Source: Bythopirellula polymerisocia
Lineage (GTDB): Bacteria; Planctomycetota; Planctomycetia; Pirellulales; Lacipirellulaceae
Direction: 5' to 3'
Assembly (NCBI RefSeq): GCF_007860015.1
Contig: NZ_SJPS01000002.1
Coordinates: 248,898 to 312,897 of the forward strand
DNA: 64,000 nt
Below, piece after piece: positions 1 to 64,000 of this stretch (positions within the stretch are counted from its first letter, which is position 1; every line of letters starts with the position of its first letter). Both the position numbers and the translations under genes were made by a program. Below the pieces are notes generated by a model. The model made no database searches. It saw only the letters and a list, made by a program, of their open reading frames with translations, and was not told where the DNA came from.

Positions 1-255
1 GAGTCCACCTGGAAAGACCTGGACGCCGATGGTCAACCCCACGAAGAGAAGATCACTTGGGCGTTGAAGCTGAACCAGGGGCAGTGGAGGATCTCAGGAA
101 TGGCTGCCGAATTGGGCGAGGATCAGCCCCCGATCGTGATGGATTTTGAAAATCCGGGCCAGTTCGCGGCGCCAACTTCTCAGGGCCCGAATACTTCCGC
201 CCCACGACAGGCTTCCCAGCCTCAACAGGATCCGTTTCTTTCTGGGCCTCGATAG
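1..255 (+). CDS. C-terminal end of an unidentified protein (5' truncated by window edge)
   Basis: Frame 1 is open from the first base to the TAG at 253-255, giving at least 84 residues. The visible part has a W-rich stretch (ITWALKLNQGQWRISGMA), resembling the last strands of a small beta-barrel or NTF2-like domain, then a low-complexity tail rich in Gln, Pro and Ser ending DPFLSGPR. A TTG at 64 could serve as a start, but the reading frame and its composition run without a break to the window edge, so truncation is the better reading. No family is recognised. A perfect hairpin follows 5 nt after the stop. Confidence 0.6.
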   Translation, partial: ESTWKDLDADGQPHEEKITWALKLNQGQWRISGMAAELGEDQPPIVMDFENPGQFAAPTSQGPNTSAPRQASQPQQDPFLSGPR

Positions 256-259
256 TATC

Positions 260-281
260 TTCTGTCAACTCTCTGACAGAA
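260..281 (+). terminator. hairpin after the truncated first gene
   Basis: TTCTGTCA (260-267) and TGACAGAA (274-281) form a perfect 8-bp stem with a 6-nt loop, starting 5 nt after the stop codon at 255. There is no long T-run behind it, so it may be a weak or factor-assisted terminator, or an RNA 3' end protector. Confidence 0.45.
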
Positions 282-542
282 ATCGATCATCCTTCTAGAC
301 TTTGCCCGACACGGCACTGGTGTCGACCTAGTCGTCTTATCTTGCTTAAGTTAACGCATTGGATGTCGCTTTCAATCTCTCGGTCACAGGACAATTTTGG
401 CTTGCCTGAAGGCGATCATAGTGAAGACCATTTCCTTGGGAATTCGGCTCCTTCTGGACTTATTGGGAATACTGCTAATCAGTTGATTTCTATCACAATT
501 GGTAATGTCAGGTAATTTGGTTCTTTTAGGCTAGTGGGCCAC

Positions 543-570
543 TTGACACAAAAAGTAGCCATGTTATTTT
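543..570 (+). promoter_or_regulatory. candidate sigma-70-type promoter upstream of the cysteine-rich protein gene
   Basis: TTGACA (543-548), a 16-nt spacer and TATTTT (565-570). The -35 is a consensus match and the -10 is a fair one. It would start a transcript near 577 with a leader of about 245 nt before the start codon at 822. It is the best promoter candidate in the 566-nt gap 256-821; I see no gene in that gap. Confidence 0.4.
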
Positions 571-576
571 ATCGGC

Positions 577-821
577 CTATGTTTTCTAATGCTCAAAGTT
601 GGTAAGCTAAACAGCGTGGCCGTGCGTAGGATGCCTCTAGGCGAGATACCTCCGGCAGCTGAAACAATACATTTTTGGTTTCCCCACAGCTACCGCCGTC
701 GTAGCACCTTGGGGTAAAAGATTTTGACGGTGAGAGAAGAAAAGAATTTGTAGCGTCGTTGAAGGAATTGTGTTCCTAAGCACAACGACGCTGGTTTTTC
801 CCAATGAGGAGGGATTACGTT
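577..821 (+). promoter_or_regulatory. long structured 5' leader with a terminator-like hairpin just before the ribosome binding site
   Basis: Two strong structures are visible. The first nests CCCCA (682-686)/TGGGG (710-714) around GCTAC (689-693)/GTAGC (701-705). The second pairs AGCGTCGTTG (752-761) with CAACGACGCT (783-792), a perfect 10-bp stem, with AGGAA/TTCCT (763-767/773-777) inside it, followed by GG and five T (795-799). The T-tract ends 5 nt before TGAGGAGGG (805-813), the ribosome binding site. A hairpin plus T-run at this place is what an attenuator looks like. No known riboswitch class was recognised. Confidence 0.45.
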
Positions 822-1292
822 ATGAGACGTGTTTTGATCGTGTTGACCGCCCTAGTTGTGGTCATGGCCGGCTTTGCCGCCACGGATGTTGAAGCTGGTT
901 TGTTCAATCGCAAGAAGTGCAAGCCTTGCTGCCAGCCAGTTTGCTGCCAAGCTCCTGTTTGCTGCGAAGCACCTGCTTGCCCATGTGAAGCCGCTCCCGC
1001 TCCTTGCGGTTGCGAAGCTGCACCTGCTTGTGGTTGCTCAGCTGCCGCTCCTTGCGGTTGCGAAGTTCAGCAGTGCAGCTGCCAATGCATGACCCGTCGC
1101 GAAGCCCGTAAGGCTAAGCGTGCTGGTTGCTGCACCCAGTGCAGCACCTGCTCGACTTGCTCGAGCTGTGGCGAAGCTCCTTGTGGTTGCGGCGCCCCCG
1201 CAATCGAGGGTTGCAGCAGCTGTGGCGAAGCCGCTGGCGAGATGGCTCCTGAAGCAGCTCCCCAGGCTCCCCAGAGCGATTCCACCACCTGA
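822..1292 (+). CDS. small secreted cysteine-rich protein
   Basis: A 156-residue protein. I chose the ATG at 822 because GAGGAGGG ends at 813, 8 nt upstream; an in-frame ATG at 804 overlaps that ribosome binding site. Residues 1-25 form a signal peptide (MRRVLIVLTALVVV, then a VEA-like cleavage site). The mature part has 28 cysteines as CC, CxC and CxxC groups separated by Ala/Pro, in PxCGCEAAPxCGC-like repeats, then a basic segment (TRREARKAKR), a second run of CSTCSSCGEAPCGCG type and an acidic Ala/Pro tail. The pattern suggests a metal-binding or heavily disulfide-bonded envelope protein; no function is assigned. A long structured leader precedes it and a bidirectional terminator follows. 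Confidence 0.75.
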   Translation: MRRVLIVLTALVVVMAGFAATDVEAGLFNRKKCKPCCQPVCCQAPVCCEAPACPCEAAPAPCGCEAAPACGCSAAAPCGCEVQQCSCQCMTRREARKAKRAGCCTQCSTCSTCSSCGEAPCGCGAPAIEGCSSCGEAAGEMAPEAAPQAPQSDSTT

Positions 1293-1330
1293 GCATTCTG
1301 CTTAAGCAGAGTACCAAGGTTGTAAAAATC

Positions 1331-1367
1331 AAAAAGCCGGCCCTTAATGTGAGGGCCGGTTTTTTTG
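1331..1367. terminator. bidirectional Rho-independent terminator between convergent genes
   Basis: CCGGCCCT (1337-1344) pairs with AGGGCCGG (1352-1359) around a 7-nt loop, with seven T after it (1360-1366). On the other strand AAAAA (1331-1335) supplies the U-tract. It lies between the plus-strand cysteine-rich gene (end 1292) and the minus-strand gene ending at 1386, so it can end both transcripts. Confidence 0.85.
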
Positions 1368-1385
1368 TTGGGGTGCAGTGGTTGG

Positions 1386-1988
1386 CTACTTCAACAAGAT
1401 GATTGCCAGAATCACAGCCATCAGGCAAATCAAACCTGTTAGGGCGATCGCGATCGCCCTTGCACGCTGACGGCGTGCACGCTGAAGACGGCGGTGGGTC
1501 GTTACGATCTCAGACTCTTGAGGTACTATTTCATCTGCCAATATCGGGGACTGTTGTGGCTGCGCAGTGCCTGCGGTGATTCCAGGGCCGGTCGGAGCTC
1601 CTAACTCCGGGAAGACATCACTTGCACGTTGCCAATCAAGCCAGTCAGACCTCCAGACCCAGCTGTCTTGATCGATACGTTTTTCTCCGATCCAGGCTTT
1701 TACTAGAGAAGTGTTGGCCGGCCCGAGTTGTTCCCCTCCCGCGGTGCGGATATGCCAGACATCACTCGCTATCGTGACACCTGAATCTGTGGGTATTCCC
1801 ATGCCACTATTTGAAGATGGTGGAAAACCTTGGCGAGGAGGGGCTTCGATGATTCCCTCTACTTGGCCTCCACTTTTTGAGGGAACCAGAAAGCGAGCAT
1901 CACAATCGGGACAGATGCCCCGTTTGCCGGCGAGATGTTCTTTCACATTAAGCTTGTGGCCGTTCGGGCACAGGAAGCGAATTCCCAT
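1386..1988 (-). CDS. zinc-ribbon / GYF_2-domain membrane-anchored protein
   Basis: A 200-residue protein. Residues 1-36 hold a zinc-ribbon-like start (C7-PNGH and CPDCDARF), a common N-terminus in planctomycete proteins of unknown role. Around residues 78-128 is a GYF_2 (DUF4339) domain, seen as WHIRTAGGEQLGP and later VWRSDWLDWQRASDV. The C-terminus (about 176-199) is one hydrophobic helix after an RRLQRARRQRAR basic stretch, so this is probably a tail-anchored cytoplasmic protein. GYF_2 domains are thought to mediate protein-protein contacts; the partner is unknown. It converges on the cysteine-rich gene and diverges from uppP. No clear ribosome binding site is seen. Confidence 0.8.
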   Translation of the reverse strand: MGIRFLCPNGHKLNVKEHLAGKRGICPDCDARFLVPSKSGGQVEGIIEAPPRQGFPPSSNSGMGIPTDSGVTIASDVWHIRTAGGEQLGPANTSLVKAWIGEKRIDQDSWVWRSDWLDWQRASDVFPELGAPTGPGITAGTAQPQQSPILADEIVPQESEIVTTHRRLQRARRQRARAIAIALTGLICLMAVILAIILLK

Positions 1989-2115
1989 GATAGTTCGTTC
2001 GTACGAGTATTTCTGCCAGGAAGAAACCTAATCTTAGCTTAACCGGCAGTTCAGCTCTCGAGAAGTGAAGGAATCGCGGCAGACACCAATGGGATCGCAA
2101 ATTATAGTAGTGACT

Positions 2116-2145
2116 TTGAAATAGTTTTCCCCTGGCTCGGATAAT
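2116..2145 (+). promoter_or_regulatory. candidate promoter of uppP
   Basis: TTGAAA (2116-2121), 18-nt spacer, GATAAT (2140-2145). The predicted start is near 2152, leaving a very short leader before the ATG at 2166, which lacks a Shine-Dalgarno sequence. Confidence 0.4.
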
Positions 2146-2165
2146 TCACTTTCGGCGCAATTCCC

Positions 2166-2966
2166 ATGACCTTTCTAGAGATTATCTTGCTGGCCGTTGT
2201 GCAGGGGTTGACTGAATTCTTGCCCGTTAGCTCCTCGGGACACTTGGTCGTGGCCAACGCAATCTTTGAATCGCTTGGCAGCGAGCCCGTACAAGATCTA
2301 GTCGAAGTAGAAATCGTCCTCCACTTGGGGACCCTGCTCGCCGTTTTGGTCTACTATCGTCGGGAAATCATGCGGCTATTCACCTCTGATCGTAGAGTGA
2401 TTCCTCTACTAATACTCGGTACAATCCCGGCTGCGGTGATAGGCATCTATCTGAAGAAGGGGCTCCCCGACGCGACGAGCGACCTCGTGCTTGAGAATCC
2501 GCTGGTAGCGGGAATATGTTTTCCCATTACTGCAGGACTGTTGTGGTGGGCTTCCCAGCGATCTGAGGGAACGACTAACTACACGCAACTCAGTTGGCAG
2601 GACACGATAAAGATCGGACTTTTCCAAGCCGTCGCTCTTCTGCCAGGCATTTCGCGGAGCGGTTCGACTATTGCCGGAGGCTTAAGCGTTGGCCTACAAA
2701 GAGAATCGGCCGCCACTTTTGCATTTCTGCTTGCCATCCCAGCAATCGCAGGAGGGGGACTTCTTGAAATGCTAGAAGCCATCAAGGAAGGAACGACGGG
2801 AACACCAATGGACACGTTGGCCGTAGGCTTCGCAATTTCATTTGCAGTCGGGCTTGTGGCATTGACTCTCTTGATCCGCTTCGTCCGCAGTGGGCGACTG
2901 GCAGTGTTTGCTTACTACTTAGTTCCGCTAGGGTTGGCGGTCGTTGGGTGGCAGTTGGTTGGCTAG
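2166..2966 (+). CDS. uppP: undecaprenyl-diphosphatase UppP/BacA
   Basis: A 266-residue polytopic membrane protein of the normal family length. It removes the terminal phosphate from undecaprenyl diphosphate, recycling the lipid carrier for cell-wall and surface-polysaccharide synthesis. Visible family motifs are the (Q)GLTEFLPVSSSGH block at residues 13-26, with the catalytic Glu and Ser/His residues, and PGISRSGST around residues 160-168. Hydrophobic segments alternate through the rest. The start is the ATG at 2166. It stands alone between a divergent minus-strand gene and the PhoX-like gene. CCAGTT/AACTGG (3002-3007/3015-3020) forms a small hairpin downstream, without a T-run. Confidence 0.95.
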   Translation: MTFLEIILLAVVQGLTEFLPVSSSGHLVVANAIFESLGSEPVQDLVEVEIVLHLGTLLAVLVYYRREIMRLFTSDRRVIPLLILGTIPAAVIGIYLKKGLPDATSDLVLENPLVAGICFPITAGLLWWASQRSEGTTNYTQLSWQDTIKIGLFQAVALLPGISRSGSTIAGGLSVGLQRESAATFAFLLAIPAIAGGGLLEMLEAIKEGTTGTPMDTLAVGFAISFAVGLVALTLLIRFVRSGRLAVFAYYLVPLGLAVVGWQLVG

Positions 2967-3138
2967 CAACAGAAGCAACGCGATCTTGACCAGTCGCCCC
3001 CCCAGTTGTGCTGAAACTGGCAAAAGGAGCGGGATTATTCACGCAAATCGAGCCTGGGGTTGATAGAATGGGTAAACTACAAGCCTGAGTCTATCCAGGC
3101 TAATTTTCTTGTTTCGGATAAGAATTGATTATCCCCCA

Positions 3139-4824
3139 ATGATCAGAATTCTCTCGGCAAACCTACTCTTTGTTGTGGCTAGTGTCACCCTGCTCTCTTC
3201 TGCATATGCACTCAACGGAGATACTCTGCAACTGAATCCGCGCAACAATTGGCGCGCTTTTGAAATCATCACCGTAGGCGACAATCCAGTGGACGACGGT
3301 TTTGATTGGACGATGCCATCCACTTTTGACGGGCTAGGTGCGCGTCTCTCGGACGCCTCGACATTGCGTATTCTGATCAATCACGAAATAAGTTACACCA
3401 CTATTAGCGAGGTAAACATTAATCTTTCCTCCTTTCGCACGGCTATCAGCAATACGATCAATAGTGGTAGTACAGACGGCGCCAGTTTTGTCACTTCAGC
3501 TCGCGAAGCTTTCGAACGTTGGAGTAGCAATGGCGGCGCCAGTTGGATTAATGCGTCTGATAAGAACAACACTCGCTTTGAGCGGTTTTGTTCTGGCCAA
3601 TCGTATCTTCCCCACACTTTCGGACCAGGGCGGGGATTCGTCGACAACATTTATATCACCGGCGAGGAAACCTTCGGCGATTTTTCGTTCAATCGACTGT
3701 TCGCTTTGGATATGAACAATCGCGATTTCTATCAACTTAGCGGCGTCACTGGCATCGCAAGTGGAGGCATTGGTGGCTTGCCCCGTGACTCATGGGAGAA
3801 TGCCGCGCTACTTGATACAGGTGAGACCGATCACGTTGCTTTATTACTTTCGCCCGACGGTGGGACTTCACGAATGCAACTTTACATCGGTGAGAAGGGA
3901 AAGGATATTGACGGCAATTCGTCCAATGACTTCCTAGCTCGCAATGGGTTGGCTTATGGAAGTACCTACTATCTAAAGGGTGTGCTCCCCAGCATCGGAA
4001 CACCTTCCAGCGGAACATTCGACACCACATCCACTGGCGCGTTGACTGCCAGTAAGTTCGAGGACATCGACACCAGCCCCAGTGATCCCACACGTGTCGT
4101 CCTGGGAAATCAAGATTTTGGCTTATTCACATTCAATTTTGATCTCGATTTCTTTGGCGGTAGTTTTAGTTCGGGATCGTCGAGTTTCTCGCTTTCCAAG
4201 ATCCAAAATGATATCTCCAATACGCTTGGCACATTTGGTGACCCTGACAACGTCGACTGGACTGCCCCCACAGTCCTGAACGGTAGGAAGTATGCTGAGG
4301 GTTTAATATTCGTCAACGAAGACAACAGCAACGGTGAAATCTGGATGAACGCCCCCGATGGGAGTGACCTGACGCGAATCGGCGACACGGCAGGGAATTC
4401 GTCTGCAACCGAGACCTCAGGAATCCTTGATATCTCCACTCTGTTGGGTTACAACCCCGGGAGCATCTTGTTGACTAGCAACCAGGGAACCAAATCTTCA
4501 CTTTCGGTATTGATCAATCCGTACGCGGAAATGGACGACGCCGATTTCGACGGCGATGGCGACGTTGATGGGGCGGATTTCTTGACGTGGCAGCGAAGTT
4601 TTGGCGCCGGGACATTGCCAAGCGTAGGGGATGCACAGCACAACGGAAACGTTGACGGCCAAGACTTGGCTGTTTGGCAAGCGCAATTCGGCAATACGTC
4701 TTTTTCGTCCCTGACGGCTGTTCCAGAACCGAGCAGCTTAGTTTTCTTGCTGGTTTTGGCGTGTGCCGCAGCAATGACTCCACGGTTCATTCGGTCTGGA
4801 ACTGTGTCTCTAATAGAAAGTTGA
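3139..4824 (+). CDS. PhoX/DUF839-like secreted protein with dockerin-like repeat and PEP-CTERM tail
   Basis: I chose the ATG at 3139 (561 residues), which places the signal peptide (residues 1-25, ending SSAYA) at the N-terminus; a TTG at 3109 is less likely. The body (about 30-450) has features reminiscent of PhoX-type phosphatases/DUF839: an RILINHE motif near residue 75, LFALDMNNRDFYQ, a DxxSWENAALLDTG segment and late FVNEDNSNGEIWM. I call this only a resemblance. Residues about 467-520 contain two dockerin-like calcium loops (DFDGDGDVDGADFLTWQ and NGNVDGQDLAVWQ). The C-terminus is VPEP, a hydrophobic helix and a basic end, the exosortase sorting signal. A 6-bp hairpin GGATAA/TTATCC (3116-3121/3129-3134) lies right before the start. 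Confidence 0.75.
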   Translation: MIRILSANLLFVVASVTLLSSAYALNGDTLQLNPRNNWRAFEIITVGDNPVDDGFDWTMPSTFDGLGARLSDASTLRILINHEISYTTISEVNINLSSFRTAISNTINSGSTDGASFVTSAREAFERWSSNGGASWINASDKNNTRFERFCSGQSYLPHTFGPGRGFVDNIYITGEETFGDFSFNRLFALDMNNRDFYQLSGVTGIASGGIGGLPRDSWENAALLDTGETDHVALLLSPDGGTSRMQLYIGEKGKDIDGNSSNDFLARNGLAYGSTYYLKGVLPSIGTPSSGTFDTTSTGALTASKFEDIDTSPSDPTRVVLGNQDFGLFTFNFDLDFFGGSFSSGSSSFSLSKIQNDISNTLGTFGDPDNVDWTAPTVLNGRKYAEGLIFVNEDNSNGEIWMNAPDGSDLTRIGDTAGNSSATETSGILDISTLLGYNPGSILLTSNQGTKSSLSVLINPYAEMDDADFDGDGDVDGADFLTWQRSFGAGTLPSVGDAQHNGNVDGQDLAVWQAQFGNTSFSSLTAVPEPSSLVFLLVLACAAAMTPRFIRSGTVSLIES

Positions 4825-4848
4825 TGCACTCGGAGCACCCAATGAAAC

Positions 4849-5691
4849 TCACCCGCTCCGGCGAAAGGCGACAATTGTCAAATCGTCAGGCTTCGAAGGA
4901 TGGTCGTCGGTGGGCCCTGCCTCCATACGCTGGCGGGCATCGGCTACCAATCGTTCTACGGCTTTAGGCAGAGGACCTTTGCGGCAACGCTCGATAATCT
5001 CATCCGTGAGCAAATTGTCGAGAAGACCATCCGAAGTCAAAATTAGCGTGTCCCTTAGCGACATCTTTCGAGGAGGGCCAACTTCTATTCGCATTTCGGG
5101 GGAGCCAAGGACATTAGAGATTAAATGCCGCTCTTCGTGATGAATGGCATCGGCCTCATCGATCAATCCAGATTCAACTGCGTACCCGATAGGTGAGTGG
5201 GCAAGAGTCTGAAATTTCATCTTGCCTCGTTGACCTACGAGCATGATCACCGAGTCGCCGATATGGTAGACGCGAACCGTATCGCCCTGAATCTCTGCGA
5301 TGCATAAGGTGGTCGCAGCACCGTTTGCAAGATCCATGACGGCTTCATTGGCGCGCTCGATGCCGGTCATGATCACAGCTCGGAGCTGCTCTGCGTCAAG
5401 GGCACCCTCGTTTTCTTCGGCTCGCTCACGGAGCGACTCTTCCATTGTTTCGATTGCCATCCTTGAGGCAATTTCGCCCGAAGCATGGCCCCCTAATCCA
5501 TCTGCAACGAGTAGAATGGCTTGTGTCTCCCCGACAGGAATCACTGCGGCGCAGTCCTCGTTGGCAGTAGTCTTTTCTGGAGCAGTGCGTGAAGCGACAA
5601 CCGCTACCCCTCCGGCAACGTTTCGTGTCTCCAGGTGGTCAGACTCGGCATGAAAAGTGAAGTAAGGTGCATCCATAGTTTGGGGCGGCAC
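4849..5691 (-). CDS. PP2C-family serine/threonine protein phosphatase
   Basis: A 280-residue cytoplasmic phosphatase that would dephosphorylate Ser/Thr proteins using two metal ions. Family motifs: NEDC at residues 44-47, VADGLGGHASGE at 62-73 (the metal-binding Asp-Gly), VRVYHIGDS near 135, LTSDGLLDNL near 213 and DDLTIVAF near the end. GTG at 5691 is the start: AAGGAG lies 7 nt upstream, while an ATG inside that gap is out of frame. It lies 125 nt downstream of the protein kinase on the same strand, the usual kinase-phosphatase pairing. Its end is convergent with the PhoX-like gene, only 24 nt apart. Confidence 0.9.
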   Translation of the reverse strand: MPPQTMDAPYFTFHAESDHLETRNVAGGVAVVASRTAPEKTTANEDCAAVIPVGETQAILLVADGLGGHASGEIASRMAIETMEESLRERAEENEGALDAEQLRAVIMTGIERANEAVMDLANGAATTLCIAEIQGDTVRVYHIGDSVIMLVGQRGKMKFQTLAHSPIGYAVESGLIDEADAIHHEERHLISNVLGSPEMRIEVGPPRKMSLRDTLILTSDGLLDNLLTDEIIERCRKGPLPKAVERLVADARQRMEAGPTDDHPSKPDDLTIVAFRRSG

Positions 5692-5738
5692 GGCATCGCT
5701 CCTTAAACACCGTATTCAACCTCGGTCTCGACGAGAAC

Positions 5739-5789
5739 TCCCGGTAAGATCGCTACAAGCAAGATACCGGTCAGCACTCCTTACCGGGA
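5739..5789. repeat. 10-bp inverted repeat between kinase and phosphatase genes
   Basis: TCCCGGTAAG (5739-5748) and CTTACCGGGA (5780-5789) are perfect reverse complements 31 nt apart, with a partial third copy (ATACCGGT) between. It lies in the 125-nt spacer, upstream of the phosphatase ribosome binding site. It could be an operator or an RNA hairpin. Confidence 0.5.
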
Positions 5790-5816
5790 TGCTGTAATTC
5801 ATTCTTGGGTCGGTTG

Positions 5817-6557
5817 CTACGACCAGCTCATCGTGTCTATATACTGCCGCAATTGGCCAGCTGTACGAAACTTACGCAAGATTAACGAACGTTTTAAGCC
5901 TCGACAAATGGCTTTGACCTCAGGAGGATGCTTTGAATACCACTGCTTTCCTCCGATAGCATCATAGAAGATTCGAATTAAATCGCAAACATCGTCATGC
6001 AGGTCATGGGCTCGAGCCGTGCCATAATCGTAGAAATCTAGCAACTTGATGTGAAAACCGATACCCAGTCGCCGAATAATTACGTTTCCCATGTGCAGGT
6101 CGCCGTGGTATTCCCGGGCATTATGCACCCCCTCCATCCCAAGCGAGAGGGCATGCAACAGATGCAAACCCTGAAAAACACTGAGTCGTCGACCAGGTTG
6201 GCGTGTTAAGAATTTACTCAATAGTTCGCCCTCGACGAGTTCCGACACTAAAAACGTCACCTTTTGTCCCTTGAAGACAAACGACTCGCTGGTGTGGTAC
6301 TGAATCAAAATTGGCAAGTGGCGTAGCTTGTTCAACTTGCGGGCGTAAATACGCGAGGTTCGGCCTTTGAGATTTCGCTGGGGGAAAAAAAACTTGCCGG
6401 CTCGTTCAATGTCGGTTTCCAATTCGCGGAGCTTATAAACCTCTCCCTCCCATCCTCGTCCCAAGCGAGAAATGATTTCATACTTGCCCGCCATTATTCT
6501 TCCTGGGGGGAGTTGAAACGTGGAGATCGATTGCGAGTTAGAGGGCCGACTGGGCAT
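5817..6557 (-). CDS. divergent protein kinase
   Basis: A 246-residue protein kinase-like protein with no membrane segment or sensor domain. Visible motifs: LPPGRIMAGKYEI before a glycine-rich loop (GRGWEGEVY, residues 33-41), a likely ATP-anchoring Lys in ERAGKFF (55), the catalytic loop HGDLHMGN (151-158, Asp153 and Asn158 kept, HRD changed to HGD) and DFY in place of DFG (174-176). It may be active but atypical, or partly degenerate. The fold is short because the C-lobe is trimmed. An internal ATG at 6494 has a better ribosome binding site (AGGAAG), but the N-terminal LPPG-YEI motif favours the longer form. It precedes the PP2C phosphatase, probably as its partner. Confidence 0.8.
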   Translation of the reverse strand: MPSRPSNSQSISTFQLPPGRIMAGKYEIISRLGRGWEGEVYKLRELETDIERAGKFFFPQRNLKGRTSRIYARKLNKLRHLPILIQYHTSESFVFKGQKVTFLVSELVEGELLSKFLTRQPGRRLSVFQGLHLLHALSLGMEGVHNAREYHGDLHMGNVIIRRLGIGFHIKLLDFYDYGTARAHDLHDDVCDLIRIFYDAIGGKQWYSKHPPEVKAICRGLKRSLILRKFRTAGQLRQYIDTMSWS

Positions 6558-6807
6558 TTGTTGTCGATCTAAAGGGGCTAATACGCGGCGGTGAATCTGT
6601 TCTTCCAGAGGGGCTCAATTGAATCGCCGGGGAGGTGCAATCGACCGAGTCGAGCCTAATACTATCATACCTCGGACAGGAGCAAATTGCGCCGGGAGAA
6701 CCTCAAAAAAGAACGCCATCCGCTCCCTACCATCAAGAGGCCCGGGAAGGAAAAATTGCATAGTAGCAGGCAATTATCAGAGGGAGTTTCCCAATCCACT
6801 TCGCCAG

Positions 6808-8697
6808 TTATTGCTGGGCCAAAGGGGGCAACTTTTCAACTCCAGGCAGCACGGCGGTAGTGGGGAGCGGGCACCGGTTGTCATGCACGAGTACCTTGCT
6901 ATGTCCTACGAAATAAGTGTGGAATTGCCCTACTTCGAGGTTAAACGCCTCGGCATCGGAACTCGGCTCGGCCGTATCGAGGAGGTACGCCCCGCCGACG
7001 GCCCACAGTTGATCGCCCGCCTTGAGAAATTTAGCCATTTGCCAACCATCACCGGCGATCCAAAAGCGGTGCCCCCGCGTGGCAATGATCGTTTCGCTGC
7101 CTAGGCCCAACTCGACCGTGGGACTCGGCTTCCGGACTGTGGTCAGCGTTACAGGCCGAAAATCTAATTCCCCTGTTACCGGGTCCTGGCTAAGGACCAT
7201 GTCCCCTACTTGAATCGTCTCAATCGCCACGGGACCGGCCTGCGTCCAGACGGGTGTACCGGCAATGAAGCACGACATCGTGCGAGGAAAAGTCGTATAT
7301 TGAGTGTAATCATTAACCATAGATGTTTGATAAACGGGTAACGTTTCAGGGGTATCGAGTTCGTTAAACTGTGCCCAGGCATCCCATACGGCACGAGGTT
7401 CTGCACCTAGCTGTTCTCCCGTGGCAATCTCAGCTACTTCGATAATTCGCCTGTTTTTTGATTCTCGCGAGGCGTTGACCGAAGCAACTCGATGCTGAGT
7501 GCTAGACGCCTGATTAACTGCGTTTGAGTAATCTCGAATTCTATTATTCCAATACTGATGGGGAGTGGGGCCTTGTAGAGGCTGAAATGGACGACCGCCA
7601 CTATTGGTTAGGGTGAGTCGAGGATTGCGGCCCAAACGCCCTGAATATTTGGTGGCAAAAGTGCTCGATCTATCTACTTTCAATTCTGCCAAAGGGCTTT
7701 CTTCTGCGATGTCTTCAAAAACTGTTACCTCACCACTAGGAAGGACGTTCACGGCGATAGCAAGTTCAACGGGTGCTGCCAGCGCTGCCATAAGCTGTGG
7801 CATATAGCTAGTTCTTTCTCGGTATTTGAGGGCCTCGGCTGCCGCACCGCTAATTTCGGGGTCGGACCACTCGACGGCGATCAGCAACAAGTTCTCTGTG
7901 GCAAGATGCTGTTGTATCTCGCTAAGGGCCGTGACCGCACTTTGGCGAAGTCCCTGCAAGAATTGCTCTTCGGTCGAAGGGTCCAAATTGGAACGAATCA
8001 GCTTCTCATTCTGGGAATTAACGAATACCGCATCCATGAGCGCTGGGATGGCAGCAGGATCGCTTACCGAGGAAAACTCGTGCAGTGCTTCAGAGCGCTC
8101 GGCAACGTCCCCTTTCGCAGCAGCTCGAATCCAATTTTGGAATTGCTTCGAGTAGCGTTTGAAATCGGCGGTAGCTTGTTTCTCTTGTTTCTGATAGTTG
8201 TCGATTTGCACATCAGTCAGTAACTGGCCTTTATAGGAACGCAGGCCAAGACTTCCTAGGGCTTCGCGATTGTTTGGATCTAGAGAAAGAACTTTGAACC
8301 AATGCCATTTGGCTTCGTAGGTCAGACTTTCGTCGCGACACCAACGCGCAAGTGCTGCTTGAGATGCCAAAGAGTCATTTGATTCGACCAACCGAGTTTG
8401 GTACTCATCCCATCGTGGATCACTCGCCACAAGTTGCTGGACGGCATCGATGGGTTTCCAGTTACCGTCAAACAGGACCTTGCCCCGATACCAGTGCGCA
8501 AGATTGAACTCAGGATCGGCACGCTCGGCCTCGATCAGCAACTGATCTCGTTTGGCTGAGTCCCCTTGGACATCCGCCGCCAGCGCTTGGCGAAATAGAT
8601 TGTGAGCTGATTGCTCGGCTCGAGTCTCAGCCGAACTTGCCAGTATAAGGATCGCTTGGAGTGCGATCACGAACAAAGAATTCACTAAGCTTTGCAT
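6808..8697 (-). CDS. secreted TPR/HEAT-like protein with C-terminal HINT autoprocessing domain
   Basis: A 629-residue protein. The ATG at 8697 is chosen because GGAG sits 7 nt upstream and a signal peptide follows at once (cleaved after ETRAEQ or nearby). Residues about 28-340 are helical, with TPR-like and HEAT-like repeats. A basic linker precedes a HINT domain from Cys476 (SCFIAGTPV) to Asn607 (VLVHDN), with GDMVLSQD and ATRGHRFW inside. HINT domains self-cleave by splicing or hedgehog-like chemistry. Only 22 residues follow (RCPLPTTAVLPG...), too few for a toxin, and the residue after Asn607 is Arg rather than Cys/Ser/Thr. It may release a peptide or attach the N-terminal part to another molecule. 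The kinase gene lies 250 nt downstream on the same strand. Confidence 0.8.
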   Translation of the reverse strand: MQSLVNSLFVIALQAILILASSAETRAEQSAHNLFRQALAADVQGDSAKRDQLLIEAERADPEFNLAHWYRGKVLFDGNWKPIDAVQQLVASDPRWDEYQTRLVESNDSLASQAALARWCRDESLTYEAKWHWFKVLSLDPNNREALGSLGLRSYKGQLLTDVQIDNYQKQEKQATADFKRYSKQFQNWIRAAAKGDVAERSEALHEFSSVSDPAAIPALMDAVFVNSQNEKLIRSNLDPSTEEQFLQGLRQSAVTALSEIQQHLATENLLLIAVEWSDPEISGAAAEALKYRERTSYMPQLMAALAAPVELAIAVNVLPSGEVTVFEDIAEESPLAELKVDRSSTFATKYSGRLGRNPRLTLTNSGGRPFQPLQGPTPHQYWNNRIRDYSNAVNQASSTQHRVASVNASRESKNRRIIEVAEIATGEQLGAEPRAVWDAWAQFNELDTPETLPVYQTSMVNDYTQYTTFPRTMSCFIAGTPVWTQAGPVAIETIQVGDMVLSQDPVTGELDFRPVTLTTVRKPSPTVELGLGSETIIATRGHRFWIAGDGWQMAKFLKAGDQLWAVGGAYLLDTAEPSSDAEAFNLEVGQFHTYFVGHSKVLVHDNRCPLPTTAVLPGVEKLPPLAQQ

Positions 8698-8893
8698 GTC
8701 CCTGCTCCGTTCCCTCCCCAGGTAGATTAGAAAACGAATGCTTGGAGTATTGTAACTCATTGAGCCTTGGGGAGCCAAGTGTGTCAAAATTGCGGCGCAA
8801 GTAGCTCAATTCGGGTGATATCTAGCCTCTACTTGCCTGCCTTGAAGCCCACACCAATAATTCTGTTGTAACTTGCTTCATACCTATTCCACG

Positions 8894-8926
8894 AAAAACG
8901 GCTGGTCACACATAGGTGACCAGCCG
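8894..8926 (-). terminator. Rho-independent terminator of the PEP-CTERM run
   Basis: CGGCTGGTCAC (8899-8909) pairs perfectly over 11 bp with GTGACCAGCCG (8916-8926) around a 6-nt loop. On the minus strand the stem is followed by five U (8898-8894). It lies 34 nt after the stop of the gene ending at 8960 and would end the minus-strand transcript there. Confidence 0.85.
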
Positions 8927-8959
8927 CGTAGGATTCCGAGTTCTTGTCGTCAAACAAGC

Positions 8960-9706
8960 TTATCGACGACGAATGGTCAGCATGCCCAAGCAACCGAGCA
9001 GCATTGCGATGCTGGTTGGTTCAGGTACGTGAGTCACTACCAAATTGTCGACACGTATCGTTTCGTCAGACCCTGAATTCGATTGACGCAAGGCAAAAGC
9101 GTCGATGATTTGGCCCGTGCTGGACGTGAGATCGTAGACTGTGTTACCGCCAGCGGTCAGCGAAGAAGTGCCCGCTGTAATATCAAACGAAATCGAAACA
9201 GGTACGGTGGCGCCAAAGGAGAAATCAGTTGGCAAGTCAGTCGACACTGAGGAACTGAGTGTAGAAATGGATAGAGTATAGTCGCCACCGGCGGTGGGAG
9301 CATGAACGAAAGTACGAGCACGAAAGTTATTAGGATTGGCCGACTGCCAAAAATGAGCGAAGTACTCGTCGCTGCTATTGCTGGTAATCGGGCTGGGAGC
9401 AGTTACAACGATGTCAAAACTGGCGGTCACTACACCACCTGCAAAAGAAGCTCCGGCGTCAAACAGCTTATGGAGATCTTCCGACCCACTGTCTTCCGAA
9501 ACCACCGCAGCTCCACTGCTGACTAGCAGGGTGTCGTTTGTTCCACTATGGTTTTCCCAGGGAGGAGTCCCCTGGCCCCTGAGCGGACCATCGGGATAAT
9601 TGAAGTCGTCAGTCGACACAGTGGTGGCACAAGCCACCGAGCCGCACACCGCGACTGCAAAGATGCATCCCAAAAGGGATAAAGTGTTCAGAATTCTGGA
9701 TCGCAT
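8960..9706 (-). CDS. PEP-CTERM protein, paralogue family A
   Basis: A 248-residue exported protein with a signal peptide (about residues 1-26) and a C-terminal sorting tail, VPEPTS, hydrophobic helix, RRR. The mature domain is all-beta in character. It shares a pattern with the proteins at 14410-15483 and 19830-20681: F-x-Y-x-DG-x-L near the start, W-x-NHSGT, a SED motif, YFAHF followed by NNFRARTF, and a late IDAFALRQ. I therefore group these three as one paralogous family; its function is unknown, possibly a LamG-like carbohydrate-binding fold. AGGAG lies 8 nt before the ATG. It is the last gene of the seven-gene minus-strand array and has its own terminator. Confidence 0.8.
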   Translation of the reverse strand: MRSRILNTLSLLGCIFAVAVCGSVACATTVSTDDFNYPDGPLRGQGTPPWENHSGTNDTLLVSSGAAVVSEDSGSEDLHKLFDAGASFAGGVVTASFDIVVTAPSPITSNSSDEYFAHFWQSANPNNFRARTFVHAPTAGGDYTLSISTLSSSVSTDLPTDFSFGATVPVSISFDITAGTSSLTAGGNTVYDLTSSTGQIIDAFALRQSNSGSDETIRVDNLVVTHVPEPTSIAMLLGCLGMLTIRRR

Positions 9707-9778
9707 TAGCTATTCTCCTGTTGAAACTTCGACTGCACAAATTGTGAATTCGGTACCCCGCCATTGGACATGTAATCC

Positions 9779-9808
9779 AGTCAGCACATCTGATCTAGTC
9801 AGCATGTC
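9779..9808. repeat. 12-bp direct repeat pair upstream of a PEP-CTERM gene
   Basis: AGTCAGCACATC (9779-9790) and AGTCAGCATGTC (9797-9808) match at 10 of 12 positions with an 18-nt period. They lie 73-102 nt upstream of the start codon at 9706 on the other strand, where a regulator could bind. This is only a candidate. Confidence 0.3.
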
Positions 9809-9972
9809 GGTCTTCCGAGTTCCATGATACCGACCGTCATATTCGTTGTCGCCTATTTAATGTAATTTTCGCCAAAACTTCATCATTTACCCTGATACCG
9901 CAAATCTTAGTGGATGTGGTCCACTTCCCTGCAAAGCATTACCTTGCGGCTAGGAGTGAGCGATTTGTCGTC

Positions 9973-12315
9973 TTAAGTCGATTGATAAACGCGGCTTAGG
10001 CGATGGAGGTTTCCACTCAGTAGGGCTGCCAGACTCATCAGGACCAGCCCCGTCGGCTCGGGTACCGCCGTGGACGCCACCAATGGTGGCAGTGTGCTCT
10101 GGCCAAATTGGCGTTGCCAGAAGAGGAAGTCGGCTCCGTCGGTGTCGCCATCGCCGTCGGCGTCGGAGCCACTGCCCATCGCGAAGTCCATCTGCCACTT
10201 GTCAAGGTCCAGGTCGTCGACGTTTCCATCCTGGTTAAAGTCGGCGGCCAGGAAGCTGACAAAGGTCGTCCCCTCGATAATGAGATTGTCAAAGGCGTAA
10301 GCCTCGTCGGCATTGTTGGCGGCATTGAGTGTGATAGTCAGCACCTCACCTAAACCTGACAACTGCGACGTAAGCGTCTGAAAGTTGTTGGTGAGTTGTA
10401 CAAGTGTATTCTCGGCGTCGGTCATGAATAACGGATCAGGAAGGGTGACCGGGGCGCCGCCGCGTGCCATAATGTAATCTGCAGTGATGTCTTCATTTAC
10501 TGAAGACGTGAAGAGGGGCAGGATGCTTCCACTATCAATTTGATAGGTCCAATTGTAAGTGTCGGCGGCTTCAAAATCGCCCATTGCCGCCATATCAATC
10601 GAGACCTGCATATCTATGGCTCCGGTCACATCAAATTGCCAAGTGACTGTTCCAGTGCCGCCTGTATTATTAGGATTTTCCAGATCGTTGATACCAAACC
10701 ATGCGTCCGTCTTGACTGCGGTGTTGACCACTCCCAGGTTATCGCCAGATAATCCGTTAGTTGAATCATCTTTGAGGGCATTGGGAATCGAACTACTCAC
10801 GCCAACCTGAAATTGCTGAAAACCATCTTGCGAATCAGAAAAAGTGCCGGCTGCGGGGGTTTGAGAATAACTCAGCAGACGCTTATTTTCATCAAAAGTG
10901 TCTTTGGCAATCACGCCGAACACTGGCCCACCATTGCCGCTCCCGACAATAAACTGCACTGGAAACTGAAATAACGAGTTCGCTGCACCTTGGCTGGTGG
11001 CGGAAACCGTGACCACTCCGGAGCGGAACCCTTCCGTGCCAGTATTCAAGAATATCTGACGAGTATCTGTCCCGGCCAAAGGAAGAATCGAGCCATTGGC
11101 GCTGCCAAGCAATGCACCGCTGACGTTGATAGTGTAATCGAGTTCGTCGGCAGCATTGGCTGTCAGCACATTGGCAACATTCTGCACGAATACGTCAATG
11201 CCGACGGTTGCCCCTTGAGAGACATTCATTGGGATAGATGCGAGTGTCGCAAGCATCTTGGCCGGAAGCTGATAGTCGGCCACGACAGGGAGGTGATCGC
11301 TGTTAGACTTTAAGGCGTTCAAGACACTCATCGATGCACCAGTACCGGTCGTGATACTGTCATTGAGAGTATGTGTGCCATTGTTGCCGAACGCATGGTA
11401 GCTGCCAGGAATGACATCAAGTCCATCACCGTCCAAGAATTCCCCGGTGACAAGTTGAAAATCAAAGCGGTCGTCCAGACCTCCCCCCGCAAAACCAGGG
11501 ATCTGTTCACCCGTTGCGGCTGGGGATTGCGTGTGGAGATTTTTGAAGGCAGCGTTGTCGAGCCATGATCCAGGCGAATTGACCGGATCAAAGGCTTGCC
11601 CGTTGCCACTGGAGAGCAGATACGCGTACATATCGGCATTGCTACTAGGAATATTGTAGTCACCCGCATAGATAGCATGGACCCCCTCGCCTAGGGCATC
11701 TGCGTTGGTTCGTAGATTGGTCGCCTCCAGAAGTCGGCTTGCGGCGTTTGCCCCGGAATCTCCAGCTCGATAATGCGTGCTGTAAGCATAAAAGTCAGCG
11801 TTGGAATCATAGCCAACGGGCCGGAACTGATAGCGCAAGTGTTGTCTTGCTTGAGAGGAACTACCCACGGAGCCAAATGCAATCTCACCAATAAGATCGA
11901 CAGTCTGAGTATTATAAATCATCGCGGGACGTCCACCCGCGCCGGGAAAATCCACACTAAAGTCGCTGCTGGCGAGCCCTCTAACATCCCCGCGGGCATA
12001 CATCGTGCGATTAACGGGGTCGTACAAATCATTGAGCACATCAACGAAAGAATCCGTTGTGATATCAAGCTCATACTGCTCCTGCAGCAACAACACATCC
12101 AACGGCCGCGCGATGCCATTCACGTTTTCCAGGCCGATTGCTTCCATGATCGTGGACGAGTATGGCAACCGCGCCGTCTGGGTTCCACTACCGGATTGCG
12201 CAGTCGCAGTGTTGTAAGTCACCACGCGCAGCTGCGCTTGTGCTTCGGGACCCGCAATAATTGCTAGGTAGCCGGCGCATATTAGACCCAGCGCTCGCAA
12301 AGAGACATTTGCCAT
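9973..12315 (-). CDS. secreted EEP-family nuclease/phosphatase with dockerin-like repeat and PEP-CTERM
   Basis: A 780-residue protein; the ATG at 12315 has GGAG 6 nt upstream. After the signal peptide (residues 1-27), residues about 30-350 form an endonuclease/exonuclease/phosphatase domain: LRVVTYNTA at its start, LLLQEQYEL (metal-binding Glu), AGDYNIPSSNADMY (the GDxN motif) and SDHLPVVADY (catalytic SDH). Residues about 355-690 are beta-rich, with no recognised domain. Then come dockerin-like loops (DFNQDGNVDDLDLDKWQ, DADGDGDTDGADFLFWQ) and the sorting tail VPEPTG, helix, basic end. It most likely cleaves phosphodiester bonds in nucleic acid or another phosphoester outside the cell. It sits directly downstream of the endonuclease I gene. 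Confidence 0.85.
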   Translation of the reverse strand: MANVSLRALGLICAGYLAIIAGPEAQAQLRVVTYNTATAQSGSGTQTARLPYSSTIMEAIGLENVNGIARPLDVLLLQEQYELDITTDSFVDVLNDLYDPVNRTMYARGDVRGLASSDFSVDFPGAGGRPAMIYNTQTVDLIGEIAFGSVGSSSQARQHLRYQFRPVGYDSNADFYAYSTHYRAGDSGANAASRLLEATNLRTNADALGEGVHAIYAGDYNIPSSNADMYAYLLSSGNGQAFDPVNSPGSWLDNAAFKNLHTQSPAATGEQIPGFAGGGLDDRFDFQLVTGEFLDGDGLDVIPGSYHAFGNNGTHTLNDSITTGTGASMSVLNALKSNSDHLPVVADYQLPAKMLATLASIPMNVSQGATVGIDVFVQNVANVLTANAADELDYTINVSGALLGSANGSILPLAGTDTRQIFLNTGTEGFRSGVVTVSATSQGAANSLFQFPVQFIVGSGNGGPVFGVIAKDTFDENKRLLSYSQTPAAGTFSDSQDGFQQFQVGVSSSIPNALKDDSTNGLSGDNLGVVNTAVKTDAWFGINDLENPNNTGGTGTVTWQFDVTGAIDMQVSIDMAAMGDFEAADTYNWTYQIDSGSILPLFTSSVNEDITADYIMARGGAPVTLPDPLFMTDAENTLVQLTNNFQTLTSQLSGLGEVLTITLNAANNADEAYAFDNLIIEGTTFVSFLAADFNQDGNVDDLDLDKWQMDFAMGSGSDADGDGDTDGADFLFWQRQFGQSTLPPLVASTAVPEPTGLVLMSLAALLSGNLHRLSRVYQST

Positions 12316-12474
12316 CAATTGCTCCGTTAGAAGTTGCCCATTCTCGGCTGACTCGGATAGAGTCCACCCATGTTCCTTACTCCATTCTGCCCATAAGCTC
12401 TGTGCCAGACAAATGATTTGCGCTGAAAATCACTATTTCTCAGTAAAATTGGAGACATTTCCGGAGAACCAGGA

Positions 12475-14337
12475 TTACGCCACCGGCCCGCTAAAGCGGG
12501 CTCGGCCAAAACGAATCAGAGACATGGAAGCCAGGGCTAGAAGTGTCAGGGTAGCGGGTTCAGGGATGGTTGTGGCACTCGCCAAAAGTCCTGGCGAGGT
12601 ACCGTATTGAGTCTGCCAGATTGCGAGGTCTGCAACATTAACCTCCTGGTCGTTGTTGGCGTCTCCAGTGGCAAGGGTCGTACCCGATCCAAAGCCGCGC
12701 TGCCAAGTGAGAAAATCCTCCCCATCGATATCGCCGTCTTCGTTGAAGTCTGCCGAATTCATAAAGGCCGCTTCGACATTGCCGGTGAGGTTCAGGGTGA
12801 GACTCCCAAGCCCTAGCGCCCCGGCGAGGTTTTCGTCGGAGAAGTTGAGCGTGTAGCTGGCCGAAAATATTCCCACCGAAGAAGTGTCGAGCATGGCCGT
12901 GTAAGTATTCGCCAGCCCGGCATTCAGAGCGGAGGCGCCGCTGAAGGTGGTTAAATCAGTGCTCAGAACAGTCGAGTTGCCTGATGGAAGAATCGAATCG
13001 AGATCTAGCCGGGCCGTGTAGCTAGCCGTGTTTACGAGGTTGGCGACGTCGAAGTTGAGCGAGGGAGCAACGCTGCCCATCGTGACCGTGCCAAAATCCA
13101 GCGAGAGTGTATTGATGTCGCTGCCGAGCGCAAACGAAGGATTCGCATGGTCAAGCACACTAAGCGACACGTTGATCGAATCATTGGCATCGTTGGCCCC
13201 ATGGCCTGTGCCGCCAGCAGTGGTAATATCGAGGTTGTCGATGGTCACGCTCCCCGATCGCAGGCCAGCGGTCGCGGTGGTGGTGTTGAGACCCACGGAA
13301 ATACTCTTGCTACTCGTGCCAGACGTGAGGATCGGAAATGCATTGAGGCGACCCGTGACTGAGGAGGTGGCACCACCGGAAGGCGTTACCTCGTAGTAGG
13401 TACCGTCGAGACCATTCTTACGGAGCGTAACATTTTGGGCACCCGGAACTGCGGCCCCGACCAGGACACTCCCCAAACTCACATCAAGCGACGAGCTACC
13501 ATTTGCATTGGGTGACGCGCCGACGTAGAGCTGCGAATCGTTTTGCTGATCTTTGAACACCGACCAGGCGTACTCAGGGTGGTCGACAAAGGGATTGCGG
13601 TTTTCTTGACGATAGGGATTCGAAATCGCCGGTGCCCCTGCACCTGCCAAGCCATAAATTGCGTGATTGCGGCGGCGTTCAAAGTCATCCGGCACGTCGC
13701 GGTAGTGATAGACCAACAGAGAGGACAAGTCTCCCATTTGCGTCCCCGAAGGAGAACCATCCGTTAAGGATAACTGGCTGTAGCGAGTGGCCATGTAAAA
13801 CTGGGCTCGAGCTACGTCGCCTGCATCGGCGTCACCTGGATACCAGTAAGAACCAACGGGGCCATAGCTGCCGGTTGTGGAATCGAAACCAAAGGGATCA
13901 TTGCCCCTATTCGAGTTGATTCCGTCATCCGCAGGCCGCAAATTAAACTGATCTGTTGAAATATTAGTGGTTCCATTTGACGGAGTAGCGACTCCTAATC
14001 GAGAGACTGGCCAAATGTGTTCACGATTCCAAATCAGGGTGGGACTGGTTGTCCAGGTGCCCGTTACCGAAGCCCGATTGTAAATGAGAAGGATATTGTT
14101 CGCATTATTGGGATCTGTATCAGTATAGGGTGCAGAGTAGCGGGCGTCGCCGTAACTGACTCCATCCATTGTGCTGATAATCGAACGCAACTGGGTCTTG
14201 AGAGTCGCTCCCGTCCCGGTGGCCGAGTTGTAGTAGGTCGTTGGCGGATCATACGGCGCAGCAATCGCTTGTGGGCTTAGCGACAAAAAGAGAATGCAAA
14301 GCATTCCCAACACTGATTGTATCCGTCGTCGCCCCAT
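12475..14337 (-). CDS. secreted endonuclease I (EndA/NucM family) with dockerin-like repeat and PEP-CTERM
   Basis: About 620 residues from the ATG at 14337; an in-frame TTG at 14361 is also possible and neither has a good ribosome binding site. After the signal peptide (to about residue 26), residues 30-270 carry the endonuclease I signatures: WNREHIWPVSRLG with the catalytic His, FNLRPADDGINSNRGNDPF, and GDVARAQFYMATRYS. This family makes non-specific cuts in DNA and RNA using a beta-beta-alpha metal site. The next 250 residues are repeated beta-rich segments (LDFGTVTMGSVAPSL and similar). They are followed by dockerin-like loops (DFNEDGDIDGEDFLTWQ, DANNDQEVNVADLAIWQ) and IPEP, hydrophobic helix, basic tail. 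Part of the PEP-CTERM array. Confidence 0.9.
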   Translation of the reverse strand: MGRRRIQSVLGMLCILFLSLSPQAIAAPYDPPTTYYNSATGTGATLKTQLRSIISTMDGVSYGDARYSAPYTDTDPNNANNILLIYNRASVTGTWTTSPTLIWNREHIWPVSRLGVATPSNGTTNISTDQFNLRPADDGINSNRGNDPFGFDSTTGSYGPVGSYWYPGDADAGDVARAQFYMATRYSQLSLTDGSPSGTQMGDLSSLLVYHYRDVPDDFERRRNHAIYGLAGAGAPAISNPYRQENRNPFVDHPEYAWSVFKDQQNDSQLYVGASPNANGSSSLDVSLGSVLVGAAVPGAQNVTLRKNGLDGTYYEVTPSGGATSSVTGRLNAFPILTSGTSSKSISVGLNTTTATAGLRSGSVTIDNLDITTAGGTGHGANDANDSINVSLSVLDHANPSFALGSDINTLSLDFGTVTMGSVAPSLNFDVANLVNTASYTARLDLDSILPSGNSTVLSTDLTTFSGASALNAGLANTYTAMLDTSSVGIFSASYTLNFSDENLAGALGLGSLTLNLTGNVEAAFMNSADFNEDGDIDGEDFLTWQRGFGSGTTLATGDANNDQEVNVADLAIWQTQYGTSPGLLASATTIPEPATLTLLALASMSLIRFGRARFSGPVA

Positions 14338-14366
14338 CACTCTGTACCGAGAAGAAACCAATTAAA

Positions 14367-14396
14367 CGGCCACACCCGCTTCAGCGGACACGGCCG
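14367..14396 (-). terminator. strand-specific hairpin after the gene ending at 14410
   Basis: Read on the minus strand, CGGCC-GTGT-CCGCT closes on AGCGG-GTGT-GGCCG. The GTGT/GTGT segments pair only through G-U wobbles, so the full 14-bp stem exists in minus-strand RNA and not in plus-strand RNA. It starts 13 nt after the stop at 14410 and is followed by TTTAATT. It is probably the terminator or a 3' stabiliser of that gene. Confidence 0.55.
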
Positions 14397-14409
14397 AAAG
14401 AGAACCACA

Positions 14410-15483
14410 TTATACCATCCACTTCCGCTTGCGACCACAAGCGAGAGGCACCAGCGTCAAGCCAAGTAGGGCCAACGTAGCCGGCTCGGGAACTGCGGAT
14501 ACGGCGGCAACTAGTGGCGTGCCATAGGCATTTTGCCAATCCATCAGATCAGAAGCACTAAGCTGTCCAACGGGTGTAGAATTGCCCCGTTGCCACTCAA
14601 GGAAGTCGTGACCATCAATGTCGCCGTCGATATCGAAGTCGCCAGGAGTCGATGCGATTCCGCCGACTGCAGACATTACTTCCTCAAAATCATCACCAGT
14701 CGCCGCAATATCAATCAGAATATCGGCGTTGGCAGTTGAGCCACCTGCTTGCCGGAGAGCAAGAGAGTTCATGCCAGAACGCAAGTCATTGCCAACGTTG
14801 GAATCAGGGGCCATGTCGATGATACGCGGACTTTCGAAATTCGTGGGATTGATCCACAAACTGGCCCAGCCATCCATTCCGGACAAAGGCTGAGGGATTG
14901 GATTGGGCATTACGCCAGAATCATCAAAAGGATTCACAGGGTTTACAGGAATCTCCGTACGTGGGTCATTTAAAGAAGCTGTATACGATACCACCGCAGT
15001 ATAGGTGGTATCAAATTCCATAGCACTTCCCCAAATCGTATTCAAAGATCCACTGGATGAGGTGATTCCCATTTGAAAGTTTGTTGGGGCTGTTCCTGCA
15101 GTGATGTAAAGACGACCTCGAAAATTAGCCGGGCCAGCATCTTTGAAGTGTGCGAAAAAGTTTGTAGCTAGTGGTTGACCTGACGGATTAATACGCGTAT
15201 CGGAGACAGAGAACTTCAGAGCGTACAACCACGTGTCACCTGGCGTAAGCACTGTGCTAGTAAGTCGATTCACGTCTTCAGAGCCAGGGATCTTTACGAC
15301 CGCTGCTTCGTTCGCGACTTGGATCGACGGGCTTCCACCACTATGGTTGGCCCAGAGCCCTCCTGACTGAGTGGTTAGATCGCCGTCGGAGTAGTCAAAC
15401 GCTTCGGTGAAAAAAACCTCTCCGCAAGCTGTTAAGACGAAGCTGAGCGCTAGCACAGGTGTTAACAATAAACAGCGATTCAT
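14410..15483 (-). CDS. PEP-CTERM protein, paralogue family A, with dockerin-like repeat
   Basis: A 357-residue protein from the ATG at 15483, which puts the signal peptide first; it contains an LTAC that could be a lipobox, but the C-terminal signal argues for exosortase sorting. It is a family A paralogue: FDYSDGDL, LWANHSGG, SEDVNR, FFAHFKDAGPANFRGRLY and late LALRQAGG match the proteins at 8960-9706 and 19830-20681. Unlike the 8960 copy it adds a dockerin-like loop (DFDIDGDIDGHDFLEWQ) before VPEPATL, helix and RKRK tail. Function unknown. No strong ribosome binding site is visible. A wobble-paired hairpin follows. Confidence 0.8.
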   Translation of the reverse strand: MNRCLLLTPVLALSFVLTACGEVFFTEAFDYSDGDLTTQSGGLWANHSGGSPSIQVANEAAVVKIPGSEDVNRLTSTVLTPGDTWLYALKFSVSDTRINPSGQPLATNFFAHFKDAGPANFRGRLYITAGTAPTNFQMGITSSSGSLNTIWGSAMEFDTTYTAVVSYTASLNDPRTEIPVNPVNPFDDSGVMPNPIPQPLSGMDGWASLWINPTNFESPRIIDMAPDSNVGNDLRSGMNSLALRQAGGSTANADILIDIAATGDDFEEVMSAVGGIASTPGDFDIDGDIDGHDFLEWQRGNSTPVGQLSASDLMDWQNAYGTPLVAAVSAVPEPATLALLGLTLVPLACGRKRKWMV

Positions 15484-15618
15484 AAAGCAAGCCGCGCTCT
15501 TCGATACAGCAGAAGAAGAAAAACGAAAGACTATATCAATCAATTCGTGACGTCGTCCGGCCCATTGCCGATTCTAGGACCCTGGTCCAAGTGATCGAGA
15601 CCCGAATTCCATTGTACA

Positions 15619-15660
15619 TTAAAAGAGCAAAGGCCACTTCTGATGACTCAGAACGTGGCC
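15619..15660 (-). terminator. terminator of the lamin-tail gene
   Basis: GGCCAC-TTCTGA (15632-15643) pairs with TCAGAA-C-GTGGCC (15648-15660), a 12-bp stem with one bulged base. On the minus strand it is followed by TTTGCTCTTTT. It lies 27 nt past the stop at 15687. Confidence 0.7.
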
Positions 15661-15686
15661 GATGCATCTTCTATTTAAGCGAGAAA

Positions 15687-17354
15687 CTAGCGTCTTTTGC
15701 CAAGTAGCAGACCGGCCAACCCGAATAGTACAATCGACATCGAAGTCGGTTCGGGCACAGCACCCACTGCCGCCGCAAGCGGTGTGCCATAGGCACCCTT
15801 CCAGGCAGCCAAGTCTACAGGACTAAGCGGCCCAGTCGGCGATCCGCCCCGTTGCCAAATGAGGAAGTCATGGCCGTCCGCGTCTCCGTCTCCATCAAAA
15901 TCGCCAGGGTTACTAGCGACTACTGAGAAGGAACCAGGACTGCCAACGTCGCCGCCAGCGTGGAGAGTAACCAAACCACCTGCTCCAGCAACTAGATTGG
16001 CGTTAAATGATCCGATCGAATCTCCCACGACTGCATTGTCCCAATTGGCTCCGTCAGAAGGATCAAGGCTTAAGTCCGCTAGGCTAATCGAAGGACCTTG
16101 TGAAAGAGTAGGAAAACCAGTGCTTTCGTTGTATTCTACTCTAGCCACGGCATTCAATTGATCTACATTGTCGCCCATGTAGCTAGCGAAGCTACTCCAT
16201 AGTGCAACAGAGTCTTGTCGCATAGTTGTGTTATTAACACTGTTGTTCAAGGCCATTGCGGCGGTTGTCCAATCTGTTACTTCCACAAGGTTGAGTCCTG
16301 CTCCCCATGCAGCAGCAAAGTCGGCTGCGGAGACCATGCTGTTGTAAAGAATAGCCGTGCCTCCTGCCGGAACAGATCCAGCAGCGATATTCGCTGAAGT
16401 GTGGGCTGTAGTATTAAAATCGTCGAGTACGTAGCCTGCCAAATTGATGGGTGATCCAGTGCTATTGTAGATCTCAACCCATTCCCAGTTCGGTTCACTG
16501 CTTGCGGGGTCATACATGATTTCGGTTATGTGTAGTCCCATGGTGGCAGGCGTCCCAGGGGGAGCTATACCTGGATTGCCAGTGTCGGCGTCACTATTGA
16601 TAAAGCCAGGCACCTGCACTTGCACACTTGTAACTGCATTGTTTGTCCCACTTACGCTCTTCACCCATTTGGTGCCATCGGAATTGCTTCCATTGCCAGA
16701 CCAGGCGATCGATGACATGCCATCAACTGCTGGAAAGGAAGCCCCAGAAAAATCAAGGCTAAAGGCAGCATTAGAGAAACTGGTCACGCGATTTGTAAAT
16801 ACTCCCGGATCGTTGATTGGATCATCTTCTACTGGACTAATATCCAGGGCATAAGCGGTCGCGTCAGCCCAGAACCCGATGGATTGACCTTGGCTGCCTA
16901 CCGTGTTGACCATTTCTGGCCAAAAGTTAGCACCAATCAACGGAACTGTAGGGGCGAGTCCGTAAGCACTACGAAAATTAGCATCGACAAAATTGTTAGG
17001 GTTGGCTGCGGGTGCAAAGCTACTTCCGTAATTCGCATCATAAATGACAGCAACTTGGCCAGGACCAATAATGGTGTTTTGAGATTGTCCAGTAAGGATG
17101 GTGGGATTGGGAGAGACTATCTCAGTGTCACCTAAATTGAATCCCAAGTAATTGTTCAAATCAACTGAAGCGCCCCCCGTGTTGCGAACTTCAATCCATT
17201 CCCAAACGTTTTCGTCAAGTGGGTTGTACATCACCTCGGTAACTTGCAATTGAGCAAAGGCGGCGTTGCTTGATGCCAAGCCTAGGAAAAAAATGCTAAC
17301 GCGGGTGAGCCAAGTTCGGATGAACGGCTCTTGTTTTGCTAAGCTGCTTTTCAT
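15687..17354 (-). CDS. secreted protein with two lamin-tail domains, dockerin-like repeat and PEP-CTERM
   Basis: A 555-residue protein; the ATG at 17354 has GAGG 6 nt upstream and starts a signal peptide ending near AAFAQ (residue 35). Two lamin-tail (LTD) domains are seen: LQVTEVMYNPLDENVWEWIE with LNNYLGFNLGD, and LHITEIMYDPASSEPNWEWV with LAGYVLDDF. A dockerin-like loop (DFDGDGDADGHDFLIWQ) and VPEPTS, helix, KRR follow. In bacteria LTD domains are often found in secreted nucleases or beside them, which fits the neighbouring EEP and endonuclease I genes. No catalytic domain is recognised here, so it may be a binding or scaffold partner. Confidence 0.85.
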   Translation of the reverse strand: MKSSLAKQEPFIRTWLTRVSIFFLGLASSNAAFAQLQVTEVMYNPLDENVWEWIEVRNTGGASVDLNNYLGFNLGDTEIVSPNPTILTGQSQNTIIGPGQVAVIYDANYGSSFAPAANPNNFVDANFRSAYGLAPTVPLIGANFWPEMVNTVGSQGQSIGFWADATAYALDISPVEDDPINDPGVFTNRVTSFSNAAFSLDFSGASFPAVDGMSSIAWSGNGSNSDGTKWVKSVSGTNNAVTSVQVQVPGFINSDADTGNPGIAPPGTPATMGLHITEIMYDPASSEPNWEWVEIYNSTGSPINLAGYVLDDFNTTAHTSANIAAGSVPAGGTAILYNSMVSAADFAAAWGAGLNLVEVTDWTTAAMALNNSVNNTTMRQDSVALWSSFASYMGDNVDQLNAVARVEYNESTGFPTLSQGPSISLADLSLDPSDGANWDNAVVGDSIGSFNANLVAGAGGLVTLHAGGDVGSPGSFSVVASNPGDFDGDGDADGHDFLIWQRGGSPTGPLSPVDLAAWKGAYGTPLAAAVGAVPEPTSMSIVLFGLAGLLLGKRR

Positions 17355-17532
17355 ATTTGTCCTCTTCTGAAGAATTGTGTTCCGCAGGGAGTTTATCCCC
17401 CCGTGAGACTTGAAAATCCACATTATGTGTTCCGTGCGACAAGTATGCTTATTATACCGCTGTCGCCATTCGGTAAAGAAATCCAAGGCATGCTTCACGC
17501 CATGCTCGCCAATGCCGGGGCATTTGTGCAAA

Positions 17533-19629
17533 TCAGGCTCTCTTACCTCCTATTAAACAGCCACGTCCACGAAATCCCAGGCCCACGAATCCCAAGAGGA
17601 TCATCGTTAGCGTGGCCGGCTCGGGAACTGCCGTGCCACTTGCCAAAGGCATGTTAGTGAACCCGTAGTTTAACTGCCAATCCGACAAGTCGCCGGAGTC
17701 AAAGAGTGAGCCTGCGCCTCGCTGGTAGACCAAGAAATCATGTCCATCGACGTCGCCATCGAGATCAAAATCACCCAGAGCAGTCCCGAGGATATTCGTG
17801 ACCAATTCGGAAAGATCGGCAGCAGTCAAGGCGCCATCACTAGTTAAGTCGTACCACTCAGCACCTACGGAGGCAGAAACCGTCCCACCCAAAGTAGGGT
17901 CAGCAATTCCATCGGCCAAAGCCTGGATGTCGGCATAGGTGACTTCGCCGCTTCCATCGATGTCACCACGAGTAAACACTTTGAGAGTTCCCCGGTTGAA
18001 AATTCCGATATCAAATGGATTCAATTCGGAATAAACAATCGTGCCGGTGGCAGGGTCGAAAACATAAATGTCTTCGGTGAATCCCGTGTCTTGGTCAACG
18101 ATGTAGAGATAACCCGTGCTCTTGTCATAGGCAACGCGAGTGCTGTTAGTTACTTCAGTGTCGTTGTCAATTGCGCCTGTAACAGGAATACTGGCAGTGA
18201 CTGTCCAGGGCGACGTGTCATTGAATCCCGTCCCGGCAGGTCCCGTGGGAATCACTTCATTGAAACCACTGGCGTCTGAATCGGGGCTGTTGTAGTCAGC
18301 AATTCCGACGGTAAATACTCGAGGCTCCTGGGCTGTTTCGCCTCCGTTGCCAGTCTGGGGAGTCGTGCTGCCCATCGTCGTGTCGAAGTATCCGCTTTCG
18401 ACAATCACCAGATTTCCATTCTTGTCCACAAAAAGATGGTCTATTTCGCCATCATTGGTTGTGGTGTCCGAAGTGGGATCCTCAGCCAAGCTTATTTGAT
18501 TTGCATAGGGTCCTCCGGTTGGCGAAGTAAATAACTCCTTCTTCGTTGCCGTAGGATTTGGCCCGGACAGGTCAAGCTCGTAGAAAGCGAAGTCGTCCCC
18601 ACCGCCATCACTATCTGCAGCCCAGATGCCAAGTGTTCCGTTATTCTTTACGAGTGTCCAACCACGGGGAGTGGTGATACCAGCGGCATCGAGATTTAAG
18701 AATCCAGCAATCTTGGAGTTCCACGACTCGGTGTTGCTCACACTGTTGTATCCCCCCTGTTGATCGGCGGGGGCAGGGAACGGTGGCGTTGGTGGTGTTG
18801 CGGCACCAGGACTTGTGCTCACGCGGCTCAGAACACGAACGTTAAAATCTTGAGTCGCCGGAGTTGCTGTGCCAAAATTTGCATCCATCATTACCAGCTG
18901 CTCCGGGTTTACGAAATCTATCTGGTAGTCGAAAAAGGAAGCTGGAGATTGCGAACGGCCCACCTCTCCAATCTTCTGGAAAGCGCCAGGCAAGTGAACT
19001 GTGTTCACTAGAGACGGATGGGGAATGTCGTTAGCCAATCCATCAACCACGCCGTCAAAAAGAGGGCTGCTGATATTAGAAAGGAATTGCTCTTCCGAGA
19101 CTTCAATGTTCAGAGTCTTCGGGGCATAAATAGTGCCCTTGGGACGGGCGTTATCGGTGAAGTCTTTAAGCATGGCTTGATAGTCAATACGATAAAGATC
19201 GAAATCGCCTTGAGAATCACCGACCGGATCAACCGCCGGAGGTGCTCCACTATCAAAAGCAATGGCGTAGATCGTGCCATTGGCTGGATTAACTGTAAAT
19301 GCAGAGAACTCCTCGCGGTTACCAAATGGCAGTCCTTCAGGAAGTCCATTGCGTTCTCCCTGGAAAATTTCGAATCCCATCCAAACAGAAAACAGGGGAT
19401 CGTTGTTAAATACCCCCGAGGCAGCCCCATTACCAACGCTGGTCACATCATAAAAAATGAGGGAATCGGAGGGAGCACCTGGGACCTCGGCTACCCCACC
19501 GGGCTGAGTTTGGGAGACAGCAAAAATCTTCTGCGGCGCGGGCGCTGCCGCTTGAGCAAATCCGAGGCAATGGCCAGTAACGAATATGCACATCGAGAGG
19601 GTACAAAACAAGCGGCGGTTGATTTCCAT
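17533..19629 (-). CDS. large PEP-CTERM protein with dockerin-type segments, function unknown
   Basis: A 698-residue protein with AAGGA 9 nt before the ATG at 19629 and a signal peptide to about residue 27. The central part (30-560) alternates short beta segments of the kind YDVTSVGNG, LYRIDYQAML, HLFVDKNGNLVIVESGYF and IYVFDPATGTIV, which suggests a propeller-like or phytase/esterase-like surface protein; I cannot name it. Two dockerin-like regions follow (GDIDGSGEVTYADIQALADG with SDGALTAADLSELV, and DFDLDGDVDGHDFLVYQ), then VPEPATL, hydrophobic helix and a basic end. It lies between the lamin-tail gene and the third family A paralogue, on the same strand. Confidence 0.75.
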   Translation of the reverse strand: MEINRRLFCTLSMCIFVTGHCLGFAQAAAPAPQKIFAVSQTQPGGVAEVPGAPSDSLIFYDVTSVGNGAASGVFNNDPLFSVWMGFEIFQGERNGLPEGLPFGNREEFSAFTVNPANGTIYAIAFDSGAPPAVDPVGDSQGDFDLYRIDYQAMLKDFTDNARPKGTIYAPKTLNIEVSEEQFLSNISSPLFDGVVDGLANDIPHPSLVNTVHLPGAFQKIGEVGRSQSPASFFDYQIDFVNPEQLVMMDANFGTATPATQDFNVRVLSRVSTSPGAATPPTPPFPAPADQQGGYNSVSNTESWNSKIAGFLNLDAAGITTPRGWTLVKNNGTLGIWAADSDGGGDDFAFYELDLSGPNPTATKKELFTSPTGGPYANQISLAEDPTSDTTTNDGEIDHLFVDKNGNLVIVESGYFDTTMGSTTPQTGNGGETAQEPRVFTVGIADYNSPDSDASGFNEVIPTGPAGTGFNDTSPWTVTASIPVTGAIDNDTEVTNSTRVAYDKSTGYLYIVDQDTGFTEDIYVFDPATGTIVYSELNPFDIGIFNRGTLKVFTRGDIDGSGEVTYADIQALADGIADPTLGGTVSASVGAEWYDLTSDGALTAADLSELVTNILGTALGDFDLDGDVDGHDFLVYQRGAGSLFDSGDLSDWQLNYGFTNMPLASGTAVPEPATLTMILLGFVGLGFRGRGCLIGGKRA

Positions 19630-19829
19630 GACGATCTATCCTTGTGTCCTTCAAAGCAACGAATGTAAATAACCTGGACTCAATACGAAAAACAAAACGA
19701 GCTGCCGACGGTAAAAGCAGCCGACGACAGCCCGATTTCTGTGCAAATTACTCCATCACCATAGCTCTAAATTCCTGAAAAGCAGGATATAGACAGCTAA
19801 GTACCATAGCGTTCTGCACTGCCAGGCAG

Positions 19830-20681
19830 CTACAGCGACCGGCGCGAACCGGCGAAACCGACAAAAGCCAACAAAGCCAAGGCCAAGCTACCAGGTTCGG
19901 GGATGTTCGACCCATTCATGGCATTGAGCAGCACACTATCAAAGTCATTGCCTAAGGCCACGGAGTCTACCAACACTGTAGCAGTGTTGCCGGCTGAGAC
20001 GAAATCCTGCCTCATAGCGAGCGAATCGATTAAAGTGAAAGCACCTGCGGAGTTCGTATCGGTAATTTTTGGACTGCTACTATCAACCGGATCAACCCAA
20101 AGATCCGAGGTACCAGTATCAACCGCATACGAAACGACAATCTTGTACTGCTGTCCAAAGTTGAGATCGCCAGTGTTGCTCACAATTCCACCCGAAGTGG
20201 CAGATAGACCAAAAGAAAATCCTGCTCCGCCGACTCCCGTGCTAGGGTCATCAAGGTAAGCACGACCTCTGAATCCACTACCAGCGTCTTTGAAGTGCAT
20301 GAAATAAGAATCCTGATCAAGGGAGAGATTAGGATCAGTTCGCGTGTCATTCACAGTTACTAAAGCAGCGTAGTACCAAGTCTCGCCTAGAGCGATTGCT
20401 CGCGACCCACCGGCCGTAGCCTTGCGGTTCGCATCTTCACTGGCGGGATTACCCTGAGCCAAGACAGCCTGACCGCCAGAAACGGCGATTGGAATTGGAA
20501 AATTCGTACCACTGTGAGGTACCCACGCTCCGCCGGAAACATTAGCTCCGGTACCGTCGAAAACAGTCAGGTCCCCATCGGCGTAACTAAACGTGTCCGA
20601 CATAAACGTTCCCGCACTTACATTACTGCCCAACATGGCAGTAATCGCTATTGCGAACAGAACTAAACTCAGTTTCTTCAT
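19830..20681 (-). CDS. PEP-CTERM protein, paralogue family A (first gene of the array)
   Basis: A 283-residue protein. The ATG at 20681 is preceded by GGGGAG with 8-nt spacing and begins a signal peptide (to about residue 23). It shares with the proteins at 8960-9706 and 14410-15483 the motifs FSYADGDL, WVPHSGT, SEDANR, YFMHFKDAG, GFRGRAYLD and LAMRQDF. It ends IPEPGSL, helix, RRSL. It has no dockerin-like loop. Being first in a seven-gene minus-strand series, it probably lies nearest to the array promoter, in the AT-rich gap above it. Function unknown. Confidence 0.8.
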   Translation of the reverse strand: MKKLSLVLFAIAITAMLGSNVSAGTFMSDTFSYADGDLTVFDGTGANVSGGAWVPHSGTNFPIPIAVSGGQAVLAQGNPASEDANRKATAGGSRAIALGETWYYAALVTVNDTRTDPNLSLDQDSYFMHFKDAGSGFRGRAYLDDPSTGVGGAGFSFGLSATSGGIVSNTGDLNFGQQYKIVVSYAVDTGTSDLWVDPVDSSSPKITDTNSAGAFTLIDSLAMRQDFVSAGNTATVLVDSVALGNDFDSVLLNAMNGSNIPEPGSLALALLAFVGFAGSRRSL

Positions 20682-21112
20682 TAGAACTTCTCCCCGTCTA
20701 AGTGTGAGAAAGAAACAAACAACATAAGCAGTCCACCGAACTTGGCTTCTAACTACATCTGAGAACACGCCTACGAAGCGCGTCGCATTTTATTAAATGT
20801 TGTTTCAATCTATCTACTTTATGATGATTATGCTTATTTTGCAAATAAATCAAAATGAATTTTCTGTTAAACAAGGAAATCGAACATTTTTAGCGATCCC
20901 GCTGGAAACCGTTCCCTAAGTTTTTCAACCCGATTTGTCATAAACCTCAGTCATCAGGCTACTTAGCACGATTGTGCTGAATCCAAAGGGAAATGGGAAA
21001 AAGGGAAATAGAAAAAGGGAAATATGCAGAATTCTCAAAGCAATGTGTTGGTCGATAGGTTAATTCCCTAATGGATTCAGAAATATTGATAAGATGAGGA
21101 GCAGAGATCTCA
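20682..21112. other. 431-nt divergent spacer, AT-rich, no gene
   Basis: It separates the minus-strand PEP-CTERM array from the plus-strand EEP lipoprotein gene and should hold both promoters. 20790-20930 is strongly AT-rich. A small hairpin AGCAC/GTGCT lies near 20966-20979. The word AAAGGGAAAT recurs three times between 20985 and 21025 as an imperfect tandem repeat. I could not pick a convincing -35/-10 pair. Confidence 0.5.
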
Positions 21113-22417
21113 GTGAAAACCTGGAAAAAACAACGCAGAAATCATTTTTCTGGCACTACTACCTCTAGTCACTTTTTGAGCTTGGCAATTCCTAGCCTCT
21201 TTCTGTGCTTATTCTTTGCGTCGTGCAGAGCTCAACAAGCCTCGGCCGATACACAAGTCCGATTTGCAACATTTAATGTCTCGCTCTTTGCCCGTTCAGA
21301 GGTAGAAGTGGCTGAGCGTCTCACTTCAGGAGACGATCTACAAGCTCGCTGCGAAGCGGAGATCATCCAGCGAATTCGTCCGGATCTGTTGCTCCTGAAT
21401 GAAGTAGATTTCGATCCCGATGGCCAGCTTGTGCAGATATTCCAAGAAAAGTATTTGTCCGTTCCACAGAATGTCTCCGAATCGGAAGCAGGGCCTGCTA
21501 AGCCGATAGAATTCCCTTATCGATATCTTTCTCCGGTGAACACCGGCATGCCCTCTGGACTCGACTTGGATCGGAATGGCAAGACTGTCGACCAGCCCGG
21601 AAGTAGGGAGTACGGAGGCGATTGTTGGGGCTTTGGTCAGTATCCAGGGCAATACGGCATGGTGCTACTCTCCAAGTATCCGATTGATACTGAGCATGTC
21701 CGCACATTTCAAAAGTTCCTGTGGAAAGACATGCCAGATGCGCAGGTCCCTGACGACCCGGAAACCGACGTACCTGGTGACTGGTACTCGGAGGAAGCCT
21801 TAAATCAATTTCGGCTTTCGTCTAAAAGTCACTGGGATGTACCGATTCAGATCAATGGTCACACGATTCATGCGCTAGTTAGTCATCCAACTCCACCAAT
21901 CTTCGATGGTGCCGAGGATCGCAACGGTCGGCGGAATCACGACGAGATTCGTTTGTGGGCTGATTACGTCTCTGGGGAGGAGGGGGCATACATTTACGAC
22001 GATGCTGGAATTCGAGGCGGTCTTACGTCAGGTGAGAGCTTTGTCATCATGGGGGACCTCAATGGTGACCCGCTTGATGGAGAGGGATCCGCTGGGATAT
22101 CCGAACTCTTGGGATCGCCGGCACTTGCCGAGTACACGCCACCTGAAAGTGATGGTGGAGCCCAACAGGCAAGCCTCCAGGGAGGTGTTAACGCGAAACA
22201 CCGGGGTAATTCCCGCAATGATACGCTCGATGCCGCTGATGAGAATGGTCCGGGAAACTTACGCTTGGACTACGTTTTACCATCAAAAGACTTAAAAGTA
22301 GTTGCCAGCGGCGTATTTTGGCCCGACAATACAGATAAGTTGTTTTCGTTAGTTGGCGTCTACCCTTTTCCCAGTTCCGACCATCGGCTGGTGTGGGTGG
22401 ATGTGGATTTGAAATAG
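21113..22417 (+). CDS. secreted EEP-family hydrolase, probable lipoprotein
   Basis: A 434-residue protein starting with GTG at 21113, with GAGGAG about 11 nt upstream and no ATG in frame nearby. The N-terminus is basic then hydrophobic and ends FFASC, a near-lipobox with Cys38. The EEP domain shows VRFATFNVSLFA, LLLNEVDFD (metal Glu), VIMGDLNGDP (GDxN), LRLDYVLPS and SSDHRLVW (SDH). It has no PEP-CTERM tail, so it should be held by lipid or released, unlike the EEP protein at 9973. The substrate (DNA, phosphoester or lipid) cannot be told from sequence. Confidence 0.85.
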   Translation: MKTWKKQRRNHFSGTTTSSHFLSLAIPSLFLCLFFASCRAQQASADTQVRFATFNVSLFARSEVEVAERLTSGDDLQARCEAEIIQRIRPDLLLLNEVDFDPDGQLVQIFQEKYLSVPQNVSESEAGPAKPIEFPYRYLSPVNTGMPSGLDLDRNGKTVDQPGSREYGGDCWGFGQYPGQYGMVLLSKYPIDTEHVRTFQKFLWKDMPDAQVPDDPETDVPGDWYSEEALNQFRLSSKSHWDVPIQINGHTIHALVSHPTPPIFDGAEDRNGRRNHDEIRLWADYVSGEEGAYIYDDAGIRGGLTSGESFVIMGDLNGDPLDGEGSAGISELLGSPALAEYTPPESDGGAQQASLQGGVNAKHRGNSRNDTLDAADENGPGNLRLDYVLPSKDLKVVASGVFWPDNTDKLFSLVGVYPFPSSDHRLVWVDVDLK

Positions 22418-22604
22418 GCGACTGTATAGAGTTATGAGCGTGAGTTGGCATTAGCGACTATTAAATTAGTAACTTCCTGTGGCTACTGTCGTACCACTCT
22501 GTTTACGAAGTGCCTACTTGTAAGCAAAACCATTATGATTCAAAGCAATTTCTTGGATTATTTATTACTGTGATCTACTTTCTTCCTTGATGGAGATTTA
22601 TTAC

Positions 22605-23780
22605 ATGACGCATCGCAAATCAGAAGGGTTCACCTTGGTAGAGCTCTTGGTGGTGATCGCAATCATCGGCGTACTCGTTGCCCTCCTATTGCCTGCGATC
22701 CAAGCGGCCCGTGAGGCAGCTCGGCGCACTTCTTGCGTTAACAACGTCAAGCAGATGGGATTGGCCGCTGCCAACTACGAGAGTGCGCGCGGTACATTTC
22801 CCCCTGGTCGACTTTTTCCTGACTGGGTCAGTGGGGGGAATATCAAAGGGGGCTATACAAGCTACCAACCCGGACCCGATCCTGCTGACAAAGCAGGATT
22901 TTATTCCGTCCACACTTGGCTCTTGCCCTACATGGAGGCCAACAACGTCTACCAACAAATTAATTTCGATATCGGTCTCACCAAACGCATGGCTAACAAT
23001 GGAACACCGGCCAATGTAAATTATAATGCATTTGCTACGGCAGCTGGGCTCTTTCTTTGCCCGAGCGACGGGAACACTGGTCTTACGATTTCGGAAAACA
23101 ATTATCGGACTAACTTCGGGGGCGATGGTCCGGGGGCAGGTGTACGTACTAGTTCAATGACAATTACAGAACCACGCCCCACTGGAGATCGTTGGCATAT
23201 TGGTGGCAGCGGCGCTTTCACAATAGGAGAGAAGGGACTAAAGACTAGCGCTTTTACAGATGGACTTTCTAAGACAGCTTTTTTTTCCGAACGAATCAAG
23301 GGGAGTGCCAGTGTGATCTACCCTGCCTCGACGCTTCCGACGAGGGCAGATATTATTAACTGTCCTTCTCAAGGGGCGCCCAACGTCGATATTGATGTGA
23401 CTTTAGCAGCAGCCAATAACTATGTTCCAACAGAGCAGGGCTACGTGTTCACCGGTGCTGGTAGCTGGATACCCGGGGACGACTGGTCTAATGGTTGGCC
23501 TTTTGCAGGCTATGATGCCACTCAATACAACCATGTTGCGCCGCCAAATTGGACAGGAATAGACTGCACACTGCAGAACGGAATCCCTGATACCCCGGCA
23601 GAACATGCGATTATTGCTGCACGAAGCGATCATCCTGGGTCAGTGGTTGTAGCCTTCGGTGATGGACATACTGCAGTAGTAAGTGATAGCATCAACTTAG
23701 ACATTTGGCGGGCCTTGGGAACACGCGATGGGCGTTTTGATGCGACAAAGGGTCCAGAGCCAATGGATACTGATTTTTGA
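22605..23780 (+). CDS. DUF1559 prepilin-like protein
   Basis: A 391-residue protein. GGAG lies 9 nt before the ATG at 22605. It starts with a very short type III prepilin leader: seven residues, then G8 and the cleavage motif [16 protein letters not shown], with Glu at +5. The DUF1559 body follows ([28 protein letters not shown]), ending with the H-X9-DG region [24 protein letters not shown]. Such proteins are massively expanded in planctomycetes and are thought to be pseudopilin-like surface proteins. Here the gene lies between an EEP enzyme and a PhnD-like protein. It is the control for the abnormally long pseudopilin leaders at 60-64 kb. Confidence 0.9.
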
Positions 23781-23808
23781 TTAAGCCTTTTCTGGGGAGA
23801 TTTTTTTC

Positions 23809-24870
23809 TTGAACACCAATTCTGCATTTGTGCGTCCCAGGGTGCTCCTGGCGATTGCTGTGGCCGCGCTGGCCGCTGGCTATGCCTCATATGTTGCTTC
23901 GAGCTGGGAGAAAACCGCCCAGGAGCAATACGTCAATCGGACGATGAGTAATTTCTTTATGAGCCTCAATCCGATCACGCGACTCGACTCGGTGTACACT
24001 GACGCCGATGGTGACCTCCTGGCTGATACGCCCGAGAATGCTGCCTTGCAGGTGAAGCCCACGGAACTGGTGTTTTCCTTCATCACTTCGGAAGATTCCA
24101 CCAACGAGCCCGACCAATGGCAGGAATTGATGGATGCGATTGCCGCGAAGACGGGCATCCCGGTGACCTATCTGCGGCTGACTGATTCACGAGAGCAGTA
24201 TGAGGCCTTGCGCAACGGGCGGCTGCACATCACGGCACTCGGCACGGGTGAAGTCCCCGCCGCAGTGAACACCGCTGGCTTCATCCCCGTCTGCACATTT
24301 GGTCGCGAAGATGGGACGAGCGGCTACACGATGGAGTTCATCGTCAAGGAAGACAGCCCCATCAAATCCCTTGATGACCTGAGGGAAAAAACAATTGCCT
24401 TCACCAGGCCACGTTCAAATTCTGGCTGTAAGGCCGCGGCAATGTTTCTGATGGAAGAAAAAAACCTGCAACCCGAACTCGACTACCAATGGAGCTATAC
24501 CTACGGCCATCAGGGTTCAATTGACGCTGTTTTGTCGGGAGAGGTGGATGCTGCTCCAATCGCCAGTGACGTGTTGGCTCGCATGATTGCTAAAGGTGAA
24601 ATTCCGGAAAATGCCGTACGCAGTATCTACCAGTCAGAGAAATTCCCCCCTGCGGCGTTTGGAATCGCCTACAATCTGACGCCGGAAACTCAGGAAGCGA
24701 TCCGCCAGTCCTTGCTGGAATTCAACTGGGAAGGGACGAAGATCGCAGCTGAGTTTGGCGCAGAAGGAACAACAAAGTTTGTGCCAATCGTCTTCAAGGA
24801 CGACTGGGCACTGGTCCGCCACGTCGATCTTGCCGCCAGCAAGGCCCACGCTGACTTGGCAATGAAGTAA
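23809..24870 (+). CDS. PhnD-like phosphate/phosphonate solute-binding protein
   Basis: A 353-residue protein starting with TTG at 23809; GGGGAG lies 9 nt upstream and no ATG fits. One N-terminal hydrophobic segment (about residues 10-30) anchors or exports it. The rest matches the PhnD/periplasmic binding family: a TELVFSFITSED strand, YEALRNGRLHITALGTGE, a long SPIKSLDDLREKTIAF motif, SNSGCKAAAMFLMEE and GHQGSIDAVLSGEVDAAPIA. This family binds phosphonate or phosphate esters for ABC import or for signalling. No permease or ATPase gene is adjacent, so it may act with a distant transporter or as a sensor. It follows the DUF1559 gene by 28 nt and converges on the EEP gene. Confidence 0.85.
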   Translation: MNTNSAFVRPRVLLAIAVAALAAGYASYVASSWEKTAQEQYVNRTMSNFFMSLNPITRLDSVYTDADGDLLADTPENAALQVKPTELVFSFITSEDSTNEPDQWQELMDAIAAKTGIPVTYLRLTDSREQYEALRNGRLHITALGTGEVPAAVNTAGFIPVCTFGREDGTSGYTMEFIVKEDSPIKSLDDLREKTIAFTRPRSNSGCKAAAMFLMEEKNLQPELDYQWSYTYGHQGSIDAVLSGEVDAAPIASDVLARMIAKGEIPENAVRSIYQSEKFPPAAFGIAYNLTPETQEAIRQSLLEFNWEGTKIAAEFGAEGTTKFVPIVFKDDWALVRHVDLAASKAHADLAMK

Positions 24871-24899
24871 CATCGCATTGCACCATTGCAGTCCTATGT

Positions 24900-26156
24900 T
24901 CACTTCAAGCGAAACCGCGCAGAAACGGGATCGTGATCCGAACCGTCGATTTCAGCGGGAGCCCGCATTTTCTGGCAGGAACCCTCTACGTAAAGCTTTG
25001 CCAACGCCGGTGAGCAGGTGATGAAGTCGATAGGATCCCAGCCAGCTTGCTCTGGGTCGAGAATCGAATCCGGGGTGTCCTCTGTTGGAAGGGACCACAT
25101 TGCCATTGGACCGCTGCCCAGGATCTTTTTCATCGACGCACTTTCGATCGTGTCGTTAAAGTCACCCGTAACGATAATCCGCGCCGAGGGATTCTTCTCC
25201 AGTTCTTGATCGAGTAGTTTTCTCACCATCGTGGCTTCAGCCAAGCGAATCGGCTCAGAAGAATCGGCCCCGCTGGCTTTGCTCTTGAGATGTACGACCC
25301 ATATCTCCAGGGGATCGCCAACCGGCGGAAGCACGGTGATTGCAGGGACATCGCGATTGAATCGCCGTTTCACTCCATCCGGCTCTGTAAACGTCAGATG
25401 CCTGCGGGAGGCAACCTCACCAATGGGAGCTCTAGACAAAAGACATACGTCGATTCCGCGACCGTCATTTCCTTCAAAATGCACGACATGCTCGTAACCC
25501 ATGTCGGGGAGAAACACCTTGACGAATCGTTCGAGATAACCGCGATTCTCGACTTCCTGGAGCGCAATCACATCGGCGTTCACCTTGCGAATCGTGGCAG
25601 CCAGATGGTCCAACTCATCTCGTGGTTTGGTTCGAGTTCCTTCGTCGGCATGGTAAGGATCATCCACTTCATCGAACAAGTTGAGTACATTGAAAGTGGC
25701 CACGACGATTTCATTGGGATCCGCAGACCAGGTAGTGACGGGCTGCTTATCTAGAATTTCTGTTTTTGGCAGAGCATCGAGAATGCGAATTTGATCCGAC
25801 CTCGCGATCACCATTTGAGGGTTATCATTGTAGGTGGTAACTAGTCCTCGCATTTCGACATACTTGTTCTCGTAGAGCTGTTTGAGTTCGCCGGGAAATC
25901 TATCGAGGTTTTCTCGGAACACGATTCCCACAAACCCTGGCGGACGTTCGTGATCAAAGTTGAGAAAATTGATCCGCCCAGCGCTTCCCACGTTGACGAT
26001 CTTGCCGCTCACAAAGACAGTCTGCCCAATCGCTTGACCTGCGTCCTTCCAACTGATGTGCTTGAGACCTTCATCGGGATCAATGGGAGGGCGAGCAAAG
26101 AGGAGGGCTTGTGCGAGGGATGCGATGAGTAGAAAGCAGGCAGCTTTGCGGAGCAT
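24900..26156 (-). CDS. secreted EEP-family nuclease with N-terminal OB-like domain
   Basis: A 418-residue protein; AAGGTG lies 7 nt before the ATG at 26156. After the signal peptide (to about residue 22), residues 30-130 look like an OB-fold nucleic-acid-binding domain (TVFVSGKIVNVGSAGRINFLNF, GLVTTYNDNPQMVI). The EEP domain follows: IVVATFNVLNLFD, ALQEVENRG, DVCLLSRAPIG, VVHLKSKASG, VTGDFNDTIES and GSDHDPVSARF, with all catalytic motifs present. An OB domain joined to an EEP domain is typical of extracellular DNases, so this is the best candidate DNase among the three EEP proteins here. It diverges from the alkaline phosphatase gene. Confidence 0.88.
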   Translation of the reverse strand: MLRKAACFLLIASLAQALLFARPPIDPDEGLKHISWKDAGQAIGQTVFVSGKIVNVGSAGRINFLNFDHERPPGFVGIVFRENLDRFPGELKQLYENKYVEMRGLVTTYNDNPQMVIARSDQIRILDALPKTEILDKQPVTTWSADPNEIVVATFNVLNLFDEVDDPYHADEGTRTKPRDELDHLAATIRKVNADVIALQEVENRGYLERFVKVFLPDMGYEHVVHFEGNDGRGIDVCLLSRAPIGEVASRRHLTFTEPDGVKRRFNRDVPAITVLPPVGDPLEIWVVHLKSKASGADSSEPIRLAEATMVRKLLDQELEKNPSARIIVTGDFNDTIESASMKKILGSGPMAMWSLPTEDTPDSILDPEQAGWDPIDFITCSPALAKLYVEGSCQKMRAPAEIDGSDHDPVSARFRLK

Positions 26157-26381
26157 TATGATTCACCTTGAGAGGGGGGCGGAGGTAATTACGTTCGCTC
26201 ATTTTGCCACGATTAGATGCAATCCACAATCAATGACCCTGTGAAAGTTGCTGAAATGCACAGGCCCAATATCAGAGTAGAGTTCAGCGAGTTCAGAGCA
26301 AAAAGAACGTTCCCAGGCCACGGAACAGGAATTTTTGCAGAAATTGGCTGGGGGCCTGGCCCGAATTCATGCGAGTCAAGC

Positions 26382-26387
26382 TATAAT
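26382..26387 (+). promoter_or_regulatory. candidate -10 element of the alkaline phosphatase gene
   Basis: A perfect TATAAT at 26382-26387, 48 nt before the ATG at 26436, without a recognisable -35. It is framed by CAAGC and GCTTG, forming an interrupted palindrome across the -10. A missing -35 with a palindrome at the -10 would fit activator- or repressor-dependent control, but no Pho-box match was seen. Confidence 0.35.
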
Positions 26388-26435
26388 ACAAGCTTGTCTG
26401 CTCATAATCCCCTTCTTAGCCAGGCCCACCTCGCA

Positions 26436-28127
26436 ATGCGTCTTGCCAAATTCTACTCTCTGATGTGCCTGCTGGCCGTTTGCTGGTCGGGCTACGCGGA
26501 AAATCTTCGTGGCGAGGAAATTGCCACAGAACTGGAATCACCCCAACAGGCCATTCTCGACTCTTCACTGACCCAAGCGGAGAGTATTCCACAGCCAAAG
26601 ATTCGCAATGTGATTCTTATGATCGGCGATGGGATGGGGCCCCAGCAGTTGGGGCTGTTGTTCGCCTACGCACGTCATGCCGGGTCGTCACAAGTGCCTG
26701 AGAAGGAAACGGCAGAGAAAGTCTCTGCGATTGAACAACTGGCAACTCAAGGCAATGTCGGCATCGTACGGACTAATCCCCACGGAGCGCTAGTTGTCGA
26801 TTCGGCAGCGGCCGCCACTCAGCTGGCAACAGGTGCCTCGGCTGGTTCAGAAATGATCGGCGTCGATTACAAAGGGAATCGAGCGGAGACGGTGCTAGAA
26901 GTCGCTCGCGACTCTGGCAAATCGACGGGACTCGTCTCCGATACACGGATGACCCACGCGACACCCGCCGCATTCGCGGCCCACCAGCGACATCGATCCA
27001 TGGAAAACGAAATCGCTGTCGACATGCTTGAGAACAAAGTGGACGTTCTCATGAGCGGGGGTCTGCGCCATTGGGTGCCGCAAGCCGTCAATAAAAAAGA
27101 CTCGGCCGCTTATATGGCGCTGGTTCAAATGATTGGCGGTGCATTCGATCCTTACTCCAAGCGAGAAGACAACCGCAACCTGCTGCTTGAAGCCCGAGGT
27201 GACTACCAATTAGTCTTTGATCGTTCGGCGCTTGAAAAGGTGACCGAAGCCAGGGTGCTAGGCCTGTTCGCCAATTCGGAAATGCTCGACGCGATCGGGG
27301 AACGCAAAACCCTTGCGACCGGAGTTCGCACTGAGCCGACATTGGTGGAAATGACCAAGAAATCGCTGGAAATCTTGAATAAGAACCCTCAAGGGTTCTT
27401 TTTGATGGTCGAAGGTGGCCAGATAGATTGGGCGGGACACAATAACGACGCCGGCGATATGTTGTGGGAGCTCCTTCAATTCGACGACGCGGTGCGAAAC
27501 GTGTTCGAATGGGCCAGCAAGCGAGACGATACCCTCGTGTTGGTCACCGCCGACCACGAAACTGGCTCATTTGGTTTCAGCTACTCGGGCTACGAGATTC
27601 CTGAACCCCAAACCCTTGGAGGGAATGTCTTTGGCGAGGAACTGTTCGCTCCGAATTTCAGTTACGGCCCCCCTCACGTTCTCAATGCATTGGCAGCCCA
27701 ACAAAAAAGTTATTTTGAGATATTTACTGAATTTGACTCCCTGCCCACCGAAGAGCGAACCGCCGAGAAGCTATTGGCGATTGTGAACGAGGCTGTACAG
27801 CCACTCTCGATTACGCTCGCCGATGCCACAGAATTGCTTAATCGCATGGCAAATCAGTATTACCAGAAGGGACATCCGTACCTCGGCACACCGACCTTAC
27901 CCCAGATCCCGGATCAAGAGGCATTCTTTGTCTATGGCGAAAATCTCCGTATGAACCGTCTAGGCCACATCTTGGGGAAACAACAAGCCGTCGTCTGGGG
28001 AACTGGCACACACACCAGCACTCCTGTGATGATCGCCGGTTTCGGTCCAGAGTCTGAGCGATTCACTGGGATTCTCCATGCTACGGACGTGGGAAAGCGT
28101 ATGATTGAGATTATCCGTGGGAAATAG
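26436..28127 (+). CDS. secreted alkaline phosphatase
   Basis: A 563-residue protein; the ATG at 26436 begins a signal peptide (to about residue 20), while in-frame starts further up would bury it. The PhoA-superfamily signatures are all visible: NVILMIGDGMGPQQ (first metal Asp, near residue 60), VVDSAAAATQLATG (nucleophile Ser, near 122), DTRMTHATPAAFAAH, FFLMVEGGQIDWAGH, LVTADHETGSFGF (near 370) and GTHTSTPV near the C-terminus. It hydrolyses phosphomonoesters in the periplasm to release phosphate. Together with the neighbouring nucleases and the PhnD-like protein it completes a possible route from extracellular nucleic acid to phosphate. Confidence 0.93.
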   Translation: MRLAKFYSLMCLLAVCWSGYAENLRGEEIATELESPQQAILDSSLTQAESIPQPKIRNVILMIGDGMGPQQLGLLFAYARHAGSSQVPEKETAEKVSAIEQLATQGNVGIVRTNPHGALVVDSAAAATQLATGASAGSEMIGVDYKGNRAETVLEVARDSGKSTGLVSDTRMTHATPAAFAAHQRHRSMENEIAVDMLENKVDVLMSGGLRHWVPQAVNKKDSAAYMALVQMIGGAFDPYSKREDNRNLLLEARGDYQLVFDRSALEKVTEARVLGLFANSEMLDAIGERKTLATGVRTEPTLVEMTKKSLEILNKNPQGFFLMVEGGQIDWAGHNNDAGDMLWELLQFDDAVRNVFEWASKRDDTLVLVTADHETGSFGFSYSGYEIPEPQTLGGNVFGEELFAPNFSYGPPHVLNALAAQQKSYFEIFTEFDSLPTEERTAEKLLAIVNEAVQPLSITLADATELLNRMANQYYQKGHPYLGTPTLPQIPDQEAFFVYGENLRMNRLGHILGKQQAVVWGTGTHTSTPVMIAGFGPESERFTGILHATDVGKRMIEIIRGK

Positions 28128-28216
28128 GTGTATTCCCTGGGTAACTTGCTTGGACTTCCCGATTCTTCTACTCAAATACCCTAGTTTGCACTTCATTAGA
28201 CTCGTGCAGACTTACG

Positions 28217-28245
28217 TTGACCGTGATCGGAAATTTTTCTAAAAT
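28217..28245 (+). promoter_or_regulatory. sigma-70-type promoter upstream of ispE
   Basis: TTGACC (28217-28222), exactly 17 nt, TAAAAT (28240-28245): the best -35/-10 pair in the window. The start would be near 28252, giving a leader of about 250 nt before ispE at 28505. The 377-nt gap 28128-28504 holds nothing else I can name. Confidence 0.55.
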
Positions 28246-28504
28246 GTGCTATCAATTGGAGTTATGCACTGCAGGCAAGGCAGCCCGCAAGCAATGCTCC
28301 AATGAAGCCCTGACCCGGCATTGTTTTGGTTGCTGTTCATTTTTGTTTTCATAGCCTGTTCATAATTCGTTTACTACATGCGGAGAGTTGAAGGCGCGAC
28401 AAGCTAAAGTCGCAAGGGAAGAGAACACAAGGAAAATGCTGTTTTTTCGTCCGACGATGGGTTGGACAAGCAGCTTTACGTGATATCGACTCTGGACGTA
28501 CACC

Positions 28505-29452
28505 ATGGTTCCCCGTAAGGTTGGCACCGACTGGGAGGTCCTCGCTCCGGCGAAACTGAATCTGTACTTGCAAGTACAATCAAAGCGTTCCGATGGTTTT
28601 CACGACCTGGAAACGCTCATGGTGCCGGTGCGATTATTCGATCACTTGCGTTGGAGTCCCTCGAATTCGGGAAATACGGCTCCTGCAGCAGAGATCGGTT
28701 CCGAAGGACTGTCTTTCTCCGTCGATGCTCGGGCTCTTAACTTGCATCCAGAGCAAGTGACTTCGCTCGAATCCTCGGAAAATCTGGTGCCACGAGCGGC
28801 CCGTTTGCTCGCCACACGGATTGGTTGCCCACCGCGCGGTCACTTCCAATTGACGAAGCGAATTCCTTTGCAGGCTGGGCTCGGTGGCGGCAGTAGCGAT
28901 GCTGCAGCCACATTGCGACTAGCCAACGCCTGTTGGAACGGAGGGCTGTCTGAAGTCGAACTTACAGATATTGCTGCCCAATTGGGAAGCGATGTTCCAT
29001 TCTTCTTGCAAGACGGCCCCGCGGTCTGCCGGGGGAGGGGCGAATTGGTATCAACTACCTCTGGCTTGCCAAAGATGCACTTTGTGCTGGTGAAACCACC
29101 CCTTGGCCTCTCGACGGCGGCAGTCTTTCAGGAAGTGGCAGCTTTGCCGGAACGAGAATCATTGGAAGTTGACAGACTGAGCAAGCTTTTAGAGACATTA
29201 CAAATTGGGGCAGTGGGTGCTGCCTGCCAATGGATGACAAATCGCCTGGAAGCAATTGCTGCGCAAATGGCTCCAGAGGTTCTGAGAATCAAGGCGTCGT
29301 TGAGAGCTGCGGGCTGCTGGGGTCAAATGATGACCGGCAGCGGCTCGACGGTCTTTGGAATTGCCCGGTCCGCAACTCATGCGAGATGGATTGCCCGGCG
29401 GCTCACGGCTCAGAGAATTGGTACTGTGTTCGTTACATCAAGTGGTTGGTAA
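28505..29452 (+). CDS. ispE: 4-diphosphocytidyl-2-C-methyl-D-erythritol kinase IspE
   Basis: A 315-residue GHMP-family kinase. It phosphorylates 4-diphosphocytidyl-2-C-methyl-D-erythritol with ATP in the non-mevalonate isoprenoid pathway. Visible motifs: LAPAKLNLYLQV near residue 14 (substrate site), the ATP loop PLQAGLGGGSSDAAAT near residue 115, AQLGSDVPFFL near 159 and MTGSGSTVFGI near 280. The length is normal. The start at 28505 gives the expected N-terminus a few residues before the first motif. It is followed after 28 nt by spoVG, an arrangement also found in other bacteria, so they likely form an operon. Confidence 0.95.
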   Translation: MVPRKVGTDWEVLAPAKLNLYLQVQSKRSDGFHDLETLMVPVRLFDHLRWSPSNSGNTAPAAEIGSEGLSFSVDARALNLHPEQVTSLESSENLVPRAARLLATRIGCPPRGHFQLTKRIPLQAGLGGGSSDAAATLRLANACWNGGLSEVELTDIAAQLGSDVPFFLQDGPAVCRGRGELVSTTSGLPKMHFVLVKPPLGLSTAAVFQEVAALPERESLEVDRLSKLLETLQIGAVGAACQWMTNRLEAIAAQMAPEVLRIKASLRAAGCWGQMMTGSGSTVFGIARSATHARWIARRLTAQRIGTVFVTSSGW

Positions 29453-29480
29453 GGCGTTTAAGTTCGCAAGGAGACTTACC

Positions 29481-30107
29481 GTGTATATTTCCGAGGTGCG
29501 GATCAAATTAATGGAAGATCCAGGCGAAAGACTCAAGGCCTTTTGCTCGATCACCTTCGACAATTGTTTTGTCGTACGCGATCTGAAAATCATCGACGGT
29601 TCGAACGGCCCGTTCGTAGCCATGCCCAGCCGAAAGCTGACCTCTCACTGTGCGCGGTGTGGGATGAAAAATCACTTGCGGGCACAGTACTGCAATCAAT
29701 GCGGCTCGGGGCTGAGTCACGATCACATGCCGTTAGATGCAGACGGCCGGGCCAAGCTCTATGCCGACATCGCTCACCCGATCAATTCCTCCTGTCGAGA
29801 AATGATTCAGGAGCACGTGATTAACGAATTCTATGATGAAATCGACCGCTCGAAACTCCCCGGCTATGTTTCGAGATATGACGACGTCGACGTAGATCTT
29901 GGTTTTGAAAGCGATGCGCCCCAGCTACCGCAGAAACGGGACACTCGTTTCGACCGAGCCCACAATCAATCCGCACCGCATGAATCGCCCCAGGGCATCA
30001 GCCACGGAGGCCGAGCCGAGGAAGAACTTGGCAAACGAGTTCCCACCAGCAAGCCTCCTCAAAAAATGGAAGACTCTTTTGGCTCAGGGATATTTCCCGA
30101 GGGGTAA
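29481..30107 (+). CDS. spoVG: SpoVG-family protein with inserted zinc ribbon
   Basis: A 208-residue protein. GTG at 29481 is the start: AAGGAG lies 7 nt upstream, and the SpoVG fold begins with the first codon (VYISEVRIK). Residues 1-51 and about 92-130 match SpoVG, a site-specific DNA/RNA-binding regulator (SITFDNCFVVRDLKIIDG, FVAMPSRK, then DIAHPINSSCREMIQE). Between the two halves, about 40 residues form a zinc ribbon with CARC (57-60) and CNQC (71-74). The C-terminal 70 residues are polar and probably disordered. SpoVG is normally about 90-100 residues, so this form has an insert and a tail. It is probably co-transcribed with ispE. Confidence 0.9.
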   Translation: MYISEVRIKLMEDPGERLKAFCSITFDNCFVVRDLKIIDGSNGPFVAMPSRKLTSHCARCGMKNHLRAQYCNQCGSGLSHDHMPLDADGRAKLYADIAHPINSSCREMIQEHVINEFYDEIDRSKLPGYVSRYDDVDVDLGFESDAPQLPQKRDTRFDRAHNQSAPHESPQGISHGGRAEEELGKRVPTSKPPQKMEDSFGSGIFPEG

Positions 30108-30284
30108 GGTTGTGCCGTTCGGCCATTCTCACTGAGACTCGGCTAGGCTACTTGAGAAATGGAAACTAAGCCTGTGCGAGCTCTAAGGCGTGCCTAGTCT
30201 GAGAACGCAGCCAGGCCTTCAGAGCACCCATGATATTCAAGCTAGGAGGGCACGTTGCGGCCAATCGGCACCAGCTCGCAATCC

Positions 30285-30395
30285 CTACGATTTGCTTTTC
30301 TTCTCCCGCTTGAGTTGCCGCTTTTCCTTGGCGGTGTGTTGGGCCTTTTTCTGATCTTCCTTCTTGCCTTTGTCTTTGCTACCGCGATCGCCCAT
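30285..30395 (-). CDS. 36-residue very basic protein
   Basis: Read on the minus strand from the ATG at 30395 to the TAG at 30285. The sequence begins MGDRGSKDKGKKEDQ, continues with Lys/Arg/Gln-rich helix-forming residues (KEKRQLKREKK) and ends SKS. GAGGAG lies 8 nt before the ATG, a near-ideal ribosome binding site. Overlapping longer frames on this strand lack such a site. The composition suggests a nucleic-acid- or ribosome-associated peptide, with no assigned function. It lies 94 nt downstream of cmk on the same strand, so it may be co-transcribed. Confidence 0.75.
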   Translation of the reverse strand: MGDRGSKDKGKKEDQKKAQHTAKEKRQLKREKKSKS

Positions 30396-30487
30396 GGTTG
30401 GGTCTCCTCAATTGGAATAGAGAAACCCTGAACAGGCTTCATAGCTAGAGAATAGCAAATCATGAAGAGCCACTGCAAGTAGATAGT

Positions 30488-30506
30488 AGTCAGTGGTCAG
30501 TGGTCA
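30488..30506. repeat. word repeat overlapping the 3' end of cmk
   Basis: CAGTGGT recurs (AGT-CAGTGGT-CAGTGGT-CA) across the cmk stop codon, so that it supplies the last codons (TTDH) of the protein. It resembles one arm of the word-built elements found further right. A related but degenerate stretch lies upstream of cmk at about 31168-31268. Confidence 0.35.
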
Positions 30507-31149
30507 TTCGCTCACGGACAAGGGCTTCAAGTCGTTCAACGACTTCAGCTGGCGACATCCCGCAGGTCTTGATTTCTATGGAATCGGTCGCCTTGCGCAA
30601 CCCTCCGATGGGCCGCTCTTCGTCTTGCTGGTCTCTTTGACGCTGATGTTTGAGTACCGAATCCAGTGAAACCCGCTCGCCACGCGAGACCAGGTCCAAA
30701 TAGCGGCGCTGGGCACGGACCGTTTCGTCGGCCGTAAGGAAGATCTTGCACTCGGCCTGAGGGAAGACGACCGTCGCCTGATCACGTCCTTCTGCAACGA
30801 CATTTTGCCCGTCGGCAAATCTCCGCTGGGTCTCGACAAGTGTCTTGCGAACTTCTGGATTGTCGGCTGCATACTTGGTTAATCGGGTAATTTCAACCGT
30901 GCGAATCTGCTCGGTTACATCCTGGTCGTTGAGGAGTACCCGATCATCGGTCAATTCGATGCGGCAGTTGGCAGCGATTCGGGCCAACTCGCCAGGAGTT
31001 TGCCAGTCGACTTGCTGCTGGTGTCCCGCCAGGGCAACGGCGCGATACATCGAGCCAGTGTCCAGGAACAGAAACCCTAGTCGCTTGGCTAGTTGGCGAG
31101 CCGCACTGCTCTTACCCGACCCGGCGGGCCCGTCAATAGTTACAATCAT
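30490..31149 (-). CDS. cmk: cytidylate kinase Cmk
   Basis: A 219-residue protein from the ATG at 31149, where the conserved N-terminus begins (MIVTIDGPAGSGKSSAA, the P-loop at residues 6-14). It phosphorylates CMP and dCMP with ATP. Other motifs: LDTGSMYRAVAL (residues 28-39), a central VAEGRDQATVVFP where the usual form is GRDIGTVVFP, and KIFLTADETVRAQRR with late DSIEIKT. The change from GRDIG to GRDQA is a small oddity in a conserved loop. The last residues are encoded by a word repeat. The small basic protein gene follows. Confidence 0.93.
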   Translation of the reverse strand: MIVTIDGPAGSGKSSAARQLAKRLGFLFLDTGSMYRAVALAGHQQQVDWQTPGELARIAANCRIELTDDRVLLNDQDVTEQIRTVEITRLTKYAADNPEVRKTLVETQRRFADGQNVVAEGRDQATVVFPQAECKIFLTADETVRAQRRYLDLVSRGERVSLDSVLKHQRQRDQQDEERPIGGLRKATDSIEIKTCGMSPAEVVERLEALVRERMTTDH

Positions 31150-31719
31150 GTGTCCAATAGAGCCGAGGGGGTTGGAAGTGGTCAATGCACAGTGGTGTTG
31201 GAATCAAGAAGCCTTGGTAGCTCACAGAATAGTTGCCGTGCCAACAATCCCCAATGTCCAATTCTAGACTGCCGACTTATAGCGAATTGAGCTTGTACTT
31301 CCAACTTTCTTTCGCCTGAATTGATTGACTTAGTCTCTCACCTAGAGTGACCAAAACTTGGCAATAATTCGTCTGACAGTCGATTTTCTCGTACTTTTTC
31401 CCGAAATTCCCTGTTCTGAGGTCAATTCCTTCAACTGAAAGGGTTTCACGCCAATTCTATACAAATCCTATTTACTGACTAAAATAAACTGGGGAGAGGG
31501 AAGTTCGCTACTTGAAGCGACGTTTCAGATTCTGCGCTGGTGCAGAAAATTGACGACGCTTGGGGGTAGGCGATAGACTTATCAGAGAGGCATTTTGGGG
31601 CAGCAGCGATCGTTTTGTCCCTCTTAAATAGGCGCGGACTAATCCTTCTGCTGCGTAAGGATCGTGATTTGCCAGAGTGGCGTACTCACGAGAAATAATA
31701 GGGAACAGGGGTCTGAGGT
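31150..31719. other. 570-nt divergent spacer between cmk and pilM, no gene
   Basis: A weak promoter pair toward pilM is CTGAAA (31435-31440), 17 nt, TATACA (31458-31463). Small hairpins TCGCT/AGCGA (about 31507-31522) and TTCTGC/GCAGAA (about 31530-31547) lie in the resulting leader. No start-codon-led frame with a ribosome binding site was found. Confidence 0.4.
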
Positions 31720-33954
31720 ATGGCGAATAGCATTGCCGTATGGGGAATTGACATTGGCCAGTGCGCGCTGAAAGCGCTGCTGTGTCGGCCTCACGAAAAA
31801 GAAGCTGATCGCATCGTCGTCGAATCTTTCGACTACATCGAATATCCCAAGATACTCTCTCAGCCGGAATCCGAGCCCGAAGAATTGGTCCGTGAGGCAC
31901 TCACTCAGTTCCTCTCTCGCAACGAGGTGGCAGGGGATCGGGTCGCCATCTCGGTTGCTGGCCAGAACGGTCTAGCACGATTTATCAAATTGCCACCGGT
32001 CGAGTCCAAAAAGATTCCCGACATCGTTAAATACGAAGCCCGCCAGCAAATCCCGTTCTCGCTTGACGACGTGGTATGGGATTATCAACAGCTTACAGGT
32101 GGGAGTGAAGAAGACGGGTTTGCCCTGGAGCCGGAAGTCGGCATCTTTGCTATGAAACGAGACCAAGTGGCCCGAGCCCTGAAGCCACTCGAGGACGCAG
32201 GGATTGAAGTTGACTTCATTCAGCTTATGCCCCTGGCAGTTTACAACTTTATTTGTTTCGATCGGTTAGGTGACTTCAAAGCAGAAACCTATAATCCCCA
32301 GAAGCCGCCCAATTCAACGGTGGTAATTTCGCTCGGCACCGACACCACCGATCTGGTGGTGACCAACGGTTTCAGGGTCTGGCAGCGAAATATTCCTATC
32401 GGCGGCAGCCACTTCACGCGTGCCTTGAGCAAAGAATTAAAGCTCACTTTTGTGAAGGCCGAGCATCTCAAACGGAATGCGACGGAAGCGGACGATCCAA
32501 AAGCAGTTTTTCAGGCCATGCGCCCTGTCTTTAGTGACTTACTTTCGGAGATTCAAAGATCGCTGGGTTATTTCACCAGTATCGACAAGTCGGCCAAGAT
32601 CGGCAATGTGCTGGCTTTAGGCAACGCGATGAAGCTGCCTGGTTTACAGCGATATCTCTCCCAAAATCTGGAGTACGATGTCAAACCGGTTACCGAGTTC
32701 ATGCAACTCAGTGCTGGAAGCGCTGCAGGGAAGCCCCAATTCAAGGATAACACCTTGAGTTTTGCGGTGGCTTATGGGTTATGCCTGCAAGGCCTAGGGA
32801 AGGCCGAACTCAGGACGAATCTCTTGCCCGAGGAGATCGTTCGGACACGACTCGTTTTGAGCAAGAAGCCGTGGGCCGTAGCTGGTGCGGCAGCCATTCT
32901 GGCCGGGCTTACATTCAACTATTTCTCCCACGTTTCTGCCTGGCGAGAAACTGACAACGAAGCGATGAAACAAGCTGAGCAACAGGCTCAATCAGTCCAA
33001 ACAACCGCTGCGGGCTATCAGAGTGAGAAAACCACTATCCATGGCGATTTTGAGTCCGTTTCTCAGACCGGGGAGAAGCTGATTAGCAATGTCGAGGGAC
33101 GCCTGCGCTGGTTGGAACTACTCAAAGCAGTAGACTCAGCTCTTCCCAAAGATCCTCGTCCTGCCGAAGAGCGCAAACAGACGGCAGAGGACATCAGCAG
33201 CCGAGAAGAGTTGCATATTGTTTCGATGGAATCGCAAAAATTCACAGACTTGGCAACGGAGTGGTTCTCCCTGGTAGAGGCCGCTTACAACGATTCGAAG
33301 GGAAAGCAAGCCGCTGAAGGAGCAGATGTTGAACCGATGGACCCAGCGATGGGGATGGAAGGCATGGGAGAGGAAGCGACTGCCGAAGGCGGGGGTGGCG
33401 ATCTCTCAGGAGCAGGCTGGGTTATTCAATTAACTGGCTACCACTACCACAATAGCAAATCGGACCGCACCAACCAGACGGGTGAATTCGTCAAGAATAC
33501 GCTGATCAAGAATCTGGAAGAGGGCACCGTCCAACTCCCTGATGGGGAAGATGGCGAAATGATCGACGTTCCTATGCAGGACTTGGCAATCAGCCATGTC
33601 TGGCTTGTCAGAGACCAGAAGCTGCGGGATGAGCCAATCAATCCCGACGCCGCACTCAATACGAGCGCCGGTGGAACTGGGGGCGGCTACGGTGGAGAGG
33701 GTGGCTACGGCGGAGGCTATGGTCGTGGCGGCGAAGGAGCAGGATTGACTCCAGGCGTAGACGGAGAACAATCCAAAATAATCACTCTGCGTCGCTATGA
33801 TTTCATCGTGCAATTTGTCTGGCAACCCAAGACTCGCGCAGAACGCGAGGAGTTGGATGCGGCACGCAAATTGGCAGCAGAGGAAGCAGCCGCTGCTGCT
33901 GCAGCTAATGCAGGAGATGAGAGTGGTGCAGATTTAGAAGAACCAGAGAATTAA
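31720..33954 (+). CDS. pilM: PilM-like type IV pilus assembly ATPase with glycine/tyrosine-rich C-terminal extension
   Basis: A 744-residue protein. Residues 1-370 are the actin-like PilM fold: VWGIDIGQCALKALL (phosphate loop), VAISVAGQNGLARFIKLPPVESKKI, VKYEARQQIPF, then ISLGTDTTDLVV and IPIGGSHFTRAL. A hydrophobic helix at about 388-405 is followed by a periplasmic PilN/PilO-like part (coiled coil, WLELLKAVDSALP). This looks like PilM fused to a PilN-type protein. Residues about 645-672 are a GGYGGEGGYGGGYGRGG-like low-complexity run. The C-terminus is charged. PilM normally binds the PilN tail on the inner-membrane face and couples it to the motor. The next two genes carry the same Gly/Tyr segments. 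Confidence 0.88.
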   Translation: MANSIAVWGIDIGQCALKALLCRPHEKEADRIVVESFDYIEYPKILSQPESEPEELVREALTQFLSRNEVAGDRVAISVAGQNGLARFIKLPPVESKKIPDIVKYEARQQIPFSLDDVVWDYQQLTGGSEEDGFALEPEVGIFAMKRDQVARALKPLEDAGIEVDFIQLMPLAVYNFICFDRLGDFKAETYNPQKPPNSTVVISLGTDTTDLVVTNGFRVWQRNIPIGGSHFTRALSKELKLTFVKAEHLKRNATEADDPKAVFQAMRPVFSDLLSEIQRSLGYFTSIDKSAKIGNVLALGNAMKLPGLQRYLSQNLEYDVKPVTEFMQLSAGSAAGKPQFKDNTLSFAVAYGLCLQGLGKAELRTNLLPEEIVRTRLVLSKKPWAVAGAAAILAGLTFNYFSHVSAWRETDNEAMKQAEQQAQSVQTTAAGYQSEKTTIHGDFESVSQTGEKLISNVEGRLRWLELLKAVDSALPKDPRPAEERKQTAEDISSREELHIVSMESQKFTDLATEWFSLVEAAYNDSKGKQAAEGADVEPMDPAMGMEGMGEEATAEGGGGDLSGAGWVIQLTGYHYHNSKSDRTNQTGEFVKNTLIKNLEEGTVQLPDGEDGEMIDVPMQDLAISHVWLVRDQKLRDEPINPDAALNTSAGGTGGGYGGEGGYGGGYGRGGEGAGLTPGVDGEQSKIITLRRYDFIVQFVWQPKTRAEREELDAARKLAAEEAAAAAAANAGDESGADLEEPEN

Positions 33955-33979
33955 GCTTTATTAGTGCTTGGAGTCTGTT

Positions 33980-35410
33980 ATGGATCAAATTCGTGCCATC
34001 CTGAAAGTGATGTGGAAACAGCGATTCTGGATTCTCAGCGTCATGGCTGTGGTGATTGCGCTCGTCTGCTGGTCGATGGCAGCTAGTGATCTGGATGCCA
34101 AGTTTGCTCAGCGCAAGACGGCAATTCAAAAGGCATTCTCCGACATGCAGAGCCTCAGCGGTCAGCAGACTTATCACAACAATGACGTGATTGCCGCCGA
34201 CAAGAAAGAAGTCGATATACAAAAAGTGCACGTTCTCGACTTGTGGAAGAATTTGTACGAACGCCAGCGGAGTGCGGTGCTTTCTTGGCCTAAAGAGCTA
34301 GGAGACGAATTCACTGACTACATCGATAAACGCAAGTTTGGTGATTCAATAAGCATCAAGATGCGTACTATCTATCAGAACTACATCGAAAACCGCATCG
34401 ATGGACTCCTGGATATCGTCAAAGCTCAAAAGATCGAGGGCACAGCTGGAGCCGGAGGCTACGGCGGAGGAGAATTCGGTGGACGGGGGGGATATGGCGG
34501 CGAAGGTGGGCGTGGCGGCGGATATGGTGGGGAATATGGCGGCGGTGCAGCCTACCAACCTGCTGGGGCTACAGGAGCCGCTGAGGACGAAGATTATCTT
34601 GTCCAGTGGCTTGATCAGGACAACTTACGTGCGAAGCTTTTCTTCGACAAGAAACCCTCTGCAATGGAAATCTGGGTCACTCAAGAAGATTTATGGGTCT
34701 ACGAAACACTGCTGAATGTGATTGCCAAGACCAACGAAGCCCGCAAGGCGACACGGCCAGACAATACTGCCGTGCGAGCGATTTTGGCCCTGGAAGTGGG
34801 GCAGGCTGCATCCTTGGCCTCAAGCCAGCCCGGAAGAGTTTATATCCCTGTAGCCAGTAGCGGCGGCATGGGCGAAGGGGGCTATGGTGGCGAGATGGGT
34901 GGCTATGGTGGCGAAGGTGGTGGATACGGTGGTAGAGGGGGCGAAGGAGGCTACGGCGGTGAATTTGGCGGTGGCATGGGTGGCTACGGTGGTGAAGGCA
35001 TGGAAGGAGGAGGGGACGAGCTCTTGCTGGGCTCGCGTTATCTGGGAGAAGATGGCACTCCTTTGCCAGCGGGGGATCCAGAATCGTTTGGAACTGAATA
35101 CCGGCAATTGCCCATTCGCATGAATCTCATGATGGATCAAAGATGGCTTCCCCGCCTCTTGGTCGAGTGTGCCAACTCTCCGCTTCCCATTGAAGTGAAT
35201 CAAGTGCGAGTCAATCCAGACAAGTCGGAAGAAGGATTCGGACAGCAGGGTGGCATGATGGGAGGGGGCTACTCCACGAACCTTGATATCCCAGCCTCGC
35301 CGTATCTCGCCCAGGTAGAGATCAAAGGGGTTGTGTATATCTACATGCAGCCCAATGAAGAACAACTTGGTTCGCCAAGTGGGGAAATCGCAGAAGCTGA
35401 ATTTCAGTGA
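33980..35410 (+). CDS. inner-membrane pilus-assembly protein with two Gly/Tyr-rich regions (PilN/PilO position)
   Basis: A 476-residue protein. The ATG at 33980 has GGAG 6 nt upstream. A short cytoplasmic start is followed by one membrane helix (about residues 18-38), then a helical periplasmic part with a coiled coil (about 40-150). Two low-complexity blocks, nt 34445-34560 and 34865-35015, encode GGYGGE/GRGG-type repeats. Folded segments between and after them contain VTQEDLWVYETLLNVI and a C-terminal VEIKGVVYIYMQP. Position and topology fit PilN/PilO, which link PilM to the secretin complex, but no direct family match is seen. Only 25 nt separate it from pilM. Confidence 0.7.
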   Translation: MDQIRAILKVMWKQRFWILSVMAVVIALVCWSMAASDLDAKFAQRKTAIQKAFSDMQSLSGQQTYHNNDVIAADKKEVDIQKVHVLDLWKNLYERQRSAVLSWPKELGDEFTDYIDKRKFGDSISIKMRTIYQNYIENRIDGLLDIVKAQKIEGTAGAGGYGGGEFGGRGGYGGEGGRGGGYGGEYGGGAAYQPAGATGAAEDEDYLVQWLDQDNLRAKLFFDKKPSAMEIWVTQEDLWVYETLLNVIAKTNEARKATRPDNTAVRAILALEVGQAASLASSQPGRVYIPVASSGGMGEGGYGGEMGGYGGEGGGYGGRGGEGGYGGEFGGGMGGYGGEGMEGGGDELLLGSRYLGEDGTPLPAGDPESFGTEYRQLPIRMNLMMDQRWLPRLLVECANSPLPIEVNQVRVNPDKSEEGFGQQGGMMGGGYSTNLDIPASPYLAQVEIKGVVYIYMQPNEEQLGSPSGEIAEAEFQ

Positions 35411-35462
35411 TTAAGAATACAGTTGTCTCGTATCAGAATACATCCGTAACGGAGCAATGACC

Positions 35463-37529
35463 ATGAAGGCAAACCTCAAAGGCGGGAACGCTATCGTTCG
35501 CTTATTGCTGGCACATGGCGAAAAGCTGGGAATGATTGCGATTGTGGCGGTTGCTGGGTGGCTGCTCTGGTCGGCCATGAACGTCAGCCGACTCGAATCA
35601 GGCAAAGACCCGGCAACGCTCACGAGCAATGCTCAACAAGCGAAACAGCATATTGAGAGTTTTACCTATCAGAAAATCGCAGAAATTGCACCCGATGAAG
35701 TCCTGAAAGCCTTTCCGCCAAATCTTGATGCGATGAAGGCTCCAACGAAGCAGGATTTCCCCAATATCCCTGTCATCAATCCCCCTGTCATTCCTCCCGT
35801 CGAGCCTCGCACAGATCCGGTTCTGCTTGCCCCAGAAGATTTGGAAGTGAATCCCGATTCAGGGCTGTGGGCCTCTGCCGACCCCGACACGATCAAACAA
35901 CGCCAACTCGCAGCAGCGGCCAAGCAGCAACGCGAAAAGCAGGAAGCCGCAGCCGAGCAAGAGCGAATGCAAAATGAGGGTGGTGACGAAGGGAGAGGAC
36001 GTCGTCGAGGTCGAGGAAATAGGCCCGGAGAGGGAGGACCCGCAGAGGCGCCGACCCGCAGTCGCAACGACCCGTTAGTGGTCCCCCCCTCGGTAGGTAT
36101 TGCCCTCCAGGGCTTCGAACAAGTGGAGCCCCAATCTTGGGTAACTGTACTGGCCAAAATTCCTGTTAAAGCCCAGCACCAGATGTACGATGATTCCCTC
36201 CTGAACGCTCGAGGTTTTCAATCAACGCGTGATATCCCTATTTATCTTGGCTATGTCATTGAACGTGCGGAAGTTACCAGCAAAGGCCAAGGGGAATGGA
36301 AGCAGATCGCCAAGGTGGTGCGAAAAACACTACAAAAAGAGCTTTCGACCTATCCAGTGAACCCTCCGGAAGTGGTAGACAGCCGCTACGTGCATCCCTT
36401 GCTTACCCATCCTTTGCCGCCATTGATTCTCAAGGAATGGGACAATCGTGTGAGCCATTCTTCAATGCCGTTGGCAGTGGAGGCCGCCTTGCTCGAGGCT
36501 GAAGAGATGGAAAAATCTGTCGAGGAGCCCTTGGAAGATGATGAAGAAGATGAAGTTGGATTTGGTAACGCACGGCTTCCCGGCAGTCAGATGGATTTGC
36601 GCGGAGGTGGTGAATTTGGCGGAATGCGAGGCATGGAGGGCGGCTATGGGGGAGGAGAATTTGGTGGACGCGGGGGTTATGGAAGTACGCGGGGTGGCGA
36701 GGGTGGATATGGTGGCATGATGGGCGGCGAGGGAGGATATGGTGGCGGTTATGGTGGAATGGGAGGTTACGGACTCGGGGCCGGTAGTGGTGTACAGATT
36801 GGCGAGTTTGTATGGGATCATAGAACCGAAAACGCGTTATTCCGCTTTTTTGACAACAGCGTCAAACCAGGCCATCGCTACCGCTATCGTGTGCAATTAG
36901 CGTTGGCAGATGTGAACAATCGAGTCTCTCTCTCTTATCTTGCCCCTTCGGTGAACCAGCGGCGGGAGTCATTATCTAAATCAGAGAAAGCCTATCGATT
37001 GACAGACTGGAGCAAGCCGAGTCCTGTGGCAAGCGTACCACTACCAGCGCGAATCTATTTGGTTAGTTCCGAGCCAGCGAAGGATACTACTTTCAACTCG
37101 CAGCCCGAGGCAGATATCCTGATAAAGGCCCTCAACAGTGAATACGCAGCGGAAATTGCAATTCAGGAAACCTTCGGTCGTGGGAGTGTGATGAATCTCT
37201 ACGAAAAGGCGTTGGTTATCTGGTCCAATCTTTATAATGCGGAGCAGGACCCTACTTTCAAGCATCCTGAATTTCATTTCCGCACAGGTGCAACGGTTAT
37301 TGATATGCGGGGCGGCGAAGACCTCAGCTCCCGAAATCGTGACTTGGTAGCACCTTCTCGAGTGGTCCTCATGGATGCGGCTGGGAAACTCAGTGTTCAA
37401 GAGGAGTTGAAGGATGAACCTGCCGTTAAAGAGTTCGAATTTATCCTCGAACAAGGTCGAAATGAACAGTCGAGAGGGGGTTTCCCCGGTGGCGGGGGAT
37501 ACGGTCGCGGAGGTCGCGGCGAGTTCTGA
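35463..37529 (+). CDS. inner-membrane, proline- and Gly/Tyr-rich pilus-assembly protein (PilO/PilP position)
   Basis: I chose the second ATG at 35463 (688 residues), 8 nt after GGAG; the ATG at 35457 is too close to that site. One membrane helix (about residues 20-38) is followed by a proline-rich segment (NPPVIPPVEPRTDPV), a charged Arg/Gly-rich region, a folded domain (about 200-330, VTVLAKIPVKAQHQMYDDSL), a Gly/Tyr-rich block (nt 36601-36790), a further beta-rich domain (KPGHRYRYRVQLALAD) and a short Gly-rich C-terminus. The membrane-helix/Pro-rich/beta-domain order is that of PilP or GspC-like proteins that contact the secretin. It lies 52 nt after the previous gene. Confidence 0.65.
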   Translation: MKANLKGGNAIVRLLLAHGEKLGMIAIVAVAGWLLWSAMNVSRLESGKDPATLTSNAQQAKQHIESFTYQKIAEIAPDEVLKAFPPNLDAMKAPTKQDFPNIPVINPPVIPPVEPRTDPVLLAPEDLEVNPDSGLWASADPDTIKQRQLAAAAKQQREKQEAAAEQERMQNEGGDEGRGRRRGRGNRPGEGGPAEAPTRSRNDPLVVPPSVGIALQGFEQVEPQSWVTVLAKIPVKAQHQMYDDSLLNARGFQSTRDIPIYLGYVIERAEVTSKGQGEWKQIAKVVRKTLQKELSTYPVNPPEVVDSRYVHPLLTHPLPPLILKEWDNRVSHSSMPLAVEAALLEAEEMEKSVEEPLEDDEEDEVGFGNARLPGSQMDLRGGGEFGGMRGMEGGYGGGEFGGRGGYGSTRGGEGGYGGMMGGEGGYGGGYGGMGGYGLGAGSGVQIGEFVWDHRTENALFRFFDNSVKPGHRYRYRVQLALADVNNRVSLSYLAPSVNQRRESLSKSEKAYRLTDWSKPSPVASVPLPARIYLVSSEPAKDTTFNSQPEADILIKALNSEYAAEIAIQETFGRGSVMNLYEKALVIWSNLYNAEQDPTFKHPEFHFRTGATVIDMRGGEDLSSRNRDLVAPSRVVLMDAAGKLSVQEELKDEPAVKEFEFILEQGRNEQSRGGFPGGGGYGRGGRGEF

Positions 37530-37874
37530 GTAAGAATAAATCCTCACTATTGGAGATATTCTTATTGACCACCTATCGAAGCCGATGATCTCAGCCTTTG
37601 GACAGTCAGCCATTCTTCAGAGGAAAGGAGTTCCCTACCACAGTTGCCAAAGCACTCTAAAGTGCGGTCTCCAGATTGCAAGCCTTAGCGATGCTAGCAC
37701 CGGTGTCTTACGCTAATTTGTCGTGAGTACTGCAAGCTTGGTTTGCTGTGCAGGACCCTTTGGTCACGAGGCCTTGGAAATTGGTTATTCAGCTCTAGCA
37801 ATAAATCGACCTTGAAGTCCCCCCGGCCAATGTGTCACAAAATTGACAAATATCCGGCCACTTCATTTCTGCAC

Positions 37875-37903
37875 TTGACGCTCTTCTGCTTGCCAAGTAT
37901 TTA
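37875..37903 (+). promoter_or_regulatory. candidate promoter of the secretin gene
   Basis: TTGACG (37875-37880), 17 nt, TATTTA (37898-37903), leaving a leader of about 175 nt before the TTG start at 38088. The 558-nt gap 37530-38087 also holds TGTCA/TGACA around 37836-37851 and a small GCACT/AGTGC hairpin near 37650. No gene is seen in it. Confidence 0.35.
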
Positions 37904-38087
37904 ACTGCCTCTCGTCTCTGAGGATTCTCGGAATCAGACGGGGAATTGTACATTTCAACCTAATCATTTGGGGTGGTATCACCTCGGCAGTAGATGTGAT
38001 TCGAGCACATAGCATGATTCTATCTGCTGACGCGGTGTTGCGAGACTCGGCCACGGAACGGCCTCAGATCTCGAAAGGAGTATCGAG

Positions 38088-41000
38088 TTGAACCGGTTCA
38101 TCAAAAGAGTTGGTTGCTGCTATTCAGTATGGGTTCTTGCCCTTTTCATTCCGGCATTACCAGCCACGGGAAAAGAATCAGGGGACGCTGCGCAAAGCAG
38201 CGCTGCGCTCTCACTGACTGACATAGACTCGTTGCTTTCGAGATCCCGTCAGGCGATGGCCCAAGGGGACTATGCCCAGGCGGATTCCCTGCTGCAGCGC
38301 GCTGAAGCAGCCAAGCCGAAATACCCCGTTTTGCACTTTGGCGACACTCCTGCGCGTGTCCGCCGGGACCTGGAAAAACTCTTGGGCGGACGACCCAACG
38401 CTTCTTCTAATTCGACGAATTCGGCCTCTGCTACTCCCAAGGGAAATCAAGTCGCCAACCCCTTCGCGAATTCTGCACAAACTGAAGCTGAAGAATTGCC
38501 TGCCTCAAACTCGAGGTACAATGATGAGGTTTCAGTCAGTACTTTTACTGCAGCCGATAGCGACACAGCAAATCAGGGAACAGATCGTGAGCAATCCAGT
38601 CGATTGCTTCTGGCAGCCCGCCAAGCACTGGTAGTTGGCGATTCGGTTCAAGCCACGAAACATTTGCAAAAGGCTCGCTCCTTCAATGTGGAGTATGCCG
38701 AATCGGAAGACTCTCCTACACGGTTAGCTCAATCCCTGGCCGAACTCCAGCAATTAGAAGCTAGCAAAGATAACTCAGCAAGTTGGAAGCACAGCTACGC
38801 CAAGTTCCTCGTCTCCCAGGGCAATGCGCTATTCGAATGGGGCGACCTGGAGAATTCTGAGCGAGCAGCCTCCGAAGCCGCAGGGCTGAATGCCTCGTTG
38901 GGAATCGAAGATACTTCTCCCTTAAAGCTGTTGAGCCGTGTTCGTGAAGCTCAGCAAGAGAAGCTCAAACTTGCGCGCGCCCAGGATGCCCAAAAAACAG
39001 AGTATTCAGGCAATGCCTCTCCTCTGCAGGGTTCAGACGCCAATCGGATGCTACTTGATCAGGCGGTTGCACCTGCCAGCGCTGCGGTACCCATTGACTT
39101 AACCCTTCCAAATTTTGAACAAGACTCCTCAGTACCGAAACTGGCGCAATTGCCGACAGACACCCCCGAGCCACTGCCGGTGACTGAAAGCCTGGCCCCC
39201 GAAATGATGGATGCCTTTGCACTTCTGCAGGAAGGTGAAATCGCATTGCGAGCTGGCGATCGCGCCCAAGCACTAAAACTGTTCCGTTTGGCTTACACCA
39301 AGCGAGGTCAGCTCGATCTCACAAATCAGCAACAGTTGCAGGACCATCTTCAAATGTTGTCCTCTGCCCCCGAGAAAAGTCCTTCGAGCCCCCCCGGAAC
39401 GACGCTGCTTGACTCAACCACAAGTGGACAGATTGTTGTTGCGCGTCAGTTGGCAGCAGAAATTGGCAAGCGCCAGACGGAAGCTTCCAAACTACGCGAA
39501 ACGGATCCGCGGCAGTCGCTCAGCATTTTGGAAGAAGCAGGGCAATTGGTCAGCAAGTCTGAATTGGATGAGAATACCAAGACGCAATTGCAACGGCGAC
39601 TTGCGTTGAGCATCGCCGAAACAGAACGATACATCAAAGAGCATCAATCAGAAATTGAGCTGGACGAGGCCAATAATAAAGTCTTGGCTGAGGTGGATCG
39701 CCAAAGGTCCGTCAAAGTTCAGGTTCGTGAAAAAATTGCGGAAATGGTTGATCAATTCAATCGGCTGATAGACGAACACCGCTATGCAGAAGCGGAGGTG
39801 GTCGCCCAAAGACTCTATGAAATGGCTCCCGAAGAACCCGTTGCCCAGCAGGTGTGGCAAAGCTCGAAATTCATCCGTCGAGAGAAGCTCAACCGAGAGC
39901 TTAGCGATATGTCTGAAGAAGGGTTCATGAGGATTCAAGAAGGCATCAAGAGAAGTGCTGCGGAAGGACTTGTACAATCTGAAAATCCGATCACTTATGG
40001 TGAGAATTGGGCAGACATTAAGGGACGCGCAGGCTCCAGTGACCGCAACTCCTACCGCTCCGAGCGTGAACTAGAAATAGAACGCAAACTTCGTACGCCA
40101 ATTCTACCCAACTACAACGATATGCCACTGACAGAAGTTGTCGATGGGTTGTCGAAAATTGCCGGCATCAACATCCATCTTGATCCCCGCGGTTTGAGCC
40201 AAGAGGGTGTGCAAAGCGATACAACCGTCTCCCTCAGCCTCGGTCGAGAGATTTCTCTCAAGAGTGCCCTGAATCTAATCCTCGAACCTTTGCATCTGAC
40301 ATACATGATCAAAGACGAGGTGCTCAAAATCACCAGTGAGCAGATCCGTGACGGGGATCTCATCACCCAAACCTACAACGTGGCAGACTTGGTGATCCCG
40401 ATCCCCAATTTTGTGCCTAGCAACAATATGGGTTTGCAAGGGCTAATCAACGACGCTTATGCTGCGATGCCGTTTAGCAACGGTGCACGTCAGTCGGGAC
40501 CCGTAGCAATGGTCCCCGGCGCTCCTGCCCAGGATGGAATGATTCCTGGCGGGGCGATGGCGCAGCAGTTCGGTGGAAACAGTCCTCCGGGTGCTTCGTC
40601 GGTGCCTTTAGGAGGCGGACCTGGCGGTCTAGGTGGTGCGGCAAATGCCGACTTCGATTCATTGATCGATCTGATCGTCACGACAGTGGAATATGATAGT
40701 TGGATGGAGAACGGCAGTGGAGAGGGAGAAATCCAACCATTCCCAACCAACTTGAGCCTCGTAATCAGCCAGACGCAAAAGGTGCACGACCAGATTCGCG
40801 ATCTCCTCGAACAGCTGCGTAGACTACAAGATCTTCAGGTCACAATCGAAGTCCGCTTCATTCGCTTGCAGGATAGTTTCTTTGAGAGAATCGGCATTGA
40901 TTTCGATTTCAACATTGAAGACGGGTCGAGCATCGCCAATCTCACGAACACACCGAATCCCACCTTCGAACCGAATCGAACCAGTGCAACTGTGGGTATC

Positions 41001-41825
41001 TCGGGCAATCCTACGAGCTTGTCCGACCCATTGCCTGACTTCACGGTCGACCTCGACATTCCCTACCGCAATAGTAGCTTTGGCCTTTCAACACCTCAGT
41101 TTGGTTCACCACAGGATGTCGGTCAGTTTGGGTTTGCCATCCTTAGTGATATTGAAGCGTTCTTTTTGATTAACGCCTCGCAAGGAGATTCACGTTCGAA
41201 TATCTTGCAGGCACCCAAGGTGACGCTTTTCAACGGCCAACAGGGCATTGTGGCAGATACCGCATTACGTCCATTCGTAATCAGCGTGATCCCCGTTGTG
41301 GGAGAATTTGCCGCCGCCCAACAGCCGGTCATTGTAGTGCTCTCGGAAGGAACACTACTGACCGTCCAGGCCGTCGTCTCCGACGATCGCCGCTATGTGC
41401 GGCTCACCCTGGTGCCATTTTTCAGCCAGATTGGAGATGTCGATACCTTCACTTTCGAAGGCTCAGAGACCACTTCCGTGAGTAACAGTTCAAACTCCGG
41501 ACAAGACGGGAACGATGAGCAGGAGAATGCCGCGCAGCAGGTGACTCGGAGCGGTACAACCGTCCAATTACCGACATTCCAAGTCATCACCGTTGCGACG
41601 ACAGTGAGCGTCCCCGATGGGGGAACGGTCCTACTCGGTGGCGTGAAACGACTGCGAGAAGGTCGAAATGAATTTGGTGTGCCACTCTTGAGCAAGATTC
41701 CGTATGTCGATCGTTTATTCCGCAATGTGGGTATAGGTCGGGAAACTGATAGTTTGATGATGATGGTGACGCCACACATCATCATTCAAGAGGAGGAAGA
41801 GGAACGCCTGGGCATTTCGCAATAG
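38088..41825 (+). CDS. large outer-membrane secretin (PilQ/GspD family) with N-terminal TPR-like repeats
   Basis: A 1245-residue protein starting with TTG at 38088; AAAGGAG ends 7 nt before it. After a signal peptide (to about residue 27), four related helical repeats occur (LLSRSRQAMAQGDYAQA, LLLAARQALVVGDSVQA, GNALFEWGDLENSERA, GEIALRAGDRAQALKLF), each with a GD centre like a TPR. A coiled region precedes an N-domain at about residue 668 (LPNYNDMPLTEVVDGLSK, TTVSLSLGREISLKSALN). The secretin domain is at about 1015-1237, with VPDGGTVLLGG, PLLSKIPYVDRLFRN and MMMVTPHIII. It forms the outer-membrane pore. At more than twice usual length, the repeats may reach peptidoglycan. A Gly/Pro-rich loop lies at about 800-850. 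Confidence 0.92.
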   Translation: MNRFIKRVGCCYSVWVLALFIPALPATGKESGDAAQSSAALSLTDIDSLLSRSRQAMAQGDYAQADSLLQRAEAAKPKYPVLHFGDTPARVRRDLEKLLGGRPNASSNSTNSASATPKGNQVANPFANSAQTEAEELPASNSRYNDEVSVSTFTAADSDTANQGTDREQSSRLLLAARQALVVGDSVQATKHLQKARSFNVEYAESEDSPTRLAQSLAELQQLEASKDNSASWKHSYAKFLVSQGNALFEWGDLENSERAASEAAGLNASLGIEDTSPLKLLSRVREAQQEKLKLARAQDAQKTEYSGNASPLQGSDANRMLLDQAVAPASAAVPIDLTLPNFEQDSSVPKLAQLPTDTPEPLPVTESLAPEMMDAFALLQEGEIALRAGDRAQALKLFRLAYTKRGQLDLTNQQQLQDHLQMLSSAPEKSPSSPPGTTLLDSTTSGQIVVARQLAAEIGKRQTEASKLRETDPRQSLSILEEAGQLVSKSELDENTKTQLQRRLALSIAETERYIKEHQSEIELDEANNKVLAEVDRQRSVKVQVREKIAEMVDQFNRLIDEHRYAEAEVVAQRLYEMAPEEPVAQQVWQSSKFIRREKLNRELSDMSEEGFMRIQEGIKRSAAEGLVQSENPITYGENWADIKGRAGSSDRNSYRSERELEIERKLRTPILPNYNDMPLTEVVDGLSKIAGINIHLDPRGLSQEGVQSDTTVSLSLGREISLKSALNLILEPLHLTYMIKDEVLKITSEQIRDGDLITQTYNVADLVIPIPNFVPSNNMGLQGLINDAYAAMPFSNGARQSGPVAMVPGAPAQDGMIPGGAMAQQFGGNSPPGASSVPLGGGPGGLGGAANADFDSLIDLIVTTVEYDSWMENGSGEGEIQPFPTNLSLVISQTQKVHDQIRDLLEQLRRLQDLQVTIEVRFIRLQDSFFERIGIDFDFNIEDGSSIANLTNTPNPTFEPNRTSATVGISGNPTSLSDPLPDFTVDLDIPYRNSSFGLSTPQFGSPQDVGQFGFAILSDIEAFFLINASQGDSRSNILQAPKVTLFNGQQGIVADTALRPFVISVIPVVGEFAAAQQPVIVVLSEGTLLTVQAVVSDDRRYVRLTLVPFFSQIGDVDTFTFEGSETTSVSNSSNSGQDGNDEQENAAQQVTRSGTTVQLPTFQVITVATTVSVPDGGTVLLGGVKRLREGRNEFGVPLLSKIPYVDRLFRNVGIGRETDSLMMMVTPHIIIQEEEEERLGISQ

Positions 41826-41865
41826 TCGAATTGCCTGGCCGGATCACTTAGCCGATCGGAGTAGC

Positions 41866-41886
41866 CCGGAACGCGTTGCGGTCCGG
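41866..41886 (+). repeat. hairpin after the secretin gene
   Basis: CCGGA (41866-41870) pairs with TCCGG (41882-41886), with CGC/GCG continuing inside around a GTT loop. It lies 40 nt after the secretin stop and has no T-tail, so termination is possible but not shown. Confidence 0.35.
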
Positions 41887-41922
41887 CTAAGATGAGGTTG
41901 AGTATAGTTCCTTGCCGTTGCC

Positions 41923-42339
41923 ATGCCTAATCATATCGCTTTGTCACTGGGAGCGCTGCTTGCCGCAGCGGCGGTTGGCTTGGGTGCCTTTGGGGCTCAC
42001 GGCCTGCAAGACACTTTGCTCGAGCTAGGGCATGAAGCTGATGCGGTCAAACGTATCGACTGGTTCGAGACCGGGGTTCACTACCACCTGTACCACGCAT
42101 TGGGCATCCTAATCGCGGTCTTGATTGCTGAGTTCTCCCGTCCGACACGCTGGCTGAGAATTGCTCCGCTTCTGTTTCTCATCGGAATTCTGCTCTTCAG
42201 CGGATCGCTCTATGCCATGGCACTGGCTCCGGAAGGCTGGCGCTGGCTGGGAGCGGTTGTCCCTCTAGGAGGGCTGGCCATGATTATAGGCTGGATCGCG
42301 GTGGCTTGTGGTGCGATGTCCCTCAGAGCTCCATCCTGA
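41923..42339 (+). CDS. DUF423 family membrane protein
   Basis: A 138-residue protein with four hydrophobic helices, the normal size of DUF423. Family features are the GALLAAAAVGLGAFGAHGL start (a small-residue helix ending in GAFGAHGL), a FETGVHYHLYHALGIL segment in helix 2 and LLFSGSLYAMAL in helix 3. The biochemical function of the family is unknown. It follows the secretin gene but shares no evident role, and it converges on the ECF sigma gene. Confidence 0.88.
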   Translation: MPNHIALSLGALLAAAAVGLGAFGAHGLQDTLLELGHEADAVKRIDWFETGVHYHLYHALGILIAVLIAEFSRPTRWLRIAPLLFLIGILLFSGSLYAMALAPEGWRWLGAVVPLGGLAMIIGWIAVACGAMSLRAPS

Positions 42340-42376
42340 TCAAAAGAACGAGTAGGGAACCAGCCACGTGGCCGAT

Positions 42377-42395
42377 CCCCGACTCGAACTCGGGG
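42377..42395. terminator. hairpin between convergent DUF423 and sigma-factor genes
   Basis: CCCCGA (42377-42382) and TCGGGG (42390-42395) form a perfect 6-bp stem with a 7-nt loop, extended by more G/C. It lies between the DUF423 stop (42339) and the sigma-factor stop (42407). There is no T-run. The loop CTCGAAC recalls a tRNA T-loop, but no tRNA surrounds it. Confidence 0.4.
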
Positions 42396-42406
42396 GGGAG
42401 ACATTT

Positions 42407-42988
42407 TCATACCGCTTGCAAGCACTCAAGCTCTCTGGCAAGCCGCTTTCGCGCAACGTGCAATCGTCGCTTGATTGTGCCAACCGGCGCGTCAAAGTCG
42501 TCGCTCATTTCCATGATTGATCGACCGTCCAGGTAAAACGCTACCAACGTGCTCCGGTCGAGTGACTCTAGTCGCCGCAAGCCCTTGTGCAACTGATCAT
42601 GCCGTTCGATCGCCAGGAGTGAATCCAAAGGTGCGACGTTTCGGTTATCAGTGCTGTCCAGACTGTTTGGCTCGACAGCGATCGACGGAGGCCGTCTGGT
42701 AGCACGGTTGATCGCCTGTCTGACGGCGATCTGCCGCAACCATCCAGCAAACGCCGCAGGCTCCTCAAGTTGATAAAGCTTCTCGAAGGCCTTGATGAAC
42801 ACATCCTGGCTTACTTCGAGTGCTTCGTCGTGGTTTCGCAGGCGCTGCCAGCAGACCACATAGACCATCCGCTCAAATCGGCTTGCCAAGTCCCCGAACG
42901 CGTTGGAATCGCCCAGTTGGGCAGCGCGAACGAGGTCTTCATTGCTGGTTTCTTCAGTCTCGATATCATCCAAATACAAAGTACTCAT
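42407..42988 (-). CDS. ECF-type sigma-70 family RNA polymerase sigma factor
   Basis: A 193-residue protein. Region 2 lies at about residues 18-90: LVRAAQLGDSNAFGDLASRFERMVY, then ALEVSQDVFIKAFEKL and PAAFAGWLRQIAVRQAINRAT. Region 4 lies at about 130-185: LRRLESLDRSTLVAFYLDGRSIMEMSDDFDAPVGTIKRRLHVARKRL, the helix-turn-helix that reads -35 elements. It directs RNA polymerase to a specific regulon, usually under an anti-sigma factor; no anti-sigma gene with a recognisable domain is adjacent. A perfect 8-bp inverted repeat lies 38 nt upstream of its start codon, which suggests autoregulation or another control site. Confidence 0.92.
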   Translation of the reverse strand: MSTLYLDDIETEETSNEDLVRAAQLGDSNAFGDLASRFERMVYVVCWQRLRNHDEALEVSQDVFIKAFEKLYQLEEPAAFAGWLRQIAVRQAINRATRRPPSIAVEPNSLDSTDNRNVAPLDSLLAIERHDQLHKGLRRLESLDRSTLVAFYLDGRSIMEMSDDFDAPVGTIKRRLHVARKRLARELECLQAV

Positions 42989-43025
42989 GGTTCTCTCGTT
43001 ATCTCTTAAATCTAACCGCGAGCAG

Positions 43026-43048
43026 TTTGGTCATTTGGGGTGACCAAA
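43026..43048. promoter_or_regulatory. perfect palindromic site upstream of the ECF sigma gene
   Basis: TTTGGTCA (43026-43033), 7 nt, TGACCAAA (43041-43048), a perfect inverted repeat 38-60 nt before the sigma-factor start codon (42988, minus strand). The centre-to-centre distance of about 15 nt fits a dimeric DNA-binding protein less well than the common 10-11 nt, so an RNA hairpin in the leader is also possible. Confidence 0.5.
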
Positions 43049-43179
43049 TCGCAAACGGATTAAAGACCGGTGGTCATGTGGAAGGCAAATGCTGAGCAGC
43101 CATGCGCAATGTGGGCTTGGGGCTGCTAGCGGTCAGTCGAATAGTGGGGAGGCGTTGCTAGTGCCTGGGATTCCCAGAT

Positions 43180-43443
43180 TCAGCTGACTGAGCGGTAACC
43201 CGTAACTCGCGGGTGCCGCTCCTCCTGCTTGGCTAGTGCAAAGCAGGAGGCCATGCGCATCGCGGGTTTGCCGCTGATCGCATGCCACAGTACGTCACCC
43301 AAGAGGTGTGACGTATACCACTGCAGCGTTCGTGAAGAATTGGCGCAAAGGGAGCGGAATGCTTCACGGCGAACGATCAGCGAAATACCCTGGCTAATAA
43401 TTTGGATGCCGAAGGTGCTGATAGTGCTTGAAATATTACGCAT
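43180..43443 (-). CDS. small hypothetical protein upstream of the sigma factor
   Basis: An 87-residue reading frame. GAGGG lies 5 nt before the ATG at 43443, and third-position composition resembles neighbouring genes, which is why I keep it. The sequence begins MRNISSTISTFGIQII, has a WYTSHLLGDVLWHAIS segment in the middle and ends with a basic, hydrophilic part (KQEERHPRVTGYRSVS). It has no clear membrane helix and no recognised domain. It lies upstream of the ECF sigma gene on the same strand, 191 nt away. It might be a regulator of that sigma factor or a spurious frame. Confidence 0.4.
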   Translation of the reverse strand: MRNISSTISTFGIQIISQGISLIVRREAFRSLCANSSRTLQWYTSHLLGDVLWHAISGKPAMRMASCFALAKQEERHPRVTGYRSVS

Positions 43444-43503
43444 GATAACCCTCGCTGCGCCGAGCGCTGCTTAGAGAGATCCGAAGGAAAAACGTCGATT
43501 TCG

Positions 43504-43535
43504 AGAGCAGACAAGTCGCACTTGTCGCATGCTCT
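43504..43535. repeat. 12-bp hairpin upstream of the small hypothetical gene
   Basis: AGAGCA-GACAAG (43504-43515), loop TCGCA, then CTTGTC (43521-43526), a GCA bulge and TGCTCT (43530-43535). Both stem blocks are perfect. It lies 61 nt above the ATG at 43443. The remaining stretch to 43960 (about 425 nt) shows no gene I would support. Confidence 0.5.
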
Positions 43536-43960
43536 GGTTATCGACCCAATAACTTGAGTTTCGCTAGCCGATTGCCTGAGGTCAAGCGAAACTTGACCGG
43601 TTTTTTCAAGATAATCGGCTCACAGACACCAGAAGGAGCCCATTCTTGGCACCAAGGTTCGCTTGTTCTCCTAGAAATTCGAGAAAAACCGGAGAGTCGT
43701 CCGACAACATCTAAACTCCTATGCTGCAATAGTTTGCGGTTAGAAGCAAATGGTCTGATCGCCAGAACAGTTGGCGATTTCGTCCAGCTAGCCTGGCGTT
43801 TTGATCGAACGACAGCAGTTCAGGGTGAATGGCAATAGAACTTCAGATTCTACAGCTCCCTCAGAGTTTGAGCTGACTGGTCTGATAGGACACCTTGGTG
43901 TAATTTGGCGTAGTTTGAATGAAGTCGTGAACTTTAAAATCTAAAGACAAGGATTATGCG

Positions 43961-45766
43961 ATGACTGTTGCTGCTGACTTGGAACAGGTCGACAAAGCCG
44001 TTTCTGCTGACGATCTAAGTCCAGCGGCTGCAGAGAATATTCGAGCGTGGCTCACCGAATCACGCTATGCAGAATATGCTCCCCAAGTGCAAGTACACAT
44101 CCAGCAGGGCAAATGGCAAGAGCTAGACGACGCTTTTTGGACCATCATCCCTTTTGGAACAGGGGGTCGGCGAGGCCGGATGTACCCCATCGGCAGCAAT
44201 GCCATCAATGACCGTACGATTGGTGAGAGCGCCCAAGGACTGGCCAACTATGTGAAGTCGCAGCTTGGCGCGAATGCACCGTTGGCCTGCGCAATCGCTC
44301 ACGACACTCGACATCGCTCGGAACACTTCTCTCGTCTCTGCTCCGAGATCATGGTTGCCGCGGGGTTCAAAGTGTACTACCTAAAAGGATTCCGCAGCAC
44401 ACCGGAACTTTCGTTTACGGTTCGCTACATGAATTGCTCCTGCGGGATCATGGTTACTGCCAGTCACAACCCACCCAGTGACAACGCCGTGAAAGCCTAT
44501 TGGTCCACAGGAGGACAACTTCTCCCACCTCACGATCAAGGCGTCATTGACGAGGTTATGTCCGTTCAGCAAATCGAGCGGGTAGATTTTGACAAGGCCT
44601 TGGCTGCAGGGCAGATCATCGAATGTCAGGAAGAAGTAGACCGAGAGTTTATCGACGCTGTGGTCCAGTTGGCATCTCCCGGACCTCGAGATTTGAAAGT
44701 CGTCTATTCACCTTTGCATGGCGTGGGGGCCAGTGCTGTTAGTCCAGTGCTTGAAAAAGCAGGCTTCAAGGATGTGGAATTGTTTGCCCTGCATGCCAAG
44801 CCGGATGGAGATTTTCCCAACGTGCCGGGGCATGTCTCCAATCCTGAGAATCCCAAAGTCTTTGATTCCATTGTGGAACATGCTAAGAAAGTCGGTGCGG
44901 ACCTGGCCGTGGCCACGGATCCAGACTGTGATCGCATCGGTTGCTCAGCTCCTCTTACCGCTGCGAAGGGCTCTGCCTGGGATACGCTCACCGGCAACCA
45001 GATCGGAGCACTTCTGGCGGACTATGTTTTGCAGTCGCGGCAATCGGCGGGCAAAATAACTCCCGAGAGCTTTATCATCATCACCCTCGTGACTACACAA
45101 CTAACCCGTCGCATTGCAGATAGCTACGGTGTGCAAACCTTCGGTGATTTGCTTGTCGGCTTCAAATGGATTGCAGGAGTGATCGACGAACAAGGGGCCG
45201 ACAATTTCCTCTTTGGCACAGAGGAATCGCACGGCTATTTGGCAGGACAGCATGTCCGCGACAAGGATGGTGCTGTCGGTTCATTACTATTGTGCGAGCT
45301 GGCTGCCCAACTCAAGGCCGAAGGGCAGACATTGCACGAAAAACTAGACGCATTGTATTGGCAACACGGGTTGCATTCGGAACGTACGGTCTCTGTCCAG
45401 ATGCCTGGAAGCGAAGGGATGGATCGTATGAAGGAAGTCATGCTTCAGTTCCGCTCAGATCCACCCCGTTCATTGGCTGGTTTTGCAGTCCGACAGATGC
45501 GAAACTATCTCAACCTCGAAACTGCACTCCCCGATGGATCTAAGGAAAAACTCGTCGGCCCCCAGGGTGACTTGGTGATTCTCGACTTGGAGATCGAAGG
45601 CAATTACGTGGCAATCCGACCCAGCGGTACCGAGCCGAAGATCAAGCTCTACATGTTCACCTACGAGCCACCCGAGCAACTCGCGAATCTTGATCGTGCC
45701 AAGGAAATGCTCAACGAACGGCTCGACAAGATCGAAGCAGACATGCGCGCATTTGCGGGAGTGTGA
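43961..45766 (+). CDS. phosphohexomutase (phosphoglucomutase/phosphomannomutase family)
   Basis: A 601-residue cytoplasmic enzyme of the alpha-D-phosphohexomutase family, which shifts phosphate between C1 and C6 of a hexose. AAGGA lies 7 nt before the ATG. The four family blocks are present in order: the phosphoserine loop GIMVTASHNPPSDNAVK (about residue 165), the metal site DPDCDRIG (about 320), the sugar-binding FGTEESHGYL (about 423) and the phosphate-binding RPSGTEPKIKLY near the C-terminus (about 551). An additional FGTGGRRGRM motif near residue 65 binds substrate. The length fits the longer bacterial phosphoglucomutase-2 subgroup. It is followed by uvrC after about 80 nt. Confidence 0.93.
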   Translation: MTVAADLEQVDKAVSADDLSPAAAENIRAWLTESRYAEYAPQVQVHIQQGKWQELDDAFWTIIPFGTGGRRGRMYPIGSNAINDRTIGESAQGLANYVKSQLGANAPLACAIAHDTRHRSEHFSRLCSEIMVAAGFKVYYLKGFRSTPELSFTVRYMNCSCGIMVTASHNPPSDNAVKAYWSTGGQLLPPHDQGVIDEVMSVQQIERVDFDKALAAGQIIECQEEVDREFIDAVVQLASPGPRDLKVVYSPLHGVGASAVSPVLEKAGFKDVELFALHAKPDGDFPNVPGHVSNPENPKVFDSIVEHAKKVGADLAVATDPDCDRIGCSAPLTAAKGSAWDTLTGNQIGALLADYVLQSRQSAGKITPESFIIITLVTTQLTRRIADSYGVQTFGDLLVGFKWIAGVIDEQGADNFLFGTEESHGYLAGQHVRDKDGAVGSLLLCELAAQLKAEGQTLHEKLDALYWQHGLHSERTVSVQMPGSEGMDRMKEVMLQFRSDPPRSLAGFAVRQMRNYLNLETALPDGSKEKLVGPQGDLVILDLEIEGNYVAIRPSGTEPKIKLYMFTYEPPEQLANLDRAKEMLNERLDKIEADMRAFAGV

Positions 45767-45848
45767 AGGGTGTCTTGCAGTCAAGCTGAGCTTGCTCGTA
45801 TTGGCTCAACTAGCCGTTTAGGGCACAGTGGCCTACGATTACCGTGCC

Positions 45849-47228
45849 ATGGCCGAACTACCTATCGAACAATCTGGCGATAAATCCCTGCCTAAGGAAC
45901 CAAAGACTCAAGCGGATTTTTTTCTGCGGGCTGCGGAGAAGGTGCGGGCGAAGTTCCCCCAATCCCCGGGCGTGTATCTCTTTCAAGATCAATCGGGCAG
46001 AGTCTTATACGTCGGCAAAGCCAAGAGCCTGCGGTCACGGGCAGGGAGCTATTTCCTCAAAGCCGCCGCCGAGGATCAGCGTACTCGTAAGTTAGTCAGA
46101 GAGATCTACGACGTTGATTTCATGGAAGCGGAGAGCGAAGTCGATGCGCTCTTGATGGAATCGCGACTGATCAAGGACATTCAGCCGCCGTTCAACAAAG
46201 AGCTTCGAGACGATAAATCGTTTCCATATTTGCAGATTACGACCCATGAAGATTTCCCCCGCATCGAGGTCACCCGCGAGCCACGGACCTCCGGCGTGAA
46301 ACTCTATGGCCCTTTCACCAGCGCGGGGAGCCTGAACGGCGCGATCCAGGTACTGCAACGCGTCTTTCAGTTTCGCACTTGTTCGCTGGACATAGATGCA
46401 GAAGACGAACGTTGGCGGTGGTTTAGGCCCTGCCTGCTGGCCTCGATCAAGCAGTGCACAGCTCCTTGCAACTTGCGAATCTCCAAGGACGAGTATCGCA
46501 AAGACATCGGCCGACTGAAGAAATTCCTGGAGGGAAAACGCAAGCCGCTGCTCAAGGAAATGAAGAAGGAGATGCTGGAGGCGGCGACTGCGAAACGGTT
46601 CGAGCAGGCAGCACGTTTGCGGGACGAAATCGCGATGCTCGAATCGCTGCACGAACGGGGTGACCTCGACAAACACGTCCAGCCAGAGGTTTTTTATATC
46701 GACCCGCAAAAGGGGTTGGTGGGGCTGCAGAAAGTCCTCAAGCTAAAGGCTGTTCCACGGACGATCGAAGGGATGGACATCGCCCACCTGGGAGGTGACG
46801 AAACGGTGGCCAGTCTAGTGCAGTTTATTGACGGCATGCCCTTCAAGCCAGGTTATCGACGCTACCGCATCCGCGAAGTTGAAGGGATCGACGACTATGC
46901 GAGCATGCAGGAAATCGTTTCCCGCCGATTCGCCAAGCTTCGTGACGACACGGAGCTGTTCCCTGATCTCTTATTGATCGACGGCGGCAAAGGGCAACTT
47001 AACAGCGTGCTGAAAGCCTTCGCCTCGCTGAGTATCGAGCCCCCACAGATCATCTCACTGGCAAAAAAAGAAGAACTTATCTTCGTTCCAGGTCGCGAAA
47101 CTCCTTTGCGTCTCACACGCCATTCGTTCGCCCTGCGGTTGCTTCAATATATCCGCGACGAAGCCCACCGTTTTGCCCAGCATTATCATCATCTGTTGCG
47201 GCGGAAGAAGACTTTCGACCTCGAATAG
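45849..47228 (+). CDS. uvrC: UvrC-type excinuclease subunit lacking the C-terminal HhH domain
   Basis: 459 residues from the ATG at 45849; an in-frame GTG at 45828 is also possible, as neither has a clear ribosome binding site. The GIY-YIG nuclease comes first (SPGVYLFQDQSGRVLYVGKAKSLR, then DALLMESRLIKDIQPPFN). A Cys-containing linker follows (FRPCLLASIKQCTAPC), then a UVR helix pair (KEMLEAATAKRFEQAARLRDEIAMLE) and the RNase H-like C-nuclease (IEGMDIAHLGG, DLLLIDGGKGQLN). It ends YIRDEAHRFAQHYHHLL. Standard UvrC is about 600 residues and ends with a helix-hairpin-helix pair, absent here. It should cut both sides of a lesion with UvrA/UvrB, with altered DNA binding. Confidence 0.88.
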   Translation: MAELPIEQSGDKSLPKEPKTQADFFLRAAEKVRAKFPQSPGVYLFQDQSGRVLYVGKAKSLRSRAGSYFLKAAAEDQRTRKLVREIYDVDFMEAESEVDALLMESRLIKDIQPPFNKELRDDKSFPYLQITTHEDFPRIEVTREPRTSGVKLYGPFTSAGSLNGAIQVLQRVFQFRTCSLDIDAEDERWRWFRPCLLASIKQCTAPCNLRISKDEYRKDIGRLKKFLEGKRKPLLKEMKKEMLEAATAKRFEQAARLRDEIAMLESLHERGDLDKHVQPEVFYIDPQKGLVGLQKVLKLKAVPRTIEGMDIAHLGGDETVASLVQFIDGMPFKPGYRRYRIREVEGIDDYASMQEIVSRRFAKLRDDTELFPDLLLIDGGKGQLNSVLKAFASLSIEPPQIISLAKKEELIFVPGRETPLRLTRHSFALRLLQYIRDEAHRFAQHYHHLLRRKKTFDLE

Positions 47229-47475
47229 GCACCTCTCGTTGCATGGATAGCAATTCTGCTGGAATTCAAAGTAGCGGAAACTCGCTGCCATTCTGCTAAT
47301 CTCACTTTTCTTCCTCTCCTGTACTTGCATGGCTCCTGAGACTTAGTAAAATCTTGCATATCAAGTGGGTATCTAACCCAATTTCTGCTTTTAAAAGCAT
47401 TTTATTGGGGAAACAAGCCATAAAAGGAGTTTTGTCGTGGCGTAATCATTGCCGTCAGTCGGCTGTACCAAGTCC

Positions 47476-47961
47476 ATGGCTGAAACCTCCGAATTGTTTC
47501 TCGGTGAATGGGCTCGGTCGATGGACGAGAGGTTTCGGTTTTCGCTCCCTGCGGAGTGGGCCGAGGCACTGACCGATGACAGCAGCGAATGCGTCTTGGC
47601 CAAGGAGCAACCCGGTTGCGTCAGCATATGGCACCCACAGGAGTGGGATAAATGGCTGAGCGAAGGGGTCTCGCTGGTCACCGGCAAGATTCGTAGCGGA
47701 AGAATTGGAGGGCGGATCAACAAAGTTCAACTCTTTGGTCGATTGCTCTCCACGCGACATAAGACAGTTCCGATAGCGGGTCGCGGGCGCATCGCGGTCC
47801 CTGACAGTTTTCGAACATTTTTAGAAGTAGAACCCGCGGGGGAATTACTGGTCGTCGGTGCCGCCGTGTGTGTTGAAGTTTGGAATCCGAATCGCTGGAG
47901 CGAGCACATCGGCACCCACATGCCAGAGTTCCGAAGATTGTTTGATGAGTTAGCAGATTAG
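47476..47961 (+). CDS. mraZ: MraZ-like protein outside a division cluster
   Basis: 161 residues from the ATG at 47476. Two SpoVT/AbrB-like MraZ repeats are visible: FLGEWARSMDERFRFSLPAEW (residues 8-28) and TVPIAGRGRIAVPDSFRTFLEV (about 96-117), each followed by a CVSIWHPQEWDKW or CVEVWNPNRWSEH strand. The first repeat matches the family pattern F-x-G-E-x-x-x-S-x-D-x-x-x-R-x-x-x-P. MraZ is a ring-forming DNA-binding repressor usually encoded at the start of the division/cell-wall cluster, before rsmH. Here the neighbours are uvrC and, convergent, the DUF1844 gene, so it is an orphan. A word-built inverted repeat and a candidate structured RNA follow. Confidence 0.8.
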   Translation: MAETSELFLGEWARSMDERFRFSLPAEWAEALTDDSSECVLAKEQPGCVSIWHPQEWDKWLSEGVSLVTGKIRSGRIGGRINKVQLFGRLLSTRHKTVPIAGRGRIAVPDSFRTFLEVEPAGELLVVGAAVCVEVWNPNRWSEHIGTHMPEFRRLFDELAD

Positions 47962-47977
47962 GAAAAGCAATTAGATA

Positions 47978-48046
47978 TTAGCTATTAGTCCTTAGCCAGA
48001 ATGATCGGAAGACTTCTCTGGCTAAAGACTAACTGCTAATAGCTAA
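47978..48046. repeat. word-built inverted repeat A (TTAG type)
   Basis: TTAGCTATTAG (47978-47988) pairs perfectly with CTAATAGCTAA (48036-48046), and TTAGCCAGA (47992-48000) with TCTGGCTAA (48017-48025). The arms are made of repeated TTAG/CTAA words, with an unequal joint between the two stems. It starts 17 nt after the mraZ stop and could also end its transcript. Confidence 0.75.
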
Positions 48047-48057
48047 CACCTATATTG

Positions 48058-48193
48058 TCACCATGCCCGGTCGGCACGATAGCCAATTACAACCCCTCCG
48101 TTTGTCACCCGGGTGGGAAATGCAAGTCGCATACTAACAGGCTATTGGGCCAACAGGCCGCGTACTCGTCGGCTGGGCATGGTGATTCTTTTT
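48058..48193 (+). ncRNA. candidate structured non-coding RNA
   Basis: An 11-bp perfect stem, TCACCATGCCC (48058-48068) with GGGCATGGTGA (48175-48185), encloses about 106 nt and is followed at once by TTCTTTTT. Inside are ATAGCC (48079-48084) with GGCTAT (48140-48145), an ATGC/GCAT hairpin with loop AAGTC, a GGCC-AACA-GGCC hairpin and the palindrome CACCCGGGTG. Such nested pairing with a terminal T-run is typical of an independent small RNA or a riboswitch-like element. It lacks the SRP, RNase P and tmRNA core motifs I know. It lies between convergent mraZ and DUF1844 genes. No reading frame explains it. Confidence 0.5.
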
Positions 48194-48224
48194 GGTAAGA
48201 TGAGCTTAAATTGATATCCAGGCT

Positions 48225-48629
48225 CTACAGTTCAAGCTTTGACTTGGTCTGCTCACCAACTTGGTTCTGCAATGCGACGAACGCCATCCGAAGTTGATGG
48301 AGCAGGCCCTCTAGCATAGCTGCCTCGTCAGTGGTGAGATTTCCCTTGGTCTTGTCCTCAAGTACCTGAAGCATGTCGATCGTATAGCGAGCATGTTCAA
48401 AACTGATCGTGTACTCGTTATTGACTGGATTAGGCACCTGCCCCAGCGCGATTAAGGATTCAGAGGCAAAGGTGCTGACCAGCATCTCGAAACTCGCAGG
48501 GGGTAAGTCTTGAGTTTGAGGATCCTCTCCCCCGTCTGGCTTGGCCTGCTTGTCGTAGGAGGCTTTTTCAGCCTCTACTTGGTCTTTCCAATTTTCGTCG
48601 ACAAAGATTTTCTTTTCTTCGCTCATCAT
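48225..48629 (-). CDS. DUF1844 protein
   Basis: A 134-residue cytoplasmic protein; two adjacent ATG codons (48629 and 48626) can start it. The N-terminal third is charged and probably flexible (DENWKDQVEAEKASYDKQ). The DUF1844 region follows: LPPASFEMLVSTFASESLIALGQ, then HARYTIDMLQVLEDKTKGNLT and MLEGLLHQLRMAFV. The family is small, acidic and helical, with no known biochemical role. It follows pyrG after only 18 nt on the same strand and is probably co-transcribed. A tight link to pyrG may point to a role in nucleotide supply or simply a shared promoter. Confidence 0.88.
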   Translation of the reverse strand: MMSEEKKIFVDENWKDQVEAEKASYDKQAKPDGGEDPQTQDLPPASFEMLVSTFASESLIALGQVPNPVNNEYTISFEHARYTIDMLQVLEDKTKGNLTTDEAAMLEGLLHQLRMAFVALQNQVGEQTKSKLEL

Positions 48630-48647
48630 GAATCTTTCTGAAATGGT

Positions 48648-50345
48648 TTAGCGCGCCTTGCGGAGAAATGGAACCGTTTCTTCCTCTTCCGACGACGGTT
48701 TCTCTTGAGAATTCTCGTGTGGCCGATCACCTCGGGCCTGACGGTGTTCGACAGCTGCACCGACAAAACCGGCAAAGAGCGGGTGAGATGCTGTGGGCTT
48801 GGACTGAAACTCAGGGTGATATTGAACCGCTACAAACCAGGGATGTGATGGAAATTCGATTATTTCTACCAGCGTTCCATCGGGACTTGTCCCAGCCAGC
48901 AACAGTCCCTGATCAACGAGCCGATCACGATAATCATTATTCACTTCATAGCGGTGACGGTGCCGTTCGGAAACCTGCTCGGCCGAATAGCAGGTGGCAG
49001 CATGACTCCCAGCAGCTAGTTTCGTGGGCTGGGCACCGAGTCGCATCGTACCACCCATATCGGTAATCGTTTTCTGAGCGTCCAACAGACAGATCACAGG
49101 GTGACGCGTCTCTTTGTCGAACTCAGTGGAATGAGCACCCTCCAGGCCACATACATGGCGGGCAATTTCGACTACCGCACACTGCATCCCCAGACAAATC
49201 CCAAAGAAGGGAATGTTTTTCTCCCGGGCATAGCGAATCGCGGCGACCTTCCCCTCAATGCCCCGCTCGCCGAAACCACCGGGGACCAAGAGGCCATCAA
49301 AACCCGCGAGCAGTTTCTCGGCACCCTCGTCTTCGACATCTTCGCTACGAATGCGGGCTAGCCGAATCTGGGCTCCATTAGCCATTCCAGCATGATCGAG
49401 TGCTTCGTAAATCGACTTGTAGGCGTCTCGGTGTTCGGCATATTTCCCCACGACGGCGATGCTTACTTCGCAGTCGGGATTGCGAAGTCGCTTGAGCAGA
49501 TTTCGCCAATCCTCAAGGTCGGGCTCTGGCGTTTGCAGGCCAAGTTTGCGGCAGATCAAGCCATCCAGGTTGTTGTCCAGCAAGCTCAAGGGGACCTCGT
49601 AAATGGAAAAATCCTTATCTCGCTCTTCGATCACAGCTTCCAGCGAAATGTTGCAGAACAGGGCGATTTTCTCTCGGTCTTCACGGCTGATAGGCTGTTC
49701 GGTGCGGCAGATTAGAACATCGGGCTGGATACCGATCTCGCGAAGCTGTCCTACCGAGTGCTGAGTCGGCTTGGTTTTGAGTTCCCTGGCGGCCTTTAAG
49801 TAGGGAACCAGCGTAAGATGCAGATACAGGCAGTTTTCTTTGCCCACATCGAGAGCGAACTGGCGAATCGCCTCCAAGAACGGCAAGCTCTCGATGTCGC
49901 CCACAGTCCCGCCTATTTCTGTGATGACTACGTCGACTCGCTCATCGGTATCCTTGGCTACCTTGTGGATGACCGACTTGATTTCATTGGTGATGTGCGG
50001 GATCACCTGCACGGTTTTTCCCAGGAATTCGCCACGCCGTTCCTTGTTGATGACCGACTGATAAATTTGGCCGGTGGTATAATTCGAGTCGCGGGTGAGT
50101 GGAGAGCTAGTAAATCGCTCGTAATGGCCCAGATCGAGGTCGGTCTCACTGCCATCGTCCAGCACGTAGACTTCGCCGTGTTGGTAGGGGCTCATCGTGC
50201 CAGGATCGACGTTGATATAGGGATCAAGCTTCTGCATCCGCACGCTCAAACCCCGCCTTTCCAACAACATCCCGACCGACGCGCTAGTGAGCCCTTTTCC
50301 TAAGGAGCTGACAACACCACCGGTGACAAAAATGTGTTTGGTCAT
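48648..50345 (-). CDS. pyrG: CTP synthase PyrG
   Basis: A 565-residue enzyme that converts UTP to CTP using glutamine and ATP. The synthase domain starts [18 protein letters not shown] with the P-loop at residues 9-18, then [21 protein letters not shown] and [17 protein letters not shown]. The class I glutamine amidotransferase domain (about 290-540) shows [18 protein letters not shown] with the catalytic Cys, and [11 protein letters not shown] with the catalytic His. The length is normal; the last 20-25 residues are a polar extension. Together with cmk in this window it belongs to pyrimidine nucleotide metabolism. Confidence 0.97.
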
Positions 50346-50591
50346 GATTTTGATCTACCTTCCTGGCTGGCAATTGACCACGGCATCGCTTACCGGGTCA
50401 GGGGTCCCTGCAAGTGTGCATCTTAGCGAATTGCTAGCGGACTGGGGAGGGTCCCGTGGGGCAACCTTCCAGGCAGCCAATCGAGGCACGAAGCCTACAG
50501 CACAAAACTGGCCAATGCTATCCACGGCAGGTAGAATAGGGTGCGATCTACATTTATCTCTCATACGGAACTTCTGGGCGGGTGTTTTTCA

Positions 50592-51845
50592 ATGGTCAAG
50601 TTTCTGTGTGCCGCTCTGACCACCCTCGCCCTAGCCGATTTCTCCAGGGCTCAGATCTCCATCGATGGCTCTCTGGTGGGTGACGAGTCTGGGTATGGGA
50701 CAGCACTCTCTATCCAGAACACCAACACCCAATACGGCAATGCAACCAATGGCGATCCACGAATTGCCTCGAGCGGCTCGGAAATTGACCAAGTCTTCGC
50801 CCAAGTAGCCGACGGCAGGCTCAACGTGCTCATCACGGGCAACTTGGAGAGCAATTTCAACAAGCTCAATGTATTTATCGATTCGAATCCTGGTGGGATG
50901 AACCAGATCGAAGGAACCAGTCTGCCAACGCAGGTCGATCCGTTTTGCTGTTCCGGCAGCGGTGCATTGCAACGATTCAACGGATTACGCTTTGACAATG
51001 GTTTCGAGGCCGATCACTTTCTCACCTTTTCCAACGGAAATCACATTTTCGGAGCGGGAATAGATATCTGGACTCTCTCGGCCTACTACGCTGACCTCAC
51101 TCAAGGAACGGAAGGCAATAAAAGTGAGATTGGATTCCAACGATTTGCCGCTGGAGTGGAACCCGGATTCGGAATCGGCGTGCCCATCGATCAACTCAAC
51201 AATGGTTGTACCGGCCCCGCAGATACCACCTGTTCGCCACTTGAGCACGAATTCGCAGAACCTGTTGATCTGATCAACGATCCCACCAACAGCCGCAACC
51301 ATCGAAACTTTCTCAACAACATCGACATCCTGATGGCAATCGACAATAGCAACACGGCAGGGGTAAATGGCGGATCGGGAGCAGCAACCGGCAATCCGCA
51401 GAGCGTCCTGACAGGGATTGAGTTTTCCTTGCCCCTAGCGGTGCTCGGCAATCCTACCAGCGCAATCAAGCTTCTCGCGTTTATCGGCAACGGTGCTCAC
51501 AATCACGTCTCCAATCAGTTTTCAGGAGTCGGTGTCTTGCTGGGAAACCTCGGCAGCCCGGGGTCGGTGAATCTCGCAAACATCGCCGGCAACCAATTCG
51601 TAACGATTCCTATATCCCCGGCAGACTTTGACGGCGATGGTGATGTCGATGGACGAGATTTTTTATTATGGCAAAGAGGTGGATCGCCCGCTGAATTGGG
51701 GCCAGCGGACTTGGCACTTTGGCAAGCTCAGTACGCATCCGTTGGAGGGGCACCGCCATCGGCTACCCGAGTTCCAGAACCCTACTTCATCAGCTGGGTG
51801 ATTCTGGGACTTTGGCCAATAAGACTTGGTCCTAGGCGATTCTAA
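50592..51845 (+). CDS. PEP-CTERM protein with dockerin-like repeat, function unknown
   Basis: 417 residues from the ATG at 50592, chosen because a signal peptide (to about SRAQ, residue 21) starts there. The mature part has QVADGRLNVLITGNLESNF and LNVFIDSNPGGMNQIEG near the start and VLTGIEFSLPLAVLGN later, beta-rich and without a recognised domain. Cys pairs (FCCSGSG, CTGPADTTC) may form disulfides. A dockerin-like loop (DFDGDGDVDGRDFLLWQ, then LGPADLALWQAQY) precedes VPEP, a rather polar short helix and RRF. The final helix contains Trp and Pro, so the sorting signal is atypical. It stands alone, away from the main array. Confidence 0.75.
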   Translation: MVKFLCAALTTLALADFSRAQISIDGSLVGDESGYGTALSIQNTNTQYGNATNGDPRIASSGSEIDQVFAQVADGRLNVLITGNLESNFNKLNVFIDSNPGGMNQIEGTSLPTQVDPFCCSGSGALQRFNGLRFDNGFEADHFLTFSNGNHIFGAGIDIWTLSAYYADLTQGTEGNKSEIGFQRFAAGVEPGFGIGVPIDQLNNGCTGPADTTCSPLEHEFAEPVDLINDPTNSRNHRNFLNNIDILMAIDNSNTAGVNGGSGAATGNPQSVLTGIEFSLPLAVLGNPTSAIKLLAFIGNGAHNHVSNQFSGVGVLLGNLGSPGSVNLANIAGNQFVTIPISPADFDGDGDVDGRDFLLWQRGGSPAELGPADLALWQAQYASVGGAPPSATRVPEPYFISWVILGLWPIRLGPRRF

Positions 51846-52048
51846 CGACGTATCCGGAGACATCTGCTACCAGGTCCGATCCCAGCTAGCAATCGAACCG
51901 ATCTTGACCCGTTCGGCTGATTGGGACAAATTCAGGCCGTTTCCGGGATTCGAATCCGCATCCTGGAAACATGAATCACGACCCAGGTCCGAGCTATCGG
52001 CGCTCGGCCACCCCAACTATTTCCCTGTGCAAATGGAGGTGCACATCT

Positions 52049-52666
52049 ATGAAACGCGAATTGGATCTCGCCCGGCAATTGCTGCTGGACATCGAATCTC
52101 GGGGGCCTGACTGCTCAGTGAGCGTACTACGCCCTAATGTCAATCACAGCAGTGTGGCAAATCACGAATCGGAGGAGCGGATTCGGTACCACCTCCGCTT
52201 GCTGATCGATGCAGGCCTGTTGAAAGAAGTGGATCGCACGACGGCAGGCATTCCTTGCGTCCGCCTCACGCATGAGGGACATGAGCTCTTGGAGCTGGCC
52301 CGGCATGAAAATCTCTGGCGTGAAGCGAAATGGCTCTGCCAGGAACGAACGGGCGGCCTGTCGCTCACGGTGATTCGCACGTTTATGGTGCGACTAGCGG
52401 TTGGACCGAGCGGTACCCTCCCCCGGACAAGACGAACTTACCTGGCTCGACGTCCTAGGCTCGAGACAGATCGCATCGAGCCGATTCGCTATCTTCAGCG
52501 TGAGGACGCCGACGAGATGCTCGACGCAGACAGGTATCGCTATGTGCGGATTCGTCCAGAGATGACTGATCACTACGACCGCCCGTTGAGTTATGTGTCC
52601 GACTGGGATGAAGAACCCCGATTGAATGGCGAATTCGAAACCACGTTTCCGACCCAATTGATCTAA
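52049..52666 (+). CDS. DUF2513-domain protein
   Basis: A 205-residue protein. The ATG at 52049 is preceded by GGAGGT with 8-nt spacing, the strongest ribosome binding site in this region. Residues 1-115 match DUF2513, a winged-helix-like domain often found in phage and mobile-element proteins: MKRELDLARQLLLDIESRG, RIRYHLRLLIDAGLLKE, VRLTHEGHELLELARHE and WREAKWLCQERTGGLSL. The remaining 90 residues are Arg/Asp-rich with no recognised domain. A strong terminator follows, so it is a single-gene unit. No other mobile-element genes are seen nearby. Confidence 0.82.
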   Translation: MKRELDLARQLLLDIESRGPDCSVSVLRPNVNHSSVANHESEERIRYHLRLLIDAGLLKEVDRTTAGIPCVRLTHEGHELLELARHENLWREAKWLCQERTGGLSLTVIRTFMVRLAVGPSGTLPRTRRTYLARRPRLETDRIEPIRYLQREDADEMLDADRYRYVRIRPEMTDHYDRPLSYVSDWDEEPRLNGEFETTFPTQLI

Positions 52667-52698
52667 GCAGCGATCTACTCCAGATCGGTGATGAATCG

Positions 52699-52730
52699 GG
52701 GCGCTGCTCTCTAAAAGCAGCGCCCTTTTT
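52699..52730 (+). terminator. Rho-independent terminator of the DUF2513 gene
   Basis: GGGCGCTGCT (52699-52708) pairs perfectly with AGCAGCGCCC (52716-52725), followed by five T. It lies 33 nt after the stop at 52666. Confidence 0.9.
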
Positions 52731-52790
52731 CGTCGGTGAGCCGGGTCGTCCTCGATACCCGGCCAACTTGAAACCAGAAAGGCAAATTAA

Positions 52791-53267
52791 ATGTGCTTCA
52801 ATCAAGTTTTGATAGTGACGTTCGCAGCGATTCTTCTTCAGGCGCAGTCAGCACGCACGGCAACCCTTGAGAATGTTTCAACGGAGCCCAGCAACCCTGG
52901 GGCCGCGATTGCGTCGGACGAATCCCCCGCGAGCTCTCAGGATGCTGTCAATGTGGCCCTCGAATTACTGCGAATACAGGAGGAACTGGGAGGCTCGATC
53001 GTAAGTGATTTCGCGGAACCAGCGCAAGGCCATGCTCCTGTCTGGAATCCTCCCCCGGTCTCTTCCACTCCCCCAGCTCGACCCCATTCTAGTTGGGTTC
53101 CTCGGACGCTAAGCCCCGTCGAAGCTTTGCGGCAGACCTCCTGGCAGCTCGAACAATCGGCACATCTGTTGGAATCGCTCGACCTCTACGATCAGGCGGA
53201 TGCGGTGCGTGAGACGGCAGCTGTCCTACGCAGCGATGCCCGAGAAATTAAATCTCAGCAGAAATAA
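52791..53267 (+). CDS. small exported protein, function unknown
   Basis: A 158-residue protein. AAAGG lies 8 nt before the ATG. Residues 1-22 form a signal peptide (MCFNQVLIVTFAAILLQ, then SART). The middle is Pro/Ser-rich and probably disordered (PVWNPPPVSSTPPARPHS). A C-terminal helical hairpin (PVEALRQTSWQLEQSAHLLE, then YDQADAVRETAAVLRSDARE) carries A/L heptads and may be a coiled coil. No family is recognised. It follows a terminator, so it has its own transcript, and it precedes the pilus motor genes by about 350 nt. Confidence 0.7.
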   Translation: MCFNQVLIVTFAAILLQAQSARTATLENVSTEPSNPGAAIASDESPASSQDAVNVALELLRIQEELGGSIVSDFAEPAQGHAPVWNPPPVSSTPPARPHSSWVPRTLSPVEALRQTSWQLEQSAHLLESLDLYDQADAVRETAAVLRSDAREIKSQQK

Positions 53268-53277
53268 GCTAAAAACC

Positions 53278-53340
53278 GAGAGACGAGAGTCCAGAGTCAG
53301 AATTCTGGCACTAAACTCTCCTCTCTCAGCTCTGGTCTCT
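53278..53340. repeat. word-built inverted repeat B (GAGAG type)
   Basis: GAGAGACGAGAGTCCAGAG on the left and CTCCTCTCTCAGCTCTGGTC on the right are largely complementary, and CCAGA/TCTGG forms a local stem. It starts 11 nt after the stop at 53267. Confidence 0.6.
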
Positions 53341-53347
53341 TACATAA

Positions 53348-53415
53348 TTGACATTTTGCCTTATCACCAGTAGCCTAGAGACTATGCGGTGAGATGGGGA
53401 ATTACGTAACTCCCC
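53348..53415 (+). promoter_or_regulatory. candidate promoter and palindrome upstream of the first GspE/PilB gene
   Basis: TTGACA (53348-53353) with a weak -10 TAGCCT 17 nt further on. GGGGA (53396-53400) and TCCCC (53411-53415) enclose TTACGTAA, an interrupted palindrome that could be an operator or a leader hairpin. The rest of the spacer to 53614 holds no gene. Confidence 0.3.
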
Positions 53416-53614
53416 AGGGGGCACGGACTTCTGTTCAGAATGATCAACCAGTCGGGCTGGGAGATGGTTTGCGTTCTGGCGGGGCCGTTCTTGACTTGCT
53501 AAGTGGTGTTGGTTTCCTCGGCGGCTAATTAGCCGGTAGGAACGATCACTGCGAGCGCAACTTCTCCCCCTTTGCCGCCTGATCCGAGGCAAAGCGAACA
53601 GAGACTTATCTTCG

Positions 53615-55318
53615 ATGTCGAAATTTGGTGATTATCTCGTCAAGAAACGGGTCGTTGGTCCGGAGCAATTGCAAGAAGCCGAGACGGTGTCGACTTCTCG
53701 CCGGCTGAAGCTCCAAGAAGCGATCGTGCAATTAGGCTATGCCGCGCCCGAGCAGGTTTGGCGGGCCCTGGCCAATATGCACAAGTATGAGTACTACGAT
53801 CTCAACAGCGTGCCGATCCCGCCTGCAGTTGTGGAATTGGTGCCCGAGTCTGTTGCTCGCGAAAATGCCGTGATTCCATTCTCTGAGGACGACGGCAAGT
53901 TGAAAGTAATCGTGAGCGATCCCGAGGATTTCGAAACTTTTGACAAGCTTCAATTCATTCTCAACCGCAAAGTTGAAATCGGCATCGCCACCAAGGAAAG
54001 CATCCTCGAGGCCATCAACCGCAACTACGGCCAGATGGACGGCGAGTCTGCCGACTCGATGTTGCAGGAATTCACCGACACGGCCATCGATTTCACCGAA
54101 ACCGAAGGGGACGATGACGCAGGCGATGACGACGTGGTCGACGAGACCAGTGCCCCCATCGTGCGTCTTGTGCAGCTGATGATTACTGAAGCCGTGCAGT
54201 TGCGTGCTTCCGATATTCACGTCGAGCCCTTTGAAGATCGGGTCCGTATCCGCTATCGCATAGATGGTGTGCTGGTGGAACGCGACAGTCCTCCTCGGCG
54301 ACTCTTGGGAGCCTTGCTCTCCCGTATCAAAATCCTTGCCAGGATGGATATTGCCGAGCGTCGTCGCACCCAGGACGGACGTATTAAGATTACCGCTGGT
54401 GGAAAAGAACTCGACCTTCGCGTGAGTATGTTGCCCACGACGCACGGCCAATCCTGCGTCATGCGACTGCTGGACAAGGACAATATCAAGGTGGGAGTCC
54501 GACAATTGGGGCTCTCTGAGGCCGATTTCCGTAAATTCCGCACCCTCATTCGCCGTCCCAATGGCATTTTTCTCGTGACTGGCCCTACAGGTTCCGGAAA
54601 GACGACCACACTCTACGCTGCCCTCAACGAACTCAATCGACCTGACCGTAAGATTATTACTGCTGAGGACCCTGTCGAATATTATCTCCCTGGAATTAAC
54701 CAAGTAGAAGTTCGACACAACATCGGGCTAGACTTTGCTCTGATTATTCGTGCGATGTTGCGTCAGGCACCCAACATCATTCTGGTCGGCGAAATGCGCG
54801 ATCACGAGACCGCCTCGATGGGTATTCAAGCCTCGCTTACCGGTCACTTGGTATTTAGCACATTGCACACCAACGATGCCCCTGGGGCGATCACCCGCAT
54901 GGTTGACATGGGTGTGCCAGCCTATCTGGTAGCGGGAAGCATCATTGGTATTCTTGCCCAGCGGCTGGTGCGTGTGGTCTGCACCAAGTGTAAGCACCCT
55001 CATACTCCCACAGATGGCCAACTCGAATCGGCTGGCATCACTCCCGAGCAAGCTGCCTCGGCTACCTTCATGAAGGGGCAAGGATGTTCGCATTGCGGCA
55101 AGAGCGGCTATCGCGGCCGACTGGGCATCTTTGAGCTTATGATGATGAATTCCAAGGTTCGCGAACTTTCCTTCGCGGGAGCATCGACTCCTGAAATTCG
55201 CAAAGCGGCCATAAAATCTGGAATGACCACGCTTTACGACGACGGAATCCGCAAGGCCCTCGGGGGAATCACCACTTTGGAGGAGGTTTTCCGCGTCTCC
55301 AAGCGGACAGAAAGTTAG
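53615..55318 (+). CDS. GspE/PilB-family assembly ATPase (first copy)
   Basis: A 567-residue hexameric ATPase that powers pilus or pseudopilus extension. Residues 1-150 form an MshEN-like N-domain (FGDYLVKKRVVGPEQLQEAE), a fold that in relatives binds c-di-GMP. The N2 region has LRASDIHVEPFEDRVRIRYRIDGVL (about 193-217). The motor has Walker A GPTGSGKTTTL (about 325), an Asp box (KIITAEDPVEYYLPG), Walker B ILVGEMRDHETA and a His box (TGHLVFSTLHTNDA). CTKC and CSHC (about 456-496) bind zinc. Here GEMRD replaces the usual GEIRD. The MshEN domain suggests c-di-GMP control. It precedes pilT, with a 128-nt spacer. Confidence 0.93.
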   Translation: MSKFGDYLVKKRVVGPEQLQEAETVSTSRRLKLQEAIVQLGYAAPEQVWRALANMHKYEYYDLNSVPIPPAVVELVPESVARENAVIPFSEDDGKLKVIVSDPEDFETFDKLQFILNRKVEIGIATKESILEAINRNYGQMDGESADSMLQEFTDTAIDFTETEGDDDAGDDDVVDETSAPIVRLVQLMITEAVQLRASDIHVEPFEDRVRIRYRIDGVLVERDSPPRRLLGALLSRIKILARMDIAERRRTQDGRIKITAGGKELDLRVSMLPTTHGQSCVMRLLDKDNIKVGVRQLGLSEADFRKFRTLIRRPNGIFLVTGPTGSGKTTTLYAALNELNRPDRKIITAEDPVEYYLPGINQVEVRHNIGLDFALIIRAMLRQAPNIILVGEMRDHETASMGIQASLTGHLVFSTLHTNDAPGAITRMVDMGVPAYLVAGSIIGILAQRLVRVVCTKCKHPHTPTDGQLESAGITPEQAASATFMKGQGCSHCGKSGYRGRLGIFELMMMNSKVRELSFAGASTPEIRKAAIKSGMTTLYDDGIRKALGGITTLEEVFRVSKRTES

Positions 55319-55387
55319 TCCAACACAATTCTGAGCAATTAGAATAAGAGTTAGTAGAAAGCCGCGGCAAAACGCAACAAATAGCTG

Positions 55388-55402
55388 CGTTGCAGCGCAA
55401 CG
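55388..55402. repeat. hairpin in the spacer before pilT
   Basis: CGTTGC (55388-55393) and GCAACG (55397-55402) form a perfect 6-bp stem with loop AGC. An upstream CGCAAC word can pair with the same bases, so alternative foldings are possible in the leader of pilT. Confidence 0.45.
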
Positions 55403-55446
55403 ACTGTTAGCCGCTTCGCAATGCGACACACGGAACAAAGAGACTT

Positions 55447-56550
55447 ATGGGCACTATTCTTATCGACAAACTGCTCTCCGCGCAAGTTAAGCAAGGAGCG
55501 AGCGATTTGCATATCACGGTGGGCCAACCACCTGTGCTCCGGTTGCATGGTCACATGCAAAAGCTCAAGACCAAAGTGCTGGAGCCAGCCGACACCATGG
55601 GCCTGATGAAAAGCATCACCCCAGACCGCTGCCAGCAAGAATTCCAAGAAACCGGCAGTACCGACTTTGGGTTCGCCTTCGGAGATCAAGCCCGCTTTCG
55701 CGTGTCAGTGTTTCGCCAACGTGGCATGGTGGCCATGGTGCTGCGGCAGATTCCCGTGCATTTGATGAGCATGGAGGATCTTAAGATACCCCCTGTCTTC
55801 AAAGACCTTATCATGCGACCGCGCGGGTTGATTCTCGTGACCGGTCCGACGGGATCAGGAAAATCAACTTCCCTGGCCGCGATGATAGATTATCTGAACA
55901 CGACGATCGATCATCACATCATCACTATCGAAGACCCGATCGAGTTTTACCACAACCATCGCAAATCGACGATCAACCAGCGCGAGGTCGGCGTCGATGT
56001 AACGTCCTTCGCCGAAGCAATTCGCCGCGCTTTGCGACAGGACCCCGACGTGATCCTCGTCGGTGAGTTGCGCGACCTGGAAACGATCGAAGCTGCCATC
56101 ACCGCGGCAGAAACAGGTCACGTCGTGTTCGGCACCCTGCACACGAGTAGTGCGGCTGGCACAATCAACCGCGTTATCGACGTTTTTCCCACGAATCAGC
56201 AGGACCAAATTCGCACTCAATTGGGAAGTTCAATCATCGGCATTCTCGCCCAGCAATTGATACCGAAAATCGGCGGAGGCCGTATTGCGGCGTTCGAGAC
56301 CCTGGTGGTGACCCCGGGTATTGCGAACCTGATCCGCGAAAACAAGATTTTTAGAATCACTTCCTCGATCCAAACAGGCGCCAAGCACGGCATGAAATTG
56401 CTCGACGACCACTTGTTCGAGCACTGGAAGAATGAGCTTGCCACCAAAGAAGACGTGCTCGCCAAAGCAAACATCCCCGATGAACTCGCCCGGCGGATCG
56501 CTTCCGCCGAACGCGGAGTCTTCGATGAACCCGAACCGGGCGAAGAGTGA
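55447..56550 (+). CDS. pilT: pilus retraction ATPase PilT
   Basis: A 367-residue protein of normal PilT length. Residues 1-110 form the N-terminal domain (LLSAQVKQGASDLHITVGQPPVLRLHG, typical of PilT). The motor has Walker A VTGPTGSGKSTS (about 134-145), the Asp box HHIITIEDPIEF, Walker B VILVGELRDLETIEAAITAAETGH (PilT signature AETGH) and the His box FGTLHTSSAAGTINR. A C-terminal AIRRALR/LLDDHLFEHWKN part follows. It depolymerises pili for twitching or DNA uptake. A PilT between two PilB-type ATPases favours a true retractile type IV pilus over a pure secretion system. Confidence 0.95.
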   Translation: MGTILIDKLLSAQVKQGASDLHITVGQPPVLRLHGHMQKLKTKVLEPADTMGLMKSITPDRCQQEFQETGSTDFGFAFGDQARFRVSVFRQRGMVAMVLRQIPVHLMSMEDLKIPPVFKDLIMRPRGLILVTGPTGSGKSTSLAAMIDYLNTTIDHHIITIEDPIEFYHNHRKSTINQREVGVDVTSFAEAIRRALRQDPDVILVGELRDLETIEAAITAAETGHVVFGTLHTSSAAGTINRVIDVFPTNQQDQIRTQLGSSIIGILAQQLIPKIGGGRIAAFETLVVTPGIANLIRENKIFRITSSIQTGAKHGMKLLDDHLFEHWKNELATKEDVLAKANIPDELARRIASAERGVFDEPEPGEE

Positions 56551-56641
56551 TGGAAGAATTTATGATTGATGAAAACACTACCGGAAGCTGACGCATCCGG
56601 CTCCCCTACCATCCACTAACCTCTAACCGCTAACCTCTATT
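56551..56641. repeat. word-built spacer element C
   Basis: The left part repeats the GATTTATGATTGATGA-like words of element G at 61.3 kb. The right part (56614-56641) is CTAACCTCTAACCGC-TAACCTCTA, matching the right arm of element D. CCGGA/TCCGG pairs in the middle. The ATG of the next gene follows 1 nt after the element, with no Shine-Dalgarno sequence. Confidence 0.55.
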
Positions 56642-56642
56642 C

Positions 56643-58358
56643 ATGGCCTTACGTCGCATTGGACAAATCCTGGTTGACCTCGGATATATTTCCGACGAGC
56701 AGCTCGAAACGCTGGTCGAAGAACAAGAGCAACGCCCAGGTCAGCTCTTGGGGCAGGTCGCTATGGACATGGGACTGGTAAACGACGATCAGCTTGTCCA
56801 GGCCCTCGGCGAGCAGATGTCGCTGCGCACCGTAGCGCTCGGGGATTTGACTATAAATCCTGAAACACTGGAAAAAGTCACCGAGCCAATGGCCCAGATG
56901 TATCGCATCATCCCCATCGAGTTCGACGACAACACACTTACCATCGCCATGTGCGATCCACAGAACCTGAGCGTTCAAGACGAACTTCGCACATTCCTCG
57001 GATACAACATCCGCGTCGCCGTGGCGACGGAACCCGCTGTTTTGGCCGCCCTAGACCGATATTACGGTGAGAACACTGAGAGTGTCGAAAGCATCGTCCA
57101 CGACCTGGAGATCGACAAGGACCTCGCAGCGGCAGTTGCCGCGGCTGAGGGGAATTCGGTCGATCTGGCAAGCGTCGAGGCCATGGCCGACAGCGCACCG
57201 GTCCGCAAACTGCTGAACATGGTGCTGCTGCTGGCAATCAAAGATCACGCGAGCGACTTGCACTTCGAGCCATTTGAAGACGAATTCCGCATCCGCATCA
57301 AGGCCGACGGGGTGCTCTATGAAATGGTTCCTCCACCTCGCCACCTCGCATTTGCAATTACCACTCGTATCAAGGTGATGGCCAACCTCGATATCGCCGA
57401 GCGTCGCATGCCTCAGGACGGACGCATCGAGCTCACAGTGGGTGGCCACCCGGTCGATCTGCGTGTGAGTGTGCTCCCCACGATGTTTGGTGAGAGCGTC
57501 GTAATGCGGGTACTCGACCGGTCGGTCGTGTCGCTTGACCTGCAAAAAGTAGGCATGAATGAAGACTTGCTCGCCATTTTCCGGGACGTGATTTCCAAAC
57601 CCAATGGCATCGTCCTGGTGACAGGCCCAACGGGTTCCGGAAAAACGACCACGCTCTACTCGGCTCTCAATGAGCTCAATGTCATCTCGGATAAATTGAT
57701 CACGACCGAGGACCCTGTCGAGTACGACATGGAAGGTATCATCCAGGTGCCAATCGATGCCGCGATCGGCAACACGTTTGCACAATGTCTGCGAGCGATT
57801 CTCAGGCAAGACCCGGACAAGATCCTGGTCGGCGAAATTCGCGACCTCGAGACCGCCGAGATTGCCGTCCAGGCCTCCCTCACGGGGCACATGGTGTTCA
57901 GCACATTGCACACAAACGACGCCCCCAGCACGATTACCCGCATGAAGGATATGGGGATTCCCACGTTCCTGATCACTGCCACAGTCGAGGCCATCCTGGC
58001 CCAGCGGCTGGTCCGCAAGGTCTGTGCCAAGTGCCGAGAAGAATATGTCCCGTCCAAGGAAATTCTCGACGATTTGGAGCTTTCTACCGCAGATCTGAAG
58101 GGAAAGAAATTTTATCGTGGCTCTGGCTGCGAAAACTGCAACAATACAGGATATAAGGGGCGCGTGGGACTTTTCGAACTCATGATCATGAATAACGAGC
58201 TTCGAGAGATGATCATGCAAAACTGTTCAACCGACGAACTCCGCAGAGCAGCACAGAAGGGGGGCATGTTCACCTTGCGTGATGCCGGTATGAAAGTTGC
58301 CTACGAAGGAGTCACCACTCCCGAAGAAGTTGTCCGAGAAACGATCATCGATGGATAG
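56643..58358 (+). CDS. GspE/PilB-family assembly ATPase (second copy)
   Basis: A 571-residue ATPase paralogous to the one at 53615. N-terminal MshEN-type domain (RRIGQILVDLGYISDEQLETL, then GQVAMDMGLVNDDQLVQAL), then KDHASDLHFEPFEDEFRIRIKADG. Walker A GPTGSGKTTTLY lies at about 327; the Asp box is KLITTEDPVEYDM, Walker B ILVGEIRDLETAEIAVQASLTGH and the His box FSTLHTNDAPSTI. Zinc cysteines are CAKC and CENC (about 462-500). It keeps the canonical GEIRD, so it is the more standard extension motor. The ATG directly follows a word repeat and lacks a ribosome binding site. Confidence 0.94.
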   Translation: MALRRIGQILVDLGYISDEQLETLVEEQEQRPGQLLGQVAMDMGLVNDDQLVQALGEQMSLRTVALGDLTINPETLEKVTEPMAQMYRIIPIEFDDNTLTIAMCDPQNLSVQDELRTFLGYNIRVAVATEPAVLAALDRYYGENTESVESIVHDLEIDKDLAAAVAAAEGNSVDLASVEAMADSAPVRKLLNMVLLLAIKDHASDLHFEPFEDEFRIRIKADGVLYEMVPPPRHLAFAITTRIKVMANLDIAERRMPQDGRIELTVGGHPVDLRVSVLPTMFGESVVMRVLDRSVVSLDLQKVGMNEDLLAIFRDVISKPNGIVLVTGPTGSGKTTTLYSALNELNVISDKLITTEDPVEYDMEGIIQVPIDAAIGNTFAQCLRAILRQDPDKILVGEIRDLETAEIAVQASLTGHMVFSTLHTNDAPSTITRMKDMGIPTFLITATVEAILAQRLVRKVCAKCREEYVPSKEILDDLELSTADLKGKKFYRGSGCENCNNTGYKGRVGLFELMIMNNELREMIMQNCSTDELRRAAQKGGMFTLRDAGMKVAYEGVTTPEEVVRETIIDG

Positions 58359-58360
58359 GA

Positions 58361-58518
58361 ATAGAGGTTAGAGATTGGAGAATGAACGCTCTGTCATTTA
58401 TCGTACATCTCTCTTCTCTCCATTGGAACGAAGGAGTTGGGGTTAGTGGTCAGAGGTTAAAGGTTAGCGGGAAAATTCTTACTTCCCCTAGCCTCTAACC
58501 TCTAACCCCTAACCTCTC
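58361..58518. repeat. word-built inverted repeat D (TTAGAGG type), two units
   Basis: The first unit (58361-58424) has AGAGGTTAGAGATTGGAGAA opposite TCTCTCTTCTCTCCATT. The second (58437-58518) is the clearest in the window. The left arm, GGTTAGTGGTCAGAGGTT and on to 58474, matches the reverse complement of the right arm (58482-58517, CTAGCC-TCTAACC-TCTAACC-CCTAACC-TC) at about 85%. It fills almost the whole spacer between the second ATPase and the PilC/GspF gene, whose ATG at 58526 has no Shine-Dalgarno sequence. Confidence 0.8.
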
Positions 58519-58525
58519 AATTACT

Positions 58526-59854
58526 ATGCCAACATTTCAATTTGAAGCGATGGATTCGACCGGCGCTGAGATCAAAGACGTGATCGAAGCGGCGACCGAG
58601 GAAGATGCCCAAGCCACGATTCGGCAGATGGGGTACTTCGTCACCAAGATCTCCGTCAAGAAGGCACGCAAGAAATCCGAGGGGGGACCCGGCAAGAAGA
58701 AACGTGGCTTCGTCTTCGGCGGCGTCAAATCAAAAGATCTCACCGCCTTCACCCGCCAACTCTCGATTCTTCAAGACGCGGGCCTGCCGATCTTGCGGAG
58801 CTTACGCATCCTCGGCGAACAGTCCAAGCCGGGCCGACTCAAGTACTCGCTTGAAGACACCTGCGAAGCGATCGAAGCCGGCGACACGCTCTCCGAAGCG
58901 ATGGCCAAGGCCCCCAAGGCGTTCGACCGACTTTATGTGAACATGATCAAGGCGGGCGAAGCGGGTGGTGCCCTGGAAATCATTCTGCAGCGCCTCGCAG
59001 ACTTCAAAGAACGGTCTGAATCGCTCAAGCGCAAGGTCAAGGGTGCGATGATCTATCCGATCGTCGTCGTGTCCGTGGCCGTCGGTATCTTGACGTTCAT
59101 CATGATTAAGATCGTGCCGAGTTTCCAAGCGATTTTCGACGATTTCGATCTCGATCTGCCGCTCATGACGGTTTATCTGATTGCCTTCTCCCAGTGGTGC
59201 GTCAACTATTGGTACCTGATCCCCGGCGTGCCGATTGCTATCTGGCTCTTGATCAAACTGATTCGCAAGTTCAAGGCCGGCCGCATGGGCTGGGATCAGT
59301 TCACAATCAAGGTTCCCATCTTCGGCAGTCTGATCGAGAAGAACATCATGGCCCGCACCTCGCGAACCCTGGGGACGCTTATCTCCTCGGGTGTGCCAAT
59401 CCTCGAAGCCCTGAACATTACCCGTGAGACCGCCGGCAATGCTGTGTTCGAAAAACTCTATGCCCGCATCAGCGAGCGGATCCGCGAGGGTGACGCGATT
59501 GCCCAGCCGATGAAGGAATACTCCAAGCTCAGCTTCCACCCGGTCGCCGCCTTCTTCTGGTTTTGCTTCATCGGTGGCCCCATCGGGTTATTGATCTACA
59601 TGATGAAATACCGCCAACGGGTCGTCGACGACATTGTCGTGAACATGGTCGACGTCGGCGAAGAGACAGGCGAACTCGATACGATGCTCTACAAGGTGGC
59701 CGACACCTATGACGAAGAAGTCGCAGTGCTCACCGATGGCCTCACCAAGCTGATGGAACCGCTGCTGATCTTGTTCCTAGGTGGTGCCGTCGGCTTCATC
59801 GTGATCGCCCTCTTCATCCCTCTGGTGGAACTAATCAACGGACTAACGGGATAA
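58526..59854 (+). CDS. PilC/GspF-family inner-membrane platform protein
   Basis: A 442-residue protein. It starts PTFQFEAMDSTG, the usual beginning of PilC (FxYxAxDxxG). A basic linker (KKARKKSEGGPGKKKRGF) is followed by two repeated cytoplasmic helical domains: DLTAFTRQLSILQDAGLPILRSL at about 73, and MARTSRTLGTLISSGVPILEALNITRET at about 275. Membrane helices lie at about 172-195, 220-240 and 415-437, the last ending FIPLVELINGLTG. The platform binds the ATPases and rotates or guides pilins into the membrane. An unusual insertion near residue 340-370 contains an extra Phe/Trp-rich hydrophobic segment (FFWFCFIGGPIGLLIYMM). Start codon flanked by element D. Confidence 0.93.
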   Translation: MPTFQFEAMDSTGAEIKDVIEAATEEDAQATIRQMGYFVTKISVKKARKKSEGGPGKKKRGFVFGGVKSKDLTAFTRQLSILQDAGLPILRSLRILGEQSKPGRLKYSLEDTCEAIEAGDTLSEAMAKAPKAFDRLYVNMIKAGEAGGALEIILQRLADFKERSESLKRKVKGAMIYPIVVVSVAVGILTFIMIKIVPSFQAIFDDFDLDLPLMTVYLIAFSQWCVNYWYLIPGVPIAIWLLIKLIRKFKAGRMGWDQFTIKVPIFGSLIEKNIMARTSRTLGTLISSGVPILEALNITRETAGNAVFEKLYARISERIREGDAIAQPMKEYSKLSFHPVAAFFWFCFIGGPIGLLIYMMKYRQRVVDDIVVNMVDVGEETGELDTMLYKVADTYDEEVAVLTDGLTKLMEPLLILFLGGAVGFIVIALFIPLVELINGLTG

Positions 59855-59861
59855 GGAGCAA

Positions 59862-59936
59862 GTTGCGAGGCGCGAGTTTCGAGTCACGAGTAACAGTATT
59901 GTCTCGCGTCTCGCAACCCGACACTCGCGCCTCTCC
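59862..59936. repeat. word-built inverted repeat E (CGAG type)
   Basis: GCGAGGCGCGAGTTTCGAGT (left) matches the reverse complement of the right arm (CTCGCGTCTCGCAACCC then GACACTCGCGCCTC) with few mismatches. It starts 7 nt after the PilC/GspF stop. The rest of the spacer holds a small AGGGCT/AGCCCT hairpin (59990-59995/60005-60010) and nothing else recognisable. Confidence 0.75.
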
Positions 59937-60151
59937 TGTACTATTTCGCTACAATAAACTGCGCTGGCAGCACAGGGTGTTGGGTACTGAGGGCTGCTTC
60001 AACTAGCCCTACAGGGGGGTATGAATCGCATTTTGAGACTTTCCAGGCCTCTGAAAATGAGATTTTTCCATTTCCCGGCAAATAGTCCCTGCTAGCCCCC
60101 TTGCGCACATGATTTGCACGTAATTCAACCAGTTAAACAGGAGATTCTCAA

Positions 60152-61285
60152 ATGGCACGGAAAAAAGAACAGAAGATAGAGGTTAGAGGCTGGAGGCTAG
60201 AGGCTTGGAATCCAACTAGCGCCCAGCGTCTAGCGTCTAGCGCCTTCACGCTCACCGAACTCTTGGTCGTGATCACGATCATCGCGATCTTGGCGGCCTT
60301 GATCACCGCCGGTGCTATGAACGCGCTGAACGCTTCCAAACGGGCCCGTATCTCTCTGGAGATCAACCAACTGGGACAGTCCATCGAAGAGGTCAAGAAC
60401 AAGTACGGGGCGTATCCGCCGAACGGAATGAGTTTCCAAGGTGAATCCAACTACAGTGGAACTGTTGTCTCTCAACTTACGACCAGCGACTTCGAGCGAA
60501 TGTTCAAGAAGGCGTTTCCTCGTAGCCAGGAACCTGTTGGTTTGATCCGTCGATTGGGTGGAGCAACGGGAAATCAGAATCCAGGCGATCCTTCCTTACT
60601 ACCAAACGGCATGAATTCCGCCGAAGCCGTTTATTTTTGGCTTGGTGGATTTAGTGAGGATACTCAGTATCCTCTCTCCGGTCCTGGCGGACCTGCCTTT
60701 GATCCCACTTCAACGACCGGGGAAGTGCTCGAAAGCCGTAATCGCGAATACGAGTTTGATCTCGGGCGGCTTGGGCCACGAAATGACAGTGGTGTTTTCC
60801 ACGATACTGACAATGGCGGGCAAGGGCGATATGTAACGTATGATAATCCAAAAAATACGGGGCCTGCAAGACTTCGCATCAACCTGTGGCGGTACAACCC
60901 GTCAGGTTCCGAACGGCCTTACTTGTATTTCGATGCCTCTCGTCACGATCCCATTGATTACGATCAAAATTTGACAGGTCTGGGGCAGAACGACTCGGTT
61001 CAAATCTACGCCCTCAAAAAACTTCGCGAAGGTTTTAGTACTTCGAACACTCCTGCCCCCAAGGACATTGTGTTCGTGAACAAAGGTAAGTTCCAAATAC
61101 TCCATTCTGGCTTAGACGATGCCTGGGGCAGTTTTAAGCCTTTCAGCATTCTTAATGCATCTGGCAATGTTAATACCGGCGATGCCAGTGGAGTGTTCCT
61201 CTTCCCCACCGGCCCCTTCACTGGCGACGTGGCCGATACGCTCACCAACTTCACTCCCGGCACACTGGAGAGCGCACAAGAATAA
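60152..61285 (+). CDS. GspG-like pseudopilin 1 with repeat-encoded long leader
   Basis: A 377-residue protein; AGGAG lies 8 nt before the ATG. The prepilin cleavage site is Ala31/Phe32 (SSA-FTLTELLVV), with Glu at +5. The usual Gly at -1 is replaced by Ala. Residues 8-30, between the basic MARKKEQ start and the site, are encoded by a word-built repeat (element F), making a 31-residue leader. After the hydrophobic helix comes the GspG-like ISLEINQLGQSIEEVKNKYGAYPPNG segment. Residues 70-377 are a larger, unassigned head. It is the first of four pseudopilins and overlaps the next by one base (TAATG). Confidence 0.88.
   Translation: MARKKEQKIEVRGWRLEAWNPTSAQRLASSAFTLTELLVVITIIAILAALITAGAMNALNASKRARISLEINQLGQSIEEVKNKYGAYPPNGMSFQGESNYSGTVVSQLTTSDFERMFKKAFPRSQEPVGLIRRLGGATGNQNPGDPSLLPNGMNSAEAVYFWLGGFSEDTQYPLSGPGGPAFDPTSTTGEVLESRNREYEFDLGRLGPRNDSGVFHDTDNGGQGRYVTYDNPKNTGPARLRINLWRYNPSGSERPYLYFDASRHDPIDYDQNLTGLGQNDSVQIYALKKLREGFSTSNTPAPKDIVFVNKGKFQILHSGLDDAWGSFKPFSILNASGNVNTGDASGVFLFPTGPFTGDVADTLTNFTPGTLESAQE
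60174..60245. repeat. word-built inverted repeat F inside pseudopilin 1
   Basis: GAGGTTAGAGGCTGGAGGCT on the left and AGCGCCCAGCGTCTAGCGTC on the right are imperfect inverted arms of repeated GCTAGA/TCTAGC words. The whole element is in frame and encodes leader residues 8-31. Confidence 0.75.
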
Positions 61286-62439
61286 TGTCTGATTTAGGAT
61301 TTGTGATTGATGATCTGAACACGCGTTCTAGGCGACACGCTCTCCTTGCGCGCACAAATCATAAATTCGCAATCATAAATCAGAAATCGCGTCTAGGCGT
61401 CACCCTGATCGAACTTCTGATCGCCATCGCGATCATCGCCACGCTCAGTGCCGTGTTCCTAGGGGCATCCCGCTCCGCCATGGAGTCCGCCCGCGCTGCC
61501 CGCACCAAAACCACGATCAGCAAACTCCACACGCTGCTCATGGAGCAGTATGCGAGTTACATGACGAGAACTATTGATCTCGCCCCAGGCTTTAAACAAT
61601 CAATTAATGGCCTCCCAGCCAATGTCCGGACAGCAGTAACGCAAGATATGAGGCTGTTGGCATTGCGTGAACAAATGAAGTACGAAATGCCTGATCATTG
61701 GTCAGACCTAAATGATAATCCAGTCATGTTGTTCAGAAAGCCTGCGGTCGCCAGTATTTATGATCGGCGTTATCAGAAAGTCTTGAACTGGGCGAATGGC
61801 GACTCAGACAAATTAGCTAAAGTAGTCCAACATCAAGCTGCTGAATGCTTATATCTAACAATCATGTATCTCACAGGAGATGGTGAGGCGAGAACGCTCT
61901 TCAGTTCCCAGGACATCGGTGATACCGATGGAGATGGTGCTCCTGAATTCCTTGACGGTTGGGGCAATCCTATTGCTTGGGTTCGCTGGCCTGCTGGTTT
62001 TGTCGCACGTTCCTCTCTTATGGCCGGCGACACAACGACGGATCATGATCCTTTCGATCCCTTCAAAAGAAACCTTGCTGATGTGCTTCCTGCAGGAGGA
62101 AGTGCCTATCCGTTGAATGATGTGTTCGTTAGACAAGCGGTAGACCAGTTAAGAGGAACTAACAATTCTACGTCCAATCAGTTAACCGGATTTCGTCTGG
62201 TGCCTTTAATTTATTCGTCGGGTCCGGATGGGATTTCAGACATCAATACTGCTGGCAATAGGAGCATAATTTCAAGTGGAATTGCGTTGGATCCATATGC
62301 TATTGATCCGGCTTTCTCCACTTTATCATTTTCTCCTACGACTCCCAATTATCAGACAGGTCTCCCCTCTGATGGTAACAACGATGGCGAAGACAACTCC
62401 GTCGACAACATCCACAACCACGTACTTGATAATAGATGA
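61285..62439 (+). CDS. pseudopilin 2 with repeat-encoded long leader
   Basis: A 384-residue protein whose ATG overlaps the TAA of pseudopilin 1, so translation is probably coupled. The cleavage site is Gly38/Val39 (RLG-VTLIELLIAIAII), with Glu at +5; Val at +1 is less common than Phe or Met. The leader is 38 residues, nearly all encoded by element G. The hydrophobic helix is followed by ASRSAMESARAARTKTTISKLHTLL, a typical pilin helix. The C-terminal head has TGDGEARTLFSSQDIGDTDGDGAPEFLDGWG, a possible calcium-binding loop like that of GspG/GspJ pseudopilins. A minor or structural pseudopilin cannot be decided. Confidence 0.85.
   Translation: MSDLGFVIDDLNTRSRRHALLARTNHKFAIINQKSRLGVTLIELLIAIAIIATLSAVFLGASRSAMESARAARTKTTISKLHTLLMEQYASYMTRTIDLAPGFKQSINGLPANVRTAVTQDMRLLALREQMKYEMPDHWSDLNDNPVMLFRKPAVASIYDRRYQKVLNWANGDSDKLAKVVQHQAAECLYLTIMYLTGDGEARTLFSSQDIGDTDGDGAPEFLDGWGNPIAWVRWPAGFVARSSLMAGDTTTDHDPFDPFKRNLADVLPAGGSAYPLNDVFVRQAVDQLRGTNNSTSNQLTGFRLVPLIYSSGPDGISDINTAGNRSIISSGIALDPYAIDPAFSTLSFSPTTPNYQTGLPSDGNNDGEDNSVDNIHNHVLDNR
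61287..61393. repeat. word-built inverted repeat G inside pseudopilin 2
   Basis: GATTTAGGATTTGTGATTGA on the left opposes AATCATAAATTCGCAATCAT and AAATCAGAAATCG on the right (imperfect, about 70%). CGCGTTCTAGGCG and CGCGTCTAGGCG form a further direct repeat within it. In frame, it encodes leader residues 2-37. Confidence 0.7.
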
Positions 62440-62443
62440 GGAA

Positions 62444-62472
62444 GGCGCTAGGCGCTGGTTGATAGGCGCTAG
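62444..62472. repeat. word repeat (GGCGCTAG type) before pseudopilin 3
   Basis: GGCGCT occurs three times (GGCGCTA, GGCGCTGG, GGCGCTAG) in 29 nt right after the stop of pseudopilin 2. The word is shared with the TAGCGCC words of element F in reverse complement. Confidence 0.55.
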
Positions 62473-62518
62473 TAAGAGAGATAGAGGGGCAAGGGGCAGA
62501 GAACAGAGGAACAGAACC

Positions 62519-63916
62519 ATGAACAACAATAGAGAAAAAGTTACGAGCTTCGGGTTTCGAGCTTCGAGAAAAGAATCTATTTCCCCACTCGCAACTCGCG
62601 CCTCGCAACTCGCGCCTCACGGAATGACCCTCATCGAGCTGATGGTCGTCGTGGTGATTCTGGTCACGTTGGTGGCCGGGGTGCTGCCGCTGGTCTCGCC
62701 CAATAACGACGCCCGCAAAATCCGCGAGGCCGCCCGGGGCTTGAAGACGTTCCTCATGTCGGCCCAGGCCGAGGCAGCCCGCACGGGTCGACCCGTGGGC
62801 ATCGGTTTTCGCGAAACAAGTTCTGGAGACACCTCCACAAACACCCCTGGCAGCGGTATCGCGATCGAGGCCTATCAATTGGCCGTGCCGGCACCCTTTT
62901 CGGGGTCCAGCAACGAATCGCGCATGGGAGTCCAAGAGATCACCGATTTTCTCGCGCAAAAGGGACTTACCGACAACAAAATCCTCTACGGACCAGTAAC
63001 GGGCGGAAATGGGAGCAAAATATACCCAAAATTCTATGGAGCAAGACTCTATGTCGTGAGCAGTATGGTTGCGACAACTCTTGCCGGCGATCCTCTCCCC
63101 CCCGGAATGATCCGCGTAGGGGATATTGTGAAAGTCGGAGGCAAGCGGTTCAAGATTATCGACGACCCCCGCCAGAGCAATGAACCCTTGAATCCCCAGG
63201 ATCCTTATAGCGAGAAGTTTCTGGATCCTAGGCAGAACTCAGCTGATTATCAGAATCGCCTGATTTGTGTCTGGCTCGATGAAGCCAGTCAGGGCCAGGG
63301 GAAGGTGCCTCCGCTTGCTAACTCTCCCGCCGGAGAGCGCTATCAGATCGCGCGACAACCTGCGGGCACCGCGGCATTCAGCGTCCAGCCTTCCTTCCAG
63401 CTCCCCGCCGGGATTGCGATCGATATGCAGGCCTCGGGATACGAAGCAGATGGAGAACCCGTCTTTTTCGTAGAAACCAATGTCACAAGTCCGACAGCGA
63501 TTTCTGCCGTGATTTTGTTCTCGCCGAATGGGGGAATCGAGACTGTGTGGAAGAACGGAAACGAAATCAAAAATGCCGAAAAGTTGTTCCTGCTCGTTGG
63601 CCGGGGAGAAAACGGTGGTTTAGTGTTAGGCGATCCCTATACCGAGCAAGATTGTGTTTGGTACCTAGGCCAGAATTTCTCGGAGGAAAAACTCAAGGAA
63701 GTTCGCTCGAAGGTCAACTGGCTCAATCTTGAGAGCCGCTGGCTGATGCTCGACTCGGCTGGTGGTCGACTGCGGGTAGTGGAAAACGCACTTGTTAACC
63801 CGAGCGACGTAACCACAAGACCCGGTGATGAATCCTACAACGCCATGGTTGAACAAATCGAACTGGCCCACGGCTTAGCCCACGTCCACACAGATGTCGG
63901 AGGACAGAAACCGTGA
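62519..63916 (+). CDS. GspH/FimT-like pseudopilin 3 with repeat-encoded long leader
   Basis: 465 residues from the ATG at 62519, 9 nt after GAGG; longer in-frame starts would run back across the upstream word repeat. The cleavage site is Gly35/Met36 (APHG-MTLIELMVVVVIL), with Glu at +5. The leader, 35 residues, contains element H (residues about 9-34). GspH-like motifs follow: REAARGLKTFLMSAQAEAARTGRPVGIGF, the FimT/GspH helix and first strand. The head is much larger than in GspH (about 170 residues), with an unassigned C-terminal half. The stop overlaps the GTG start of the next gene (GTGA). Confidence 0.88.
   Translation: MNNNREKVTSFGFRASRKESISPLATRASQLAPHGMTLIELMVVVVILVTLVAGVLPLVSPNNDARKIREAARGLKTFLMSAQAEAARTGRPVGIGFRETSSGDTSTNTPGSGIAIEAYQLAVPAPFSGSSNESRMGVQEITDFLAQKGLTDNKILYGPVTGGNGSKIYPKFYGARLYVVSSMVATTLAGDPLPPGMIRVGDIVKVGGKRFKIIDDPRQSNEPLNPQDPYSEKFLDPRQNSADYQNRLICVWLDEASQGQGKVPPLANSPAGERYQIARQPAGTAAFSVQPSFQLPAGIAIDMQASGYEADGEPVFFVETNVTSPTAISAVILFSPNGGIETVWKNGNEIKNAEKLFLLVGRGENGGLVLGDPYTEQDCVWYLGQNFSEEKLKEVRSKVNWLNLESRWLMLDSAGGRLRVVENALVNPSDVTTRPGDESYNAMVEQIELAHGLAHVHTDVGGQKP
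62543..62620. repeat. word-built inverted repeat H inside pseudopilin 3
   Basis: ACGAGCTTCGGGTTTCGAGC then TTCGAG on the left, against CTCGCAACTCGCGCC written twice on the right (62587-62620). The arms are weakly complementary and use the same CGAG/CTCG words as element E. It encodes leader residues 9-34 in frame. Confidence 0.7.
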
Positions 63917-64000
63917 TTAGAAAGAGGGGCTTAGTTTCGAGTTTCGAGTTTCGAGTTTCGAGCCAGAATTTCTCGCTCGCGCCTCGCTACTCGTGCCTCG
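63913..64000 (+). CDS. start of a fourth pseudopilin-like gene (cut by window end)
   Basis: GTG at 63913 overlaps the TGA of pseudopilin 3, and the frame stays open to the window end (29 codons). The translated start is MIRKRGLVSS, then FEFRVSS and SLAPRYSCL: basic, Ser-rich and repeat-encoded, as in the three preceding leaders. The expected prepilin site would lie just beyond the window. The overlap, the position and the repeat support a fourth pseudopilin; identity is inferred, not seen. Confidence 0.6.
   Translation, partial: MIRKRGLVSSFEFRVSSQNFSLAPRYSCL
63934..64000. repeat. word-built inverted repeat I with a perfect 7-nt tandem
   Basis: GTTTCGA is repeated exactly four times (63934-63961). 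It is followed by CTCGCTCGCGCCTCGC and TACTCGTGCCTCG (63971-64000), whose reverse complement has the CGAGGCGCGAG words of the left arm of element E. It is still inside the leader-coding part of the fourth pseudopilin. Confidence 0.75.

Follow-up and report, generated by a model that had tools for sequence, protein, structure and literature searches.

RESULTS AND DISCUSSION

Four pseudopilin genes with leaders built of heptad repeats

The window, a stretch of 64,000 nucleotides from Bythopirellula polymerisocia, ends within a type II secretion/pilus-like operon in which four successive pseudopilin genes lie downstream of a GspF/PilC gene (Table 1), the latter serving as the marker for locating the operon in relatives. 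Genes 1 to 3 match a Pfam family; gene 4, cut by the window's end, has no Pfam hit and is assigned to the pseudopilins by motif only. An SD-like stretch is found 5' of each of the four starts, and all four genes show a leader ending in G/A and then a hydrophobic stretch. These are features of the type III prepilin signal, in which a Glu is often present at +5 (PMC10191384).

The inverted repeats originally predicted in the four leaders are real, and their units are exactly 7 nt long. Leader lengths of 31, 38, and 35 residues for genes 1 to 3 were confirmed from the start codons at 60152, 61285, and 62519, and the 8-residue leader given for comparison at 22605 is consistent with the ORF there. 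The predicted leader of gene 4 comprises 60 residues and contains two tandem copies of the element, the second ending at ~64085, beyond the window (sequence L001). A GspK-like gene after gene 4 also has a leader that carries heptad words. Leaders 1 to 4 share a layout of a G-rich 5' arm facing its C-rich complement in the 3' arm. We observe CTTGCGCGCAC in the loop of the leader 2 element and runs of perfect GAGTTTC words in leader 4.

Table 1. Heptad elements and host genes in the window
Feature	Position	Strand	Remarks
Heptad inverted repeat, convergent gap	47971..48053	+	identical words kept in relative G005
Heptad inverted repeat, operon gap	53278..53340	+	5' of first T2SSE gene
Heptad inverted repeat, non-coding GspE-GspF gap	58441..58515	+	
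GspF/PilC gene	58526..59854	+	PF00482
Heptad inverted repeat, non-coding	59859..59933	+	immediately 3' of GspF stop codon
Pseudopilin gene 1	60152..61285	+	PF07963
Leader 1 heptad inverted repeat	60171..60245	+	words TAGAGGC-like / CTAGCGY; ATG 60152; predicted first mature codon 60245
Pseudopilin gene 2	61285..62439	+	PF07963
Leader 2 heptad inverted repeat	61285..61389	+	GATTTGT-like / AATCATA-like; from overlapping gene 2 ATG
One-arm heptad words TAGGCGCTGGT/TAGGCGCTAGT	62449..62473	+	shortly 3' of gene 2 stop
Pseudopilin gene 3	62519..63916	+	PF07963
Leader 3 heptad inverted repeat	62542..62619	+	CGAGYTT / CTCGCAA, CTCGCGC; ATG 62519
Leader 4 heptad inverted repeat, first of a tandem pair	63930..64000	+	gene 4 GTG 63913

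A period of seven nucleotides

Each array is a tandem series of 7-nt words in which some positions are fixed and others free, and complementary arrays face each other across a short loop. Read by eye across several word classes, the G-rich words of the 5' array are roughly GADDKNN. A strict heptad-pair detector run over 459 kb recovered 16 clusters at period 7, 0 to 2 each at periods 5, 6, and 8 to 12, and none on Markov shuffles. At a looser setting (2 mismatches) the counts at periods 6 and 9 equal that at period 7, and thus the strict setting alone discriminates. Mechanical detection at the strict setting picked up the inverted repeats in leaders 2 and 3 and in the in-window part of leader 4; the one in leader 1 required a relaxed setting.

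Measured against all 105-nt windows in 400 kb of the host genome, self-match at lag 7 is 0.551 in leader 1 (background fraction, 2.8e-5), 0.398 in leader 2 (2.4e-3), 0.531 in leader 3 (6.3e-5), 0.541 in the GspK leader (4e-5), and 0.622 in leader 4, which no background window reaches. A first set of 75 operon leaders from 20 genomes gives self-match values of 0.449 at lag 7 and 0.404 at lag 14, versus 0.26 to 0.29 at other lags, and 46 of these leaders show a lag-7 value of at least 0.42. The elements are also handed: the 5' arm is G-rich in 18 of 19 host clusters and in 45 elements of the first-set operons of the family, with 5 opposite and 4 equal. Leaders 3 and 4 of relative G010 have chiefly one arm.

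Translation through the repeats and turnover of words

The leaders are translated. Of the 75 leaders, 70 are open in the coding frame, where 5 stops occur across the set, versus 37 and 41 open leaders and 47 and 44 stops for the other two frames. For the word column that can spell TAG in two host leaders, we find the triplet in 0/4 cases in frame and 10/12 out of frame (p = 0.008). Frame openness and the loss of in-frame TAG agree in placing the repeats within the translated leader, and the openness contradicts starts downstream of them, the case named at the outset as telling against repeats inside leaders.

At the same place, relatives mostly carry other words. Host leaders and those of G005 are 0.30 to 0.40 identical, whereas the opening 300 nt of the mature part reach 0.57 to 0.68. 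Of 11 leader pairs, however, 2 are at least as alike in the leader as in the mature part. Leader 2 of G029 and G017 shows 0.62 identity against 0.59, leader 4 of the same two genomes aligns without gaps with words altered in both arms, and leader 3 of G028 and G015 keeps its words (0.74 DNA identity versus 0.62). Conserved leader residues, which the original prediction had regarded as evidence against an inserted repeat, were not seen in most pairs, the pair last named being an exception in that its words are kept.

The arms are concordant element by element. The two arms of an element match at 26.3. Pairing an arm with one from the corresponding gene of another genome gives 16.5 (p = 9e-8), and with one from a different leader of its own genome 18.6 (p = 3e-4). 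The idea of a dialect, with one word class per genome, looked good by eye only and was rejected (18.6 versus 16.2 for unrelated arms; p = 0.11). Exact words recur in only a few of the genomes of 59 relatives, GCGGAATGCGGAATGCGG in 13 (reversed control, 1 hit), CATCAAACATCAAACATC in 6, and CTAGCGCCTAGCGCCTAGCG in 1. A DNA uptake signal was dropped as a candidate because the words differ both inside one genome and from one genome to another.

Leader elements 1, 2, and 3 have no near-identical copy in the host genome, which argues against recent copy-and-paste within it; their other matches there are 72 to 96% identical and mostly cover one arm, and the elements of leaders 3 and 4 match at 72 to 78%. 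With words also varying among genes, the view that the leaders are not duplicates of a single one holds. Among relatives at 72 to 75% DNA identity, a distance too great for this purpose, neither a clean empty site nor a single 7-nt step is legible.

The operon as a hot spot

Strict period-7 clusters number 19 in 859 kb of the host genome, including some outside the operon. Eight of them lie in the 21 kb of the operon, where 0.28 would be expected from the rest (P = 7e-10, with borders drawn post hoc). At the relaxed setting an element occupies the GspE-GspF gap of 13 genomes among the 21 compared (the host and 12 further), and at the strict setting that of 11; other periods give none. A second set of 20 operons provided 69 leaders, 14 from four members of the host's family and 55 from other families. 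Respectively, 1/14 and 3/55 are heptad leaders, 5/14 and 10/55 contain TGCGC, and 1/14 and 3/55 fold at z < -3. Some leaders in the operons of other families contain other repeats.

Competing explanations

The original prediction proposed that an RNA hairpin at the start of each cistron controls translation. Such a hairpin could set translation or stability, and hence pseudopilin stoichiometry, with any words serving in the stem and a TGCGCGC loop being recognised. The four host elements start 7 to 20 nt past the start codon and the concordance of arms would be expected, and 19 of the 75 first-set leaders fold at z < -3, versus 0/75 mature stretches and 0/81 other prepilin leaders. In addition, a TGCGC loop occurs in 24 of 43 leader elements versus 2 of 58 non-leader elements, a tally made at the relaxed setting, which admits some chance clusters, and with GspK leaders counted as non-leader because the motif misses their cleavage site. 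The loop appears in all three reading frames (10/9/7) and is therefore not a peptide motif. However, the leader stems show 25 G.T against 49 A.C mismatches on the sense strand, the reverse of what selection on an RNA stem predicts, and non-leader stems likewise show no G.U preference (17 G.T versus 23 A.C). Selection on an mRNA hairpin is therefore not supported. The fold of host leader 3 does not surpass that of shuffled sequence (z, +1.0), one arm predominates in some leaders, and comparable elements are also present in gaps that are non-coding or convergent. A known RNA family was rejected as well, as Rfam at gathering thresholds gives no match in 47000-64000. Despite the folding of the 19 leaders, we consider this form of control unlikely.

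The leader had also been proposed as a tolerated landing site, where a mobile or expanding heptad element without function stays because it is harmless, as in a segment that is cut off, and prefers the operon no further than tolerance allows. Translated leaders do hold the repeats, their residues are mostly unconserved while the frame stays open, gaps hold elements too, and other repeats are seen in some leaders of other families. Yet the other prepilin leaders of the host genome, expected to be equally tolerant, reach the heptad threshold in 0 of 81 cases, while the non-coding GspE-GspF gap carries elements, and therefore the operon matters and not leader tolerance alone. Since elements 1 to 3 also bear no mark of recent copying, tolerance as the whole explanation appears quite improbable. 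Phase variation, in which gain or loss of one word would toggle a pseudopilin off or on, has very little chance of being correct. Seven is not a multiple of three, so a one-word step would shift the frame; the perfect runs in leader 4 fit such steps, as does a second element-rich place, a putative polysaccharide synthesis cluster by its protein sequences. Against this, the arrays are mostly degenerate, lowering slippage, and the coding frame is open in nearly all first-set leaders.

A proposed DNA-level process at gene junctions

The reading we prefer, at a probability of roughly 55%, is that heptad inverted repeats are upheld at the DNA level at the gene junctions of one secretion operon, with the frame running through them, probably by slippage and template switching. 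The number of words would alter by slippage in 7-nt steps, and mutations would spread among words and between the two arms via hairpin-primed template switching. Template switching is described as making and mending hairpins (PMC8794818). Words would thereby be rewritten with symmetry and period preserved. Within the host's family, elements are placed at the junctions of this one operon; where a start codon lies 5' of an element, translation proceeds through it, turning it into a prepilin leader that the prepilin peptidase would then cut off. Selection would chiefly hold the frame open and the cleavage region intact.

Simple slippage leaves the handedness, the persistence at the same junctions, and the TGCGC loop of leaders unexplained, and these three features suggest some function or enzyme. 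Other observations also count against the preferred reading: the two leader pairs in which the leader is as alike as the mature part or more so, the lack of a legible empty site or single step, the 19 strongly folding leaders, the leaders with chiefly one arm, and the scarcity of heptad leaders in the second set of operons. A bolder view, which we regard as doubtful, is that self-rewriting heptad inverted repeats of many phyla, with the G-rich arm nearly always first where testable (the host's family), were adopted there to generate a secretion operon's prepilin leaders, with the element writing the leader peptides, and that the TGCGCGC loop, found mostly in leader copies, would be a nucleic-acid signal read by a protein or RNA to set or switch pseudopilin output. 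If the DNA-level reading is true, these operons offer a natural test system for template switching that imitates the compensatory changes taken as proof of RNA structure. Long prepilin leaders in such genomes also call for caution, as they may derive from repeats instead of being conserved signals.

Relation to known repeats and spread across phyla

REP/REPIN and MITE elements are short intergenic hairpin repeats with a sequence common to their copies. Both are named in PMC4692102; unlike REP/REPIN, host leader elements 1 to 3 share no close copy in their own genome. Closer parallels exist in the P6b stem of the Nostoc tRNA-Leu(UAA) group I intron, where heptanucleotides of Class I (TDNGATT) and Class II (NNTGAGT) are described and length varies by 7-nt repeats (PMC4476775). 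As in P6b, the stems here are made of degenerate 7-nt words, with GATTKNN and GAGTNNT in both systems, and one site has word classes differing among relatives (PMC4476775). P6b is intron RNA, however, whereas the present elements occupy coding leaders and operon gaps and use more word classes.

Rehm et al. 2015 describe heptads of GGGAATC in Xanthomonas and GGGGAYT in Nostoc, of unknown function there, with 70 and 75 convergent inverted cases in two genomes (PMC4692102). These too are degenerate 7-nt words at mostly the same sites with variable words, but they were read as G-quadruplex tandem repeats, and the words described here rarely contain GGG. The host leader words TAGAGGC, GATTTGT, and GAGTTTC form no series of GGG tracts such as the at least four uninterrupted ones of a G-quadruplex. 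Leader placement is unmentioned in the available text of PMC4692102. Our results unite the Nostoc intron stems and the Xanthomonas heptads in a single kind of element that shares a word grammar, and they place a heptad element with concordant arms inside translated sequence.

The TAACTGA heptamers of Beggiatoaceae resemble the present elements as 7-nt units near start codons in several phyla but consist of one fixed word in direct repeats, inverted once (PMC4679880). The four-fold GGGACCG element of Geobacter metallireducens is likewise a tandem heptanucleotide within and between genes, but is one family of 49 copies recognised by similarity, with an inverted form unstated in the available text (PMC2700814). 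The coding palindromes of Nematomorpha mitochondria are also inverted repeats maintained in translated sequence; unlike ours, they are perfect, reach up to 284 bp, and have arms encoding conserved protein parts (PMC6649704).

Arrays of the GATTKNN type are found in many phyla. None of the 83 GATT elements in 80 cross-phylum loci adjoins a prepilin motif. A search for GspF, using 36 of the 80 loci, found the gene in 26 of 36 genomes. Thirty cross-phylum loci contain eight prepilin motifs, one of which has a heptad leader (lag-7 self-match, 0.79) and belongs to the Acidobacteria genome of locus L085 (L325).

Heptad repeats encode the prepilin leaders

A type II secretion/type IV pilus-like operon ends in genes with heptad leaders, and all four of its pseudopilin leaders are encoded by inverted repeats of 7-nt words, in which a G-rich 5′ arm faces a complementary C-rich 3′ arm across a loop. 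The leaders of genes 1 to 4 comprise 31, 38, 35, and 60 residues, with an SD-like stretch at each start; their last residues are A, G, G, and A, as described for such leaders in PMC10191384. Gene 4 and the GspK-like gene had no Pfam match and are named by motif and gene order only; CTAGCGC words are also present in the GspK leader.

Genes of the operon and words of the leader repeats (window scale)
Feature	Position	Leader words	Basis
T2SSE ATPase gene	53615		Pfam match
T2SSE ATPase gene	55447		Pfam match
T2SSE ATPase gene	56643		Pfam match
T2SSF gene	58526		Pfam match
Pseudopilin gene 1	60152	TAGAGGC-like vs CTAGCGY	PF07963
Pseudopilin gene 2	61285	GATTTGT-like vs AATCATA-like	PF07963
Pseudopilin gene 3	62519	CGAGYTT vs CTCGCRM	PF07963
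Pseudopilin gene 4	63913 (start)	two tandem copies, GAGTTTC vs CTCGCAA-like	Motif and gene order
GspK-like gene (1991 residues)	after gene 4, in L001 (stretch running past the window end)		Motif and gene order

GspF was present in 59/59 genomes searched. Twenty operons fetched from the family, together with that of B. polymerisocia, yielded 75 prepilin leaders from 20 genomes (first set), with none found by motif in G019. Over the 110 nt before cleavage, these leaders match themselves at a mean of 0.449 when shifted by 7 nt and 0.404 when shifted by 14; other lags from 3 to 15 give 0.26 to 0.29, and the mature part gives 0.265 at lag 7. A lag-7 self-match of at least 0.42, our definition of a heptad leader, is reached by 46 of the 75, and by 4/69 leaders from 20 further operons (second set; 1/14 in four own-family genomes, 3/55 in other families).

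The leaders are translated. Of the 75 first-set leaders, 70 have an open coding frame throughout the last 90 nt ahead of the cleavage site, versus 37 and 41 for the other frames, and the coding frame holds 5 stops versus 47 and 44. In the TAG-like word column of leader 1 and the GspK leader, TAG stands at 10/12 out-of-frame places and 0/4 in-frame places (Fisher 0.008), the latter reading TGG or CAG.

The words themselves are mostly unlike between relatives even where the element occupies the same place: between B. polymerisocia and G005, identity is 0.30 to 0.40 in leaders versus 0.57 to 0.68 in the mature part. Closer pairs can retain words (leader 3 of G028 and G015, 0.74 versus 0.62 mature). 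In contrast to the leader elements of B. polymerisocia, a heptad inverted repeat at 47971-48053, between convergent genes, has the same TTAG words in G005, at about 75% DNA identity, and is perhaps kept as a two-way terminator. Some second-set leaders carry other repeats: G036 (L286), of another family, has a different, near-identical sequence at the same place in all four pseudopilin leaders, and G055 (L284) has long near-perfect non-heptad hairpins in operon leaders and upstream gaps.

Handedness and loop

Of 19 clusters in B. polymerisocia, 18 have the G-rich arm on the 5′ side, as do 45 first-set family clusters (opposite in 5, equal in 4). TGCGC is found in 24/43 leader elements versus 2/58 non-leader elements (Fisher 1e-9); GC-rich loops raise its chance rate, shuffles giving 10.6/46 expected and 25 being found. 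Its presence in all three reading frames rules out a peptide motif. TGCGC is further found in 12/29 non-heptad first-set leaders and in 15/69 second-set leaders (own family, 5/14; others, 10/55).

Placement and upkeep of the elements

The original prediction proposed a tolerated landing site in the leader or an RNA hairpin controlling translation. Of 85 PF07963 matches in the B. polymerisocia genome, 3 are operon pilins; one of the other 82 lacked the motif, and none of the 81 remaining leaders reached 0.42 at lag 7 (mean, 0.253; highest, 0.408). A heptad element occupies the non-coding GspE-GspF gap in 13/21 genomes at a relaxed setting and 11/21 at a strict one, with words various among genomes and zero elements at periods 5, 6, and 8 to 11. 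The place of the element is therefore set by the operon's junctions, and leader tolerance alone does not suffice. Non-coding elements at 53278, 59859, 71378, and 73492 (the latter two in L001) start no more than about 11 nt from the stop codon of the gene before them.

The two arms of one element match better (26.3) than when an arm is paired with its counterpart from that gene in another genome (16.5; p 9e-8) or from another leader of its own genome (18.6; p 3e-4; 46 leaders), and in leader 4 of G029 and G017 words have changed in both arms despite a gapless alignment. Selection on an mRNA stem predicts more G.U than A.C mismatches. No G.U excess is seen in 34 leader stems (25 G.U versus 49 A.C), where the A.C excess may partly reflect stop avoidance in the 3′ arm, or in 19 non-leader stems (17 versus 23). 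Fold z-scores lie below -3 in 19/75 first-set leaders (median, -1.10; leaders 1 to 4 of B. polymerisocia, -1.8, -2.0, +1.0, and -2.7), 4/69 second-set leaders, 0/81 other prepilin leaders, and 0/75 mature parts. Homogenization of the arms at the DNA level by template switching, which creates and mends hairpins as described in PMC8794818, fits best; an RNA role is possible.

Period 7 and clustering in the genome

With a strict detector (three words sharing a 4-mer plus a complementary array at most 100 nt away), 459 kb gave 16 clusters when the period was 7, no more than 2 for any of periods 5, 6, and 8 to 12, and zero in Markov shuffles; 859 kb, of which 20 kb (L009) had been picked for a word match, gave 19 versus 0 to 4 at periods 5, 6, 8, 9, and 10. 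At a looser setting (two mismatches), periods 6 and 9 equal period 7 in yield. Eight of the 19 lie in 21 kb (53278-74627), where the density of the remaining 11 over 838 kb predicts 0.28 (P 7e-10), with the borders drawn after the clusters were known and 2 of the 8 lying past the GspK gene.

Two further dense places, C4:360-392 kb and C1:1172-1192 kb, are excluded from this count because they were chosen through matches. The former, which we take from its proteins to resemble a polysaccharide/exosortase cluster, is again rich in heptad arrays, many of which sit where two genes meet (L347 and L348; C4:360001-392000). An in-frame heptad inverted repeat also lies in the 3′ portion of an open frame of 1204 codons (L016:19077-19153), where the other two frames are closed.

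Similar elements in other phyla

A cross-phylum scan (GATTNNN x3 / AATCNNN x3), whose pattern fixes orientation and so puts handedness out of its reach, matched at least 117 stretches. The matches listed include 80 loci, from Chloroflexi, Planctomycetota, Acidobacteria, Bacteroidota, Cyanobacteria, Verrucomicrobia, Xanthomonadaceae, Omnitrophota, and others, with 83 elements of the word GATTKNN (K in 148/166). This agrees with the Nostoc Class I word TDNGATT in PMC4476775, and PMC4692102 describes inverted heptads in Xanthomonas. In the literature searched, with most subscription papers outside its scope, we found no account that places heptad inverted repeats in prepilin leaders. A heptad leader case in another phylum is seen in Acidobacteria (L325, from the genome of L085), where a pilin encoded next to GspF carries a leader with NPQSAIG repeats and a lag-7 self-match of 0.79.
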